In this document: positions 1 to 48,181 of the stretch, piece by piece
Layout: the number at the start of each line of letters is the position of its first letter
Numbering within the stretch: the stretch's first letter is position 1
Source: Bacteroidota bacterium
Lineage (GTDB): Bacteria; Bacteroidota; Bacteroidia; Palsa-965
NCBI GenBank assembly: GCA_013298545.1
Contig: JAAFIA010000035.1
Coordinates: 1 to 48,181 of the forward strand
Length of the DNA stretch: 48,181 bases
Direction: 5' to 3'
The notes under the pieces: model-generated
Seen by the model: only the letters and a program-made list of their open reading frames with translations
Told to the model about the DNA's origin: nothing
Database searches by the model: none
Made by a program: the position numbers and the translations under genes

Positions 1-1140
1 CGCAAGCTCTTGAAACAGGCTACGGGTAATCCGGCTACCATTGATTATTTTATGGCGGATGTGCGTAGTACGATGGATTATTCGGCGTTTGGGGTGGCGT
101 TGGCGGGGCGGAGTTTTGTGAGTGGCGGAACAAAATACCGCTACGATTTTAATGGCAAAGAAACGGATGTGGAGGATGATTTGCAGGATTATGGGTTTAG
201 GATTTATAATGCGAGGTTGGGGAGGTTTTTGAGCGTGGATCCATTAAGTGGGGAATATCCGTGGAACTCAACGTACGCTTTTGCAGAGAATGATGTGATT
301 AGATGTATTGATTTAGAAGGAGCTGAGAAGTATTTTAGTACTACTGGTTATCAATATACCGATGCCGAAGTATTAAAATATATAGGCATTACAGTAGATC
401 CCAATAACTCCAATGTGTTTACGTTTGATATGCAACCCTGTGATACAGATGCTGATGGTATACCCACTTCTGATGTAATGTCTAGAACAGGACCTGTTAC
501 TCAATTGTTTAATCCCGACGGAACAGGAACAACTTATGATCAATTTTTGCAAGTTGCCGCTATGGGTTACAATGAAAATGTCAACGATCCTCTGGCGCAA
601 CAAGCTACAGAAAATGTTATTATTAATCGTGCAAATGCTCATTACAATGGGAGTATTTCGAGAGCATTAAATGGTATGAACGGTGCAAGCACAGCATCCC
701 ACCAATCTCGTTTAAGTAATTATAGTAATTATGCAAATTATTGTAATGCAACTTCTGACCAAAGAGAGCAAAATGCAGGAATGAAGACGGCAACTGCTGG
801 AGCTATTAAAGCCTTCCTTGGAAATGATATAACTAATGGAGCAACCTATGAGAGTGGGAGAGATTTTTTTACTCCTGGGTGGTCTGATTATGAGAGAAAT
901 CAACAGTTTGGATATGTTTGGTCTCCTGATGGTAACTTTAATGAATATACCCCTGCTACAAATCCAAGTCATAAAGGCACTAATGGGTCATATGGCTTTA
1001 CTATAACAGCAAGTTGGGGAGGAAATGTATTCATGAAAGACTACAAAGATGGGGATGAGCTTACAGTTCAACAAAAGAATGAACGAGCTAGAGCCAAAGC
1101 TCTATTTGAAAACTCAGTGGAGTCTATAAGGTATGACTAA
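1..1140 (+). CDS. RHS repeat-associated core protein, C-terminal part with variable toxin-like tip (5' end outside window)
   Basis: The frame is open from the first base, so this is the 3' part of a longer gene; a TTG at 10 is internal, not a real start. The first about 100 residues are the conserved RHS-associated core: YDFNGKE, then YGFRIYNARLGRF, SVDPL and YAFAEND. After a break (ending around ...DLEGAEK) comes a tip of about 270 residues not shared with the core, as in polymorphic toxins. Within the tip, a segment MGYNEN...ATENVIINRANA, then SNYANYCNA and LGNDITNGATYESG, follows the layout of SleB-type cell-wall hydrolases (acidic residue, VxxNR, aromatic/Cys region, TNGATHY-like end). 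That link is my inference, and an unrelated fold is possible. The tip is visibly more AT-rich than the core. A lipoprotein gene follows 33 bp downstream. Confidence 0.85.
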   Translation, partial: RKLLKQATGNPATIDYFMADVRSTMDYSAFGVALAGRSFVSGGTKYRYDFNGKETDVEDDLQDYGFRIYNARLGRFLSVDPLSGEYPWNSTYAFAENDVIRCIDLEGAEKYFSTTGYQYTDAEVLKYIGITVDPNNSNVFTFDMQPCDTDADGIPTSDVMSRTGPVTQLFNPDGTGTTYDQFLQVAAMGYNENVNDPLAQQATENVIINRANAHYNGSISRALNGMNGASTASHQSRLSNYSNYANYCNATSDQREQNAGMKTATAGAIKAFLGNDITNGATYESGRDFFTPGWSDYERNQQFGYVWSPDGNFNEYTPATNPSHKGTNGSYGFTITASWGGNVFMKDYKDGDELTVQQKNERARAKALFENSVESIRYD

Positions 1141-1173
1141 CGAATGTCAGAACAATAACAAACAAACATCAGG

Positions 1174-1974
1174 ATGAAGCACTTCCAATATTACATTTCG
1201 TTATTTCTTATCTTCAATAGTTGCACTAGAGTTGCTAAGGAAAGCAATAAAAAAATACAAGAAAGAAAACCCGATAAGCAATCTATTTACAGTCTTGCGG
1301 TATCTTTTTTAGATTCGAATTTATTTGAAAACATAGTCCCAAGTAAATTTGAAAATAAATTTTTAAATACTGATACACTTTTTAAAAGTGAACTATTTGA
1401 ACTTATAAACGATCAAAAAATAGTGTTTCGTTCTAATCATGACAAGCAAAAAGGAATAAAATTTACAACTCTGGAGGTAAATGGGCAATTAATAGATTCT
1501 ATATATGATAAAGGACTTAATTTGATTTCAATTCAGGAACTTGGAACTATTAACTGGGGTGAGAAAAAACCAATCACATACTATTCAAATAGCAAGGGAG
1601 AGGTGTATTTTGTTCTTTCATATTATGATATGAACTCATCTGGAATATACCGCTTTGAGCATAAAGGCTTATTGTTTTATTTAAATAAAGATATCACAAG
1701 AGTATTTGCTATAAATAGTTTTGGTGCTTTTAGGAATTTTTATTTTTCATATGATAGCAATGAAACAGTTAAATACTTAGATATTAAATCTGGAACTACT
1801 TCCATATACGAAGATGGAGAAATTATATATAACATAAATATACTTTGTATTAATGGCAAGAAATGTCAAATTTTTCATCAAATGAATATGAATAATATGC
1901 CAATGAAAGCTATTATTTCAACCCCCAATATTTATAATGATTCAACTTATCTACTAATTGATAAGAATTGGTAA
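1174..1974 (+). CDS. Putative lipoprotein, candidate immunity protein for the upstream RHS tip
   Basis: This encodes 266 residues that I do not recognise as a known family. The N-terminus (MKHFQYYISLFLIFNSC) is a short hydrophobic signal ending in a lipobox-like FNSC with Cys17, followed by a Lys/Glu-rich tether, so the product is probably a lipoprotein exported to the cell envelope. The rest is rich in Asn, Ile, Tyr and Ser with alternating hydrophobic residues, suggesting beta structure. It starts 33 bp after the RHS gene on the same strand and shares that tip's low GC content, so the two are probably co-transcribed and acquired together. By position it is a candidate immunity protein. An envelope location would suit protection against a toxin acting on peptidoglycan, but this is inference. 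Confidence 0.65.
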   Translation: MKHFQYYISLFLIFNSCTRVAKESNKKIQERKPDKQSIYSLAVSFLDSNLFENIVPSKFENKFLNTDTLFKSELFELINDQKIVFRSNHDKQKGIKFTTLEVNGQLIDSIYDKGLNLISIQELGTINWGEKKPITYYSNSKGEVYFVLSYYDMNSSGIYRFEHKGLLFYLNKDITRVFAINSFGAFRNFYFSYDSNETVKYLDIKSGTTSIYEDGEIIYNINILCINGKKCQIFHQMNMNNMPMKAIISTPNIYNDSTYLLIDKNW

Positions 1975-2189
1975 TGAGGTGGGTAATGTATCAGATTATA
2001 GTCGTGAGTCGTGCGTCAAATTAGCGCATGGCAGATTAACCAATTAAAAATCAGTTCTTTGACATCCTAAAAGCAAGCATAAACACCCAATTTCGGGTGT
2101 ACAATTATTGTATAACAAACTTAAACATAACCCTAATAAGGTTTTAAACGCATTTCAACCAAAGCGGTGCATCATCCCGAAATTTCGGG

Positions 2190-2192
2190 ATA
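2190..2192 (+). repeat. Right edge of an 18-bp perfect palindrome in the copy 1 leader
   Basis: In copy 1 the leader reads ATCCCGAAATTTCGGGAT just before AGCGCATG and the transposase start (about 2174-2191). Copy 2 has only AAATT at the same place. The palindrome is therefore an addition on both sides of the shared AAATT core, and it would form a hairpin close to the start codon. Confidence 0.6.
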
Positions 2193-2196
2193 GCGC

Positions 2197-2796
2197 ATGA
2201 CGAAAATGAATTGTATAAAATGCTCGCAAACACTTGTCCGTCGTGGCTTTCAAGCAAACGGCAATCAAACGGCAAGCAACGGTATTTTTGTAAAACATGT
2301 AAACACTATACGCAAGCAACCTATACTTACAAAGCCTGTCAAGCAAACACAAATGCAGCAATTACCAAATGGCTAAAAGTTGGCGGTACACTCAGACAAA
2401 CAGCAAAAGCACTTGGCATTGCATTTAACACCTTTCAAAAACGGATATTGAATATTGCCGCTACTTTGCAAAATCCAATTCCAGATCAAGCTGGCGATAG
2501 CTACGAAATTGACGAACTCAAAACACATATTGGTTCACCCAAAAAAGAATCTTGGTTGCTCTCAGCATTCAATAAAAGGACAGGAAAAATTTCAGACGTA
2601 AGCCTTGGAAGTCGGAAGAAAATTGACTTTAGAAAAGTTATCAATCATGTTTTGCAAGCATCGCCAAAGAGAATTTATACAGACGGTTTACCAAATTATC
2701 AATCCTTAATACCCAAATGCGTGCATAAAATAGCCAAGAAAATGCTTTGTCGGATTGAGCGATTTCATTTGAATTTACGAACGCATGTTTCTAGTT
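2197..2796 (+). pseudogene. IS1-family transposase, frameshifted and truncated
   Basis: Counting from the ATG at 2197 (the equivalent of the ATG at 2976 in copy 2), the first about 20 codons match the intact transposase. An extra 11 bp (CAATCAAACGG, around 2256-2266, a local slippage duplication of CAAACGGCAA) then shifts the frame, and a stop follows within about 50 codons. The remaining transposase sequence is open only in another frame. The last part of the catalytic domain, after HLNLRTHVSSL, is replaced by the left end of copy 2. No functional transposase is expected. Confidence 0.8.
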
Positions 2797-2797
2797 T

Positions 2798-3652
2798 GAG
2801 TCGTGCGTCAAATTAGCGCATGGCAGATTAACCAATTAAAAACCAGTTCTTTGACATCGTAAAAGCAAGCATAAACACCCAATTTCGGGTGTACAATTAT
2901 TGTATAACAAACTTAAACATAACCCTAATAAGGTTTTAAACGCATTTCAACCAAAGCGGTGCATCAAATTAGCGCATGACGAAAATGAATTGTATAAAAT
3001 GCTCACAAACACTTGTCCGTCGTGGCTTTCAAGCCAACGGCAAGCAACGGTATTTTTGTAAAACATGCAAACACTATACGCAAGCAACCTATACTTACAA
3101 AGCCTGTCAAGCAAACACAAATGCAGCAATTACCAAATGGCTAAAAGTTGGCGGTACACTCAGACAAACAGCAAAAGCACTTGGCATTGCATTTAACACC
3201 TTTCAAAAACGGATATTGAATATTGCCGCTACTTTGCAAAATCCAATTCCAGATCAAGCTGGCGATAGCTACGAAATTGACGAACTCAAAACACATATTG
3301 GTTCACCCAAAAAAGAATCTTGGTTGCTCTCAGCATTCAATAAAAGGACAGGAAAAATTTCAGACGTAAGCCTTGGAAGTCGGAAGAAAATTGACTTTAG
3401 AAAAGTTATCAATCATGTTTTGCAAGCATCGCCAAAGAGAATTTATACAGACGGTTTACCAAATTATCAATCCTTAATACCCAAATGCGTGCATAAAATA
3501 GCCAAGAAAATGCTTTGTCGGATTGAGCGATTTCATTTGAATTTACGAACGCATGTTTCCAGTTTACGACGCGATGAAATTTGTAGCGCAAAAAGTAATT
3601 TACATCTATTGGCTCGTGTGAAAATTTATTGTTGGTCGTGATTTTATTTTTC
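2798..3652 (+). mobile_element. IS1-family element, copy 2 (complete transposase)
   Basis: This is the second tandem copy, nearly identical to copy 1 over its first about 770 bp and carrying the complete transposase gene. A short direct repeat, CRTCAAATTAGCGCATG, occurs at its left end (about 2805) and again immediately before the start codon (about 2963). The right boundary is uncertain: no inverted repeat matching the left end is visible after the stop codon, and a MITE-like palindrome begins about 12 bp beyond it, so the right end may be damaged. Confidence 0.7.
2976..3641 (+). CDS. IS1-family transposase
   Basis: The 221-residue product has the IS1 InsA/InsB layout in a single frame. An N-terminal zinc finger (CIKCSQTLVRRG, then RYFCKTC) is followed by a helix-turn-helix (GGTLRQTAKALGIAFNTFQKRI). 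The catalytic part shows the DDE pattern: DELKTHIGSPKKESWL with the first Asp near residue 98, IYTDGLPNYQSLIP with the second, and the IERFHLNLRTHVSSLRR block that in IS1 carries the basic residues near the last acidic position. IS1 itself needs a programmed frameshift; here both halves are already fused. The protein is probably functional if the element ends are intact. Confidence 0.88.
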   Translation: MTKMNCIKCSQTLVRRGFQANGKQRYFCKTCKHYTQATYTYKACQANTNAAITKWLKVGGTLRQTAKALGIAFNTFQKRILNIAATLQNPIPDQAGDSYEIDELKTHIGSPKKESWLLSAFNKRTGKISDVSLGSRKKIDFRKVINHVLQASPKRIYTDGLPNYQSLIPKCVHKIAKKMLCRIERFHLNLRTHVSSLRRDEICSAKSNLHLLARVKIYCWS

Positions 3653-3833
3653 CGAATATAAGAAGCTGTTTAAATTTCATCCTTTGATTTTGTTATGTGT
3701 CTTTTTGCACCATACTTCGTTGCGTTTTTTGACCATAGTCGTTCTACTATGGCCTGCAAAACGCGCCTCGTCTGGCACAAAAATCCATCATAACAATTCT
3801 CAAAAACAAATTTTAAACAGCTTCTAAATTCGC
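3653..3833. mobile_element. MITE-like imperfect palindrome of about 180 bp
   Basis: AGAAGCTGTTTAAATTT at 3661 pairs with AAATTTTAAACAGCTTCT ending at 3825, and the match extends outward through CGAAT and ATTCG. The interior is also a long imperfect palindrome: TTGTTATG pairs with the region of CATAACAA, TTGCGTTTT with AAAACGCG, and CCATAGT with ACTATGG around a 4-7 nt loop near 3742. No coding frame is present. Terminal repeats without a transposase and a whole-length fold are typical of MITEs. No clean target duplication could be identified. Confidence 0.6.
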
Positions 3834-3884
3834 CTTCCCCCTTTAACGCTATACAACTATTTGCTCAATAAACCGGAATACTTC

Positions 3885-4631
3885 TCACAACGTATCATTC
3901 TTCAACACCCCGCTCGCCAACAATTTATGCAAGTGTGGATTGCTTCGCGCCTGGTGCATGAGTTTTTGATGGCCCAGATGGTGGCAATCGGAACCAAGAA
4001 AATCAATCATATTTTGGTCGATCATGCGTTCGGCAATTTTCTTGGTGGCTGGCGAATAATAGCCTGTCAGCGAATTAATATTGAGCTGAAACAAAACACC
4101 TTTATCGCGAAGTCGTTCATACGTTTCAAAAGAATTGTACCAAAACGGATAACGCTCGGGATGCGCCAGAATTGGTTTATATCCTTGTGTTTGCATTTTG
4201 AAAATTAATCCATCTAAATTTTCAGGCGCATTGAGATACGATACTTCAAACAAGAGGTAATTTTTCCCGAACGTGAGCAATTTTTCTGAATTGAGTTTTT
4301 GCTCCAAATCAAAATCGAAATAATACTCTGCTGCGGCTTCTAATTCCAGATTGATGCCTTCTTTTTTTGCAGCTTCGCGCACACGTTCCAATCCACCTAA
4401 AATAATTTCAGGCGTGTTGCGGTAATAATCGCCCATGATGTGCGGCGTTGTAATTACTTTTTTATACCCAAAGGCTTCCATGCCGCGCAACAAGTCCAAC
4501 GTGTCGGTCATTGTTTTTGCACCATCATCAATACCGGGAATAAAATGCGAGTGCATATCGCACTGCAAAATACCCAGATCAGCATCGGGTAAAACGGACT
4601 TTGTTCCGAAAATTTTTGAAAATAGAGACAT
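3885..4631 (-). CDS. CpsB/YwqE-type PHP-domain tyrosine phosphatase
   Basis: This 248-residue protein belongs to the metal-dependent CpsB/CapC/YwqE protein-tyrosine phosphatases. It has the PHP metal motifs: DMHSHFIPGIDDG at residues 25-37, a conserved TPH at 62-64, AEYYFD near 101, HPERY at 157-161 and SDCHH at 214-218. Family members dephosphorylate the BY-kinases that control capsule and exopolysaccharide export, so a role in surface polysaccharide regulation is likely, although no polysaccharide genes flank it. The length is usual for the family. It stands alone on the minus strand, between the MITE and the divergent MbnP operon. Confidence 0.9.
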   Translation of the reverse strand: MSLFSKIFGTKSVLPDADLGILQCDMHSHFIPGIDDGAKTMTDTLDLLRGMEAFGYKKVITTPHIMGDYYRNTPEIILGGLERVREAAKKEGINLELEAAAEYYFDFDLEQKLNSEKLLTFGKNYLLFEVSYLNAPENLDGLIFKMQTQGYKPILAHPERYPFWYNSFETYERLRDKGVLFQLNINSLTGYYSPATKKIAERMIDQNMIDFLGSDCHHLGHQKLMHQARSNPHLHKLLASGVLKNDTL

Positions 4632-4643
4632 GATTCAGCACCA

Positions 4644-4651
4644 CAAAGCTA
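4644..4651 (-). promoter_or_regulatory. Candidate -7 box (TAGCTTTG) for the PHP phosphatase gene
   Basis: Read on the minus strand, TAGCTTTG matches the Bacteroidota -7 consensus TAnnTTTG exactly and lies 12 bp before the start codon. A TTTG occurs upstream, but only 11 bp away, shorter than the usual 19-21 bp, so the -33 element is not convincing. Confidence 0.35.
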
Positions 4652-4895
4652 AGCATTGTAAACAAACCTTAATAGTACTCAACTCTTAGACCATAAATGA
4701 TGGCCCAATGGCTCTTTCATGGAGAAAGAAGATGCTCATTATACCTCTATACCGCAATTTATTGGCAAATCACCGCAAAGAAAGAACATGCTTTTGAAAT
4801 AGTTCTATTTTTGACTTTAAGGCTGTGAACTTGTCTCCATTAGATATTCCCCAGCTTTATTTCGGAAGGGTTCACCACCTAAAAATTGATTGTCG

Positions 4896-5585
4896 ATGCG
4901 CACGTTTTGCCTCTTTATTTTATACTGCATGAGCATTCCTTATTTGAATGCACAGCAGAATGTGCGCATTTCTTTTTTGCCGTTAGTTCACAGCAAACCA
5001 CTGGTTCTCGGAACAATAAACATGGATAGTCTTTCGCACGATAGTGTGCGCATTGATGCGTTTCGGTTCTATGTTTCCAATATCGTGTTATTACAAGACG
5101 ATTCTGTTGTATTCCGCGAAAACACAAGCTATCATTTGGTTGATCTGGCAGACACAAATTCCTTACATCTTCGTTTCGCTGTAAACGAACAACTTGTTTA
5201 CAATACAATTCAATTTCAGTTGGGTATTGATAGCCTGACAAATGAATCTGGCGCATTGGGCGGCGCGCTCGACCCCACGCGTGGCATGTACTGGGCTTGG
5301 CAAAGCGGGTACATCAATTTAAAACTCGAAGGTTATCGCAACTCTTGTCCAACTCGCAATCATCTGTTTGAATTTCATCTTGGCGGGTATCGCTATCCTT
5401 TCAATGCGATACAGCCTGTTAGCCGAAAACTTCCCATGCAAACCAATACCTACACCTGTGCTATCGATATTGGAACATTTCTCGACCAAATTTCCTTGGC
5501 AAAAAACAATCACATCATGTCGCCAAGCCATGCTGCGGTAAACTTGTCGCAACAATTGGCTGACTTATTTTACTTTTTACCATGA
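4896..5585 (+). CDS. MbnP-family protein (copper/haem-protein partner)
   Basis: The frame opens at a TTG (4890), but the ATG at 4896 gives a clean signal peptide ending LNAQQ, so I chose that start, giving 229 residues. The sequence fits the MbnP family: a beta-sandwich beginning VRISFLPL, an internal LGGALDPTRGMYWAWQSGY block (the family's hallmark L-DP-GMYWAW), and EFHLGG followed by a small C-terminal extension. MbnP proteins are exported and work with the di-haem enzyme MbnH, which modifies a tryptophan so that MbnP binds copper. Here the MbnH homologue starts inside this gene's stop codon (ATGA overlap), which supports the pairing. Confidence 0.85.
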   Translation: MRTFCLFILYCMSIPYLNAQQNVRISFLPLVHSKPLVLGTINMDSLSHDSVRIDAFRFYVSNIVLLQDDSVVFRENTSYHLVDLADTNSLHLRFAVNEQLVYNTIQFQLGIDSLTNESGALGGALDPTRGMYWAWQSGYINLKLEGYRNSCPTRNHLFEFHLGGYRYPFNAIQPVSRKLPMQTNTYTCAIDIGTFLDQISLAKNNHIMSPSHAAVNLSQQLADLFYFLP

Positions 5586-6616
5586 AAAAGTATGGTTGGT
5601 TTTTAATTTGTTTTGTGGTATTCCTTACCGCATTTCGCATGCTGGATTCAGTTCTTGTTTTTCCAAAACATTTTCCAAAACCCGTTTATGATTTCAAAAA
5701 AAATCCTCTTGATGAACGCAAAATAGCATTAGGACGTGTTTTGTTTTACGATCCATTACTATCTTCAGACAATACCATTTCGTGCGCCTCGTGTCATTCT
5801 TCTTACAATAGCTTCGCACATGTCGATCATAATTTAAGTCATGGTATCGACGATCAGATTGGTACACGCAACGCGCCCGCGCTCATTAATTTGGCTTGGC
5901 AAAAAACGTTTATGTGGGATGGTGCAGTAAATCATCTCGATGTGCAAGCCCTCGCGCCCATAACACATCCCAAAGAAATGGGCGAAGAGTTGACGCATGT
6001 TATTCAGAAATTACAACAATCGCCCACCTATCCTACCCTATTTTATCAAGCGTTTGGAGATTCCATCATCACCGGACAACACGTACTGCTCAGTCTTGCA
6101 CAATTCCAACTCACACTCATTTCGGCCAATAGCAAATATGATAGCATGCTGGTAAAAAAAGCCGCCTTTACACCACAAGAAAAAAATGGATATGCGTTGT
6201 TTCAACAGCATTGCAACACGTGCCATCGTGAACCTCTATTTTCGACGTACGCATTTAAAAACAATGGCTTACCAGTCGATACAACGTTGAACGATTTTGG
6301 ACGATGGAACATCACACATCAAGCCTCCGACTCCTTGCTGTTTAAAGTTCCAACATTGCGCAACCTCGAATACTCTTATCCATATATGCACGATGGGCGT
6401 TTCAAACGTTTATCCGATGTCATCTATCATTACACAAATGGTATTCAAAAAACAAAAACGCTTTCGCCTGAATTGCAACAACCAATCAAACTAACGGAGC
6501 GCGAAAAAGTTGACCTCGTTGCTTTTTTATTGACGTTAAGCGACCGAAATTTTGTCTTCAATCCAGCTTTTGCATATCCACCAAAAATCGTTATTCCTTC
6601 AGCGAAGGATCAGTAA
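5582..6616 (+). CDS. MbnH/MauG-type di-haem cytochrome c peroxidase family protein
   Basis: This 344-residue exported protein has an N-terminal hydrophobic signal or anchor (residues 5-20) and two c-type haem sites: CASCH at 68-72 and CNTCH at 211-215. Other family blocks are RKIALGRVLFYDPLLS, GTRNAPALINLAW, FMWDG, PTLRNLEYSYPYMHDGR and VAFLLTL. The domain order is that of bacterial di-haem peroxidases and MauG. Adjacent to an MbnP gene with a 4-bp overlap, it is best read as MbnH, which oxidises a Trp on its partner to make a copper site. A generic peroxidase role remains possible. It is translationally coupled to the upstream gene. Confidence 0.88.
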   Translation: MKKYGWFLICFVVFLTAFRMLDSVLVFPKHFPKPVYDFKKNPLDERKIALGRVLFYDPLLSSDNTISCASCHSSYNSFAHVDHNLSHGIDDQIGTRNAPALINLAWQKTFMWDGAVNHLDVQALAPITHPKEMGEELTHVIQKLQQSPTYPTLFYQAFGDSIITGQHVLLSLAQFQLTLISANSKYDSMLVKKAAFTPQEKNGYALFQQHCNTCHREPLFSTYAFKNNGLPVDTTLNDFGRWNITHQASDSLLFKVPTLRNLEYSYPYMHDGRFKRLSDVIYHYTNGIQKTKTLSPELQQPIKLTEREKVDLVAFLLTLSDRNFVFNPAFAYPPKIVIPSAKDQ

Positions 6617-6653
6617 AATTATCGTCCAAATTTCACCATTCAAAACAACGCTT

Positions 6654-8000
6654 ATGAAACGCTATTTATTTTCGCTTGTCTTGCTAAGTTCAACCATAGC
6701 TGCAAGCGCACAAAGTCCAGCCATCACATCGTGGCTTCAGAATACAACGGTGATGGGTCAGCATTATGTGCAAAATAATTTCACACCCATTCAAGACAAT
6801 GTGCTGGCCAATGTTCAAACCGTTCAATATTCTGCAAACTGGGTGTATGTGAGTACGCATGGCATTCCGACCTACATTACAGGGCCATTTTTGGATAATA
6901 ATCCGTCGTTAGCGAGCGATCAAGATGCGATTTTTAAAATTCCATTGAATCCAACTCCAAACCAAAATCCAACAGCAACAACACCGGGTAATATTGGTGT
7001 ATTCATCAATGGTGTTGCCTTATTTGATTACCGCGATGGTGTGTCTTGGCGCGCAGCTTCGCAGGCCGATGCGGGTGGCCCAATTCAAGGACCTCCAGGA
7101 GACGGCATTTGGAATCGCGATGCGATTAAGGCTGAACGCCTAGGCTTTGATTGTGCAAAAGGACATCCGGCCATGGGCAATTACCACCACCATCAAAATC
7201 CATCAGCTTTTGATCTTGATCTGAATGTTATATCAACTATTTGTTCGTTGTACGATGCCGATGGTTTATACGTGATCGACAGCACTCAACACTCCCCATT
7301 GATTGGTTTTGCGTATGATGGTTATCCAATTTATGGTGCTTACGGGTATAAAAATGCTGATGGTACTGGTGGTATTACACGCATAAAATCATCGTATCAT
7401 TTGCGCAACATTGCAGTACGCACACATTATGCCGATGGTTCTGATGTAGCCGACGGCCCACCAATCAGTAGCACGTTTCCACTTGGACATTACCGCGAGG
7501 ATTATGAATACATTGCGCCTACTGCACCCGATTCTTTAGATGAGCATAACGGACGTTTTTGCGTAACACCAGAATATCCCAATGGAACGTATGCCTATTT
7601 TTGTACGGTAGATGCTGGATGGAATTCGTATTATCCGTATGCTGTTGGACCTACATTCTATGGAACTCGTGTTGTATCGATTGTAGCAGCTATCAATGAA
7701 AATGTAACAACGTATGTTGCTCCGACTGGAATTAGTAGCGAATCGTTTGAGGCGTTGAACATACAGGTACTGCCAAATCCGGCAAACGATTATGTAGCGG
7801 TTCAGGTAGGGAATCTTGTGCGCGACAACATTACCGTAAAATTGTTTGATCTGACCGGAAAACTCATCAGCACATCGATGATTTATGCAGGGAGTACAAT
7901 TACCTATATCGATACGCGTACGTTGTATGCAGGTACATACATCTTGCAATTGAGCAACGCAGAACATGTGCATACGACTAAAGTGGTGGTTCAGCATTGA
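6654..8000 (+). CDS. Secreted YHYH-domain protein with T9SS type A sorting domain
   Basis: The frame is open from 6552, inside the preceding gene, but the ATG at 6654 starts a clear signal peptide (MKRYLFSLVLLSSTIAASAQ), giving 448 residues. The central region carries the YHYH-domain features: GVALFDYRDG, GNYHHHQNPSAF with a His cluster near residue 178, and IGFAYDGYPIYGAYGY. The C-terminal about 80 residues (QVLPNPANDYVAVQV, LFDLTGKLI, AGTYILQL, KVVVQH) are a type A T9SS sorting domain, so the protein is exported across the outer membrane. It lies 37 bp after the MbnH gene, suggesting one operon with a metal-related role; the function of YHYH proteins is not established. Confidence 0.85.
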   Translation: MKRYLFSLVLLSSTIAASAQSPAITSWLQNTTVMGQHYVQNNFTPIQDNVLANVQTVQYSANWVYVSTHGIPTYITGPFLDNNPSLASDQDAIFKIPLNPTPNQNPTATTPGNIGVFINGVALFDYRDGVSWRAASQADAGGPIQGPPGDGIWNRDAIKAERLGFDCAKGHPAMGNYHHHQNPSAFDLDLNVISTICSLYDADGLYVIDSTQHSPLIGFAYDGYPIYGAYGYKNADGTGGITRIKSSYHLRNIAVRTHYADGSDVADGPPISSTFPLGHYREDYEYIAPTAPDSLDEHNGRFCVTPEYPNGTYAYFCTVDAGWNSYYPYAVGPTFYGTRVVSIVAAINENVTTYVAPTGISSESFEALNIQVLPNPANDYVAVQVGNLVRDNITVKLFDLTGKLISTSMIYAGSTITYIDTRTLYAGTYILQLSNAEHVHTTKVVVQH

Positions 8001-8015
8001 TTTCAATCATCATCT

Positions 8016-8049
8016 AAAAAACTCCGATCTCCCAATCGGAGTTTTTTTT
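8016..8049 (+). terminator. Rho-independent terminator of the MbnP-MbnH-YHYH operon
   Basis: AACTCCGAT and ATCGGAGTT form a perfect 9-bp stem with a 6-nt loop, followed by eight T residues. It lies about 15 bp after the YHYH gene's stop codon. Confidence 0.9.
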
Positions 8050-8120
8050 GTCGTATTCGTCATGCACAAAGTATCCTACGCATTGAACTAATGATGTACT
8101 GTCTCAACATCAAATTGATT

Positions 8121-8128
8121 TATATTTG
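8121..8128 (+). promoter_or_regulatory. Candidate -7 box (TATATTTG) directly before the propeller-protein gene
   Basis: TATATTTG is an exact match to TAnnTTTG and ends 5 bp before the ATG at 8134. If it is used, transcription would start at or near the first codon and the mRNA would be nearly leaderless. I see no TTTG at the expected distance upstream, so this is tentative. Confidence 0.35.
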
Positions 8129-8133
8129 AGGGT

Positions 8134-9453
8134 ATGAAAAAAACGTTTGCTCCGCTACTGCTCTTTATAACCATTGTATGTACGTCGCTTCCACTTTCAG
8201 CCCAAACAACTTGGAGCAAACAACCCAATCCTGTCCTTCCCCGCTCTGCTACCTACCCTGCTTGGGATGGATTGGCGACTGCTGATGCGTGTATTTTATT
8301 GGTCAACGATACGTTTAAAACTTGGTATTCGGGCGCAGGCTGGCTACCGAATGACACGCTTGTACACGTGAGTATTGGTTACGCATGGTCGCTCGATGGT
8401 CTTTCGTGGACAGCATACGCAGGCAATCCAGTTTATCAACACAGTACGAATCCAAACGATGCCGATTTTCATGGTACGGAAACGGCAAGTGTTTTATACG
8501 ATTCAACAGCTCCGCCAACGCATCGTTACCGCATGTGGTATTCAGGCAAACAAGATGAATCTGATCCGAATGGCGATTATAAAGTGTGTTATGCATATTC
8601 GCCCAATGGCATAACCTGGACACGCTATGCCGGAAATCCGGTCATGTTGCCAGGCGATAGCACCGAATGGCATAACCGCATGATTACAAACGTTACGGTT
8701 ATTCTGGACAATGGTTTATTCAAGATGTGGTTTGCTTCGCCCGATATTTATTTCAATAATCAAGCAACCGATTTTAAAGGGAATATCGGCTACGCAACAT
8801 CGCCCGACGGAATCACGTGGACAAAACATCCGACCCCTGTATTGCAAGCAGGTGTGGGCGGATCGCCCGATTCGGCAGTCGTGGCGGAACCGTGTGTGCT
8901 TAAAATCGGTGCAACATATTACATGTGGTATTCGATGATTAACAGTTGGGCAATTGAAAATTTTTCGGTTGGACATGCTTGGTCGAATGATGGGATCAAT
9001 TGGATTAAAGCGGCCAACAATCCAGTTTTGCCCTTGGGTGGTGTTGGAGCATGGGATCGTTATTGGTCGGCGCATCCGGGTGTTGTGTATGATGCGCAAA
9101 CGCAGCAATTGTATATGCTCTACACGGGCCGCGATAGTACTGATTTTTCTTCGTTGACGAGTTTTACATGGGATTTGGGTTTAGCGACATCGCCCTTCAT
9201 TACAGGCATTGAAGAAAATCAGGAAACCGATATGTTGATTTATCCGCAACCCGCAAGCGATGTGTTGTATGTCCAACTTCCAACATCTGAGGTACAACTC
9301 AAACTAATGGATTTAAATGGCCGTATTGTTTTTACACAGACCGCTTCGTTTGTTTGCGAAATTCCGGTTGGTAACTTACCAGCAGGGATGTACATGCTCT
9401 TCATAGAAACAAACGATGGAAAAATGCTTGCAAAACGAGTCATTAAAAGGTAA
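8134..9453 (+). CDS. Secreted five-bladed beta-propeller (glycosidase-like) protein with T9SS type A sorting domain
   Basis: The 439 residues start with a signal peptide (to about residue 24, LSAQ). The body has repeats of the type YAWSxDGLSWTxYAGNPV, YSPNGITWTRYAGNPVM, YATSPDGITWTKHPTPVL and AWSNDGINWIKAANNPVLP. This (S-x-D/N-G-x-x-W-T)n pattern is typical of GH43/GH32/GH130-like five-bladed propellers. YRMWYSG, FKMWFAS, YYMWYS and LYMLYTG strands recur, one per blade. Substrate and catalytic residues cannot be assigned, so it may bind rather than cleave glycans. The end (YPQPASDVLYV, LMDLNGRIVF, PAGMYMLFI, KRVIKR) is a type A sorting domain. The gene appears monocistronic. Confidence 0.8.
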   Translation: MKKTFAPLLLFITIVCTSLPLSAQTTWSKQPNPVLPRSATYPAWDGLATADACILLVNDTFKTWYSGAGWLPNDTLVHVSIGYAWSLDGLSWTAYAGNPVYQHSTNPNDADFHGTETASVLYDSTAPPTHRYRMWYSGKQDESDPNGDYKVCYAYSPNGITWTRYAGNPVMLPGDSTEWHNRMITNVTVILDNGLFKMWFASPDIYFNNQATDFKGNIGYATSPDGITWTKHPTPVLQAGVGGSPDSAVVAEPCVLKIGATYYMWYSMINSWAIENFSVGHAWSNDGINWIKAANNPVLPLGGVGAWDRYWSAHPGVVYDAQTQQLYMLYTGRDSTDFSSLTSFTWDLGLATSPFITGIEENQETDMLIYPQPASDVLYVQLPTSEVQLKLMDLNGRIVFTQTASFVCEIPVGNLPAGMYMLFIETNDGKMLAKRVIKR

Positions 9454-9483
9454 TCAGGCATTTGGCATTGGCTCTGCAACAAT

Positions 9484-9514
9484 ATTGTCAGTTTTCAGAT
9501 TTTGCTTACTTTTA
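9484..9514 (+). promoter_or_regulatory. Candidate Bacteroidota promoter for the Omp28-like gene
   Basis: ATTG at 9484-9487 and TACTTTTA at 9507-9514 are separated by 19 bp, close to the TTTG-N19-21-TAnnTTTG consensus. The -7 box is 34 bp before the start codon. Confidence 0.45.
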
Positions 9515-9548
9515 CAAGGCATATTAAAAACAACACACCCAATTTGTC

Positions 9549-11615
9549 ATGAAAAAAATATACACGCTTGTTGGTGCTGCGCTATTAGCCACCACCGTTT
9601 CTGCGCAAGTTACCTTTACAGATAACTTCGACACCCGTACACTCGGCGCTCTTGGTCCACAATCTGCAGATTGGACGACTTGGAGTGGTACTGAAGGCGG
9701 TGCAGAAGATGCTATTGTTGTGAATACATCTTCGCAATCTTCGCCCAATTCAATCTACTTCGTTTCTACTTCTGCCAATGGCGGTCCGCAGGATGTGATT
9801 CTTCCTTTTGGTGGTCAGTACACCTTAGGAACATTTTCTTACGGCATGGATATGTTTGTAACAGCCAATAAAGGCGCTTACTTCAATTTCCAAGGCGAAA
9901 CAACACCAGGCAATTTGTTTGCGATGGAATGTTATTTGCCACAAAATGGCAATATGATTTTGACCAATACAACGGGAACCTTATTTCAAGGAACTTACCC
10001 CAACGGACAATGGTTCAATATCCGTTTCGACATTAACCTGAACACCAATAGCTGGCAGGTATTCATCAACAACGTATTGCAAGGAACATTTGCCAATACC
10101 GTCAATCAAATTGCTTCTATTGACATTTACGGTTACAACGGCACAAACGCTGGCGGTAACGGTCAAGCAGAATTCTGGATTGATAACGTAGCGTATTCAT
10201 ACACACCGTATGTATTGCCAGCCCGTAACGGCGCAATTATTGCAACAGGTGCTATGAATCCTGCAACACGTCAACCAGCTGCGTTTACAGGGTTTGTTGG
10301 TCAGCCTAAAAAATTGGCTTGCAACATCCGTAACTTAGGAACTACTGCCATCACTTCTTTTGACATTGCCGTTACGTACAACAGCAATACCACATCGCAA
10401 ACCATTTCTAGCGTAAACATTCCATCACTTGGAACATACACCGTAGAATTTTCGGCACCCGTTGCGTTGATTAGCGGCAACAATCCTGCGGTGTTTACCG
10501 TTTCGAATGTAAACGGACAAGGTGCTGACGACGATCTTACAGACGATGCGTCAACCAATAACATCAACATCACCGTTGTACCTGCTGCAAACCGCGTAGT
10601 TGTTGGCGAAGAAGGAACAGGCACATGGTGTCAGTGGTGCCCGCGTGGTGCTGTTTACATGGATTATATGGCTGAAACCTACGAAGGTTACTTCGCAGGA
10701 ATCGCGGTTCACAATGCCGATCCAATGACACTTGCACCTTATGATGCTGCATTCAGTGCTTTGATTTCAGGTTACCCATCTTCACTTGTTGACCGTGGTC
10801 CAGATGTTGATCCATCAGGTATGGAAACAGATTTCTTGCAGCGTCTTGCCATCCCTGGCCATGCGAATGTTGGAACAGGTGCACAAATTACTGGTAATAC
10901 AATGGATGTTTCCTTGACCTACACGTTTACTCAAGCTGCTAACAATAACTACAAAGTAATCTGTGTATTGATTGAAGACAGCGTTACCGGTGGTTCTGGA
11001 TATGCACAATCAAATGCTTATGCAAACAATGCTGCTGGTCCAATGGGTGGTTTTGAAAGCTTACCTGGTTCAGTTCCTGCAGCACTTATGAATTACAATC
11101 ACGTTGCTCGTGCCTTGAGTCCTTCGTTTGCAGGTGCTGCGAATGTATTTCCTGCGGTTGTCAACGTTGGTGGTGTTTACACCTTCAACTTCTCATTTAA
11201 CCTTCCTGCAACTTGGGATCAAAACCAAATGCACATTGTAGGTATCCTTGTCGATCCACAAGGTCGTTTTGACAATGCTGGTGAAGTTACCGTTGCTGAT
11301 GCTATTTCCAATGGATTCGTTTCTGGAACTCAAATTGTTGGTGTTCAAAACCCAGATCAACCAGACACTCAAATTTCATTGTACCCAAATCCAACAAACG
11401 GTTCTTCTTTCTTGTCTTTGAATTTGAAACAAGAAGAAGTTGTTACTGTTATCGTTCGCGATGTAACCGGAAAAGTTGTTGCACAACGCAACTACGGTTC
11501 ACTCAACGGTGCGCAAGTACTCGAAATCAATACAACTGGCTTTGCTAGCGGTATCTACATGGTAGAAACACAGATCGGAAATTCAGTTCAAACAACACGT
11601 TTGGCTGTTCAATAA
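9549..11615 (+). CDS. Omp28-related secreted protein with T9SS type A sorting domain
   Basis: This 688-residue exported protein has a signal peptide (MKKIYTLVGAALLATTVSAQ). Residues about 25-215 look like a jelly-roll/lectin-type domain (DNFDT, FWIDNVAYSYTP). About 250-345 is a CARDB-like beta domain (CNIRNLGTTAITSFDIAVTY). From about 350 on comes the Omp28 thioredoxin-like region, with a CQWC motif at 361-364 (GTGTWCQWCPRG) then AVHNADPM and YPSSLVDR. The end (ISLYPNPTNG, VRDVTGKVV, ASGIYMVE) is a type A sorting domain. A CxxC in this setting suggests a redox or adhesion role outside the cell, but the function of Omp28 proteins is unclear. A strong terminator follows. Confidence 0.88.
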   Translation: MKKIYTLVGAALLATTVSAQVTFTDNFDTRTLGALGPQSADWTTWSGTEGGAEDAIVVNTSSQSSPNSIYFVSTSANGGPQDVILPFGGQYTLGTFSYGMDMFVTANKGAYFNFQGETTPGNLFAMECYLPQNGNMILTNTTGTLFQGTYPNGQWFNIRFDINLNTNSWQVFINNVLQGTFANTVNQIASIDIYGYNGTNAGGNGQAEFWIDNVAYSYTPYVLPARNGAIIATGAMNPATRQPAAFTGFVGQPKKLACNIRNLGTTAITSFDIAVTYNSNTTSQTISSVNIPSLGTYTVEFSAPVALISGNNPAVFTVSNVNGQGADDDLTDDASTNNINITVVPAANRVVVGEEGTGTWCQWCPRGAVYMDYMAETYEGYFAGIAVHNADPMTLAPYDAAFSALISGYPSSLVDRGPDVDPSGMETDFLQRLAIPGHANVGTGAQITGNTMDVSLTYTFTQAANNNYKVICVLIEDSVTGGSGYAQSNAYANNAAGPMGGFESLPGSVPAALMNYNHVARALSPSFAGAANVFPAVVNVGGVYTFNFSFNLPATWDQNQMHIVGILVDPQGRFDNAGEVTVADAISNGFVSGTQIVGVQNPDQPDTQISLYPNPTNGSSFLSLNLKQEEVVTVIVRDVTGKVVAQRNYGSLNGAQVLEINTTGFASGIYMVETQIGNSVQTTRLAVQ

Positions 11616-11632
11616 TCCGAAGTTCTTTTCAT

Positions 11633-11670
11633 CAAAAAGGCTGTTTTGCGAATGCGAAACAGCCTTTTTG
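11633..11670 (+). terminator. Rho-independent terminator after the Omp28-like gene
   Basis: CAAAAAGGCTGTTTT pairs with GAAACAGCCTTTTTG around an 8-nt loop. The symmetric A and T tracts would also let it work for transcription from the other strand. Confidence 0.85.
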
Positions 11671-11754
11671 ATTTTGTGCTTTTTTGAAGTGTGTTTGTCG
11701 TATTCTTGCTTGATTTCAAACTCGCTTCGCTCGTTTTTTTAGACATGAGATATG

Positions 11755-11870
11755 AGACGAGAGACATGAGACTGGGTGGGTTGCTGAGTTGGTTAACGTT
11801 AATTCAGAAACTTACCAATTCATCAACTGCGTGTAAGGTGGTGCGGTCGCTCGTCTCATGTTTCTCGTCT
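11755..11870. repeat. Intergenic inverted repeat around an octamer-like hairpin
   Basis: The outer arms are 11755-11772 and GTCTCATGTTTCTCGTCT at 11853-11870, matching at 17 of 18 bases. The interior has GAGTTGGTTAACGTTAATTC and CTTACCAATTCATCAACTG, which resemble degenerate units of the octamer palindromes at 16841, 20858 and 29095. It lies between the Omp28-like terminator and the 3' end of idi, and it has no coding potential that I can support. Confidence 0.6.
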
Positions 11871-11944
11871 GCGAAGAAATTTCGCGCGTAGAAAACACAT
11901 ACAGATTTTGTTATCAGGGCATCGAACTGGAATTTACAATTCCC

Positions 11945-12457
11945 CTATCGTTTAGCCAGTACTTGCTCAAACACAATTTTAAACCAAGCTGTATAAATCT
12001 CAGGATGATGGATCATCTCTTCTCTGATTTGTGCTGGCGAAAGCCATTTCCAATCGGCTACTTCTTCGATGTCAGGGTGAGGCTCATCGTCTGATTGGCC
12101 GATAAAAACATGGTCGTATTCATGTTCAATCAAATCGCTACTAACTTCGGCTTTATAGACAAATTTCAAGGCTTCACGCAAGGGAGAAACCATGCCCATT
12201 TCTTCTTTTAACCGTCGGTTGGCAGCATCTAAAACCAATTCGCCTGGCCGTGGATGGCTGCAACACGTATTAGTCCATAAACCGCCCGAATGGTATTTAT
12301 GCAAGGCGCGTTGATGTATCAGTAATTCGCCATTGGAGTTAAACACAAAAACTGAAAGTGCACGATGTAACTCGCCCAATTGATGCGCTTGCATCTTTTC
12401 CATAACACCACGTTCGTTGTCGTTGTGATCAACGAGAATAACGAATTCCTGACTCAT
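11945..12457 (-). CDS. idi: Isopentenyl-diphosphate delta-isomerase, type I
   Basis: This 170-residue Nudix-fold enzyme interconverts isopentenyl and dimethylallyl diphosphate, supplying the primers for isoprenoid chains. Type I signatures are present: LHRALSVFVFNSNGELLIHQRA, the TNTCCSHPRPGE block around the catalytic Cys (near residue 64), a Nudix-like RRLKEEMG, and EHEYDHVFIG with the catalytic Glu. The length is usual. It is the last gene of a minus-strand operon with crtI and crtB and overlaps the preceding gene by 4 bp (ATGA), so it is translationally coupled. This suggests its job is to feed carotenoid synthesis. Confidence 0.95.
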   Translation of the reverse strand: MSQEFVILVDHNDNERGVMEKMQAHQLGELHRALSVFVFNSNGELLIHQRALHKYHSGGLWTNTCCSHPRPGELVLDAANRRLKEEMGMVSPLREALKFVYKAEVSSDLIEHEYDHVFIGQSDDEPHPDIEEVADWKWLSPAQIREEMIHHPEIYTAWFKIVFEQVLAKR

Positions 12458-12990
12458 TTCGTTGTACTGTTATTTTTTGTAATCGCATCAAAACGTTTGC
12501 GTTCAGCTGCCGTGAGGTTTTTTGATTGACTGAAATAAGCTGTGATTTTTTTATACAAGACGTTATCTGTTTTAAAAAGCGCACTCAAACCATCGAGGAT
12601 AAATTTCTTGTCGTCCGTCATTTGACTCGAATAATTCAGAAACGAAGGACAGCCCGATTGCACGGTGTAGCGCAGATAACGCAATTCAATACTTTTCATG
12701 TCCTTGGCAATGGCCGCTTCCAACTTTGTTTTCCCCGAACTAAACCGATTCATTTTCGTAGCTAGGTTAGACGAGAATTGAGCGTAAATCGTTTCGGCTG
12801 CACCAAGATAACCGTAACGAACAGGATCATTTTCAACCGTAACACCTTTCAATCCATCAATAAGCGATTTGCAAACAGTTTCGTCTCCGCTTGCTTTGTC
12901 GTATTTCTGGCGGCATTGTGCAAGTGTAAGCGTTTGCGCTTGCACTGCGATACTACAAAAAGTACTGACCAAAAAAAGAAAAACACGCAT
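12454..12990 (-). CDS. Unknown exported protein within the carotenoid operon
   Basis: This encodes 178 residues with a clear signal peptide (MRVFLFLVSTFCSIAVQAQ). The mature part is mostly helical by composition, with three cysteines (near 26, 40 and 114) and Lys-rich segments. I recognise no domain. The gene starts within the crtB stop (TGATG, 1-bp overlap), and idi starts within its stop, so it is an integral operon member and not a chance ORF. A periplasmic or envelope role related to carotenoid placement is possible but unsupported. Confidence 0.8.
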   Translation of the reverse strand: MRVFLFLVSTFCSIAVQAQTLTLAQCRQKYDKASGDETVCKSLIDGLKGVTVENDPVRYGYLGAAETIYAQFSSNLATKMNRFSSGKTKLEAAIAKDMKSIELRYLRYTVQSGCPSFLNYSSQMTDDKKFILDGLSALFKTDNVLYKKITAYFSQSKNLTAAERKRFDAITKNNSTTK

Positions 12991-13826
12991 CAGATCAGGT
13001 TGAGGCTATGACGCACATACGACGTAAAAAACAGGGTGTATTTTTTACGGTTGGGAATACGAATGCGCTCGTCGAGAATTTTGTGTGGGTGAACCGCTTT
13101 TATTTTATTGAACAATTTGTAATAATAAATATAGGCCACATAAACACCAAAGCGTGCTTTGCGCGGAAGTTTCTTGATGCCCAAATAACCTTGATGAAAA
13201 TCTTTTTCAATATCTTCTTCAATGAGTTTTTTCGTTTCGGCATTCCATTGGCTAATATCGATTCCGGGGAAATAAGTTCTTCCTAAACCCACGTAATCGG
13301 CACGCATATCGCGCAAGAAATTAATTTTCTGAAAAGCAGAACCGAGTTTCATGGCATCGGCTTTTAACAATTCGTACATGTTCTCATCACCTTCGACAAA
13401 TACTTTCAAGCACATCAAACCAACAACTTCGGCAGAACCAAGAATGTATTTTTCGTATTGCTCTTGATTGTACTCCAATTTTCCGAGATCCATTTCCATG
13501 CTATCGAGAAAGCAATCGATCAGGCTGAGGTCGATGTTAAAATCATGCACCACTTGCTGAAACGAATTCAAAATCGGATTCAAACTGATTTTATGTTGAA
13601 TGGCCTCAGCGGTATGCTTGCGAAATTCTTGCAGCAAATAAGCTTTATCGTAATCGTGAAAAGTATCTACGATTTCATCGGCAAAGCGGACAAATCCATA
13701 AATGGAATAAATGGGATCGCGGAATTCTTTGGCCAGAAAACGGATTCCAAGTGAAAACGACGTGCTATAAGCACGTGTTACTTGCCGACTTGTGCGAATG
13801 CACACCTGATCATACAGTTGTTTCAT
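12990..13826 (-). CDS. crtB: Phytoene synthase
   Basis: This 278-residue squalene/phytoene synthase family enzyme condenses two geranylgeranyl diphosphates to phytoene. Both Asp-rich Mg-diphosphate sites are present: DEIVD at 50-54 and DMRAD at 173-177, with the family blocks SFSLGIRF, SIYGFVRFAD, VGLMCLKVF, LGSAFQKINFLRDMRADY and GRTYFP. The start overlaps the end of crtI by 17 bp, and the stop touches the next gene, so expression is coupled along the operon. The lack of any squalene-type neighbour and the adjacent CrtI favour phytoene synthase over squalene synthase. Confidence 0.95.
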   Translation of the reverse strand: MKQLYDQVCIRTSRQVTRAYSTSFSLGIRFLAKEFRDPIYSIYGFVRFADEIVDTFHDYDKAYLLQEFRKHTAEAIQHKISLNPILNSFQQVVHDFNIDLSLIDCFLDSMEMDLGKLEYNQEQYEKYILGSAEVVGLMCLKVFVEGDENMYELLKADAMKLGSAFQKINFLRDMRADYVGLGRTYFPGIDISQWNAETKKLIEEDIEKDFHQGYLGIKKLPRKARFGVYVAYIYYYKLFNKIKAVHPHKILDERIRIPNRKKYTLFFTSYVRHSLNLI

Positions 13827-15306
13827 GGGCTTTGACGCTATTTTCGCGGGTAATCAAATCGGTTACAACCAATCCCGAAATCAATGCTGGTGGAACGCCG
13901 GGACCGGGAACAGTGAGTTGTCCGGTAAAATATAAGTTGCTAATTTTTTTACTTTTCATCGACGGTTTTAAAATCGCCGTTTGTTTGAGGGTATTGGCCA
14001 ATCCGTAAGCGTTGCCACGGAACGCATTGTAATCTGAAATAAAATCGGTGTGTGCATAACTTCGTTTAAACACAACGGCATCGCGAATCGAAACGCCTGT
14101 ATGTTTTTCGAGGCGTTCCATCAACTGATGATAATATTTTTCGCGGAGTGCTTCGCTGTCTTCCAAACCGGGCGCTACCGGAATGAGTAGAAATAGATTT
14201 TCACAACCCGCTGGCGCAACAGTTGGATCTGTTTTGGATGGTGCTGACGCATAAAACAAGGGCTTAGAAGGCCATTGCGGATTTTCATAAATCTCGTGTG
14301 CGTGTTGCACAAACGATTCATCGAAAAATAAATTATGATGCAATAAATTCGGAATGCGTTTTGAAATACCGAGATAAAAAATCAAACTCGATGGGGCCAT
14401 TTTACGCGATTTCCAATATTCGTCAGAATAGCGACGGTGTTCTTTTGCGAGTAATTTTTGTTCTACATGATGATAATCTGCACCAGCAACGATCAAATCA
14501 GCAGGAAGTATTTTTCCGTTGACGGTTACGCTAACAGCCTGACCATTTTCAACATTGATTTTTTCGACGGGTGCATTGAATTGAAATTTCACACCCAATT
14601 CGCGCGCGAGTTTTTCCATGGCCACAACAATCTGGTGCATGCCACCTTTCGGATACCATGTGCCCAAAGCCAAATCGGCATAGTTCATCAAACTATACAG
14701 CGCCGGTGTATTTTTTGCGGTTTCGCCTAAAAACAAAACCGGAAACTCCATCAATTCGATTAGTTTGGGATGTTTGAAGTAGCGGCGTACATGGCTGTGC
14801 ATACTCTTAAACACATCGAGCTTAAAAATACCGGAGAGTAAACGCGCGTCGGCAAATTCGCGAAGCGATAAGCCTGGACGGTAAACCAGATCATTGATGC
14901 CCACTTCGTACTTGTAACGCGCTTCTTCGAGAAATTCACGAAGTTTGAGTGCACTGCCGGGTTCAATGGCTTCAAAAACCTGCTCTAGTTGTTTCATCGA
15001 AGCGGGTAATTCAAGCGTATCATTTGCGCCAAAAACAACTTGATAAGAAGGGTCGAGCCGAACCAAGTCGTAATAATCTTTAACGGATTTATCGAAACGA
15101 TTGAAGAAGGATTCGAAGACATCGGGCATCCAATACCAGCTTGGCCCCATATCAAACACAAATCCTTCGTGTTGAAATTTGCGCGCACGGCCACCCGCTT
15201 GTTCGTTTTTTTCGAGTACCGTAACGTCAAAGCCCTTTTGAGCCAATCCGCAAGCAGCAGAAAGGCCAGCAAAGCCAGAACCTACAATAAGTACGCGTTT
15301 TGTCAT
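13810..15306 (-). CDS. crtI: Phytoene desaturase
   Basis: This 498-residue FAD-dependent CrtI-type enzyme desaturates phytoene towards lycopene. The dinucleotide-binding motif VLIVGSGFAGLSAA has GSGFAG at 9-14, with Glu32 at the end of the second strand. GGRARKF, FDMGPSWYWMPDVF, PKGGMHQIV and the C-terminal FAD-binding block GQLTVPGPGVPPALISG follow. It is the first gene of the crtI-crtB-unknown-idi operon. No cyclase (crtY) or hydroxylase (crtZ) lies in the window, so the final pigment cannot be told. A related desaturase with another substrate is possible but unlikely next to crtB. Confidence 0.95.
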   Translation of the reverse strand: MTKRVLIVGSGFAGLSAACGLAQKGFDVTVLEKNEQAGGRARKFQHEGFVFDMGPSWYWMPDVFESFFNRFDKSVKDYYDLVRLDPSYQVVFGANDTLELPASMKQLEQVFEAIEPGSALKLREFLEEARYKYEVGINDLVYRPGLSLREFADARLLSGIFKLDVFKSMHSHVRRYFKHPKLIELMEFPVLFLGETAKNTPALYSLMNYADLALGTWYPKGGMHQIVVAMEKLARELGVKFQFNAPVEKINVENGQAVSVTVNGKILPADLIVAGADYHHVEQKLLAKEHRRYSDEYWKSRKMAPSSLIFYLGISKRIPNLLHHNLFFDESFVQHAHEIYENPQWPSKPLFYASAPSKTDPTVAPAGCENLFLLIPVAPGLEDSEALREKYYHQLMERLEKHTGVSIRDAVVFKRSYAHTDFISDYNAFRGNAYGLANTLKQTAILKPSMKSKKISNLYFTGQLTVPGPGVPPALISGLVVTDLITRENSVKAHETTV

Positions 15307-15329
15307 GAATGTAACACCAATTATTTTAA

Positions 15330-15360
15330 CAAAATAGCGATATTATGGTTAGTAAACAAA
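15330..15360 (-). promoter_or_regulatory. Candidate promoter of the carotenoid operon
   Basis: On the minus strand, TTTG (15357-15360) is followed after 20 bp by TATTTTG (15330-15336), close to the Bacteroidota -33/-7 pattern. It lies 23 bp before the crtI start. The -7 box is one base shorter than consensus. Confidence 0.45.
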
Positions 15361-15438
15361 TATGCAAACAAAAAGTTCGCTTAATTTTTAACAGATTCAG
15401 CGTCTGATTTTTGTAGCTTCGCGACTCATTTCTCGACC

Positions 15439-16782
15439 ATGTCATTCAATTCATTGCAAGCCATTTCGCCGGTTGATGGGCGTTATCGTCGCCAAACAGC
15501 AGATTTGGCTCCCTTCTATTCCGAAGCCGGATTAATCCGTTATCGCTTACTCATCGAAGCGGAATACTTCATTGCCCTTTGCCGTTTGGGTTTACCACAA
15601 CTAGCTGGTGTAAACACAGATCAGTTTCCAAAAATCCGTCAAGCCATATACGAGCAATTCACCGAAGCGGATGCCTTGCGTATCAAAGAAATTGAGCAAA
15701 CCACCAATCACGATGTGAAAGCGGTCGAGTATTTCATCAAAGAAAAAATGGACGCACTCGGACTATCTGCATTTCAAGAGTTTGTGCATTTTGGATTGAC
15801 CTCGCAAGACATCAACAATACGGCTACGCCGCTTTTGGTCAAGGAGGCACATGAAAAAGTGGTGTTGCCTTTGCTCGAAGAAATTGTAGTTGCCTTGGAA
15901 AAAATGGCAGACGATTGGGCCACCATTCCGATGCTTGCGCGTACGCACGGCCAACCCGCATCGCCCACGCGCTTAGGCAAAGAAATTCGTGTCTTTAGCG
16001 AACGCTTGCGCCAACAAATGGGCTTGCTGAAACTCATTCCTTTTGCTGCAAAATTTGGTGGTGCTACCGGAAATTTAAACGCACATCATGTAGCCTTTCC
16101 GAATACCGATTGGAATGCATTTGCCGATGCCTTTGTGCGTTCGCTTGGCCTACATCGTTCGCACCCAACAACACAAATCGAGCATTACGATCATTTAGCG
16201 GCCTACTTCGATGGCTTGAAACGCATCAATACGATTTTGATTGATTTCAGCCGCGATATTTGGACGTATGTGTCGATGAATTATTTCCGCCAAAAAATTA
16301 AAGCTGGAGAAGTTGGTTCATCAGCCATGCCACACAAAGTCAATCCGATTGATTTTGAAAATGCCGAAGGAAATTTAGGGATTGCCAATGCCTTATTTGA
16401 ACATTTGGCGGCTAAACTTCCCATTTCGCGCCTGCAACGCGATTTGACAGATTCAACTGTTCTTCGCAACATCGGTGTTCCGGTAGCGCATACCTTAATT
16501 GCGATGCGTTCGTTGCAAAAAGGCATGGGTAAACTTTTGTTGAATGAAGCCAATTTGCACGCCGACTTAGAAAACAATTGGGCCGTTGTGGCAGAAGCCA
16601 TTCAAACCATTTTGCGTCGCGAAGGGTATCCCAAACCGTATGAAGCGTTGAAAGAACTTACGCGCACCAACGAAGAAATCAACGCCACATCCATCCGCAA
16701 TTTTATTGAAACATTGCAGGTGAGCGATGCGATAAAAACGGAATTGAAAAACATCACACCACAGAATTATACTGGAGTTTAA
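15439..16782 (+). CDS. purB: Adenylosuccinate lyase
   Basis: This 447-residue homotetrameric enzyme of purine synthesis cleaves fumarate from SAICAR and from adenylosuccinate. The family signature GSSAMPHKVNP is at 293-303 with the catalytic Ser; ARTHGQPASPT near 167-177 has the catalytic His170; and TTNHDVKAVEYF and FGLTSQDINNT are conserved. It begins with LQAISPVDGRY, as in the E. coli-type PurB. It is transcribed divergently from crtI; TAGCTTCG at 15414-15421 is a possible -7 box but no convincing -33 element is seen. It is followed by a palindromic repeat, not a standard terminator. Confidence 0.96.
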   Translation: MSFNSLQAISPVDGRYRRQTADLAPFYSEAGLIRYRLLIEAEYFIALCRLGLPQLAGVNTDQFPKIRQAIYEQFTEADALRIKEIEQTTNHDVKAVEYFIKEKMDALGLSAFQEFVHFGLTSQDINNTATPLLVKEAHEKVVLPLLEEIVVALEKMADDWATIPMLARTHGQPASPTRLGKEIRVFSERLRQQMGLLKLIPFAAKFGGATGNLNAHHVAFPNTDWNAFADAFVRSLGLHRSHPTTQIEHYDHLAAYFDGLKRINTILIDFSRDIWTYVSMNYFRQKIKAGEVGSSAMPHKVNPIDFENAEGNLGIANALFEHLAAKLPISRLQRDLTDSTVLRNIGVPVAHTLIAMRSLQKGMGKLLLNEANLHADLENNWAVVAEAIQTILRREGYPKPYEALKELTRTNEEINATSIRNFIETLQVSDAIKTELKNITPQNYTGV

Positions 16783-16840
16783 GTTGCTTTTCCTCGCTCT
16801 TGCTTTCGCTATAAAAATCTAACGCGCAAGCCTGGTGCTA

Positions 16841-16913
16841 GTTGGTGAGTTTGTGAATTGGTAAGTTGATGCGTTTAATTCACCAACTTACCAATTCAGT
16901 AATTCACCCATTC
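16841..16913. repeat. Octamer-based intergenic palindrome (locus A)
   Basis: Units of GTGAATTG type on the left (GTTGGTGAGTTTGTGAATTG) face units of CAATTCAC type on the right. The arms GAATTGGTAAGTTG (16855-16868) and CAACTTACCAATTC (16884-16897) are a perfect 14-bp inverted repeat around a 15-nt loop. The loop begins in GATGCGTTTAAT, whose reverse complement is also in the 20858 locus. Confidence 0.75.
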
Positions 16914-16935
16914 AATAAAAATTGTGTTCAACAGC

Positions 16936-16943
16936 TATATTTG
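16936..16943 (+). promoter_or_regulatory. Candidate -7 box (TATATTTG) before the glycosyltransferase gene
   Basis: This is an exact TAnnTTTG match ending 3 bp before the ATG at 16947, the same close arrangement as at 8121. No convincing -33 TTTG is present, so it is tentative. Confidence 0.3.
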
Positions 16944-16946
16944 ATC

Positions 16947-17816
16947 ATGTTTGTATCTGGTTTCACCATTGCGCGAAATGTCATTAAGTACGATTATCCC
17001 GTGCTGGAGGCTATACGTTCTGTTTTGCCGTTGTGCGATGAATTTGTGGTGGCGGTGGGCAAGTCGGACGATGATACGTTGGGCTTGATACGTGGGATGA
17101 ATGAGCCAAAAATAAAAATCATTGAAACGGTGTGGGACGATTCGTTGCGCGAGGGAGGCCGTGTGTTGGCACTTGAAACAGATAAAGCATACGCAGCTAT
17201 TGACGCAAGGGCCGATTGGTGTTTTTACATTCAAGCAGACGAAGTCATTCATGAACAATATTACGATGCCATTCGTGCGGAGATGGCGCGTTGGAAAGAT
17301 GATTTAAGTGTAGAAGGTTTGCTTTTTCAATACATCCATTTTTATGGTTCGTATGATTATGTGGCCGATTCGCGCAAATGGTATCGGCGCGAGGTGCGTA
17401 TTGTGCGCAAGAATGCGCGGGTGCGCTCGTACCGCGATGCACAAGGATTTCGGAATAGCGATAATTCGAAATTGCGTGTAAAAGCAATTCCGGCAAAAGT
17501 GTATCACTACGGTTGGGTAAAACCGCCTGAGGCACAACAAGCAAAGCAGCAATCGTTTCATAAAATGTGGCACGATGATTCGTGGATGCAGGAAAATATT
17601 CCGCAGGTTTCGGAATTTGATTATTCCCAGATTGATTCGTTGATTCATTTTTCGGAAACGCATCCGCAAGTCATGCAAGAACGCATCAAACGGCAGAATT
17701 GGAAATTCACGTTTGATCCGACACAGAAAAAGTGGGGCTTAAAAATGCGTATCTTGATGTGGATTGAGCGCGCGACGGGCTGGCGCGTGGGCGAGTATAA
17801 AAATTTCCGCTTTTAA
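16947..17816 (+). CDS. Family 2-like glycosyltransferase
   Basis: The frame extends upstream to 16866 through the palindromic repeat, but the ATG at 16947 begins the real GT-A start (MFVSGFTIARNVIKYDYPVLEA), giving 289 residues. SGFTIARN, VLPLCDEFVVAVGKSDDDTL and DWCFYIQADEVIHE (DxD-like metal site QADE near 96-99) fit family 2 transferases of the TagA/SunS-like branch. The sugar and acceptor are unknown, and no membrane segment is seen. Its last about 17 codons lie in the first unit of a 193-bp tandem repeat, so copies of its tail (GWRVGEYKNFRF) recur downstream without a gene. It converges on the DinB gene. Confidence 0.85.
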   Translation: MFVSGFTIARNVIKYDYPVLEAIRSVLPLCDEFVVAVGKSDDDTLGLIRGMNEPKIKIIETVWDDSLREGGRVLALETDKAYAAIDARADWCFYIQADEVIHEQYYDAIRAEMARWKDDLSVEGLLFQYIHFYGSYDYVADSRKWYRREVRIVRKNARVRSYRDAQGFRNSDNSKLRVKAIPAKVYHYGWVKPPEAQQAKQQSFHKMWHDDSWMQENIPQVSEFDYSQIDSLIHFSETHPQVMQERIKRQNWKFTFDPTQKKWGLKMRILMWIERATGWRVGEYKNFRF

Positions 17817-18234
17817 TTTTTAATTTCCCTGAAATAAGTAATCAAAATCTCCTCAGCGTTTGCAACGCGGAGGATTGAAATTCGCGTTTGTAACGCGAAA
17901 CAAGAGCTATTAAAAATTAGAATCGTTCTAAGAAGATTTCATGCCATACGAGTTAATTCAGCGCGCGACGAGCTGGCGCGTGGGCGAGTATAAAAATTTC
18001 CGCTTTTAATTTTTAATTTCCCTGAAATAAGTAATCAAAATCTCCTCAGCGTTTGCAACGCGGAGGATTGAAATTCGCGTTTGTAACGCGAAACAAGAGC
18101 TATTAAAAATTAGAATCGTTCTAAGAAGATTTCATGCCATACGGGTTAATTCAGCGCGCGACGAGCTGGCGCGTGGGGGAGTATAAAAACTTTCGCTTTT
18201 AATTTTAAATTTCTCTGAAATACGTTATCAAGTC
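17767..18234. repeat. 193-bp tandem repeat spanning the convergent ends of two genes (2.4 units)
   Basis: Units start at 17767, 17960 and 18153, each at the motif AGCGCGCGACG; units 1 and 2 are nearly identical and unit 3 stops after about 80 bp. Each unit carries the tail of the glycosyltransferase on the plus strand and, on the minus strand, LITYFREI, the tail of the DinB protein. Units 1 and 2 also hold two hairpins, GCGTTTGCAACGC and TTCGCGTTTGTAACGCGAA. The intergenic stretch 17817-18204 contains nothing else. Confidence 0.85.
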
Positions 18235-18693
18235 TGTTGATTCAAAACCTGATTCAACACCAGCCGTACGCATCATGGTAACCAACTGTCCGCGGTGAAA
18301 TGTGCTGTGATTCATGCAGTGCATCACAATTTCGCGGCGTGTATTTTGAAATGCGGTTCCTGCAATATTCGTGTATGCACACACTTCGTCCAAATCAACA
18401 TCGGTCCATGCAGTAACCAATTCTTCGAACGCTTCAGAGGTCTCAACAAATGGTGTTGGATCTACATCGGAAGGAAAATTTTTGCTTGGAAAATTGGTGA
18501 GCGATTGCCCTTGCAGGCGATGCAGCCAAATGGTTTCTGCATCCCAAATGTGCAGCACCGTTTTTCGAATGGTAGGAAAACTGCTGTGGAGATTAAAATC
18601 GAGAATGAGGTTACTGAGATTGCTCAAGCGAAGGGCCATGCGTTTGTTTGCCCAGGTATTGTAGCGAACGAGTGTATGAATGGTGTTTTCCAT
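18205..18693 (-). CDS. DinB-family protein
   Basis: This 162-residue four-helix protein of the DinB/YfiT superfamily begins LVRYNTWANKRMALRL. Three metal-type histidines are visible: HIWDAE near residue 48, and H-x-x-x-H in HCMNHSTFHRGQ near 125-134, the usual His triad of the fold. Members include metal-dependent thiol (bacillithiol-type) transferases, so a detoxification or thiol-transfer role is possible, but the substrate is unknown. The last codons lie in the third, partial unit of the 193-bp repeat. It is the last gene of an operon with the LutA-like and MFS genes, with 10-bp spacing. Confidence 0.88.
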   Translation of the reverse strand: MENTIHTLVRYNTWANKRMALRLSNLSNLILDFNLHSSFPTIRKTVLHIWDAETIWLHRLQGQSLTNFPSKNFPSDVDPTPFVETSEAFEELVTAWTDVDLDEVCAYTNIAGTAFQNTRREIVMHCMNHSTFHRGQLVTMMRTAGVESGFESTDLITYFREI

Positions 18694-18703
18694 AGCGCAT
18701 CAA

Positions 18704-19426
18704 TTATTCCCAACCCGTTGCGAGCACGTCAACCAAGTGCATCACTTTGATGGATTTGTTATTTTTCTTGATGTAGCCATCTAAATGCAACAAGCAAGAA
18801 AGATCGGTTGAAATAAAATACTCGGCACCAGCTTCTTCGGCAGCAGCCACTTTTTGCTCGGCCATGCTCACAGCGATATTTTCGTATTTGGTAGAAAACA
18901 TCCCCCCAAATCCGCAACACGTTTCGCAATCGCGCAGTTCACGCAATTCCAAGCCACGCACTTTGGAGAGCAATAAACGCGGTTCGCGCTTGATGCCATA
19001 CTCGCGCAAGCCCGCGCACGAATCATGAAAAACAGCGACGCCATTCAACACCGCTCCGAGGTCTGTTATCTTCAACACATTGACCAGAAAATCGGAAAAC
19101 TCGTGAATGTTTTTTTGAACTTGACGGTATTGATTGTGCAAGACCGAATTGTGAAACATCTCGCCATAATAATTCTTTACAAAGCCCGTGCACGAAGCCG
19201 ACGGCGATACAATGTACCGATCGTTCTGAAATTCTTTGATGCACTTCTCGCCTACTTCTTTGCAATGATCCCAATATCCGGCATTGAATGCAGGCTGCCC
19301 GCAACACGTTTGCTCGTGGTTGTAATTCACGCCACAGCCAACACGCTCAAGCACTTTAATCATATTCAGCGCAGTTTCGGGCTGCAACTGATCAACAAAG
19401 CAAGGAATAAAAAGATCGACAATCAT
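18704..19426 (-). CDS. LutA/YkgE-type CCG-domain protein
   Basis: The 240 residues hold two CCG (cysteine-rich) domains: TCCGQP with Cys41-Cys42, with Cys9 and Cys79 nearby, and ETCCGFGG with Cys170-Cys171, preceded by HDSCAGL. This is the LutA/GlpC/HdrB-type architecture that binds an Fe-S centre. LutA with LutB and LutC oxidises L-lactate, but no lutB or lutC is in the window, so the partner and substrate are unproven. It starts 3 bp after the MFS transporter gene ends, so the two are co-transcribed. The transporter might carry a substrate for this enzyme. Confidence 0.9.
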   Translation of the reverse strand: MIVDLFIPCFVDQLQPETALNMIKVLERVGCGVNYNHEQTCCGQPAFNAGYWDHCKEVGEKCIKEFQNDRYIVSPSASCTGFVKNYYGEMFHNSVLHNQYRQVQKNIHEFSDFLVNVLKITDLGAVLNGVAVFHDSCAGLREYGIKREPRLLLSKVRGLELRELRDCETCCGFGGMFSTKYENIAVSMAEQKVAAAEEAGAEYFISTDLSCLLHLDGYIKKNNKSIKVMHLVDVLATGWE

Positions 19427-19429
19427 GGT

Positions 19430-20746
19430 TTAATACACATTTTCAGATTTGGGGACACGCAACAAAAGCAGGAATCCGACAATAAAGAATGCGACAAGCG
19501 CTAAAACAGACGTGCGAATATCGGTCAGCCCTTCTATCAATCCGAACGTAAACGTACCAATGGCCAAACCTATTTTTTCGCTCACATCAAAGAAACTAAA
19601 ATAGGAAGCATGATCTTCTGTTTCGGGAAGCATTTTGGAATACGTTGAACGCGAGATGGCTTGAATTCCGCCCATAACCAAACCCACCACAGCAGCCGCA
19701 ATGTAAAACTGCCAAGGAAGATACACGAGGAAATAAACACCCGCACACAAGAAAATCCAGATGATGATGGCGATGGATAAGGCGCGTAGATTTCCAATTT
19801 TAGACGATAGTTTTGAAAACAAAAACGATCCCAAAATTCCAACAAACTGAATGATGAGGATGCTGACAATCAAATCTTGTGTTTGAATACCGCGTACTTC
19901 TTTGTTGGCAAAAGCCGTAGCCATAATCATGACCGTTTGCACCGCCATGTTGAACATAAAATAACTGGCTAAGTATCGACGCAATTGCAAACGGGTTTTA
20001 ATATCGGCCCAAACTTTGCCCAATTCGCGGTAGCCATTTTTCAAAATACTGCCTTCTACTTTGCGGTTGTAAACATTGTTGGGCAAACGCCGGAACGTAA
20101 CGAAAGCAAAACCAATCCACCACACACCAACCATCGGGAAGGCCCATTCAATCGGCAGAATTTTAGTAAACTGGGTAAGCACTAAAACAATAATCAACAA
20201 AATCGCGCTTCCAAAATACCCCATTGAAAAACCACGCGCACTGATGCGGTCATGATCTTTGCGTTCGGCAATTTCGGGCAAGTAAGCATTGTAATACACT
20301 AAACTTCCCCAGTAGCCAATGCTCGCAAAAAACAAGGGAAGAATCGTTAAACCAAGATGATAGGGCGTAAACGCAACACCACCATTATCGGGTTTAAAAA
20401 AGTAAAGCAACATGCTTGAAAAAGCACCGAGAAAACAAAAGAATTGCAGAAAACGTTTTTTATTTCCCGAATAATCAGCCACACCAGAAAGAATGGGTGC
20501 AATCAGCGCAACCACAACGTACGAAAGCGAAACGAGGTACGCGTAAAATTCGGTATTCTTAAACGTCAACCCAAAAAACGAAATTTGATCGTAAACCGTT
20601 TGAAGCGTTTTTTCGTCTTTGATGCTCGTCAGCTTCTCGTACATAATCGGGAAAATCGCCGACGAGATCACGAGTGGATAAACCGAATTGGCCCAGTCAT
20701 AAAATGTCCAGGCACGAATTATTTTTGGATCACCTTTTTGAATCAT
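19430..20746 (-). CDS. MFS transporter, UMF1/Atg22-like family
   Basis: This 438-residue inner-membrane protein has about 12 hydrophobic segments. The N-terminus IIRAWTFYDWANSVYPLVISSAIFPIMY and the later GMSMG-like RGFSMGYFGSAILL and MGGIQAISRSTYSKMLPE match the UMF1 (unknown major facilitator) family related to yeast Atg22. Substrates of bacterial UMF1 proteins are not established. It is the first gene of the operon with the CCG-domain and DinB genes. Its upstream region holds a hairpin-like GCGTTTGCAATGCG and the octamer repeat locus. Confidence 0.9.
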   Translation of the reverse strand: MIQKGDPKIIRAWTFYDWANSVYPLVISSAIFPIMYEKLTSIKDEKTLQTVYDQISFFGLTFKNTEFYAYLVSLSYVVVALIAPILSGVADYSGNKKRFLQFFCFLGAFSSMLLYFFKPDNGGVAFTPYHLGLTILPLFFASIGYWGSLVYYNAYLPEIAERKDHDRISARGFSMGYFGSAILLIIVLVLTQFTKILPIEWAFPMVGVWWIGFAFVTFRRLPNNVYNRKVEGSILKNGYRELGKVWADIKTRLQLRRYLASYFMFNMAVQTVMIMATAFANKEVRGIQTQDLIVSILIIQFVGILGSFLFSKLSSKIGNLRALSIAIIIWIFLCAGVYFLVYLPWQFYIAAAVVGLVMGGIQAISRSTYSKMLPETEDHASYFSFFDVSEKIGLAIGTFTFGLIEGLTDIRTSVLALVAFFIVGFLLLLRVPKSENVY

Positions 20747-20857
20747 GCAGGGTTAAAAGTAGTCAGCTTCCGGCGTTTGCAATGCGAATGTTGAAAAGTA
20801 GCTGTAAATGTTGATAGGCTTTTTTTGAGAATTTGAGTAGAAACACAATTTTATCTG

Positions 20858-20957
20858 GAATTGGCGATTGGGCGAATTACTGAATTGGCGATTAAACGCA
20901 TCAATTCACCAACTCACCAACTCACCAATTCACCAATTCACCAATTCGCTAATTCGA
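20858..20957. repeat. Octamer-based intergenic palindrome (locus B)
   Basis: The right half is six octamer units of the CAAYTCAC type in a row (ending in degenerate CAATTCGC and TAATTCG); the left half has the inverse in degenerate form (GAATTGGCGATT, GAATTACTGAATTGGCG). The centre ATTAAACGCATC at 20891-20902 is the reverse complement of the sequence at 16868-16879. It fills the gap between the divergently placed MFS start and the 3' end of the RecD-like gene. Confidence 0.75.
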
Positions 20958-20971
20958 CAATTTATAAGGTC

Positions 20972-22384
20972 TTATGTTTCAAAAAAATCATCTTTAAAAC
21001 CAATCAAATACACTTGTTCTGTTGTACGTGTAATGGCCGTGTAGAGCCAGCGTAAAAACTCGGTATTGATCATTTCGTCTGTAAGATAACCTTGTTCTAC
21101 AAAAACGGCTTTCCATTGTCCGCCTTGGGCTTTGTGGCAGGTAACCGCATACGCAAATTTCACTTGCAGCGCATTGTAAAACGGATCTTCTTTCATTTTG
21201 AGAAAGCGGTCGCGTTTGGTGGGGAGATGGGCGTAATCGGCGGCTACCGACTCAAACAATTGGCGTTGCTGGGTTTGGTTGAGGGCGGGGGCTTCGCTAT
21301 GCAAAGTATCTAACAAAATGCGGGCATCAAATTCGGGTTCGTCTGGCTCATCAATCATGCGAACAATGACATCTGAAAAACGAAATCCATGAAGCTCATA
21401 ACTTTTTCCAATACGCACCACTTCTACCGAATCGCCGTTGGCAATAAATCCGGCTCTCGATTCTTTCGGAAGCCAGAAATAATTATTCTTCACCACCATC
21501 AAGCGATCGCCGGGCGAAAGTTCGTCTTCTTGCCATTTGATGCGGATACGAATTTGTTGGTTCCAGATATTCGCGCGTTTGTTTGAGCGGGTAATCACAA
21601 TCGTTTCATCGAAACCATATTTCTGATACGTTTGCTCTAAAACATCTTGCAAATCGGCACCATCAAGGCGAATAAAATCGGGGTAATTATGTGTTACAAA
21701 TTTTGGTGTTTGCCCTTTTTCTTCGGCAATGTCAATACGCAGATTGGTTGCATTGAGTAAAACACCAGAATCTAATTGTTGCCTGACAACCTCGCGCAAC
21801 TCCAACGCCTCGACCGGAAAACCAAAACTGGTGTATAAATAATCGGCATTGAGGGCCGGACTTTTCGCTAAACCAACAGGAGGCAACTGCGCCGAATCGC
21901 CGACAAAAAGAATGCGGCAATTTTCGCCTGTATAAACGTAATGAAACAAATCTTCGAGCAAACTATGCGGAAATAATCCGGCTTCGTTTCCCCCCTCCCC
22001 AATCATCGACGCTTCATCAATGATGAATAACGTATCGATGTGCGGATTGCCTTGCAACGCATACGCCCCACCCGATTCGGGATTACTAGCCGGACGATAA
22101 ATTTTTTTGTGAATGGTCCACGCCCGCGAACGCGCATACGATGCAAGTACTTTAGCGGCTCGGCCAGTTGGTGCAAGCAACTCATATTTATAGCGAATAT
22201 GCGGCAAGGCTTTCACAAGCGCACTCATCAGCGTTGTTTTACCCGTACCCGCATACCCACGCAAAACAAAAACCCGTTCGGGATCAGGATGTTTTACAAA
22301 TGCTGCGATTTTAGAAATTGCCTCTATCTGTTGTAACGTGGGTTCAAACGGAAATTGACTGCGGATGATGTCGGCAAAATTCAT
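20972..22384 (-). CDS. RecD-like superfamily 1 DNA helicase
   Basis: The frame opens at a TTG (22417), but the ATG at 22384 gives MNFADIIRSQFPF, a better start, with 470 residues. Walker A is GYAGTGKTT at 43-51, followed by motif Ia APTGRAAKVL, Walker B IIDEAS at 121-126, motif III VGDSAQLPP, and a C-terminal TCHKAQGGQW with LYTAITRTTEQVYLIG (motifs V and VI). This is the 5'-3' RecD/Dda-type helicase core without the RecD2 N-terminal region. No RecB or RecC is nearby, so it probably works alone in repair or recombination, as the similar stand-alone Bacteroidota proteins are thought to do. Confidence 0.9.
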   Translation of the reverse strand: MNFADIIRSQFPFEPTLQQIEAISKIAAFVKHPDPERVFVLRGYAGTGKTTLMSALVKALPHIRYKYELLAPTGRAAKVLASYARSRAWTIHKKIYRPASNPESGGAYALQGNPHIDTLFIIDEASMIGEGGNEAGLFPHSLLEDLFHYVYTGENCRILFVGDSAQLPPVGLAKSPALNADYLYTSFGFPVEALELREVVRQQLDSGVLLNATNLRIDIAEEKGQTPKFVTHNYPDFIRLDGADLQDVLEQTYQKYGFDETIVITRSNKRANIWNQQIRIRIKWQEDELSPGDRLMVVKNNYFWLPKESRAGFIANGDSVEVVRIGKSYELHGFRFSDVIVRMIDEPDEPEFDARILLDTLHSEAPALNQTQQRQLFESVAADYAHLPTKRDRFLKMKEDPFYNALQVKFAYAVTCHKAQGGQWKAVFVEQGYLTDEMINTEFLRWLYTAITRTTEQVYLIGFKDDFFET

Positions 22385-22422
22385 GGAGTAAAGATCGGAT
22401 GCAAAAGACTTGCTCAAAAAAA

Positions 22423-23112
22423 TTATTCTACAAACTTATACCCAACACCACGCACCGAGAAAAAATGGCGCGGCTCACGTGGATTCTCTTCAAAATACTT
22501 TCGAAAACCTAGAATGTAGTTATCAATCGTTCGTGCGGTTGGCAGTGCATCATCGTTCCACAATTCTTCCAAGATCAAATCGCGCGAGACCACTTCTCCT
22601 TTTTTACGATAAAGTAAACGCAGCAATTCAACTTCGCGTTTGGTCAATGCCCATGTTCCATTCACGCCATTGGCCTCGAACGAAGTAAAGTCGATGCTAT
22701 TTTTACCAAAACGAATAACTGCCGATTCGGGCGCGGTTTCTGAACGCCTTGAACGCCGCACCAAATTTTGAACCCGCAATAAAAATTCTTCGAGGTTGAA
22801 TGGCTTTGTTAAATAATCATCTGCGCCCAGTCGTAATCCCGCAATTTTATCTTCACCCGTAGCTTTTGCGGTAAGAAATAAAACCGGAACATGAGCATCT
22901 TGTTTCCGAATTTCTGTACACACATCGAAGCCACTTTTATGCGGCATCATGACATCGAGAATAACCAAATCGAAGTGGTTTGGTACAAACGCATACAAGG
23001 CACCTGCACCATCAATGGTAGAAATTACCTCATAGCCTTCCAATTCCAGATTGAGGCGAATGGTTTTGAGCAAATGTTCTTCGTCGTCTGCAATTAAAAT
23101 GCGGTAATTCAT
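22423..23112 (-). CDS. OmpR/PhoB-family response regulator
   Basis: The frame is open further upstream, but the ATG at 23112 gives a standard receiver start (MNYRILIADDEEHLL) and 229 residues. The phosphorylation site is Asp53 (VILDVMMP), with the acidic pocket Asp9-Asp10, Thr81 and Lys103. The C-terminal winged helix contains LTKREVELLRLL and ARTIDNYILGFRKYFEENP, ending in FFSVRGVGYKFVE. No histidine kinase gene is adjacent, so the partner lies elsewhere. The 3' end is 38 bp from the start of the RecD-like gene on the same strand, so they may be co-transcribed. Confidence 0.95.
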   Translation of the reverse strand: MNYRILIADDEEHLLKTIRLNLELEGYEVISTIDGAGALYAFVPNHFDLVILDVMMPHKSGFDVCTEIRKQDAHVPVLFLTAKATGEDKIAGLRLGADDYLTKPFNLEEFLLRVQNLVRRSRRSETAPESAVIRFGKNSIDFTSFEANGVNGTWALTKREVELLRLLYRKKGEVVSRDLILEELWNDDALPTARTIDNYILGFRKYFEENPREPRHFFSVRGVGYKFVE

Positions 23113-23127
23113 GCGGCAAAGGTGCAA

Positions 23128-23159
23128 AAAAGGTAGCAAATACGCGTATTGGCCGCAAT
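23128..23159 (-). promoter_or_regulatory. Candidate promoter for the response regulator
   Basis: On the minus strand, ATTG (23156-23159) and TACCTTTT (23128-23135) are 20 bp apart, near the TTTG/TAnnTTTG consensus. The -7 box is about 15 bp before the start codon. Confidence 0.4.
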
Positions 23160-23253
23160 TTGGCATGTTTGTTTGTGGTTTTGACAAAAAAGTAGCATCT
23201 TCGCTTTCCTTAACCGCCTCATTTAGTCTCATTAACACACCAACCCAAACGTC

Positions 23254-25449
23254 ATGAAAAAACGTTTACTTTCCATGAGCGTAGCTGCGCTGATGCTTTC
23301 TACGGCATCTGTTTATGCTCAGAAACCTGCTAAAAATGCTCAACAAGCAGTTGATCACTCCAAGGATCATGTAACACACCGCAACTGCGGAACAATGGAT
23401 CACCTTGACATGTTGCGTCAACAAAATCCAAATGTTGATGCGCAGATGCAGCAAGAAGAACAACGCATCCAAAACTTTATCCAAAACGATTACAACCCAT
23501 CACAACGCGTGGTTTATACCATTCCTGTTGTGTTTCACGTGGTGTATCAAAATGCAACTGAAAACATTGGCGATCCGGCCTTGTTAGCACAATTGCAAGT
23601 ATTGAATGATGATTTCCGCAAACTTAATTCCGATGCAAGCCTTGTTCCAAGTGTTTGGCAAGGTATTGCTGCCGATTGCGAAATCAATTTCTGTTTAGCC
23701 ACAACCGATCCGCAAGGCAACCCGACAACGGGTATTACCCGCACACAAACATCCGATGCTTCGTTTAGCACCGATGACCAAATCAAATACAATGCACAAG
23801 GTGGAAAAGATGCTTGGCCTGCTTCAAGCTACTTGAATATCTGGGTTGGCGATTTGAGCGGTGGCCTTCTCGGCTATGCGCAATTTCCAAACACAGGCCC
23901 AGCAGCAACCGATGGTGTTGTTATTAACTACCGTTATACAGGAACAACAGCAACAGGTGCTCAACCACCATTCGACAAAGGCCGTACAGCTACACACGAA
24001 GTTGGTCACTGGCTCAACTTGTACCACATCTGGGGTGATGATGGTGGAGCATGTAGCGGTTCTGACCAAGTTGCCGATACACCAAACCAAGCCAATGCTA
24101 CTGGTGGTTGCTTCAATGCAGGAACGGTTTTAACGGACAATTGTGCGCCAAACGCTCCGGGCTATCAATGGCAAAATTACATGGACTACACCGATGATGC
24201 GTGTATGTACATGTTTACCAACGGACAAAAAGCACGTGTTCAAGCAATCATGGCAGGTTCACGCAATTCGCTTGCGAACTCTCAGGGTTGCAACAGTTCA
24301 CAAGTTCCGAATGATGCAGGTATTTTTGCCATTGTTACCCCAACCGGAACAATTTGCAATACCACATTTACTCCAGTTGTTACCCTCAAGAATTTTGGCT
24401 CGGCCAACCTCACTGCCGTAACCATCAATTACCGTATTGATAATAACGCCAACCAAACGTATGCTTGGGCTGGAAACTTGGGAACAAATGCAACGGTAAA
24501 CGTTACCTTACCTTCGATGAATACATCTGCAGGTGCTCATACGTTTACGGCTTTTACAACCAGTCCAAATAACCAAGCCGATGCCAATGCTGGCAATGAC
24601 CAAGCAGCGGGTAGTTTTACAGCAAATGCCAACGGACAAAATTTACCGTTAACAGAAGGATTTGAAGGTACGACATTCCCTCCTGCTGGTTGGACATTAA
24701 CCAATCCTGATGCTGCTACAACATGGGCGCGTACTACTCAAGCGGCTAAAACGGGTGTTGCTTCTGCTTATATGGACAACCTGAACTACAATGCTAATGG
24801 CGAGCGCGACTTCTTGATGCTCCCGGGTTTAAATTTGACTTCGGTTACTAATCCGGTAATGACATTCCAAGTGGCGTATCAATTATACACTGATCCAAAC
24901 AGCAATCCAAACTATTCAGATACCCTGATTGTTCAAATTTCTACGGATTGCGGTGCAACTTGGACCAACCTCTATTTGAAATATGGAACACAGTTGACAA
25001 CCATTGTTCCAACATTCAGCACCAACGAATTTGTACCTACACAAAGTCAGTGGCGCTTAGAAACGGTATCGCTCACCTCCTACTCGTCTGCAACCAATGC
25101 CATGTTCCGTTTCATCAACAGCACACAATACGAAAACCAGTTGTATGTTGACGATATCAATATCATGAATAGCACCGATGTTTCGGAAAGCCCACTTGCC
25201 AATACAATCAACTTGTTCCCGAATCCGACACAAGGCAGCACAACCATCAACGTTGCACTATTGAACCGTCAAGATCTCAACATTCAAGTTGTCAATGCCC
25301 TTGGACAAACAGTTCAGACCATTTCTGAAAACAATACTTATGGCGGAAACTACACACTTGATTTGAGCAATGCTCCTGCAGGTGTTTATTTTGTTGAAGT
25401 AACGTCTGGTAATGAGAAGGCTGTTAAACGCCTGGTAGTTACGCATTAA
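23254..25449 (+). CDS. Secreted M43-family (pappalysin-like) metalloprotease with T9SS type A sorting domain
   Basis: This 731-residue exported zinc protease has a signal peptide (MKKRLLSMSVAALMLSTASVYAQ) and a propeptide-like region, then a catalytic domain: VVFHVVYQN, FCLATTDPQGNPTTGI, and HEVGHWLNLYH at 248-258, the metzincin HExxHxxxxxH zinc site, with the Met-turn QNYMDY near 310. Residues about 355-455 form a CARDB-like domain (VTLKNFGSANLTAVTINYRI). About 465-640 is a MAM/lectin-like jelly roll (EGFEG, PAGWTLTNPD, LYVDDINI). The end (LFPNPTQGSTTINV, NALGQTVQ, PAGVYFVEV, KRLVVTH) is a type A sorting domain. It likely degrades proteins outside the cell, and a terminator follows. Confidence 0.93.
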   Translation: MKKRLLSMSVAALMLSTASVYAQKPAKNAQQAVDHSKDHVTHRNCGTMDHLDMLRQQNPNVDAQMQQEEQRIQNFIQNDYNPSQRVVYTIPVVFHVVYQNATENIGDPALLAQLQVLNDDFRKLNSDASLVPSVWQGIAADCEINFCLATTDPQGNPTTGITRTQTSDASFSTDDQIKYNAQGGKDAWPASSYLNIWVGDLSGGLLGYAQFPNTGPAATDGVVINYRYTGTTATGAQPPFDKGRTATHEVGHWLNLYHIWGDDGGACSGSDQVADTPNQANATGGCFNAGTVLTDNCAPNAPGYQWQNYMDYTDDACMYMFTNGQKARVQAIMAGSRNSLANSQGCNSSQVPNDAGIFAIVTPTGTICNTTFTPVVTLKNFGSANLTAVTINYRIDNNANQTYAWAGNLGTNATVNVTLPSMNTSAGAHTFTAFTTSPNNQADANAGNDQAAGSFTANANGQNLPLTEGFEGTTFPPAGWTLTNPDAATTWARTTQAAKTGVASAYMDNLNYNANGERDFLMLPGLNLTSVTNPVMTFQVAYQLYTDPNSNPNYSDTLIVQISTDCGATWTNLYLKYGTQLTTIVPTFSTNEFVPTQSQWRLETVSLTSYSSATNAMFRFINSTQYENQLYVDDINIMNSTDVSESPLANTINLFPNPTQGSTTINVALLNRQDLNIQVVNALGQTVQTISENNTYGGNYTLDLSNAPAGVYFVEVTSGNEKAVKRLVVTH

Positions 25450-25467
25450 TCGTTTTTTCTTTTCATG

Positions 25468-25503
25468 AAGACCGCCGTTTAATTCATCGGCGGTCTTTTT
25501 TTT
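25468..25503 (+). terminator. Rho-independent terminator of the metalloprotease gene
   Basis: AAGACCGCCG and CGGCGGTCTT form a perfect 10-bp GC-rich stem with a 10-nt loop, followed by a run of T residues. Confidence 0.9.
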
Positions 25504-25575
25504 GCGTTTAAATCAGCTTATTTCTGTGTTCAAAAGTGTATTTTTAACCCAAATCACTTTTTTCATTTTCTGGCC

Positions 25576-27126
25576 ATGCCACTATTAGGTAAAATTTTAA
25601 AGAATACCATAGCCTTAAATTCGCGGCTACCGAAGTTGCGTCGCAAGAGTGCGTATCGTATTCAGCAAAAAACTTTACGGAAACTACTGACCAAAGCTGA
25701 ATTTACAGCATTTGGCGAACACTATAATTTCACGCGTATTCTTGCCGATGCTGATTTGGTGCATGCGTTTCGTCAAACAGTGAGTACACACGATTACAAT
25801 TCGATGTTTCGGCAATGGTGGTACCGATCGCTCAATGGAGAGGCTTTTGTAGCTTGGCCTGAGCGTGTGCGGTATTTTGCCTTGAGTTCAGGAACGTCGG
25901 AATCCTCGTCCAAACATATTCCCGTAACCAAAGACATGCTTCGCGCCATTCGGCGTGGGAGTATCAAACAAATTTTGGCGTTGGGGCATTACAATTTATC
26001 GCCTGAATTTTTCCAGAAAGGTATTTTGATGATTGGCGGCAGTACGCACCTCAATTACAATGGCACTTATTATTCGGGCGATTTGAGTGGCATCACAACA
26101 GGCAATTTACCCTTTTGGTTTCAGCATTTTTATAAGCCAGGAAAACGCATTGCGCGGGAGCGTGAATGGGACAATAAGTTGGATGAAATGGTGCGCAATG
26201 CGAAGAATTGGGATATTGGTGTGGTGTGCGGCGTTCCGGCATGGATTCAAATTTTATTTGAGCGTATCATCAGTTATCACAACGTCAAAAATATTCACGA
26301 GGTTTGGCCCAATCTGGAGATTTATGTTTGGGGAGGTGTTTCATTAAAACCGTATCAGAAATCGTTTGAAAATTTGTTGGGCCGTCCGATTGGTTATTTG
26401 GAAACATATCTCGCTTCCGAAGGATTTATGGCGTATCAGCATCATCCACAGGCGGAAGGAATTAAACTGCAATTAGATAATGGTATTTTCTTTGAATTTG
26501 TTCCGTTCAACGAAAGCAATTTCGACAATGAAGGGAATATGAAAGCCAACCCGCAAGCCCTCACACTCAACGAGGTGGAAGAAAATGCGGAATATGCCTT
26601 ACTCATTTCTACTTGCTCCGGCGCGTGGCGTTACCTCATTGGCGATACCATCAAATTTGTCGATGTGCAAGAAGCTGAAATCATCATTACTGGTCGTACC
26701 AAACAATTTCTGAGTTTATGTGGCGAACATCTTTCGCAAGACAATATGAATCGAGCCATTAACCTGGCTGCGGAGCATTTCAACATCCAGATCAATGAAT
26801 ATACCGTTGCAGGAACGAGTTACGAAAACCTGTTTGCGCATCATTGGTATGTTGGCACCGATTCGCCTGTTGATGCTGAAAAAATGCGTGAATTGATTGA
26901 CACATATCTCAAAGAATTGAATGACGATTACCGTGTAGAGCGAACGGCTGCTTTGCGCGAGGTGTTTGTGGAAGTATTGCCTATTGGTATTTTCCATGAA
27001 TGGATGCGTAAGCAAGGTAAAGTTGGTGGACAGCACAAGTTCCCGCGCGTGCTTAAAAACGAGCGGTATGAAAGTTGGAAGCAACATGTAGCCGATTGTC
27101 AAAACGAAATTGTATTTCAGTCATGA
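25576..27126 (+). CDS. GH3-superfamily acyl-adenylating protein (auxin-responsive GH3-like)
   Basis: This 516-residue protein resembles the plant GH3 acyl-acid amido synthetases of the ANL (adenylate-forming) superfamily, not the unrelated glycoside hydrolase family 3. The ATP-binding P-loop is ALSSGTSESSSKHIPVT near 102-118, followed by YLETYLASEGFMAYQ, ISTCSGAWRYLIGDTIKFVD and ITGRTKQFLSLCGEHL (the equivalents of the A5 and A8 motifs), with a C-terminal KVGGQHKFPRVL Lys. Plant members conjugate hormones to amino acids; the role of bacterial versions is unknown. The start codon of the LysE-like exporter lies in its stop codon, suggesting a conjugate-and-export pair, which is inference. Confidence 0.9.
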   Translation: MPLLGKILKNTIALNSRLPKLRRKSAYRIQQKTLRKLLTKAEFTAFGEHYNFTRILADADLVHAFRQTVSTHDYNSMFRQWWYRSLNGEAFVAWPERVRYFALSSGTSESSSKHIPVTKDMLRAIRRGSIKQILALGHYNLSPEFFQKGILMIGGSTHLNYNGTYYSGDLSGITTGNLPFWFQHFYKPGKRIAREREWDNKLDEMVRNAKNWDIGVVCGVPAWIQILFERIISYHNVKNIHEVWPNLEIYVWGGVSLKPYQKSFENLLGRPIGYLETYLASEGFMAYQHHPQAEGIKLQLDNGIFFEFVPFNESNFDNEGNMKANPQALTLNEVEENAEYALLISTCSGAWRYLIGDTIKFVDVQEAEIIITGRTKQFLSLCGEHLSQDNMNRAINLAAEHFNIQINEYTVAGTSYENLFAHHWYVGTDSPVDAEKMRELIDTYLKELNDDYRVERTAALREVFVEVLPIGIFHEWMRKQGKVGGQHKFPRVLKNERYESWKQHVADCQNEIVFQS

Positions 27127-27770
27127 TTGGAGCCATCTTTCAAGGATTTATTTTTGGCATGGCCTTGTGTTTCTCGCTCGGGCCAGCATTCTTTGGACTT
27201 ATTCAAGTGAGTTTAAAACATGGTTACCGCTCAGGAATAGCGATGGCTATTGGAATTTTCACCAGTGATCTCTTATACTTACTGTTGGCGTACTTTGGTA
27301 TTTCATCCATCCTCATGGATCAAAAGTATTCCATCATTCTGGGCTTGGCCGGAGGAACGTTATTGATTGGTTATGGTATTTATCAAGCTGTAAAAAAACC
27401 AGTTGTGCAAACCAATGAGGATGGTGAAATTATTCCGGGTGCGACTCCATCGAATGGGGCTATGGCGCTCAAAGGTTTTTTGATGAATTTGCTCAATCCG
27501 TTTGTCATTGTACTTTGGATCAGCGCCATCACATTTGCGTCAACGCGTTTTAATCAAGTGAGTTCGCACATGCTTGTGTTTTTCGTGGCCACTTTAGCTA
27601 CTGTTTTGGGAACAGATATTTTAAAATCGCTCGCTTCACATAAATTGAAACAATACATCAATCCAAACATGGTGCTGCAAGTCAACCGCATTGCCGGAAT
27701 TATTTTCATCATCAGTGGCGTTGTTTTAATTGTTCGTGTGTTTGTAGAGCAGCCTTGGCTGAAAGGATAG
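27123..27770 (+). CDS. LysE/RhtB-family amino-acid exporter
   Basis: The ATG at 27123 overlaps the GH3-like stop codon by 4 bp (ATGA) and gives 215 residues, so I chose it over the upstream frame extension. The protein has about six hydrophobic segments and the LysE-type start FGMALCFSLGPAFFGLIQVSLKHGYRSGIAMAIGI, then LKGFLMNLLNPFVIVLWI. These are the conserved GP and NP blocks of the family, which exports amino acids or derivatives. The substrate is unknown. Coupling to the GH3-like enzyme hints that it exports amino-acid conjugates. An IS256-family element begins 25 bp beyond the stop. Confidence 0.9.
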   Translation: MIGAIFQGFIFGMALCFSLGPAFFGLIQVSLKHGYRSGIAMAIGIFTSDLLYLLLAYFGISSILMDQKYSIILGLAGGTLLIGYGIYQAVKKPVVQTNEDGEIIPGATPSNGAMALKGFLMNLLNPFVIVLWISAITFASTRFNQVSSHMLVFFVATLATVLGTDILKSLASHKLKQYINPNMVLQVNRIAGIIFIISGVVLIVRVFVEQPWLKG

Positions 27771-27786
27771 GATTCGGTACACATGC

Positions 27787-27795
27787 CTTTTGGGT
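27787..27795. repeat. Target-site duplication of the IS256-family element, left copy
   Basis: CTTTTGGGT is repeated exactly at 29083-29091, on the other side of the element. Nine bases is within the range produced by IS256-family transposition. Confidence 0.85.
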
Positions 27796-29082
27796 GGGAG
27801 TGCTCACTTAACTGTGTCGGAGTTCAATAATCTGTCACCAAAATAAGTGTTTAGTTCATTGCGTACAGTATTCCATCCAAACATTTGTCCATGCCATTTG
27901 GTGTTTGCGTTTACGGTAGCTAGATAGATTTGTTTCATGATGGCATCTTCGGAGCTAAATGCGCCTTTTGTTTTAGTAACTTTTCTCACCATTCGATGAT
28001 AGCTTTCGATAGGATTGGTTGTGTAAATAATCTTTCTTAAGGCTTGTGGATACTGGAAGAAATTGACCAAACGATCCCAGTTGTTTCGCCAGCTTCTGAA
28101 AATGACTGCATATTTCGTTCCCCACTTTTCTTCTGCCTGATTCAACTTATGTAATGCCATATCAGCCGTATTTGCATGGTAGATTTCTTTAAGATCACTA
28201 ACACAGGCTCGCAGGTCCTTCCAACTAAGATACTTCATACTATTGCGCATTTGGTGAACCAAACACAACTGAACTTCGCAAGTTGGATAAGTATCTTCTA
28301 TTGCTTCTGCAAAGCCCGTAAGATTATCAATACAAGCAATGCAAATATCTTTTAGTCCACGCATTTTAAGATCATTTAGCACTTGTCGCCAGAAGCTGCT
28401 ACTCTCATGGTCTCCAATATAAATACCGATGACTTCTTTTTGTCCATCTAAGCTAACGGCTAGGATCGAGTAAATGGCTTTAGCTTTTACAACGCCGTTT
28501 TCTCGCACTTTAAAATGCATCGCATCTAACCAGATTACGGGATAAACATTTTCCAAGGGACGACTTTGCCAATCTTTGATTTCTGGAATGATACGGTCTG
28601 TTATGGCACTCAATGTACCGTCCGAAACTTCTACTCCAAACATATCGCGAAGATGTGATTGGATATCTCTATAACTCATGCCGCGACTATATAAGGCGAT
28701 GATTTGCTTGTCTATATCCGAAGACAGACTACGCTGACGTTTTCCTATCGTCTGTGGCTCAAAGGTGCTGTTGCGATCACGCGAGGTGGTCAACTCGATT
28801 GAGCCAAGGCTACTCTGGATCGTTTTACTCGATTTGCCGTTACGACGATTTTTATGATTCGTGCGAGTTTCATCCAAGTGTTCGTCTAGTTCGCCTTCTA
28901 AAGAGGCTTCTAGTATTTTCTTGAGTAAGGGCGTAAAAACGCCACCTTTGCCTGTGAAGGGCTTGCCTTCACGGAGTTGTGCGCCCGCTTGACGCACAAA
29001 TTCTTCAAAATCAAATTTTTCGTTTTCCATTGGTTGTGTCAAGTTAGTTTTTTTATTCATGACACAGTTTAATGAGCATACT
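27796..29082 (-). mobile_element. Intact IS256-family insertion sequence (1287 bp)
   Basis: The terminal inverted repeats are GGGAGTGCTCACTTAACTGTGTC at the left, with AGTATGCTCATTAAACTGTGTC as the reverse complement of the right end; they match over TGCTCA and AACTGTGTC with a few differences. A perfect 9-bp target duplication flanks the element. It inserted between the LysE gene and a CTCCGCACTTGCTT-type sequence of the octamer repeat region. The single transposase gene almost fills it. Confidence 0.9.
27804..29060 (-). CDS. IS256-family (Mutator-type) transposase
   Basis: The 418 residues are colinear with IS256 transposases: an N-terminal EFVRQAGAQL region, GKGGVFTPLLKKILEASLEGELDEHL, RNGKSSKTIQSSLGSIELTTSRDRNSTFEPQ, and the catalytic DDE domain with Asp in VIWLDAMHFKVR, Asp in CIDNLTGF followed by VQLCLVHQMRNS, and Glu in AEEKWGTKY, then YTTNPIESYHRMVRK. 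The start codon abuts the right inverted repeat and the stop lies inside the left one. A second in-frame ATG at 29030 is possible. No frameshift is visible, so the enzyme is probably active. Confidence 0.93.
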   Translation of the reverse strand: MNKKTNLTQPMENEKFDFEEFVRQAGAQLREGKPFTGKGGVFTPLLKKILEASLEGELDEHLDETRTNHKNRRNGKSSKTIQSSLGSIELTTSRDRNSTFEPQTIGKRQRSLSSDIDKQIIALYSRGMSYRDIQSHLRDMFGVEVSDGTLSAITDRIIPEIKDWQSRPLENVYPVIWLDAMHFKVRENGVVKAKAIYSILAVSLDGQKEVIGIYIGDHESSSFWRQVLNDLKMRGLKDICIACIDNLTGFAEAIEDTYPTCEVQLCLVHQMRNSMKYLSWKDLRACVSDLKEIYHANTADMALHKLNQAEEKWGTKYAVIFRSWRNNWDRLVNFFQYPQALRKIIYTTNPIESYHRMVRKVTKTKGAFSSEDAIMKQIYLATVNANTKWHGQMFGWNTVRNELNTYFGDRLLNSDTVK

Positions 29083-29091
29083 CTTTTGGGT
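29083..29091. repeat. Target-site duplication of the IS256-family element, right copy
   Basis: Exact repeat of CTTTTGGGT at 27787-27795. Confidence 0.85.
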
Positions 29092-29094
29092 TTC

Positions 29095-29413
29095 CCTCCG
29101 CACTTGCTTTCGCGCAGTTGGTGAATTGGTGAATTGGTGAATTGGTGAATTTTAGCTCCGCACTTGCTTACCCTCAGTTGGTGAATTGGTGAATTTTACT
29201 TCGCACATGCTTTCGCGCAATTGGTGAATTTTTCCTCCACACTTGCTTTCGCGCAGTTGGTAAATTGGTGAATTGGAAATTCAGTAACTCACAAATTCAC
29301 CAACTCGCCAATTCGGCAACTCACCAACTCACCAACTCACCAATTCACCAATTCCCTAATTCGGTAATTCACCAACTCACTAATTCTGTAATTCACTAAT
29401 TCTGTAATTCACA
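29095..29413. repeat. Long octamer-based palindrome (locus C)
   Basis: This is the largest member of the family. The left arm has four blocks, each starting with a CTCCGCACTTGCTTTCGCGCAG-like lead (variants at about 29095, 29156, 29201 and 29234) followed by one to four GGTGAATT units. The right arm, from about 29278, has runs of CAATTCAC/CAACTCAC in inverse orientation. The centre is near GAATTGGAAATTC. No ORF can be supported. It fills the gap of about 380 bp between the IS256 element and the glycan operon. Confidence 0.8.
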
Positions 29414-29425
29414 AAAGGCATTCAG

Positions 29426-29458
29426 TTTGAATCCGCACCCCAGTTATCCCTATCTTTA
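29426..29458 (+). promoter_or_regulatory. Candidate promoter of the glycan-degradation operon
   Basis: TTTG at 29426-29429 and TATCTTTA at 29451-29458 are 21 bp apart, a good match to the Bacteroidota -33/-7 pattern. The -7 box is 11 bp before the first gene's start codon at 29470. Confidence 0.6.
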
Positions 29459-29469
29459 CAGTTACAATT

Positions 29470-29937
29470 ATGAGCCAATTTTTTACAACACCGCATTTAC
29501 GTTTGCTGCTTGAGGCAGAAGGAAAAGTATTGTTAAACGCCATCTACCATTACTGGCAAAACCGAACAATTCCAGGAGAATTATTCGAATTTATCGATAA
29601 ACTGGAATTGCAATTTACGGATGGTTATCGCTTGGTTTTAGGAACAGATGAATTTGCAGATGATGCGATGCTGCTTTTTCCTGATTTCGATGCTGAAGCA
29701 ACCAGCTTGCGACTCATGCACGAGTTTAACGGCAAAATTAGTCTTCGTCCCGAACTCGGCAATACGCAAGCCTTGTGGGAAAATTGCATTGGACAAAAAT
29801 TGCGGAAAATACGTTTGCAAAAAGATTCGGATGAATGTTATTGGAGCAACGATGTCTTACTTGATTTTGGTGCAGAACAACTTGAAATTCATCCCGGATT
29901 GGAAGGCATTGTGATTGAACCTTACGAAGAAGTATAA
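29470..29937 (+). CDS. Unknown 155-residue protein, first gene of the glycan operon
   Basis: I recognise no family. The product is acidic, has no signal peptide or membrane segment, and so is probably cytoplasmic. It has regularly spaced aromatic residues (YHYWQNR near 26-32, CYWSNDVLLDFG near 123-134) and ends HPGLEGIVIEPYEEV. It lies 2 bp before the GH20 gene and directly after a good promoter candidate, so it is real and co-transcribed with the glycosidases. No function can be inferred from this. Confidence 0.75.
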   Translation: MSQFFTTPHLRLLLEAEGKVLLNAIYHYWQNRTIPGELFEFIDKLELQFTDGYRLVLGTDEFADDAMLLFPDFDAEATSLRLMHEFNGKISLRPELGNTQALWENCIGQKLRKIRLQKDSDECYWSNDVLLDFGAEQLEIHPGLEGIVIEPYEEV

Positions 29938-29939
29938 AC

Positions 29940-32252
29940 ATGAAACGGATCGTTTTTAGTTGCTTTTTTTTCCTGCAAATCATTTCGGTTTGGGCAAGTA
30001 AAGACTTTAATCCCGATTGGTTTCCAATTATTCCTCGTCCACAAACGTTAATCCCGAATGGCGAGAATTTCAGTATTTCATCTTCTACAACTGTTTTTGT
30101 TGCAACTGGCGGCGATTCGGCTAGCGCAGCGTTTCTGATAACGTATTTTCATAATTTCCTTTCCATTGATTTAACCTTTTCGAAGACGCGGATACAAGCT
30201 TCGCAAATCGTTTTCAGACCGGCCATGAGTACAACAACAAGCGAATCTTACGTCGTTGATGTTGCAGCTGATAGTATTGTGATTCAGGGTGCTTCGGCGG
30301 GTTCATTTTATGCGGTACAAACAATTTTTCAAATTTTCAAACCGGTCTATTTATTTTCAGTAGCAAGTGGTGTTGGCGAAATACCGGGCATGCACCTCGA
30401 AGATCGGCCACGATTTGATTGGCGTGGTCTGCATTTGGATGTGGCGCGGCATTTTTTCAGTGTGGAGGATGTGAAATTTTTGTTGCAACAAATGGCGTTT
30501 TACAAACTCAATACGTTTCATTGGCATTTGACAGACGATCAGGGCTGGCGCATCGAAATCAAAAAACACCCACGCTTGACAAGTGTAGGCGCATGGCGCA
30601 AACGCACACTGCTTGGGCATTACAGCGAAGAGCCAGATCGTTACGAAGAAAAAGTATATGGCGGTTTTTATACCCAAGAACAAATTCGCGAAGTGGTGGC
30701 GTATGCGCAACGTTTACACATTACCATTGTTCCTGAAATCGAAATGCCGGGTCATGCTTTGGCCATGCTTGCAGCTTATCCCGAATTGGGCTGCCGCACA
30801 GGAACGTATGAAGTAGCGCAAACATGGGGCGTTTTTGAAGATGTGCTTTGTCCATCAAAAAAAACATTTGCGTTTTTAGATGATGTTCTTACCGAAGTTG
30901 CTGCGCTTTTTCCGGGAACATACATTCACATTGGCGGTGATGAATGTCCGAAAAAACAATGGAAAGAATCGGCTTATTGCCAGCGTTTAATTTTTCAGCA
31001 TCGTTTGAAAGATGAAAATGGTTTGCAAAGTTGGTTCATCAAAAAAATTGTAAGCATGCTTCAGGCCAAAGGAAAAAAGGCGATTGGCTGGGACGAAATT
31101 TTGGATGGCGGCTTGGTCGATGGAGCGGCTGTGATGTCGTGGCGAGGCGAAGAAGGAGGAATTGCGGCGGCGCGGGCGGGACATCCTGTGGTGATGACGC
31201 CAACCAGTCATTGCTATCTCGATTATTACCAATCGCAACAAGCGGGCGAACCCATTGCCATCGGCGGATTTTTACCCATTGAAAAAATATTGAGTTACAA
31301 TCCAATTCCAGCATCGCTTACGCCGGAGCAAGAAAAAATGATCGTAGGTGTGCAAGGAAATTTGTGGACCGAATACATTGCGAGCCGCGCACATCTGGAG
31401 TACATGATTTTTCCACGCATCGCCGCCTTGGCCGAAATTGCTTGGGCTACACCTGTTGACCCGTATTTCTTTCCGCACTTTTTCAGTCGCTTGAATTCGC
31501 AATTTGCGCGTTGGAAGGCACAAAATATAGATGCATCGCAAGCCATGTTTCAGGTTTCTATTCAAACAGAACCAACGTCTGATTTTCGGGCATTACAATT
31601 GCATGCGTTTTCTTTTTTACCGAATAGCGAATATGAATATGCCTTGGGTTACGATAGTCTTCCACAACAATATTTTCCGCTTACAGCACCACAAACCTTG
31701 ATGCAAGATGGTTATTTCTGTGTGCGGCGAAAAGCAGAAGGACAAAGCGTTTTTCCGTCAACGTGTCAAGTCTATAATTACAATTTGGCAACAGGTAAAC
31801 CCATCTCGATTCGCAAAGCACCACATAAAAATTACAACCACGGTGGTGCGTTTACATTGGTGGATGGCATGAGCGGACGGCGCCCATGGACGGGTGCAGA
31901 ATGGCTTGGATTTTGGGGCGATACCTTGGATGCAACGATTGATTTGCTGGAAGTGGAAACGGTTTCTGATATAAGCATTTCTGCACTTCACGATCCGGGT
32001 AGTTGGATTTACGCACCATCGAAAATCATGTTTTATACGTCTGTTGATGGGAAGAATTTCGTGTTGTTTGATTCAACTGGCCAAAATGTTTTCAAAGGCG
32101 AAACGCATGATAAGTTTGGTTACAATATGAGTGATGGAAAGCAAGCGCGTTATGTGCGTGTGGTTGTTTATGGTGCGGGTATGATTCCAGATGGTTTTTC
32201 TGGAAGCGGTTATCCGGCCTGGTTATTTATCGACGAAATAGACATACGATGA
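29940..32252 (+). CDS. GH20 beta-N-acetylhexosaminidase
   Basis: This 770-residue exported enzyme removes terminal beta-GlcNAc or GalNAc. It has a signal peptide (to about residue 20, VWAS), a GH20b-type N-terminal domain (WFPIIPRPQTLIPN), then the catalytic barrel: DRPRFDWRGLHLDVARHF, NTFHWHLTDDQGWRIEIK, PEIEMPGHALAML and HIGGDECPK, with the substrate-assisting Asp334 and acid/base Glu335. It ends with a galactose-binding-like region (YAPSKIMFYTSVDGKNFV, ARYVRVVVYGAG). No T9SS sorting domain is present, so it is probably periplasmic. The cutC start overlaps its stop by 4 bp. Confidence 0.95.
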   Translation: MKRIVFSCFFFLQIISVWASKDFNPDWFPIIPRPQTLIPNGENFSISSSTTVFVATGGDSASAAFLITYFHNFLSIDLTFSKTRIQASQIVFRPAMSTTTSESYVVDVAADSIVIQGASAGSFYAVQTIFQIFKPVYLFSVASGVGEIPGMHLEDRPRFDWRGLHLDVARHFFSVEDVKFLLQQMAFYKLNTFHWHLTDDQGWRIEIKKHPRLTSVGAWRKRTLLGHYSEEPDRYEEKVYGGFYTQEQIREVVAYAQRLHITIVPEIEMPGHALAMLAAYPELGCRTGTYEVAQTWGVFEDVLCPSKKTFAFLDDVLTEVAALFPGTYIHIGGDECPKKQWKESAYCQRLIFQHRLKDENGLQSWFIKKIVSMLQAKGKKAIGWDEILDGGLVDGAAVMSWRGEEGGIAAARAGHPVVMTPTSHCYLDYYQSQQAGEPIAIGGFLPIEKILSYNPIPASLTPEQEKMIVGVQGNLWTEYIASRAHLEYMIFPRIAALAEIAWATPVDPYFFPHFFSRLNSQFARWKAQNIDASQAMFQVSIQTEPTSDFRALQLHAFSFLPNSEYEYALGYDSLPQQYFPLTAPQTLMQDGYFCVRRKAEGQSVFPSTCQVYNYNLATGKPISIRKAPHKNYNHGGAFTLVDGMSGRRPWTGAEWLGFWGDTLDATIDLLEVETVSDISISALHDPGSWIYAPSKIMFYTSVDGKNFVLFDSTGQNVFKGETHDKFGYNMSDGKQARYVRVVVYGAGMIPDGFSGSGYPAWLFIDEIDIR

Positions 32253-32965
32253 TACCAATTCTCGAAATCGCGGTTTTTAATCCAGAGGCGGCTTTGCTTG
32301 CGGCATCAACGGCAGCCGATCGCTTGGAATTGTGCGCGGGGTATGCGGGCGGCGGCCTCACGCCTTCGCTTGGAACGATGCGTGTGGTGCGCGAGCAGGT
32401 GCGTAACATTCCTATTTATGTGATGATTCGTCCGCGCGAGGGCGATTTTGTTTATACCGAAAATGAATTGGCCATCATGCGCCACGATATTTTAACGGCG
32501 AAAGAATTGAAGATGGATGGCATTGTTTGTGGCACACTCACCGAGAAAAACGAAATCAACGAAACGGTTTGTGAGAAACTGGTGCAATTGGCGCATCCCT
32601 TACCCGTAACATTTCATCGTGCGTTTGATTGTTGTATCAATCCGATGCAAGCATTAGAAACCTTGATTCGCTGTGGTGTCAAACGGGTATTGACATCGGG
32701 GCAAAAAAGCAGTGCGGTAGAAGGTGCTGCCTTGCTGGCCGATTTGGTCAAGGCGGCAGCAAATCGCATCACCATCATGCCCGGCGCGGGTATAACCGCA
32801 GGCAACATTCATCTTTTGCGTGAGCGTACAAAGGCCATCGAGTTTCATGCGTCAGCCAAAAAAATAAACGATACAAAAGATCCGTTTGGTTTTGGCGATT
32901 CGATCATGCCCGATGCGGCTTCCATCATTGCCATGAAAGCAGCATTGAACCGCCAAACACGCTAA
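32249..32965 (+). CDS. cutC: CutC-family protein
   Basis: This 238-residue TIM-barrel protein of the CutC family (long linked to copper homeostasis, though the activity is disputed) has ADRLELCAGYAGGGLTPS near 23-40, PIYVMIRPREGDFVYT, MDGIVCGTL, VTFHRAFD and KRVLTSGQ, then GITAGNI and IEFHASA, all conserved. The length is usual. It sits inside the operon, overlapping GH20 by 4 bp, with the mannosidase 52 bp downstream. CutC genes next to glycosidases suggest a sugar-related rather than copper role, which is inference. Confidence 0.93.
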   Translation: MIPILEIAVFNPEAALLAASTAADRLELCAGYAGGGLTPSLGTMRVVREQVRNIPIYVMIRPREGDFVYTENELAIMRHDILTAKELKMDGIVCGTLTEKNEINETVCEKLVQLAHPLPVTFHRAFDCCINPMQALETLIRCGVKRVLTSGQKSSAVEGAALLADLVKAAANRITIMPGAGITAGNIHLLRERTKAIEFHASAKKINDTKDPFGFGDSIMPDAASIIAMKAALNRQTR

Positions 32966-33017
32966 AAAATATTTCGTCAAACAAGTTCGCAAAGCAATCT
33001 TTTACCGATCTTGCAGC

Positions 33018-35621
33018 GTGATCCCAACACGTTTTCTGCTCCTTTTCATTTTCTTCCCAGCAACGTTTCTGCATGCCTATTCGGTGCGCGAAAACTTGAC
33101 AAGCAGTCCGAGTTATTGTGCGTCGTGGCAGGTGAATGAATTGGGTGCTTCCGAAAAATTTACAGCAAAAATACCGGGGACAATTCACACCGATTTACTA
33201 AGCGCCGGAAAAATTCCTGATCCTTTTTTTGGGCACAACGATTCGCTGGTGCGTTGGGTTGGCGAGAAAACGTGGGAATATACATGTTCGTTTATGCCTT
33301 CTGCAAAAATTTGGCAGGCAACGCGCAAAACACTTGTCTTTGAAGGGCTAGACACGTATGCTGATGTTTACCTGAATGGAAAACTTATTCTTCGCGCTAA
33401 CAACATGTTTCGTTGCTGGGAAATTGATGTTACGCAATTGCTGAAAAAAAACGACAATACCTTGCGCCTTATTTTTCATCCGGTTTCGGAAGAAGAAACG
33501 CGTTTGTTAAAAACCGTTCCGTATCGTTTTCCTGAGGGTGGACGGGTGTTTACGCGCAAAGCACAATTTCATTATGGCTGGGATTTTTCGCCACGCATGC
33601 TGACGTGTGGCATTTGGCGGCCTGTTTATTTGGAAGGTGTTTCGGGCAATGCACTTTCGCACACACACATCAAAACGCTTTCGCTGTGCGACGATTCGGC
33701 GGTAGTTCGTATTTCGACAGATTTAACGGCACATAAAAAGGCCGGATTTGAGGCGTTTGTTTTGCTCGACGGAAAAATAATGGCCACACAAAAAAGTGCT
33801 AAGTCGGACTGGAAAAAAGAGCAAGAACTAAATCTAACCTTTACGCTTAAAAACCCGAAGCGTTGGTGGTGCAACGGTTTAGGCGATCCGTTTGTGTATG
33901 CATTCGATTTGGTGGTGGTGAGTAAAGGGGATACGATTCGGCAAAAAATAAAACATGGATTGCGGCACTTGCGGATCGTTACAGACAAAGACAATGTAGG
34001 TACAGGCAGCAGTTTTTATGTGGAGTTGAATGGTGTTCGGGTTTTTATGCGTGGTGCAAATTGGGTACCGCCCGATGTTTTTGTGCCACGTGCGTGGGAA
34101 ACGGATTACGATTTGGCTAAAAAACGAAATTGGGGTTTAGTAAAAAATAAAGTGGAGCATTTATTGTTTGAAGCGCAACGAGCGCATTTCAATATGTTGC
34201 GTGTTTGGGGCGGCGGGGTATATGAAGATGATCGGTTTTATAATATTTGCGATTCGCTGGGTTTGTTGATATGGCAAGATTTTATGTTTGCGGGTTCGCC
34301 TTATCCGGGCGATGAACAGTTTATGGCCAATGTACGCGCGGAGGTGCGCGATAATGTGATGCGGCTACGCAACCATGCGTGTTTGGCCTTGTGGTGTGGC
34401 AATAACGAAATTGATGAGGGTTGGCACAATTGGGGCTGGCAGCGCGATTTGAAATACACCAAAGAAGATTCGACGCAGGTTTGGAAAAATTATGTTGCAA
34501 CATTTCGTACAGCGATTCCGCAGCTTGTATCGGAATTGGATTCGGGACGTTTTTATTGGTCATCGTCGCCATCGGGGGGCTGGGGGCGCGATGCGAGTTA
34601 TACCTTTGGCGATGTGCACTACTGGGGCGTTTGGTGGGGCACGCGCGATTTTAGTTCGTACGAAAAAAGTGTAGGCCGTTTTGTGAGCGAATACGGTTTT
34701 CAAGGCATTCCGCCGTTGGCTTCGTTGCACGAAATGGCCGGACAAGAAGTGCAATCGTTGATGGATTTGTCTTTGCGCGCGCATCAGAAAAATGCGCGTG
34801 GTTTTGCAACCGTGCGTTCGTTTATCACCAACTATTACAAAGAGCCGTTAAAATTTGCCGATTACAGTTACCTCTCGCAGCTTGTTCAGGCCGATGGCTA
34901 TCAGGCGGCAATTGATGCACACCGGCGCGCAAAACCGTATTGCATGGGTTCGTTGTTTTGGCAATGGAACGATCCTTGGCCCGCAATCAGTTGGTCGGCA
35001 ATAGATTGGTATGGCCGCAAAAAATTGGTTGCCTACCGCGCAGCAGAAGCATTTCAGCCGTTTAACATGACGATGCACGAACGCAACGATTCTATTGTAA
35101 TCACGATTATAAATGATACCCGTAAAGACATAGCCGGAAGGTTATTTGTTTACAGTTGCGACGAAACCGGAAAGCGCGATACCTTGCGAAATATCCTCAT
35201 TGAATATTCGCCGACAAAAAATGGAGAAGTATTTCGATTTTCAAAAAAAGACTTGAGCAAAACGATTGATTGGACGACAAGTGCTTTGGTTTCGGAATTC
35301 AAACACGAGCGTAGTGAATTGAATCGTCGTGTGATTTTTTACGGAACAGATTTTCGGAATTTCAAACTCGAAAAAGGTACACTTATTATTGATCGTTTAT
35401 CGGTGTTTGCTCCCAAAAATTTAATTCGTTTAAAAGCGAAAACATGGACGCGTCGCATTTACCTGAGTTTGCCAGATGATCCGAATGCTGTTTTCAGTAA
35501 CAATGGGTTTGATTTACTTCCCGGCGAGATCGAAACGGTAATTATTGAAGCAGCAACAACAACCAAAAGTTTCGAGCAGCGTGTTCAGGTGCAATGTTTA
35601 AATGATGTTGATTGGAAATAA
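33018..35621 (+). CDS. GH2-family beta-mannosidase
   Basis: This 867-residue exported enzyme starts at a GTG (33018), the only start that gives the signal peptide MIPTRFLLLFIFFPATFLHA. Domains in order: jelly-roll sugar-binding (VNELGASEKFTAKIPGTIHTDLL, LDTYADVYLNG), Ig-like, then the catalytic barrel. It has FMRGANWVPPDVFVP, MLRVWGGGVYEDDRFY, the acid/base Glu464 in CGNNEIDEGW, and the nucleophile Glu558 in VSEYGFQGIP, followed by C-terminal Ig domains. The WQDFMFAGSPYP and GGGVYE blocks are typical of beta-mannosidases. With the GH20 enzyme it could take apart a GlcNAc-mannose glycan such as an N-glycan core. No sorting domain is present, so it is probably periplasmic. Confidence 0.95.
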   Translation: MIPTRFLLLFIFFPATFLHAYSVRENLTSSPSYCASWQVNELGASEKFTAKIPGTIHTDLLSAGKIPDPFFGHNDSLVRWVGEKTWEYTCSFMPSAKIWQATRKTLVFEGLDTYADVYLNGKLILRANNMFRCWEIDVTQLLKKNDNTLRLIFHPVSEEETRLLKTVPYRFPEGGRVFTRKAQFHYGWDFSPRMLTCGIWRPVYLEGVSGNALSHTHIKTLSLCDDSAVVRISTDLTAHKKAGFEAFVLLDGKIMATQKSAKSDWKKEQELNLTFTLKNPKRWWCNGLGDPFVYAFDLVVVSKGDTIRQKIKHGLRHLRIVTDKDNVGTGSSFYVELNGVRVFMRGANWVPPDVFVPRAWETDYDLAKKRNWGLVKNKVEHLLFEAQRAHFNMLRVWGGGVYEDDRFYNICDSLGLLIWQDFMFAGSPYPGDEQFMANVRAEVRDNVMRLRNHACLALWCGNNEIDEGWHNWGWQRDLKYTKEDSTQVWKNYVATFRTAIPQLVSELDSGRFYWSSSPSGGWGRDASYTFGDVHYWGVWWGTRDFSSYEKSVGRFVSEYGFQGIPPLASLHEMAGQEVQSLMDLSLRAHQKNARGFATVRSFITNYYKEPLKFADYSYLSQLVQADGYQAAIDAHRRAKPYCMGSLFWQWNDPWPAISWSAIDWYGRKKLVAYRAAEAFQPFNMTMHERNDSIVITIINDTRKDIAGRLFVYSCDETGKRDTLRNILIEYSPTKNGEVFRFSKKDLSKTIDWTTSALVSEFKHERSELNRRVIFYGTDFRNFKLEKGTLIIDRLSVFAPKNLIRLKAKTWTRRIYLSLPDDPNAVFSNNGFDLLPGEIETVIIEAATTTKSFEQRVQVQCLNDVDWK

Positions 35622-35632
35622 ACGTAACGTCT

Positions 35633-35737
35633 TCATTTTCTCTTCTGTGCAAAACGAAAACCCGCACTCACTTCAAAACGTCCGAAAAACATAAAACTTC
35701 GATTGAATGAAACAAGAGAAATAGCAAGGCCTGTTTC
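35633..35737 (-). pseudogene. Possible remnant of an outer-membrane beta-barrel gene end
   Basis: On the minus strand, right after the stop of the outer-membrane gene at 35766, about 34 codons read without a stop (beginning ETGLAISLVSF and ending EVSAGFRFAQKRK). This alternating pattern with an aromatic-rich end resembles the final strands of the neighbouring protein (EASVGYRFGYKKE). No start codon opens the segment, so it may be a leftover of a duplicated or disrupted gene. Short segments can look like this by chance. Confidence 0.35.
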
Positions 35738-35765
35738 ATAAAAAATAAAAAACACAATTGTAAAA

Positions 35766-36599
35766 CTACTTCTTTATTTCCTTTTTATATCCAAAACGAT
35801 AGCCCACACTTGCTTCTAAAAGACCAAGTGGCTGGTATCTATTATAAGAATATCTTGGTGTTCTAATCAATTGCATACCGAGTGTTGTGGATAACGAGAA
35901 ATTCAAGTGTTGTGTTGTACGAATCAACCATCCAGTAGTAAAACCAAAAGAAGAGAATTTGAATGTCTCTACTGTATATATAGGCGGAGCGGGATAATTA
36001 TAGTACTGGCGTTCTGCTTCTAATTCGCCATAAGCAATGGCAGGTCCTATATAAAAAGAACGTGTATAGCTTGCATTCGGAAAAAAGTGTAGTTCTAATC
36101 CGGTGCTGTATTTCTTATACCGATTGTAATAAAAAACATCAGACTCATTCCTGCTTGTCATACTTTGAATACCATATATTCCGCTCGAAACGGGTACACG
36201 TACCGTGAGTTGTTTAGTAACATCGTACTCAACATTGACCGAGAAAATACCAAACACCAGATCAAACACATTGGCCGAAATATACCAAGGTCTAAAAATA
36301 CTATCTAAGCGATAGTCGTATGCTTTTGATAAGCCCAGAGGATTGGCACCAATTTGACCTGGGGCTGCTTTAAAAACATCTACATCGCCATTGCTATAAA
36401 CAATTTTTAAAACTTCAGACGATTCAATGACATAGAGCGGTCCATCGAGGTTCGTCGTGCGTTTGTATTTAACTGTTTGCGTATTGACTTCGAGTACTTT
36501 CACAATTATTTTAGACCCGTTGACGCGATAGAGTGTATCCTGTGCGTATGTTGATATTGAAAAGAAAAAGAGGAAGAGAAAAATGGAAAATATTTTCAT
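35766..36599 (-). CDS. Putative outer-membrane beta-barrel protein
   Basis: This 277-residue exported protein has a signal peptide (MKIFSIFLFLFFFSISTYAQ). Residues about 21-80 (DTLYRVNGSKIIVKVLEVNTQ, VIESSEVLKIVYSNGDVDVF) are a small N-terminal domain. From about 100 on, alternating aromatic and polar residues (WYISANVFDLVF, YSTGLELHFFP, FYIGPAIAYGELE, FGFTTGWLIRTTQHLNFSLSTTLGMQL, LEASVGYRFGYKK) suggest eight or so beta strands ending in an aromatic-rich C-terminal strand, as in small outer-membrane barrels. The exact function is unknown. It is a lone minus-strand gene. Confidence 0.75.
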   Translation of the reverse strand: MKIFSIFLFLFFFSISTYAQDTLYRVNGSKIIVKVLEVNTQTVKYKRTTNLDGPLYVIESSEVLKIVYSNGDVDVFKAAPGQIGANPLGLSKAYDYRLDSIFRPWYISANVFDLVFGIFSVNVEYDVTKQLTVRVPVSSGIYGIQSMTSRNESDVFYYNRYKKYSTGLELHFFPNASYTRSFYIGPAIAYGELEAERQYYNYPAPPIYTVETFKFSSFGFTTGWLIRTTQHLNFSLSTTLGMQLIRTPRYSYNRYQPLGLLEASVGYRFGYKKEIKK

Positions 36600-36935
36600 G
36601 GGTTATTGATTTATGTAGGGTATGTAGGATGTAAACATATATATTTATTTATAACTCCAAAGAACAAATCAAAAAACAGAAGTCGAATCTAGTTGTAGTG
36701 AGTGCTCGCTTTAATGCTGGCAATTTTTGCTTCTTCTTGCATCGTAGAAACTGTATTTGTTGAAGATTATTGTGCGCAAATTTAAAATCATCCTGTTTAA
36801 ACTCTTGTCGTTTTATAAATTGGTTTAATTTAGCGGTAGAGAACGAACCGATTTTGAGGTTTACCATACATCTGTTCTCTGTTTCAGATTAGTAACGTCG
36901 TTTGAAACAGCATCGCACATCAAACGAATTAGCAC
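36600..36935 (+). other. Intergenic upstream region of the first propeller gene
   Basis: The stretch is AT-rich and non-coding as far as I can support. Its last about 150 bp (CCTGTTTAAA, TTGGTTTAATTTAGCGGT, then CACATCAAACGAATT before the start) are similar in order and spacing to the region before the second propeller gene, so the upstream region was duplicated with the gene. Confidence 0.55.
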
Positions 36936-39257
36936 ATGGCCAATTATTTTTTGCGATTTAGTGTACTGCTCCTGCTTCTGATCGGGAGTATGCCCGTTTG
37001 TGCGCAAAATGGACTTTGGACATGGATGCATGGTAGTAATTTGCCCAACGTCATGGGCAGTTTCGGTGTACAAGGAGTTGCTGCTCCAGGCAATGATCCG
37101 CCTGCATTATACGAAAGTGTTTCTTGGACTGATTTCACGGGTAATTTCTGGATGTTTGGGGGCTTGGATGCAAACTATCAAGAGTATTCGGCCTTATGGA
37201 AATATGATCCTGTTGCCAATGTGTGGACATGGACGAACGGGCCAAATACAACAAATATTTCGGGAAGTTATGGTGTGCAAGGTATTCCATCCCCAGCAAA
37301 TAATCCTGGAGCGCGGGCCTGGGGATCAACAGCTTGGACAGATAGCCAAGGCCGCTTATGGCTATTTGGTGGTTATGGGTACGATGTGAATGGAGTTCAT
37401 GGTATGTTGAATGATTTGTGGTTATATGATGTAACTACAAATTTATGGACATGGATGGCTGGTCCAAATACGGCAAATAGTCTTGGGAATTATGGTGTAC
37501 AACTTGTTCCTTCTCCAGCAAATATACCTCCTTCGCGTTATGAAAACAATGCTTCTTGGACAGACAATACGGGCAATCTCTGGATTTATGGTGGTGCCAA
37601 CTTGTTCCTAAACCAAGCATATAGTGATATGTGGATGTTTGACATTGGAACCAATACATGGACTTGGATGGCTGGATCGAATGCGCCGAATGTTCCTGTA
37701 AATTTTGGAATACAACAAGTATCAAGTCCAAACAATACACCCGGTAGTCGAATTGTTTTTGGTAAATGGAAAGATTGTCAGGGCAATTTCTGGATTTTTG
37801 GAGGAAACGATTTTGCAAATACAGGATCGAATTGGGCTGATATGTGGAAGTTTGATCTAGCCACCTTACAATGGACATGGATGGCGGGGAGCAATGTTCC
37901 GAACTTTGCTGGAAGTTTCAATACACAATGTGTTGCAGGGGCACAATCGCCTGCTGCGAGGCACGAAAATAGAACTTGTTGGACTGATCTAAGTGGTCGA
38001 TTTTGGCAATATGGTGGATTGGGAATAAACATAGAAAATGATCTGTGGATGTTTGATCCAAATACCAATCAATTTACTTGGGTGTCGGGTTTATTGACGG
38101 GTAATGCTGTTGGAACGTACGGTGTGATGGGTGTTCCTGCTGCTGCAAATAACCCCGAAGGATTGTTTGGAGGATCTTCTTGGACTGATTTGAATGGCGA
38201 CTTTTGGATGTTTGGTGGCTTTACGGGGCAGAGCCATCACGGTGCTTTGTGGCGTTACCAAAAAGATCCGAACTGCCCAGGTCCGGGAAGCTCAAATGGT
38301 CCGCCTACCGCTTTATTTACTTCAAATCCTGATACCGGATGTGTTCCACTAATCGTCAATTTTACATCGGGCAACACTGGAAACTTTGTCTATCATTGGG
38401 ATTTTGGCGATCCGAATGCATCAAATGATACAAGTAACACCGCCAATTCAAGTTATACTTACACCACAACAGGAACCTTTGTTGTTTCGATGATTATTAA
38501 CGGAACTGCACTTTGTGTTTCAGGCATCGATACAGCTTACGATACGATTGTAGTTTTTGCGCCACCGCTTGTCAATTTAGGAAACGATACATTGCTCTGT
38601 CCTTATGTTCAATTCTTACTCGATGCTGGAAATCCTGGAGCTATTTATCAATGGAGTACAGGAGCAAATTCGCAAACCATGCTGACGGATAGTTCGGGCA
38701 TGTATGCGGTTACGGTCAGCACGAATGGTTGTACTTCGCGAGATTCTATTTTACTAACATTTGCGGATTCAAACTATTTGGCAGACGAACTTATGCTTTG
38801 TGGTGTTTTTGAAACACAATTGGATGCTGGTAATCAAAATGCAAGCTCGTATTTATGGAGTACGGGAGCAACGACATCAAGTATTAACATTGATGGGCCT
38901 GGGATTTATTGGGTCCAAGTAAATGTAGGAAATTGCATCATCGTTGATTCAATCGAAGTAATCGGAACACCTGGCGATGGCGTGCTTTATATTCCCAATA
39001 CATTTACACCCAATGGCAACGGAACGAATGATTATTTCAAACCCAAAGGCGAAGGTGTTGTAACGTTTTATATGCGCATTTTTGATCGTTGGGGCGAATT
39101 GATTTTCGAGACCAATGATATAAATACGGGATGGGATGGAAAACGTAAAGACAATATTGTTCAGATCGACACCTACGTCTATGTTATTGAATACACGACA
39201 ATTTGCTCGAATGGCAATATTTTGCGCAGGATTGGGCATGTAAATGCGATTAAGTAA
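36936..39257 (+). CDS. Kelch-like propeller/PKD surface protein 1 with T9SS type B sorting domain
   Basis: This 773-residue protein has a signal peptide (MANYFLRFSVLLLLLIGSMPVCA). Residues 24-445 are six about 65-residue blades with the recurring pattern WTWMxGxN, GSFGVQGV, NDPPALYE, WTDxxGNFWMFGG, DLWMYDxxTN, a kelch-like Trp-rich variant. A PKD domain (FVYHWDFGDPNASNDT) spans about 452-535. Two Ig-like repeats follow: one beginning LGNDTLLCP, the other LADELMLCGV, each with a WSTGA core. The C-terminal about 95 residues (YIPNTFTPNGNGTNDYFKPKG, IFDRWGELIFETND) are the CHU_C type B sorting domain. It is probably cell-surface attached, with an adhesin-like role inferred. It is first of a five-gene tandem array. 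Confidence 0.88.
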   Translation: MANYFLRFSVLLLLLIGSMPVCAQNGLWTWMHGSNLPNVMGSFGVQGVAAPGNDPPALYESVSWTDFTGNFWMFGGLDANYQEYSALWKYDPVANVWTWTNGPNTTNISGSYGVQGIPSPANNPGARAWGSTAWTDSQGRLWLFGGYGYDVNGVHGMLNDLWLYDVTTNLWTWMAGPNTANSLGNYGVQLVPSPANIPPSRYENNASWTDNTGNLWIYGGANLFLNQAYSDMWMFDIGTNTWTWMAGSNAPNVPVNFGIQQVSSPNNTPGSRIVFGKWKDCQGNFWIFGGNDFANTGSNWADMWKFDLATLQWTWMAGSNVPNFAGSFNTQCVAGAQSPAARHENRTCWTDLSGRFWQYGGLGINIENDLWMFDPNTNQFTWVSGLLTGNAVGTYGVMGVPAAANNPEGLFGGSSWTDLNGDFWMFGGFTGQSHHGALWRYQKDPNCPGPGSSNGPPTALFTSNPDTGCVPLIVNFTSGNTGNFVYHWDFGDPNASNDTSNTANSSYTYTTTGTFVVSMIINGTALCVSGIDTAYDTIVVFAPPLVNLGNDTLLCPYVQFLLDAGNPGAIYQWSTGANSQTMLTDSSGMYAVTVSTNGCTSRDSILLTFADSNYLADELMLCGVFETQLDAGNQNASSYLWSTGATTSSINIDGPGIYWVQVNVGNCIIVDSIEVIGTPGDGVLYIPNTFTPNGNGTNDYFKPKGEGVVTFYMRIFDRWGELIFETNDINTGWDGKRKDNIVQIDTYVYVIEYTTICSNGNILRRIGHVNAIK

Positions 39258-39539
39258 AGCGATAAATTAGACATCGGGTGGCAAAACCGTTTTACCGAGC
39301 GTGGCATCGCTCATTTTCCAGATTCTTTTGTAACACCAAACAGGTTGCTTAACCAAGAGCAGGATAAGAGCCTGTTTAAAATTTGTTATTATTCCATTTT
39401 AAATTTGCTTCTCACGTAAATTAGTTTAATTTAGCTGTTTAGAATACGGATTGTTTTTCGGTATCCGAAAAATTCGTTTCTCTGCTTTAAATTAGTGGCA
39501 TAGTTTGAGGCAGTATCACACATCAAACACATTCGACCC
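39258..39539 (+). other. Intergenic region between propeller genes 1 and 2
   Basis: No gene is seen. It contains a GAGCGTGGCATCGCTC hairpin at about 39297 that lacks a T-tract, and CCTGTTTAAAATTTG at about 39370, which resembles the terminal sequence of the MITE at 3661. The end (TTAGTTTAATTTAGCTG, then CACATCAAACACATT) parallels the region before the first propeller gene. Confidence 0.5.
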
Positions 39540-42269
39540 ATGGCGAATTGTTCTTTCCGATTTATCGCAATACTCCTGTTTATGATCGGGAGTTTGCAAA
39601 CGTATGCGCAAAATGGTCTTTGGACTTGGATGCGTGGTCCCAATACGCCTAATTCTAATGGTAGTTTTGGTGTACAAGGTGTAGCTGCTCCGGGTAACGA
39701 TCCGCCGGCAGTTTACGAAGCACCAACTTGGACCGATCTCAATGGCAATTTTTGGATGTTTGCTGGTTTGGATGCAAACTTTCAAGAATACTCGGCTATG
39801 TGGAAATACGATCCTGTTGCCAATTTATGGACTTGGATGAATGGTCCTAATACATTGGTGCAACCAGGGAATTACGGTGTGCAAGGCGTTCCTGCGCCTA
39901 GTAATAATCCGGGCGCGCGCTCGTGGGGGCCAGCGGCGTGGACAGATAACCAAGGACGTTTATGGATGTTTGGCGGTTATGGCTACGACGCAAATGGAAT
40001 GCAAGGCATGCTGAATGATTTGTGGATGTATGATGTAACCACAAATTTATGGACGTGGATGGCTGGCCCCAATACCGTAAACAGTCTCGGAAACTATGGC
40101 GTACAACTTGTTCCTTCTCCTGCTAATCTTCCACCTTCCCGTTACGAAGACAATGCGTCTTGGACAGATAACTCGGGAAATCTTTGGATTTATGGTGGCG
40201 GTAACCTTAGCTTCAATCAAACATACAGCGATATGTGGATGTTTGATATTGGCACCAATACCTGGACTTGGATGGCCGGATCGAATTTACCCAATATACC
40301 TGCAAACTTTGGTGTGCAACAAGTAGCTAACCCGGCCAATACGCCTGGTGGACGCATTGTTTATGGCAAATGGAAAGATTGCCAAGGTAATTTTTGGATT
40401 TTTGGTGGAAATGATTTGTTTGGTGGAGGTTTTACATGGGCCGATATGTGGAAGTTTGATCTTGCTACTTTGCAATGGACGTGGATGGCAGGAAGTAATG
40501 TTCCGAATTTTCAGGGAAGTTTCAATACGCAATGTGTTGCAGGAGCGCAATCGCCTTCGGCACGATATGAAAACCGAACGTGTTGGACCGATCTTGGTGG
40601 ACGTTTTTGGCAATACGGTGGCTTTGGTACAAATATGGAAAACGACTTGTGGATGTTTGATCCGAATACCAATCAGTTTACATGGGTTTCTGGTTTGCTC
40701 ACGGGTAATGCTGTTGGAGCTTATGGCGTGATGGGTGTTCCTTCTGCGGCCAATAATCCCGAAGGTTCGTTTGGTGCACCTTATTGGACCGATTTACAAG
40801 GTGATTTCTGGATGTTTGGTGGTTGGACTGCGCAAAGTAGAAATAGTGCTTTGTGGCGTTACCAACAAGATCCCAATTGCCCCGGGCCTGCTAGTCCAAA
40901 TGGTCCGCTGACGGCTTTGTTCACTTCTAACCCCGATACAGGATGTGTGCCGCTCACGGTTAATTTCACATCAGGAAACGCCGGAAATTTCGTTTATCAT
41001 TGGGATTTTGGTGATCCGAACGCGACGAACGATACGAGCAATACAACCAATTCAAGTTATACTTATACCGCAACTGGAACATTTGTTGTTTCCATGATCA
41101 TCAATGGAACATCGCTTTGTGTTTCGGGCGTTGATACGGCTTACGATACCATTGTGGTTATACCACCACCTGTTGTCAATTTAGGAAACGATACGTCTAT
41201 TTGCGGCACACCCAACCTTTTGCTCGATGCCGGAAATCCTGGTTTAACGTATAGTTGGAGTACAGGTGCAATAACGCAAACCATCAATGCCAATGCAACA
41301 GGAACGTATTGGGTTTCGGTGAGCAATGGGTTTTGCTCCGATACCGATACGATTGTGATTCAACTTGCGCCACCGCCCAGTTTAGGAAACGATACAACCA
41401 TTTGTCAGGGCAATTCCATTACCCTCACGGCCTCTGCGGGTGCGAGTTGGAACTGGAATACGGGTGCGAATACACAAACGATCAACGTATCGTCATCGGG
41501 CATCTATTGGGTCGATGTTGACGATGGAAACAACTGCATTCAACGTGATTCGATTCTTGTTACTGTAAATCCAATGCCGGTGGTACAACTCGGAAACGAT
41601 ACGTTCTTGTGTCCAGATGTGCAGGTCTTGCTAGATGCCGGAAATCCGGGTGCAACGTATTCTTGGAGCACAGGCGCAAATTCACAAACCATTCTTACCG
41701 ATAGTTCGGGTATGTATGCGGTTACTGTCAACTTGAATAATTGTATCATGCAGGATTCTATTTTGCTCACCTTTGCAGAACCTGTTTATCTCGGCGACGA
41801 ACTTACCCTTTGTGGTGTTTTTGAAGCAGAACTGGATGCCGGAAACCCGAATGCCACTTCGTATTTATGGAATACTGGAGCAACAACATCGACCATTATT
41901 GTAGATGGTCCGGGCAATTATTGGGTACAAGTCAACGTTGGTAATTGTGTCATCTTTGACTCCATTGAAGTAATTGGTACACCTGGCGATGGCGTTTTGT
42001 ATATTCCCAATACATTTACACCAAATGGAAACGGCACAAATGATTATTTCAAACCAAAAGGCGAAGGCGTAGTTACATTCAACATGCGCATTTTCGATCG
42101 TTGGGGCGAATTGATTTTTGAAACGGATGATATGAATACAGGCTGGGATGGTAAACGCAAAGGCAATATTGTGCAGATTGATACCTATGTATATGTCATC
42201 GAATACACCACGATTTGCTCGAATGGTAAAAAGTTGCGAAGACTCGGGCATGTGAATGCGATTAAATAG
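39540..42269 (+). CDS. Kelch-like propeller/PKD surface protein 2 with T9SS type B sorting domain
   Basis: With 909 residues this is the longest of the complete members. It has a signal peptide (to about residue 23, LQTYAQ), six blades closely matching those of protein 1, and a PKD domain at about 450-535. There are four Ig-like repeats instead of two: LGNDTSICG (about 545), LGNDTTICQG (about 613), LGNDTFLCPD (about 681) and LGDELTLCG (about 750). The first three share GGAAACGATAC-type coding, consistent with internal duplication. The type B sorting domain at about 815-909 is nearly identical to that of protein 1. The extra Ig repeats would extend the propeller further from the cell surface. 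Confidence 0.88.
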   Translation: MANCSFRFIAILLFMIGSLQTYAQNGLWTWMRGPNTPNSNGSFGVQGVAAPGNDPPAVYEAPTWTDLNGNFWMFAGLDANFQEYSAMWKYDPVANLWTWMNGPNTLVQPGNYGVQGVPAPSNNPGARSWGPAAWTDNQGRLWMFGGYGYDANGMQGMLNDLWMYDVTTNLWTWMAGPNTVNSLGNYGVQLVPSPANLPPSRYEDNASWTDNSGNLWIYGGGNLSFNQTYSDMWMFDIGTNTWTWMAGSNLPNIPANFGVQQVANPANTPGGRIVYGKWKDCQGNFWIFGGNDLFGGGFTWADMWKFDLATLQWTWMAGSNVPNFQGSFNTQCVAGAQSPSARYENRTCWTDLGGRFWQYGGFGTNMENDLWMFDPNTNQFTWVSGLLTGNAVGAYGVMGVPSAANNPEGSFGAPYWTDLQGDFWMFGGWTAQSRNSALWRYQQDPNCPGPASPNGPLTALFTSNPDTGCVPLTVNFTSGNAGNFVYHWDFGDPNATNDTSNTTNSSYTYTATGTFVVSMIINGTSLCVSGVDTAYDTIVVIPPPVVNLGNDTSICGTPNLLLDAGNPGLTYSWSTGAITQTINANATGTYWVSVSNGFCSDTDTIVIQLAPPPSLGNDTTICQGNSITLTASAGASWNWNTGANTQTINVSSSGIYWVDVDDGNNCIQRDSILVTVNPMPVVQLGNDTFLCPDVQVLLDAGNPGATYSWSTGANSQTILTDSSGMYAVTVNLNNCIMQDSILLTFAEPVYLGDELTLCGVFEAELDAGNPNATSYLWNTGATTSTIIVDGPGNYWVQVNVGNCVIFDSIEVIGTPGDGVLYIPNTFTPNGNGTNDYFKPKGEGVVTFNMRIFDRWGELIFETDDMNTGWDGKRKGNIVQIDTYVYVIEYTTICSNGKKLRRLGHVNAIK

Positions 42270-42313
42270 CTTAAAACGATAAACATCCCCTAACGTTAGT
42301 AACATGATGTTTT

Positions 42314-44425
42314 ATGTTTTTGATGCAACGCAAACAAAACAAGAGAAGTCTATTTTCGATTTTATTCTTTTTGATAAGTCTCGTTTCAGTTGCGCAAAAC
42401 GGAACATGGACATGGATGCATGGTGCCAATACACCTAATTCTTTAGGGAGTTTTGGTGTACAAGGAGTTGCTGCTCCAAGCAATGATCCGCCCGCTTTGT
42501 ATGAGTCTGTATCTTGGACTGACCTCAATGGCAATTTCTGGATATTTGGTGGAATTGGCAATGTTGTTGGCACATACAATGCTTTATGGAAATTTGATCC
42601 CATTGCCAATATGTGGACGTGGATGAAAGGAGCAAACACAACGCAACAAGCCGGAAATTATGGTGTTCAAGGAGTGCCTTCAGTTACCAATAATCCGGGG
42701 TCGCGGGCGTGGGGAGCTTGCTCTTGGGTTGATACGCAGGGACATCTATGGCTTTTTGGGGGACATGGTTCCGATGCATTCGGAAATTCAGGAAAACTGA
42801 ATGATTTATGGATGTATGATATATCAACTAATCTTTGGACTTGGATGCATGGTTCTACAATCAGAGATGATTTTGGCGATTATGGTGGTTTTCAAATTCC
42901 AAACCCCTCCAATCTTCCCCCAAGTCGAGATGAAACAAATGCTTGTTGGATTGATCACGATGGTAATTTTTGGATGTTTGGTGGTTCGGGAAATCAGTAT
43001 TATGACGATATGTGGATGTACAATCCTGCTACAAATCAATGGGCATGGATGAGTGGGTCCGATACACCCAATAATCCTCCTAGTTTTGGAACACAGCAGG
43101 TTGCTGCCTCATCCAATACACCTGGCGCTCGTCTGGTCTATGGTCATTGGACAGATTGTTATGGCAATTTCTGGATCATGGGTGGAACGAATACAAATTA
43201 TGATGTATGGGGTGATATGTGGATGTACAATCCAAGAACCTATCAATGGACTTGGATGGCAGGAAGCAGTCAGACCAATATTTTGGGTTCCTTTTCTACA
43301 AAATGCCAAACCGGAAATGCCTTACCTGCTGCAAGGATGGAAAACACTACTTGTTGGACAGATTCGTATGGGCGGTTTTGGCAATATGGAGGCTCGGCTT
43401 GGTCTTATTTTTATTTGAATGATTTATGGATGTTCGACCCGATCACCAACCAATTCACTTGGATTTCGGGATCACTAACGGGTAATTCGGTTGGCAATTA
43501 TGGTCAATTGGGAGTACCTGCCCCAACAAATAATCCTGAAGGTTCTAATGGGGCTGTTTCGTTCACCGATTTACAAGGCAATTTTTGGATGTTTGGTGGA
43601 TGGACTCAACTTGGACGCAATTCGGCTTTGTGGCGTTATCAAATAGATTCTACTTGTCCTGGCCCCGGAACTCCAGCACCTCTTATTGCTTACGTTGAAT
43701 CAGATATGGATACAGGTTGTATTCCCAATACGGTATATGTTGAGACCGATGATTTCAACAGCCTAACTTATCATTGGGATTTTGGTGATCAAACAACCAT
43801 AGGCGACACGAGCAACCAATCCGCTGCTTCATATACCTACACAAATGCTGGAACCTATACGGTATCATTAGTCATTCAAGGAACAGCTCGTTGTGCTTCA
43901 GGAATTGATACTGCCTATAAAACAATCGTAATGATACAAGGAGCAAGCGTTGACCTTGGGAATGACACAACAATTTGTGGTCCAATTTATCTCCGCTTAG
44001 ATGCTGGCTATCCTGACTATAATCATGATTGGAATACAGGGTCGTACCAACAATCCATTTTAGTTTCGAGTGCTGGTTCTTATGATGTTGTGCTGACTAA
44101 TAGTTATGGCTGTTTTGCATTTGATACAATTGTTATACGTCAAGCTACAACAGAAGATATTACTCCACCAAATGTCTTTACACCCAATCAGGATGGCATC
44201 AATGATCTGTATGAATTGGAATATAGTTCTGCTGATTCGTATGCCATCCAAATTTATGACCGTTGGGGAAAATTAGTTTTTGCAAGCGATGATGCTACGC
44301 AGAAATGGGATGGGAATTTTGAGGGCAAACCGTGTAGCGATGGCGTGTATTATTGGATTATTTCTTTCACCAATTGCGAAGACGAAAAGCAAATTAAGCA
44401 TGGGTTTGTGCAGCTTATTCGTTGA
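42314..44425 (+). CDS. Kelch-like propeller/PKD surface protein 3 with T9SS type B sorting domain
   Basis: This 703-residue protein follows gene 2 by 44 bp, so it may be co-transcribed. A second ATG at 42323 is an alternative start. The signal peptide ends near VSVAQ. Six blades occupy about 30-450 (for example WTWMHGANTPNSLGSFG, GHLWLFGGHGSD), then a PKD domain at about 458-540 (LTYHWDFGDQTTIGDTSN), one Ig-like repeat (LGNDTTICGPIYLRLDAGYP), and a type B sorting domain (NVFTPNQDGINDLYELE, IYDRWGKLVFASDDATQKWDGN). That last domain is almost identical in DNA to that of gene 4 although the rest is more diverged. Confidence 0.88.
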   Translation: MFLMQRKQNKRSLFSILFFLISLVSVAQNGTWTWMHGANTPNSLGSFGVQGVAAPSNDPPALYESVSWTDLNGNFWIFGGIGNVVGTYNALWKFDPIANMWTWMKGANTTQQAGNYGVQGVPSVTNNPGSRAWGACSWVDTQGHLWLFGGHGSDAFGNSGKLNDLWMYDISTNLWTWMHGSTIRDDFGDYGGFQIPNPSNLPPSRDETNACWIDHDGNFWMFGGSGNQYYDDMWMYNPATNQWAWMSGSDTPNNPPSFGTQQVAASSNTPGARLVYGHWTDCYGNFWIMGGTNTNYDVWGDMWMYNPRTYQWTWMAGSSQTNILGSFSTKCQTGNALPAARMENTTCWTDSYGRFWQYGGSAWSYFYLNDLWMFDPITNQFTWISGSLTGNSVGNYGQLGVPAPTNNPEGSNGAVSFTDLQGNFWMFGGWTQLGRNSALWRYQIDSTCPGPGTPAPLIAYVESDMDTGCIPNTVYVETDDFNSLTYHWDFGDQTTIGDTSNQSAASYTYTNAGTYTVSLVIQGTARCASGIDTAYKTIVMIQGASVDLGNDTTICGPIYLRLDAGYPDYNHDWNTGSYQQSILVSSAGSYDVVLTNSYGCFAFDTIVIRQATTEDITPPNVFTPNQDGINDLYELEYSSADSYAIQIYDRWGKLVFASDDATQKWDGNFEGKPCSDGVYYWIISFTNCEDEKQIKHGFVQLIR

Positions 44426-44457
44426 GCGTTTTTAATCTAACTTGGTAATAAAAGAGC

Positions 44458-46563
44458 ATGTGGTATTCGGTTCGCTCCATCTTGATGTATATACTTTGCC
44501 TGGTTTGCATGCACACTGTACATGCGCAAAACGGAACATGGACTTGGATGCACGGTGTCAATACCCCAAATTTTTCGGGGAGTTTTGGTGTACAAGGTGT
44601 AGCTGCTCCGACCAATGATCCCCCTGCTTTGTATGAGACCTGTGAGTGGACAGATCTGCAAGGCAATTTCTGGATTTTTGGTGGTCTTGAAAGTTCATCG
44701 GGAAGTAATCACGGAGCATTGTGGAAATATGATCCATCTACGAATATGTGGACATGGATGAACGGATCAAATTTTCCAAACCAAGCAGGTATTTATGGTA
44801 CACAAGGTGTTCCTGCTCCCTCCAATAGTCCTGGATCTCGTGCATGGGGAGTTCTTTCATGGACAGATCTTGCCGGCGATCTATGGCTATTTGGAGGGTA
44901 TGGATACGATGCACTCGGACAAATTGGTGTACTCAACGATCTCTGGCGATATAATATTGCGACCAATATGTGGACGTGGATGAGTGGACAACAGGTGGTG
45001 AATATGCTCGGCAATTATGGCTTGCTACAAATTCCGGCAGCAACAAATGAGCCTCCCCCAAAATCGGAATCGAGTGCGTCTTGGACAAGTAATGCTGGCG
45101 ATCTCTGGATGTTTGGTGGAAGTAATTTCATAGGTTATTTGAATGATATGTGGTCATATAATATCAATACCAATATGTGGACTTGGATGAGTGGCGCCAA
45201 TACAGTAGGGGCATTACCAAACTTTGGAACACAACTAGTCCCTGCCAATACGAATAACCCAGGAGCAAGGTGTGCTTATTCTAAATGGAAAGATAGCAAT
45301 GGCAATTTTTGGTTGTTTGGTGGCTTCGATCCGCTCAATCAATTTGCCGATATGTGGATGTATAATCCAAACACAAATGTATGGACTTGGATGGCGGGTA
45401 GCAATCAAATCAATACTTCGGGAGCCTTTCAAGTTCCATGTCAATGGACGAATGACTATCCTTCTTCGCGTTATGAGAGTAGAGCTTGCTGGACAGACGC
45501 TTGCGGCAGATTTTGGCAAAAAGGTGGTTTTGATGCATTCACACAATCTGCATGCGAACTATGGGTCTTTGATCCAAGCATCAATCAATTCAATTGGGTC
45601 AATGGCCCATTATCGCTCAATTGTCCGGCTAATTTTGGCACCTTGCTTGTTCCTTCTCCGTCCAATCTACCTCCAAGCAATGGCGGTTCGGTTGGGTTTG
45701 TCGGATTAAATGGAGACTTATGGCTTTTTGGTGGTGCTGGTGGTGTGAATTTAGACGCAACCAATTCGTTGTGGCGATATGAAATCGATTCGCTTTGCCC
45801 TGTACCAAGCTTTCTAGCCATCGATGCTGGATTTTCATATACAAGTTCACCTTTTTGTAGCAACGATACCATTTTGTTTTCGGCAAATACAAGCAATCCG
45901 CTTTATACTTATAGTTGGAATTTTGGCAACCCCTCATCTACTATGGATACATCTTCATTGACTCATCCAAGTCATGTATATACGAATACAGGAGCGTATC
46001 AGGTCTCGTTGACTGTTTTTTTCAACAGCATTTGTTTTGGCGATTCGGTAAGCTCCTCACAAGTAATTTTTATCTCAGAAAGCCCACAGCCAAACTTGGG
46101 CAATGATACCATACTTTGCGCAGCACAGGAATTAACGCTCTATGGTGCTTATCCCAATGCAAGTCATGTTTGGTCAACATTGGAAACAACATCAACTATT
46201 ACGGTAAACGATTCTGGTCATTATTGGGTTCAAGTCAATAATAATGGCTGCGTGGGCAGCGATTCCATTTACATTGCCTATGAAGATGGCGGTACTATTT
46301 CTCCTCCAAACGTATTCACCCCAAACAACGATGGCATCAATGATCTATACAATCCAACTTTAGGTTCTTTAGATTTTTTCACAATCCAAATCTATGACCG
46401 TTGGGGAAAATTAGTTTTTGCAAGCGATGATGCTACGCAGAAATGGGATGGAAATTTTGAGGGCAAACCGTGTAGCGATGGCGTATATTATTGGATTATT
46501 TCTTTCACCAATTGCGAAGACGAAAAGCAAAACGAGCATGGGTTTGTGCAGCTTGTTCGTTGA
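44458..46563 (+). CDS. Kelch-like propeller/PKD surface protein 4 with T9SS type B sorting domain
   Basis: This 701-residue protein lies 32 bp after gene 3. It has a signal peptide (to MHTVHAQ), six blades to about residue 448, a PKD domain (YSWNFGNPSSTMDTSS) at about 455-540, one Ig-like repeat (LGNDTILCAAQELTLYGAYP) and a type B sorting domain (NVFTPNNDGINDLYNPT, IYDRWGKLVFASDDATQ). The blades are nearest to those of gene 5 (LNDLWRYNIATNMWTWMSG), while the sorting domain is nearest to gene 3. Blade 1 has a Cys (YETCEWTD) and blade 5 a Cys in DACGRFW, a pair also present in gene 5 but not in genes 1-3. Confidence 0.88.
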   Translation: MWYSVRSILMYILCLVCMHTVHAQNGTWTWMHGVNTPNFSGSFGVQGVAAPTNDPPALYETCEWTDLQGNFWIFGGLESSSGSNHGALWKYDPSTNMWTWMNGSNFPNQAGIYGTQGVPAPSNSPGSRAWGVLSWTDLAGDLWLFGGYGYDALGQIGVLNDLWRYNIATNMWTWMSGQQVVNMLGNYGLLQIPAATNEPPPKSESSASWTSNAGDLWMFGGSNFIGYLNDMWSYNINTNMWTWMSGANTVGALPNFGTQLVPANTNNPGARCAYSKWKDSNGNFWLFGGFDPLNQFADMWMYNPNTNVWTWMAGSNQINTSGAFQVPCQWTNDYPSSRYESRACWTDACGRFWQKGGFDAFTQSACELWVFDPSINQFNWVNGPLSLNCPANFGTLLVPSPSNLPPSNGGSVGFVGLNGDLWLFGGAGGVNLDATNSLWRYEIDSLCPVPSFLAIDAGFSYTSSPFCSNDTILFSANTSNPLYTYSWNFGNPSSTMDTSSLTHPSHVYTNTGAYQVSLTVFFNSICFGDSVSSSQVIFISESPQPNLGNDTILCAAQELTLYGAYPNASHVWSTLETTSTITVNDSGHYWVQVNNNGCVGSDSIYIAYEDGGTISPPNVFTPNNDGINDLYNPTLGSLDFFTIQIYDRWGKLVFASDDATQKWDGNFEGKPCSDGVYYWIISFTNCEDEKQNEHGFVQLVR

Positions 46564-46690
46564 AGTGGATTTCTTGAAAATTTAAACCCTATAAACAAAA
46601 AAAGGCTTGATGTGTTATTAATATACTTTATAATGTTGCCAAAGCAAATCAGCTAGATCCCAATCGTTGAATTGTATGCAATACTAAACA

Positions 46691-48181
46691 ATGTTCATGT
46701 TTCAACTACGCTCCAAAAACTGCCTCGCAGTATTCCTCTTGTTTTATATCATTTCGAGCAGTGCTTATGCTCAAAATGGCACTTGGACTTGGATGCGTGG
46801 ATCAAATGTGAATAACCAACCGGGTAATTTTGGTGTTCAAGGTGTTGCTTCACCAGCAAACGATCCTCCAGGATTGTACGAAGCCTGTGAATGGACAGAC
46901 TTGCAAGGTAATTTCTGGATTTTTGGAGGGATTAATAATAGTTTCGCCGAATACTCTGTTCTCTGGAAATTTGATCCTACTACTAATCTTTGGACTTGGG
47001 TAAATGGCCCGAATACGACATCTCAATCTGGTTCTTATGGTATTCAAGGTGTTCCTGCTCCAGGAAATTTTCCGGGATCTCGCGCCTGGGGGGTACTTAC
47101 TTGGGTAGATCAGGCGGGCGATCTTTGGCTTTTTGGCGGATATGGGTACGATGCGTTTGGCGCTTTGGGTGGACTCAATGATTTATGGCGTTACAACATT
47201 GCAACCAATACGTGGACATGGATGAGAGGCTCGAATGCCGTTTCGAGTTTAGGAAATTATGGTACATTACAAGTTTCGTCCAATACAAATGATCCGCCTT
47301 CGATTGTTGAAGTGTGTTCGAGTTGGACGAGCAATACTGGCGATCTTTGGTTTTATGGTGCGGTAGGAATAGCGGGACTTTTGAGCGACATGTGGAAATA
47401 CAATATTGCCACCAATGAATGGACTTGGATGAGTGGCTCAGGCACACCAAGCGTTCCGGCAAATTGGGGTACACAGTTTGTGGCTAGTCCAACCAATACC
47501 CCGGGAGGCCGTTATGTTTATTCCAGGTGGGTGGATAATTCAGGTAATTTTTGGTTGTACGGTGGCTACGATATTTTTTTGGGGTTTCTTTCCGATATGT
47601 GGATGTATGATGTCAATACCAACCTATGGACTTGGATGGCTGGAACCACAACGTACAGCAGTTTCGGAACATTCAATACACAATGCCAATTGACATCTAA
47701 CCATCCAACGTCGCGCTTCGAGTCTCGGGTGTGTTGGACAGACGAATGTGGACGATTTTGGCAATTTGGAGGCATTGATCCCAATGGTGCAACGTTAAGC
47801 GATTTGTGGATGTACGATCCTGTTTCAAATCAATTCAATTGGATTGCAGGCACTTTACTTCCTAGTCAGCTCGGCAATTATGGAACCATTCTTGTCCCTG
47901 CACAGGCAAACTATCCTGAAAGTGCTGCGGGTGGAAATGCATTTGTTGATAATAATGGCGATTTTTGGATGTTTGGTGGCTTGACAGTCGGCGGGCGTAC
48001 AAACGCTTTATGGAAATATATACGCGATCCAAATTGTAATGGTGGAGGAATTAGTGCCGCATTCACCGGAACACCCATTTCCGGTTGTGTTCCGCTCACC
48101 GTCAATTTTACACCAAACAGCAGCAACGCGCAAAACAATTACCACTGGGATTTTGGCGATCCAAACGCCACCAACGATACC
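46691..48181 (+). CDS. Kelch-like propeller/PKD surface protein 5 (3' end outside window)
   Basis: The frame is open from the ATG at 46691 to the last base (497 codons). It has a signal peptide (MFMFQLRSKNCLAVFLLFYI, ending SSSAYAQ), then six blades of the same pattern (NGTWTWMRGSN, GNFGVQGVASPANDPPGLYE, WTDLQGNFWIFGG, LNDLWRYNIATNTWTWM). The start of a PKD domain (SGCVPLTVNFTP, HWDFGDPNATNDT) is reached at the window's end. The Ig repeats and sorting domain are expected beyond it. A 127-bp gap precedes it, longer than between genes 3 and 4, so it may have its own promoter. Confidence 0.88.
   Translation, partial: MFMFQLRSKNCLAVFLLFYIISSSAYAQNGTWTWMRGSNVNNQPGNFGVQGVASPANDPPGLYEACEWTDLQGNFWIFGGINNSFAEYSVLWKFDPTTNLWTWVNGPNTTSQSGSYGIQGVPAPGNFPGSRAWGVLTWVDQAGDLWLFGGYGYDAFGALGGLNDLWRYNIATNTWTWMRGSNAVSSLGNYGTLQVSSNTNDPPSIVEVCSSWTSNTGDLWFYGAVGIAGLLSDMWKYNIATNEWTWMSGSGTPSVPANWGTQFVASPTNTPGGRYVYSRWVDNSGNFWLYGGYDIFLGFLSDMWMYDVNTNLWTWMAGTTTYSSFGTFNTQCQLTSNHPTSRFESRVCWTDECGRFWQFGGIDPNGATLSDLWMYDPVSNQFNWIAGTLLPSQLGNYGTILVPAQANYPESAAGGNAFVDNNGDFWMFGGLTVGGRTNALWKYIRDPNCNGGGISAAFTGTPISGCVPLTVNFTPNSSNAQNNYHWDFGDPNATNDT

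Follow-up and report, generated by a model that had tools for sequence, protein, structure and literature searches.

The window analysed here is the whole of contig C84 (48,181 bp), one of 154 contigs of a 4.53 Mb genome. From nt 36936 to its end, the ORF list of the whole window shows five paralogous genes on the same (+) strand, K1 to K5, separated by gaps of 282, 44, 32 and 127 bp. All five share one layout: a putative signal peptide, a six-bladed kelch propeller, a PKD domain, one to four Ig-like repeats and a CHU_C domain. In K1 (36936–39257; 773 aa) the propeller occupies approximately residues 25–447, and is followed by the PKD domain, two Ig-like repeats and a type B CHU_C domain. K2 (39540–42269; 909 aa) is the nearest paralogue of K1 and carries four Ig-like repeats, while K3 (42314–44425; 703 aa) and K4 (44458–46563; 701 aa) carry one each, and end in a second class of sorting domain. 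K5 (46691–48181) is cut by the contig end, leaving 497 aa in the window (putative signal peptide, propeller and the start of the PKD domain).

Kelch repeats score above cut-off in all five genes (Pfam/NCBIfam profiles Kelch_3, Kelch_4 and PF24681), and PKD_4 does so in K1–K4; the PKD domain of K5, interrupted by the contig end, scores below. These matches bear out an earlier note on this DNA, which had described consecutive paralogues of a single layout. The note had also called the proteins giant, a term that does not suit lengths of 701–909 aa. Each of K1–K5 has the six blades it had proposed, at about 67–75 residues apiece rather than about 65. The Ig-like repeats between the PKD and sorting domains, tallied by eye from the LGNDT..C motif, number 2, 4, 1, 1 and 4 in K1–K5, and every copy begins with a hydrophobic N-terminus ending in AQN(G), the putative signal peptide.

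The DNA upstream of K1 (36816–36945, + strand) resembles that upstream of K2 (39417–39549, + strand) over 130 bp, with 72% identity, and is a candidate promoter or leader duplicated together with the gene. Scans with the Bacteroidota promoter pattern, and for sigma-70 promoters and terminators, gave no more matches than expected by chance. No tandem repeats able to give phase variation were found inside the array.

The array continues beyond the window. Contig C51 (L009; 3215 bp) opens with the final 126 bases of the window (48056–48181, + strand), letter for letter, and supplies the rest of K5, bringing it to 905 aa with four Ig-like repeats and a CHU_C domain. The end of K5 is followed by a gene for a WG-repeat protein and, 36 bp further on, by the start of another kelch gene, K6, which is cut after 298 residues by the end of C51; its remainder has no match on any other contig of the genome. 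The count of five genes given in the earlier note is therefore correct for the window, but counted across the 126 bp contig overlap the array holds at least six kelch genes.

Propeller fold and blade signature

The kelch domain of K5 was modelled from nine alignment rows (the paralogues and four stretches from other metagenome-assembled genomes, MAGs). A six-bladed propeller, which had been set beforehand as the structural check, was predicted with high confidence (pLDDT 90, pTM 0.89), and in the predicted ring the N-terminal WTWM strand closes the last blade. A model of full-length K1 (seven alignment rows) was of low confidence (pLDDT 48), with a helix at residues 2–17, and was excluded from structure matching. 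Among solved structures, the top match of the K5 domain is the kelch domain of LZTR1 (Z 38.0, 2.2 Å over 308 residues), followed by KLHDC2 (Z 36.2), plant specifier proteins and YjhT/NanM (Z 30.8). The propellers share with LZTR1, KLHDC2, KLHL12 and Keap1 (Z 29–38) the six four-stranded blades, closure by the N-terminal strand and the GG motif, but at only 18–20% identity, and the K proteins are bacterial and predicted to be exported. Their blades, of around 70 residues, are longer than those of animal kelch proteins mainly because of a long, conserved inter-blade loop, which is the site of the G.FGVQGV signature.

The blade signature had been thought unusual. However, the same blade layout (WTWM..G / GxFGVQGV / FGG) recurs in further MAGs of Bacteroidota, as well as in one labelled Burkholderiales, so that it is the mark of a kelch type widespread in bacteria. 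For example, the bacterial kelch proteins L025 and L027 have the WTWM..G..FG.QG. blade and the long inter-blade loop; proteins of this type differ from the K proteins in having up to about 12–13 blades and other sorting or anchoring ends, and no array with a WG gene was seen among them.

Sorting domains and type IX secretion

The C-terminal domains of K1–K4 match CHU_C/TIGR04131 at 53–62 bits (cut-off 35), and that of K5, on C51, scores 52 bits. The genome also encodes a full-length SprA translocon (2710 bits), and the assignment of these domains as type B sorting signals of the type IX secretion system (T9SS), made earlier from sequence, is upheld. Profile matches and identity comparison divide them into two classes. 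Class I comprises K1 (38991–39254, + strand), K2 (42003–42266, + strand) and K5, which are 65–93% identical to one another and share 39–57% identity with many of the genome's unlinked type B cargos; class II comprises K3 and K4 (78% identical). Identity between the classes is 28–33%. Within class II, the last 180 bp of K3 (44246–44425, + strand) match those of K4 (46384–46563, + strand) at 173 of 180 bases. Similarity drops sharply just upstream of this stretch, and the kelch regions of the two genes have a dS of about 1.8, indicating that the shared 180 bp are a gene-conversion tract.

Type B cargos are anchored at the surface by binding to PorP-like proteins (PMC9143113). An adjacent cognate PorP/SprF gene is common but not obligatory, and orphan type B cargos exist; in F. 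johnsoniae, three of these, with sorting domains more than 44% identical, use one common shuttle (PMC12618676). In the same species, a pair of sorting domains with 68% identity cross-talks, while pairs with 43% and 26% do not (PMC12618676). By this yardstick, the identities within and between the two classes predict two shuttles for the array. The genome has about 40 CHU_C matches over the cut-off and 12 PorP/SprF genes. Eight of these are immediate neighbours of a CHU_C gene; none of the 12 lies on C84 or C51. As the array has no dedicated PorP/SprF, its cargos probably use shared shuttles. In three relatives (G004, G007 and G008), a kelch gene with an adjoining PorP/SprF gene is found.

In their putative signal peptide, repetitive extracellular region and CHU_C/TIGR04131 domain, and in the presence of SprA and PorP/SprF family proteins in the genome, the K proteins resemble type B cargos of the SprB, PG1035 and Fjoh_1123/1720/4934 class. 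Unlike these, they have a kelch propeller head, occur in tandem in at least six copies with no adjoining PorP/SprF, fall into two sorting-domain classes and are linked to a WG-repeat gene. The repeats of SprB (PF13573, SprB-like gliding adhesin) have no match in K1–K5.

Duplication and divergence of the array

Blades at the same position in different paralogues are more alike (59% identity) than blades at different positions (42%), showing that whole genes were duplicated rather than blades. A tree of 57 kelch domains places K1–K3 in one clade (support 0.998) and K4–K6 in a second, joined by a gene from another species of the genus (support 0.979); part of the array therefore predates the split between the two species. 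The tree also shows that the kelch expansions in G006 and G245 are independent of the array. Across five near-complete genomes of the genus, family matches number 6 (the source genome), 9, 1, 1 and 1, a strong variation in copy number, as foreseen earlier, and far from an invariant single-copy pattern; within the class, the family is present in 23 of 296 sampled genomes. The array is a lineage-specific expansion of known kinds of parts in a new arrangement.

A conserved chromosomal locus was considered and rejected, as the genes flanking the array in the window have no counterparts beside the kelch genes of relatives. The sole exceptions in this comparison were weak matches between T9SS-tailed proteins. 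Carriage on plasmids found no match among 72,556 plasmid records, and the search for a link to viruses gave one weak match (25% identity).

Between pairs of paralogues, the kelch regions show dN values of 0.11–0.43, far below a dS that is saturated near 1.5–2, which argues that the copies arose long ago and have mostly been under constraint, with purifying selection overall. Conservation is strong in the propeller strands and DA loops. Variation is greatest in the BC loops, with a mean pairwise identity of 0.37 among K1–K5 compared to 0.53–0.78 for the other structural elements, and the same ranking is seen in the wider family (0.23 versus 0.37–0.60). Animal kelch proteins bind their ligands by the BC and DA loops. 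Variable BC loops at the putative ligand face are compatible with ligand diversification, although they fall short of proof. The description of the array as diversifying is borne out only in part: these BC loops vary most, but purifying selection prevails overall, and among recent events the clearest is a homogenisation, that of the K3/K4 sorting domain.

This mixed picture bears on a different reading, in which the K proteins are structural parts of a matrix or stalk (a biofilm or cell-coat scaffold), and their expansion reflects dosage and drift rather than ligand diversification. The conserved strands and DA loops, the low dN, the freely varying number of Ig-like repeats and the homogenised sorting domain would all be in keeping with such a role. 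However, the least conserved element is precisely the presumptive ligand face, and the same propeller has been kept in single-copy relatives, as expected of a binding module; a purely structural role therefore seems rather unlikely.

Improbable, to a greater degree, is a role as secreted glycan enzymes, similar to NanM/YjhT (N-acetylneuraminate epimerase) or to galactose oxidase. NanM/YjhT is itself a six-bladed bacterial kelch propeller and a good structural match, weak local NANM matches occur in K4 and K5, and genes for a GH20 enzyme (29940–32252) and a glycoside hydrolase of family 2 (33018–35621) lie just upstream in the window. The NANM matches, however, reach only 14.9–15.1 bits, far below the cut-off of 45, and cover a single blade, and the predicted stalked surface architecture also sets the K proteins apart from NanM/YjhT. 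The propeller of galactose oxidase is seven-bladed, while both the sequences and the model of the K proteins give six blades. Structure matches are better to non-enzymatic kelch domains, and in relatives the glycosidase genes are unlinked to kelch genes. Neither lectin nor enzyme signatures turned up in K1–K5.

The linked WG-repeat gene and a proposed function

The WG-repeat protein encoded on C51, known in the source genome from this second contig through the 126 bp overlap, is short (252 aa), predicted to be secreted and has five WG repeats (PF14903). When this protein was used as a query against the genomes examined, 17 of which had been picked for having kelch genes, short WG homologues were found at 12 loci (one of them cut by a contig end). 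At nine of the 12, spread over three families of the class, the WG gene is at most two genes away from a kelch gene. It is directly upstream and on the same strand at eight loci (G000, G001, G006, G016, G022 and three loci of G008), and in G004 the order is kelch, PorP/SprF, WG. The loci with no kelch neighbour are G245:C35, G009:C6 (at a contig end) and G040:C26, the last of which adjoins a PorP/SprF gene and a CHU_C gene. Under a binomial model allowing about five kelch genes, each with four neighbour positions, per 3500 genes, the probability of linkage at nine of 12 loci is near 1e-18, uncorrected for shared ancestry. All nine genomes with a short WG gene in the class sample carry kelch genes (hypergeometric probability 2e-11, likewise uncorrected for shared ancestry), and no further short WG homologue was found in the 394 other genomes of the phylum sample; the sample of the taxonomic order comprised only 12 genomes. 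The majority of the family's kelch genes lack a WG neighbour, including all of those examined in G245.

Among the papers searched, nothing relevant was found on kelch proteins or WG-repeat proteins in connection with the T9SS, and a small secreted WG partner gene beside kelch genes appears to be undescribed so far. This linkage is the most original lead to come from the array. That the pair is a module for interbacterial antagonism or predation, with WG protecting or loading the kelch cargo, is very improbable: the conserved gene pair, the short secreted partner and the patchy distribution would suit it, but profile searches found no toxin domain in any of the kelch cargos, and many of these have no WG neighbour.

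Gene content, domains, predicted fold, copy-number variation, the conversion tract and gene linkage are best explained, in our view, by a surface recognition array, a reading we favour by a modest degree: kelch heads exported by the T9SS, carried on stalks, served by shared shuttles and accompanied by a WG partner. The K proteins themselves are most likely surface recognition proteins. Each would be exported by way of its type B C-terminal domain and placed at the cell surface, with the six-bladed head sitting on a PKD/Ig stalk of variable length. Whole-gene duplication would have given the six or more copies, keeping the propeller scaffold while the BC loops diverged most, and because these loops lie on the kelch ligand face, the copies probably bind different or variant ligands. 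The ligands could be glycans or proteins on the surface of neighbours, hosts or substrates. The shuttles would be shared and non-dedicated, one serving the K1/K2/K5 class and another the K3/K4 class, and the WG protein, whose gene directly precedes a kelch gene, is a probable functional partner.

A more specific version of the recognition array is put forward tentatively, and is doubtful as it stands. In this version, WG is a dedicated partner of the kelch type B cargos (a periplasmic escort, a surface co-receptor or an anchor), kelch and WG together form an undescribed accessory module of the T9SS, and the cargos of a single array are split between two shuttles, with gene conversion keeping their sorting domains compatible.

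If the propellers were merely interchangeable coat proteins, the array would be an ordinary expansion of paralogues. Few parts of type IX secretion are as poorly understood as orphan type B cargos. The array offers a compact system, in which one scaffold comes with varying putative ligand loops and two classes of sorting domain, alongside a linked gene for a small secreted protein, and it opens questions of how cargos choose their shuttles, what bacterial kelch propellers bind, and what role WG may have in export or display.

Gene conversion and other repeats in the window

A gene-conversion tract is shared by the 3′ ends of the third and fourth tandem kelch-propeller genes, K3 and K4 (window 44246–44425 and 46384–46563), where 173 of 180 bases are identical and outside which both genes have diverged.

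Elsewhere in the window, an 8 bp unit (TTGGTGAA / AATTCACC) forms arrays at 29118–29412, adjoining a Mutator-family transposase gene (27804–29060), and at 20895–20962. A 193 bp unit (2.4 copies, 96% identity) occupies 17763–18231, at the end of the ORF at 16866–17816.

Other type B cargos and kelch genes

On contig C74 of the window's genome (9571–14856), four CHU_C (type B sorting domain) matches follow one another and score the same or almost the same, three of them at 29.6 bits; they may mark a further run of tandem type B cargo genes whose sorting domains are nearly identical. In the 3.8 Mb genome of a relative, G245, 13 or more kelch genes are scattered over separate loci (L047–L051, L077–L083 and L086), and most of them carry CHU_C; this set is an independent expansion, and none of its members examined has a WG neighbour.

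The short WG-repeat gene

Just past the window end, on contig C51, a gene for a short secreted WG-repeat protein (L009:1527–2285) lies between K5 and the sixth kelch copy, K6. Homologues also sit beside kelch genes in relatives G001, G004, G006, G008 (three loci), G016 and G022. In G040, the neighbours of the short WG gene are a PorP/SprF (shuttle family) gene and a cargo gene with Ig_7 and CHU_C but no kelch repeats (L069:4659–9481), an arrangement suggesting that the WG protein's link may be to type B export in general, beyond kelch cargos.
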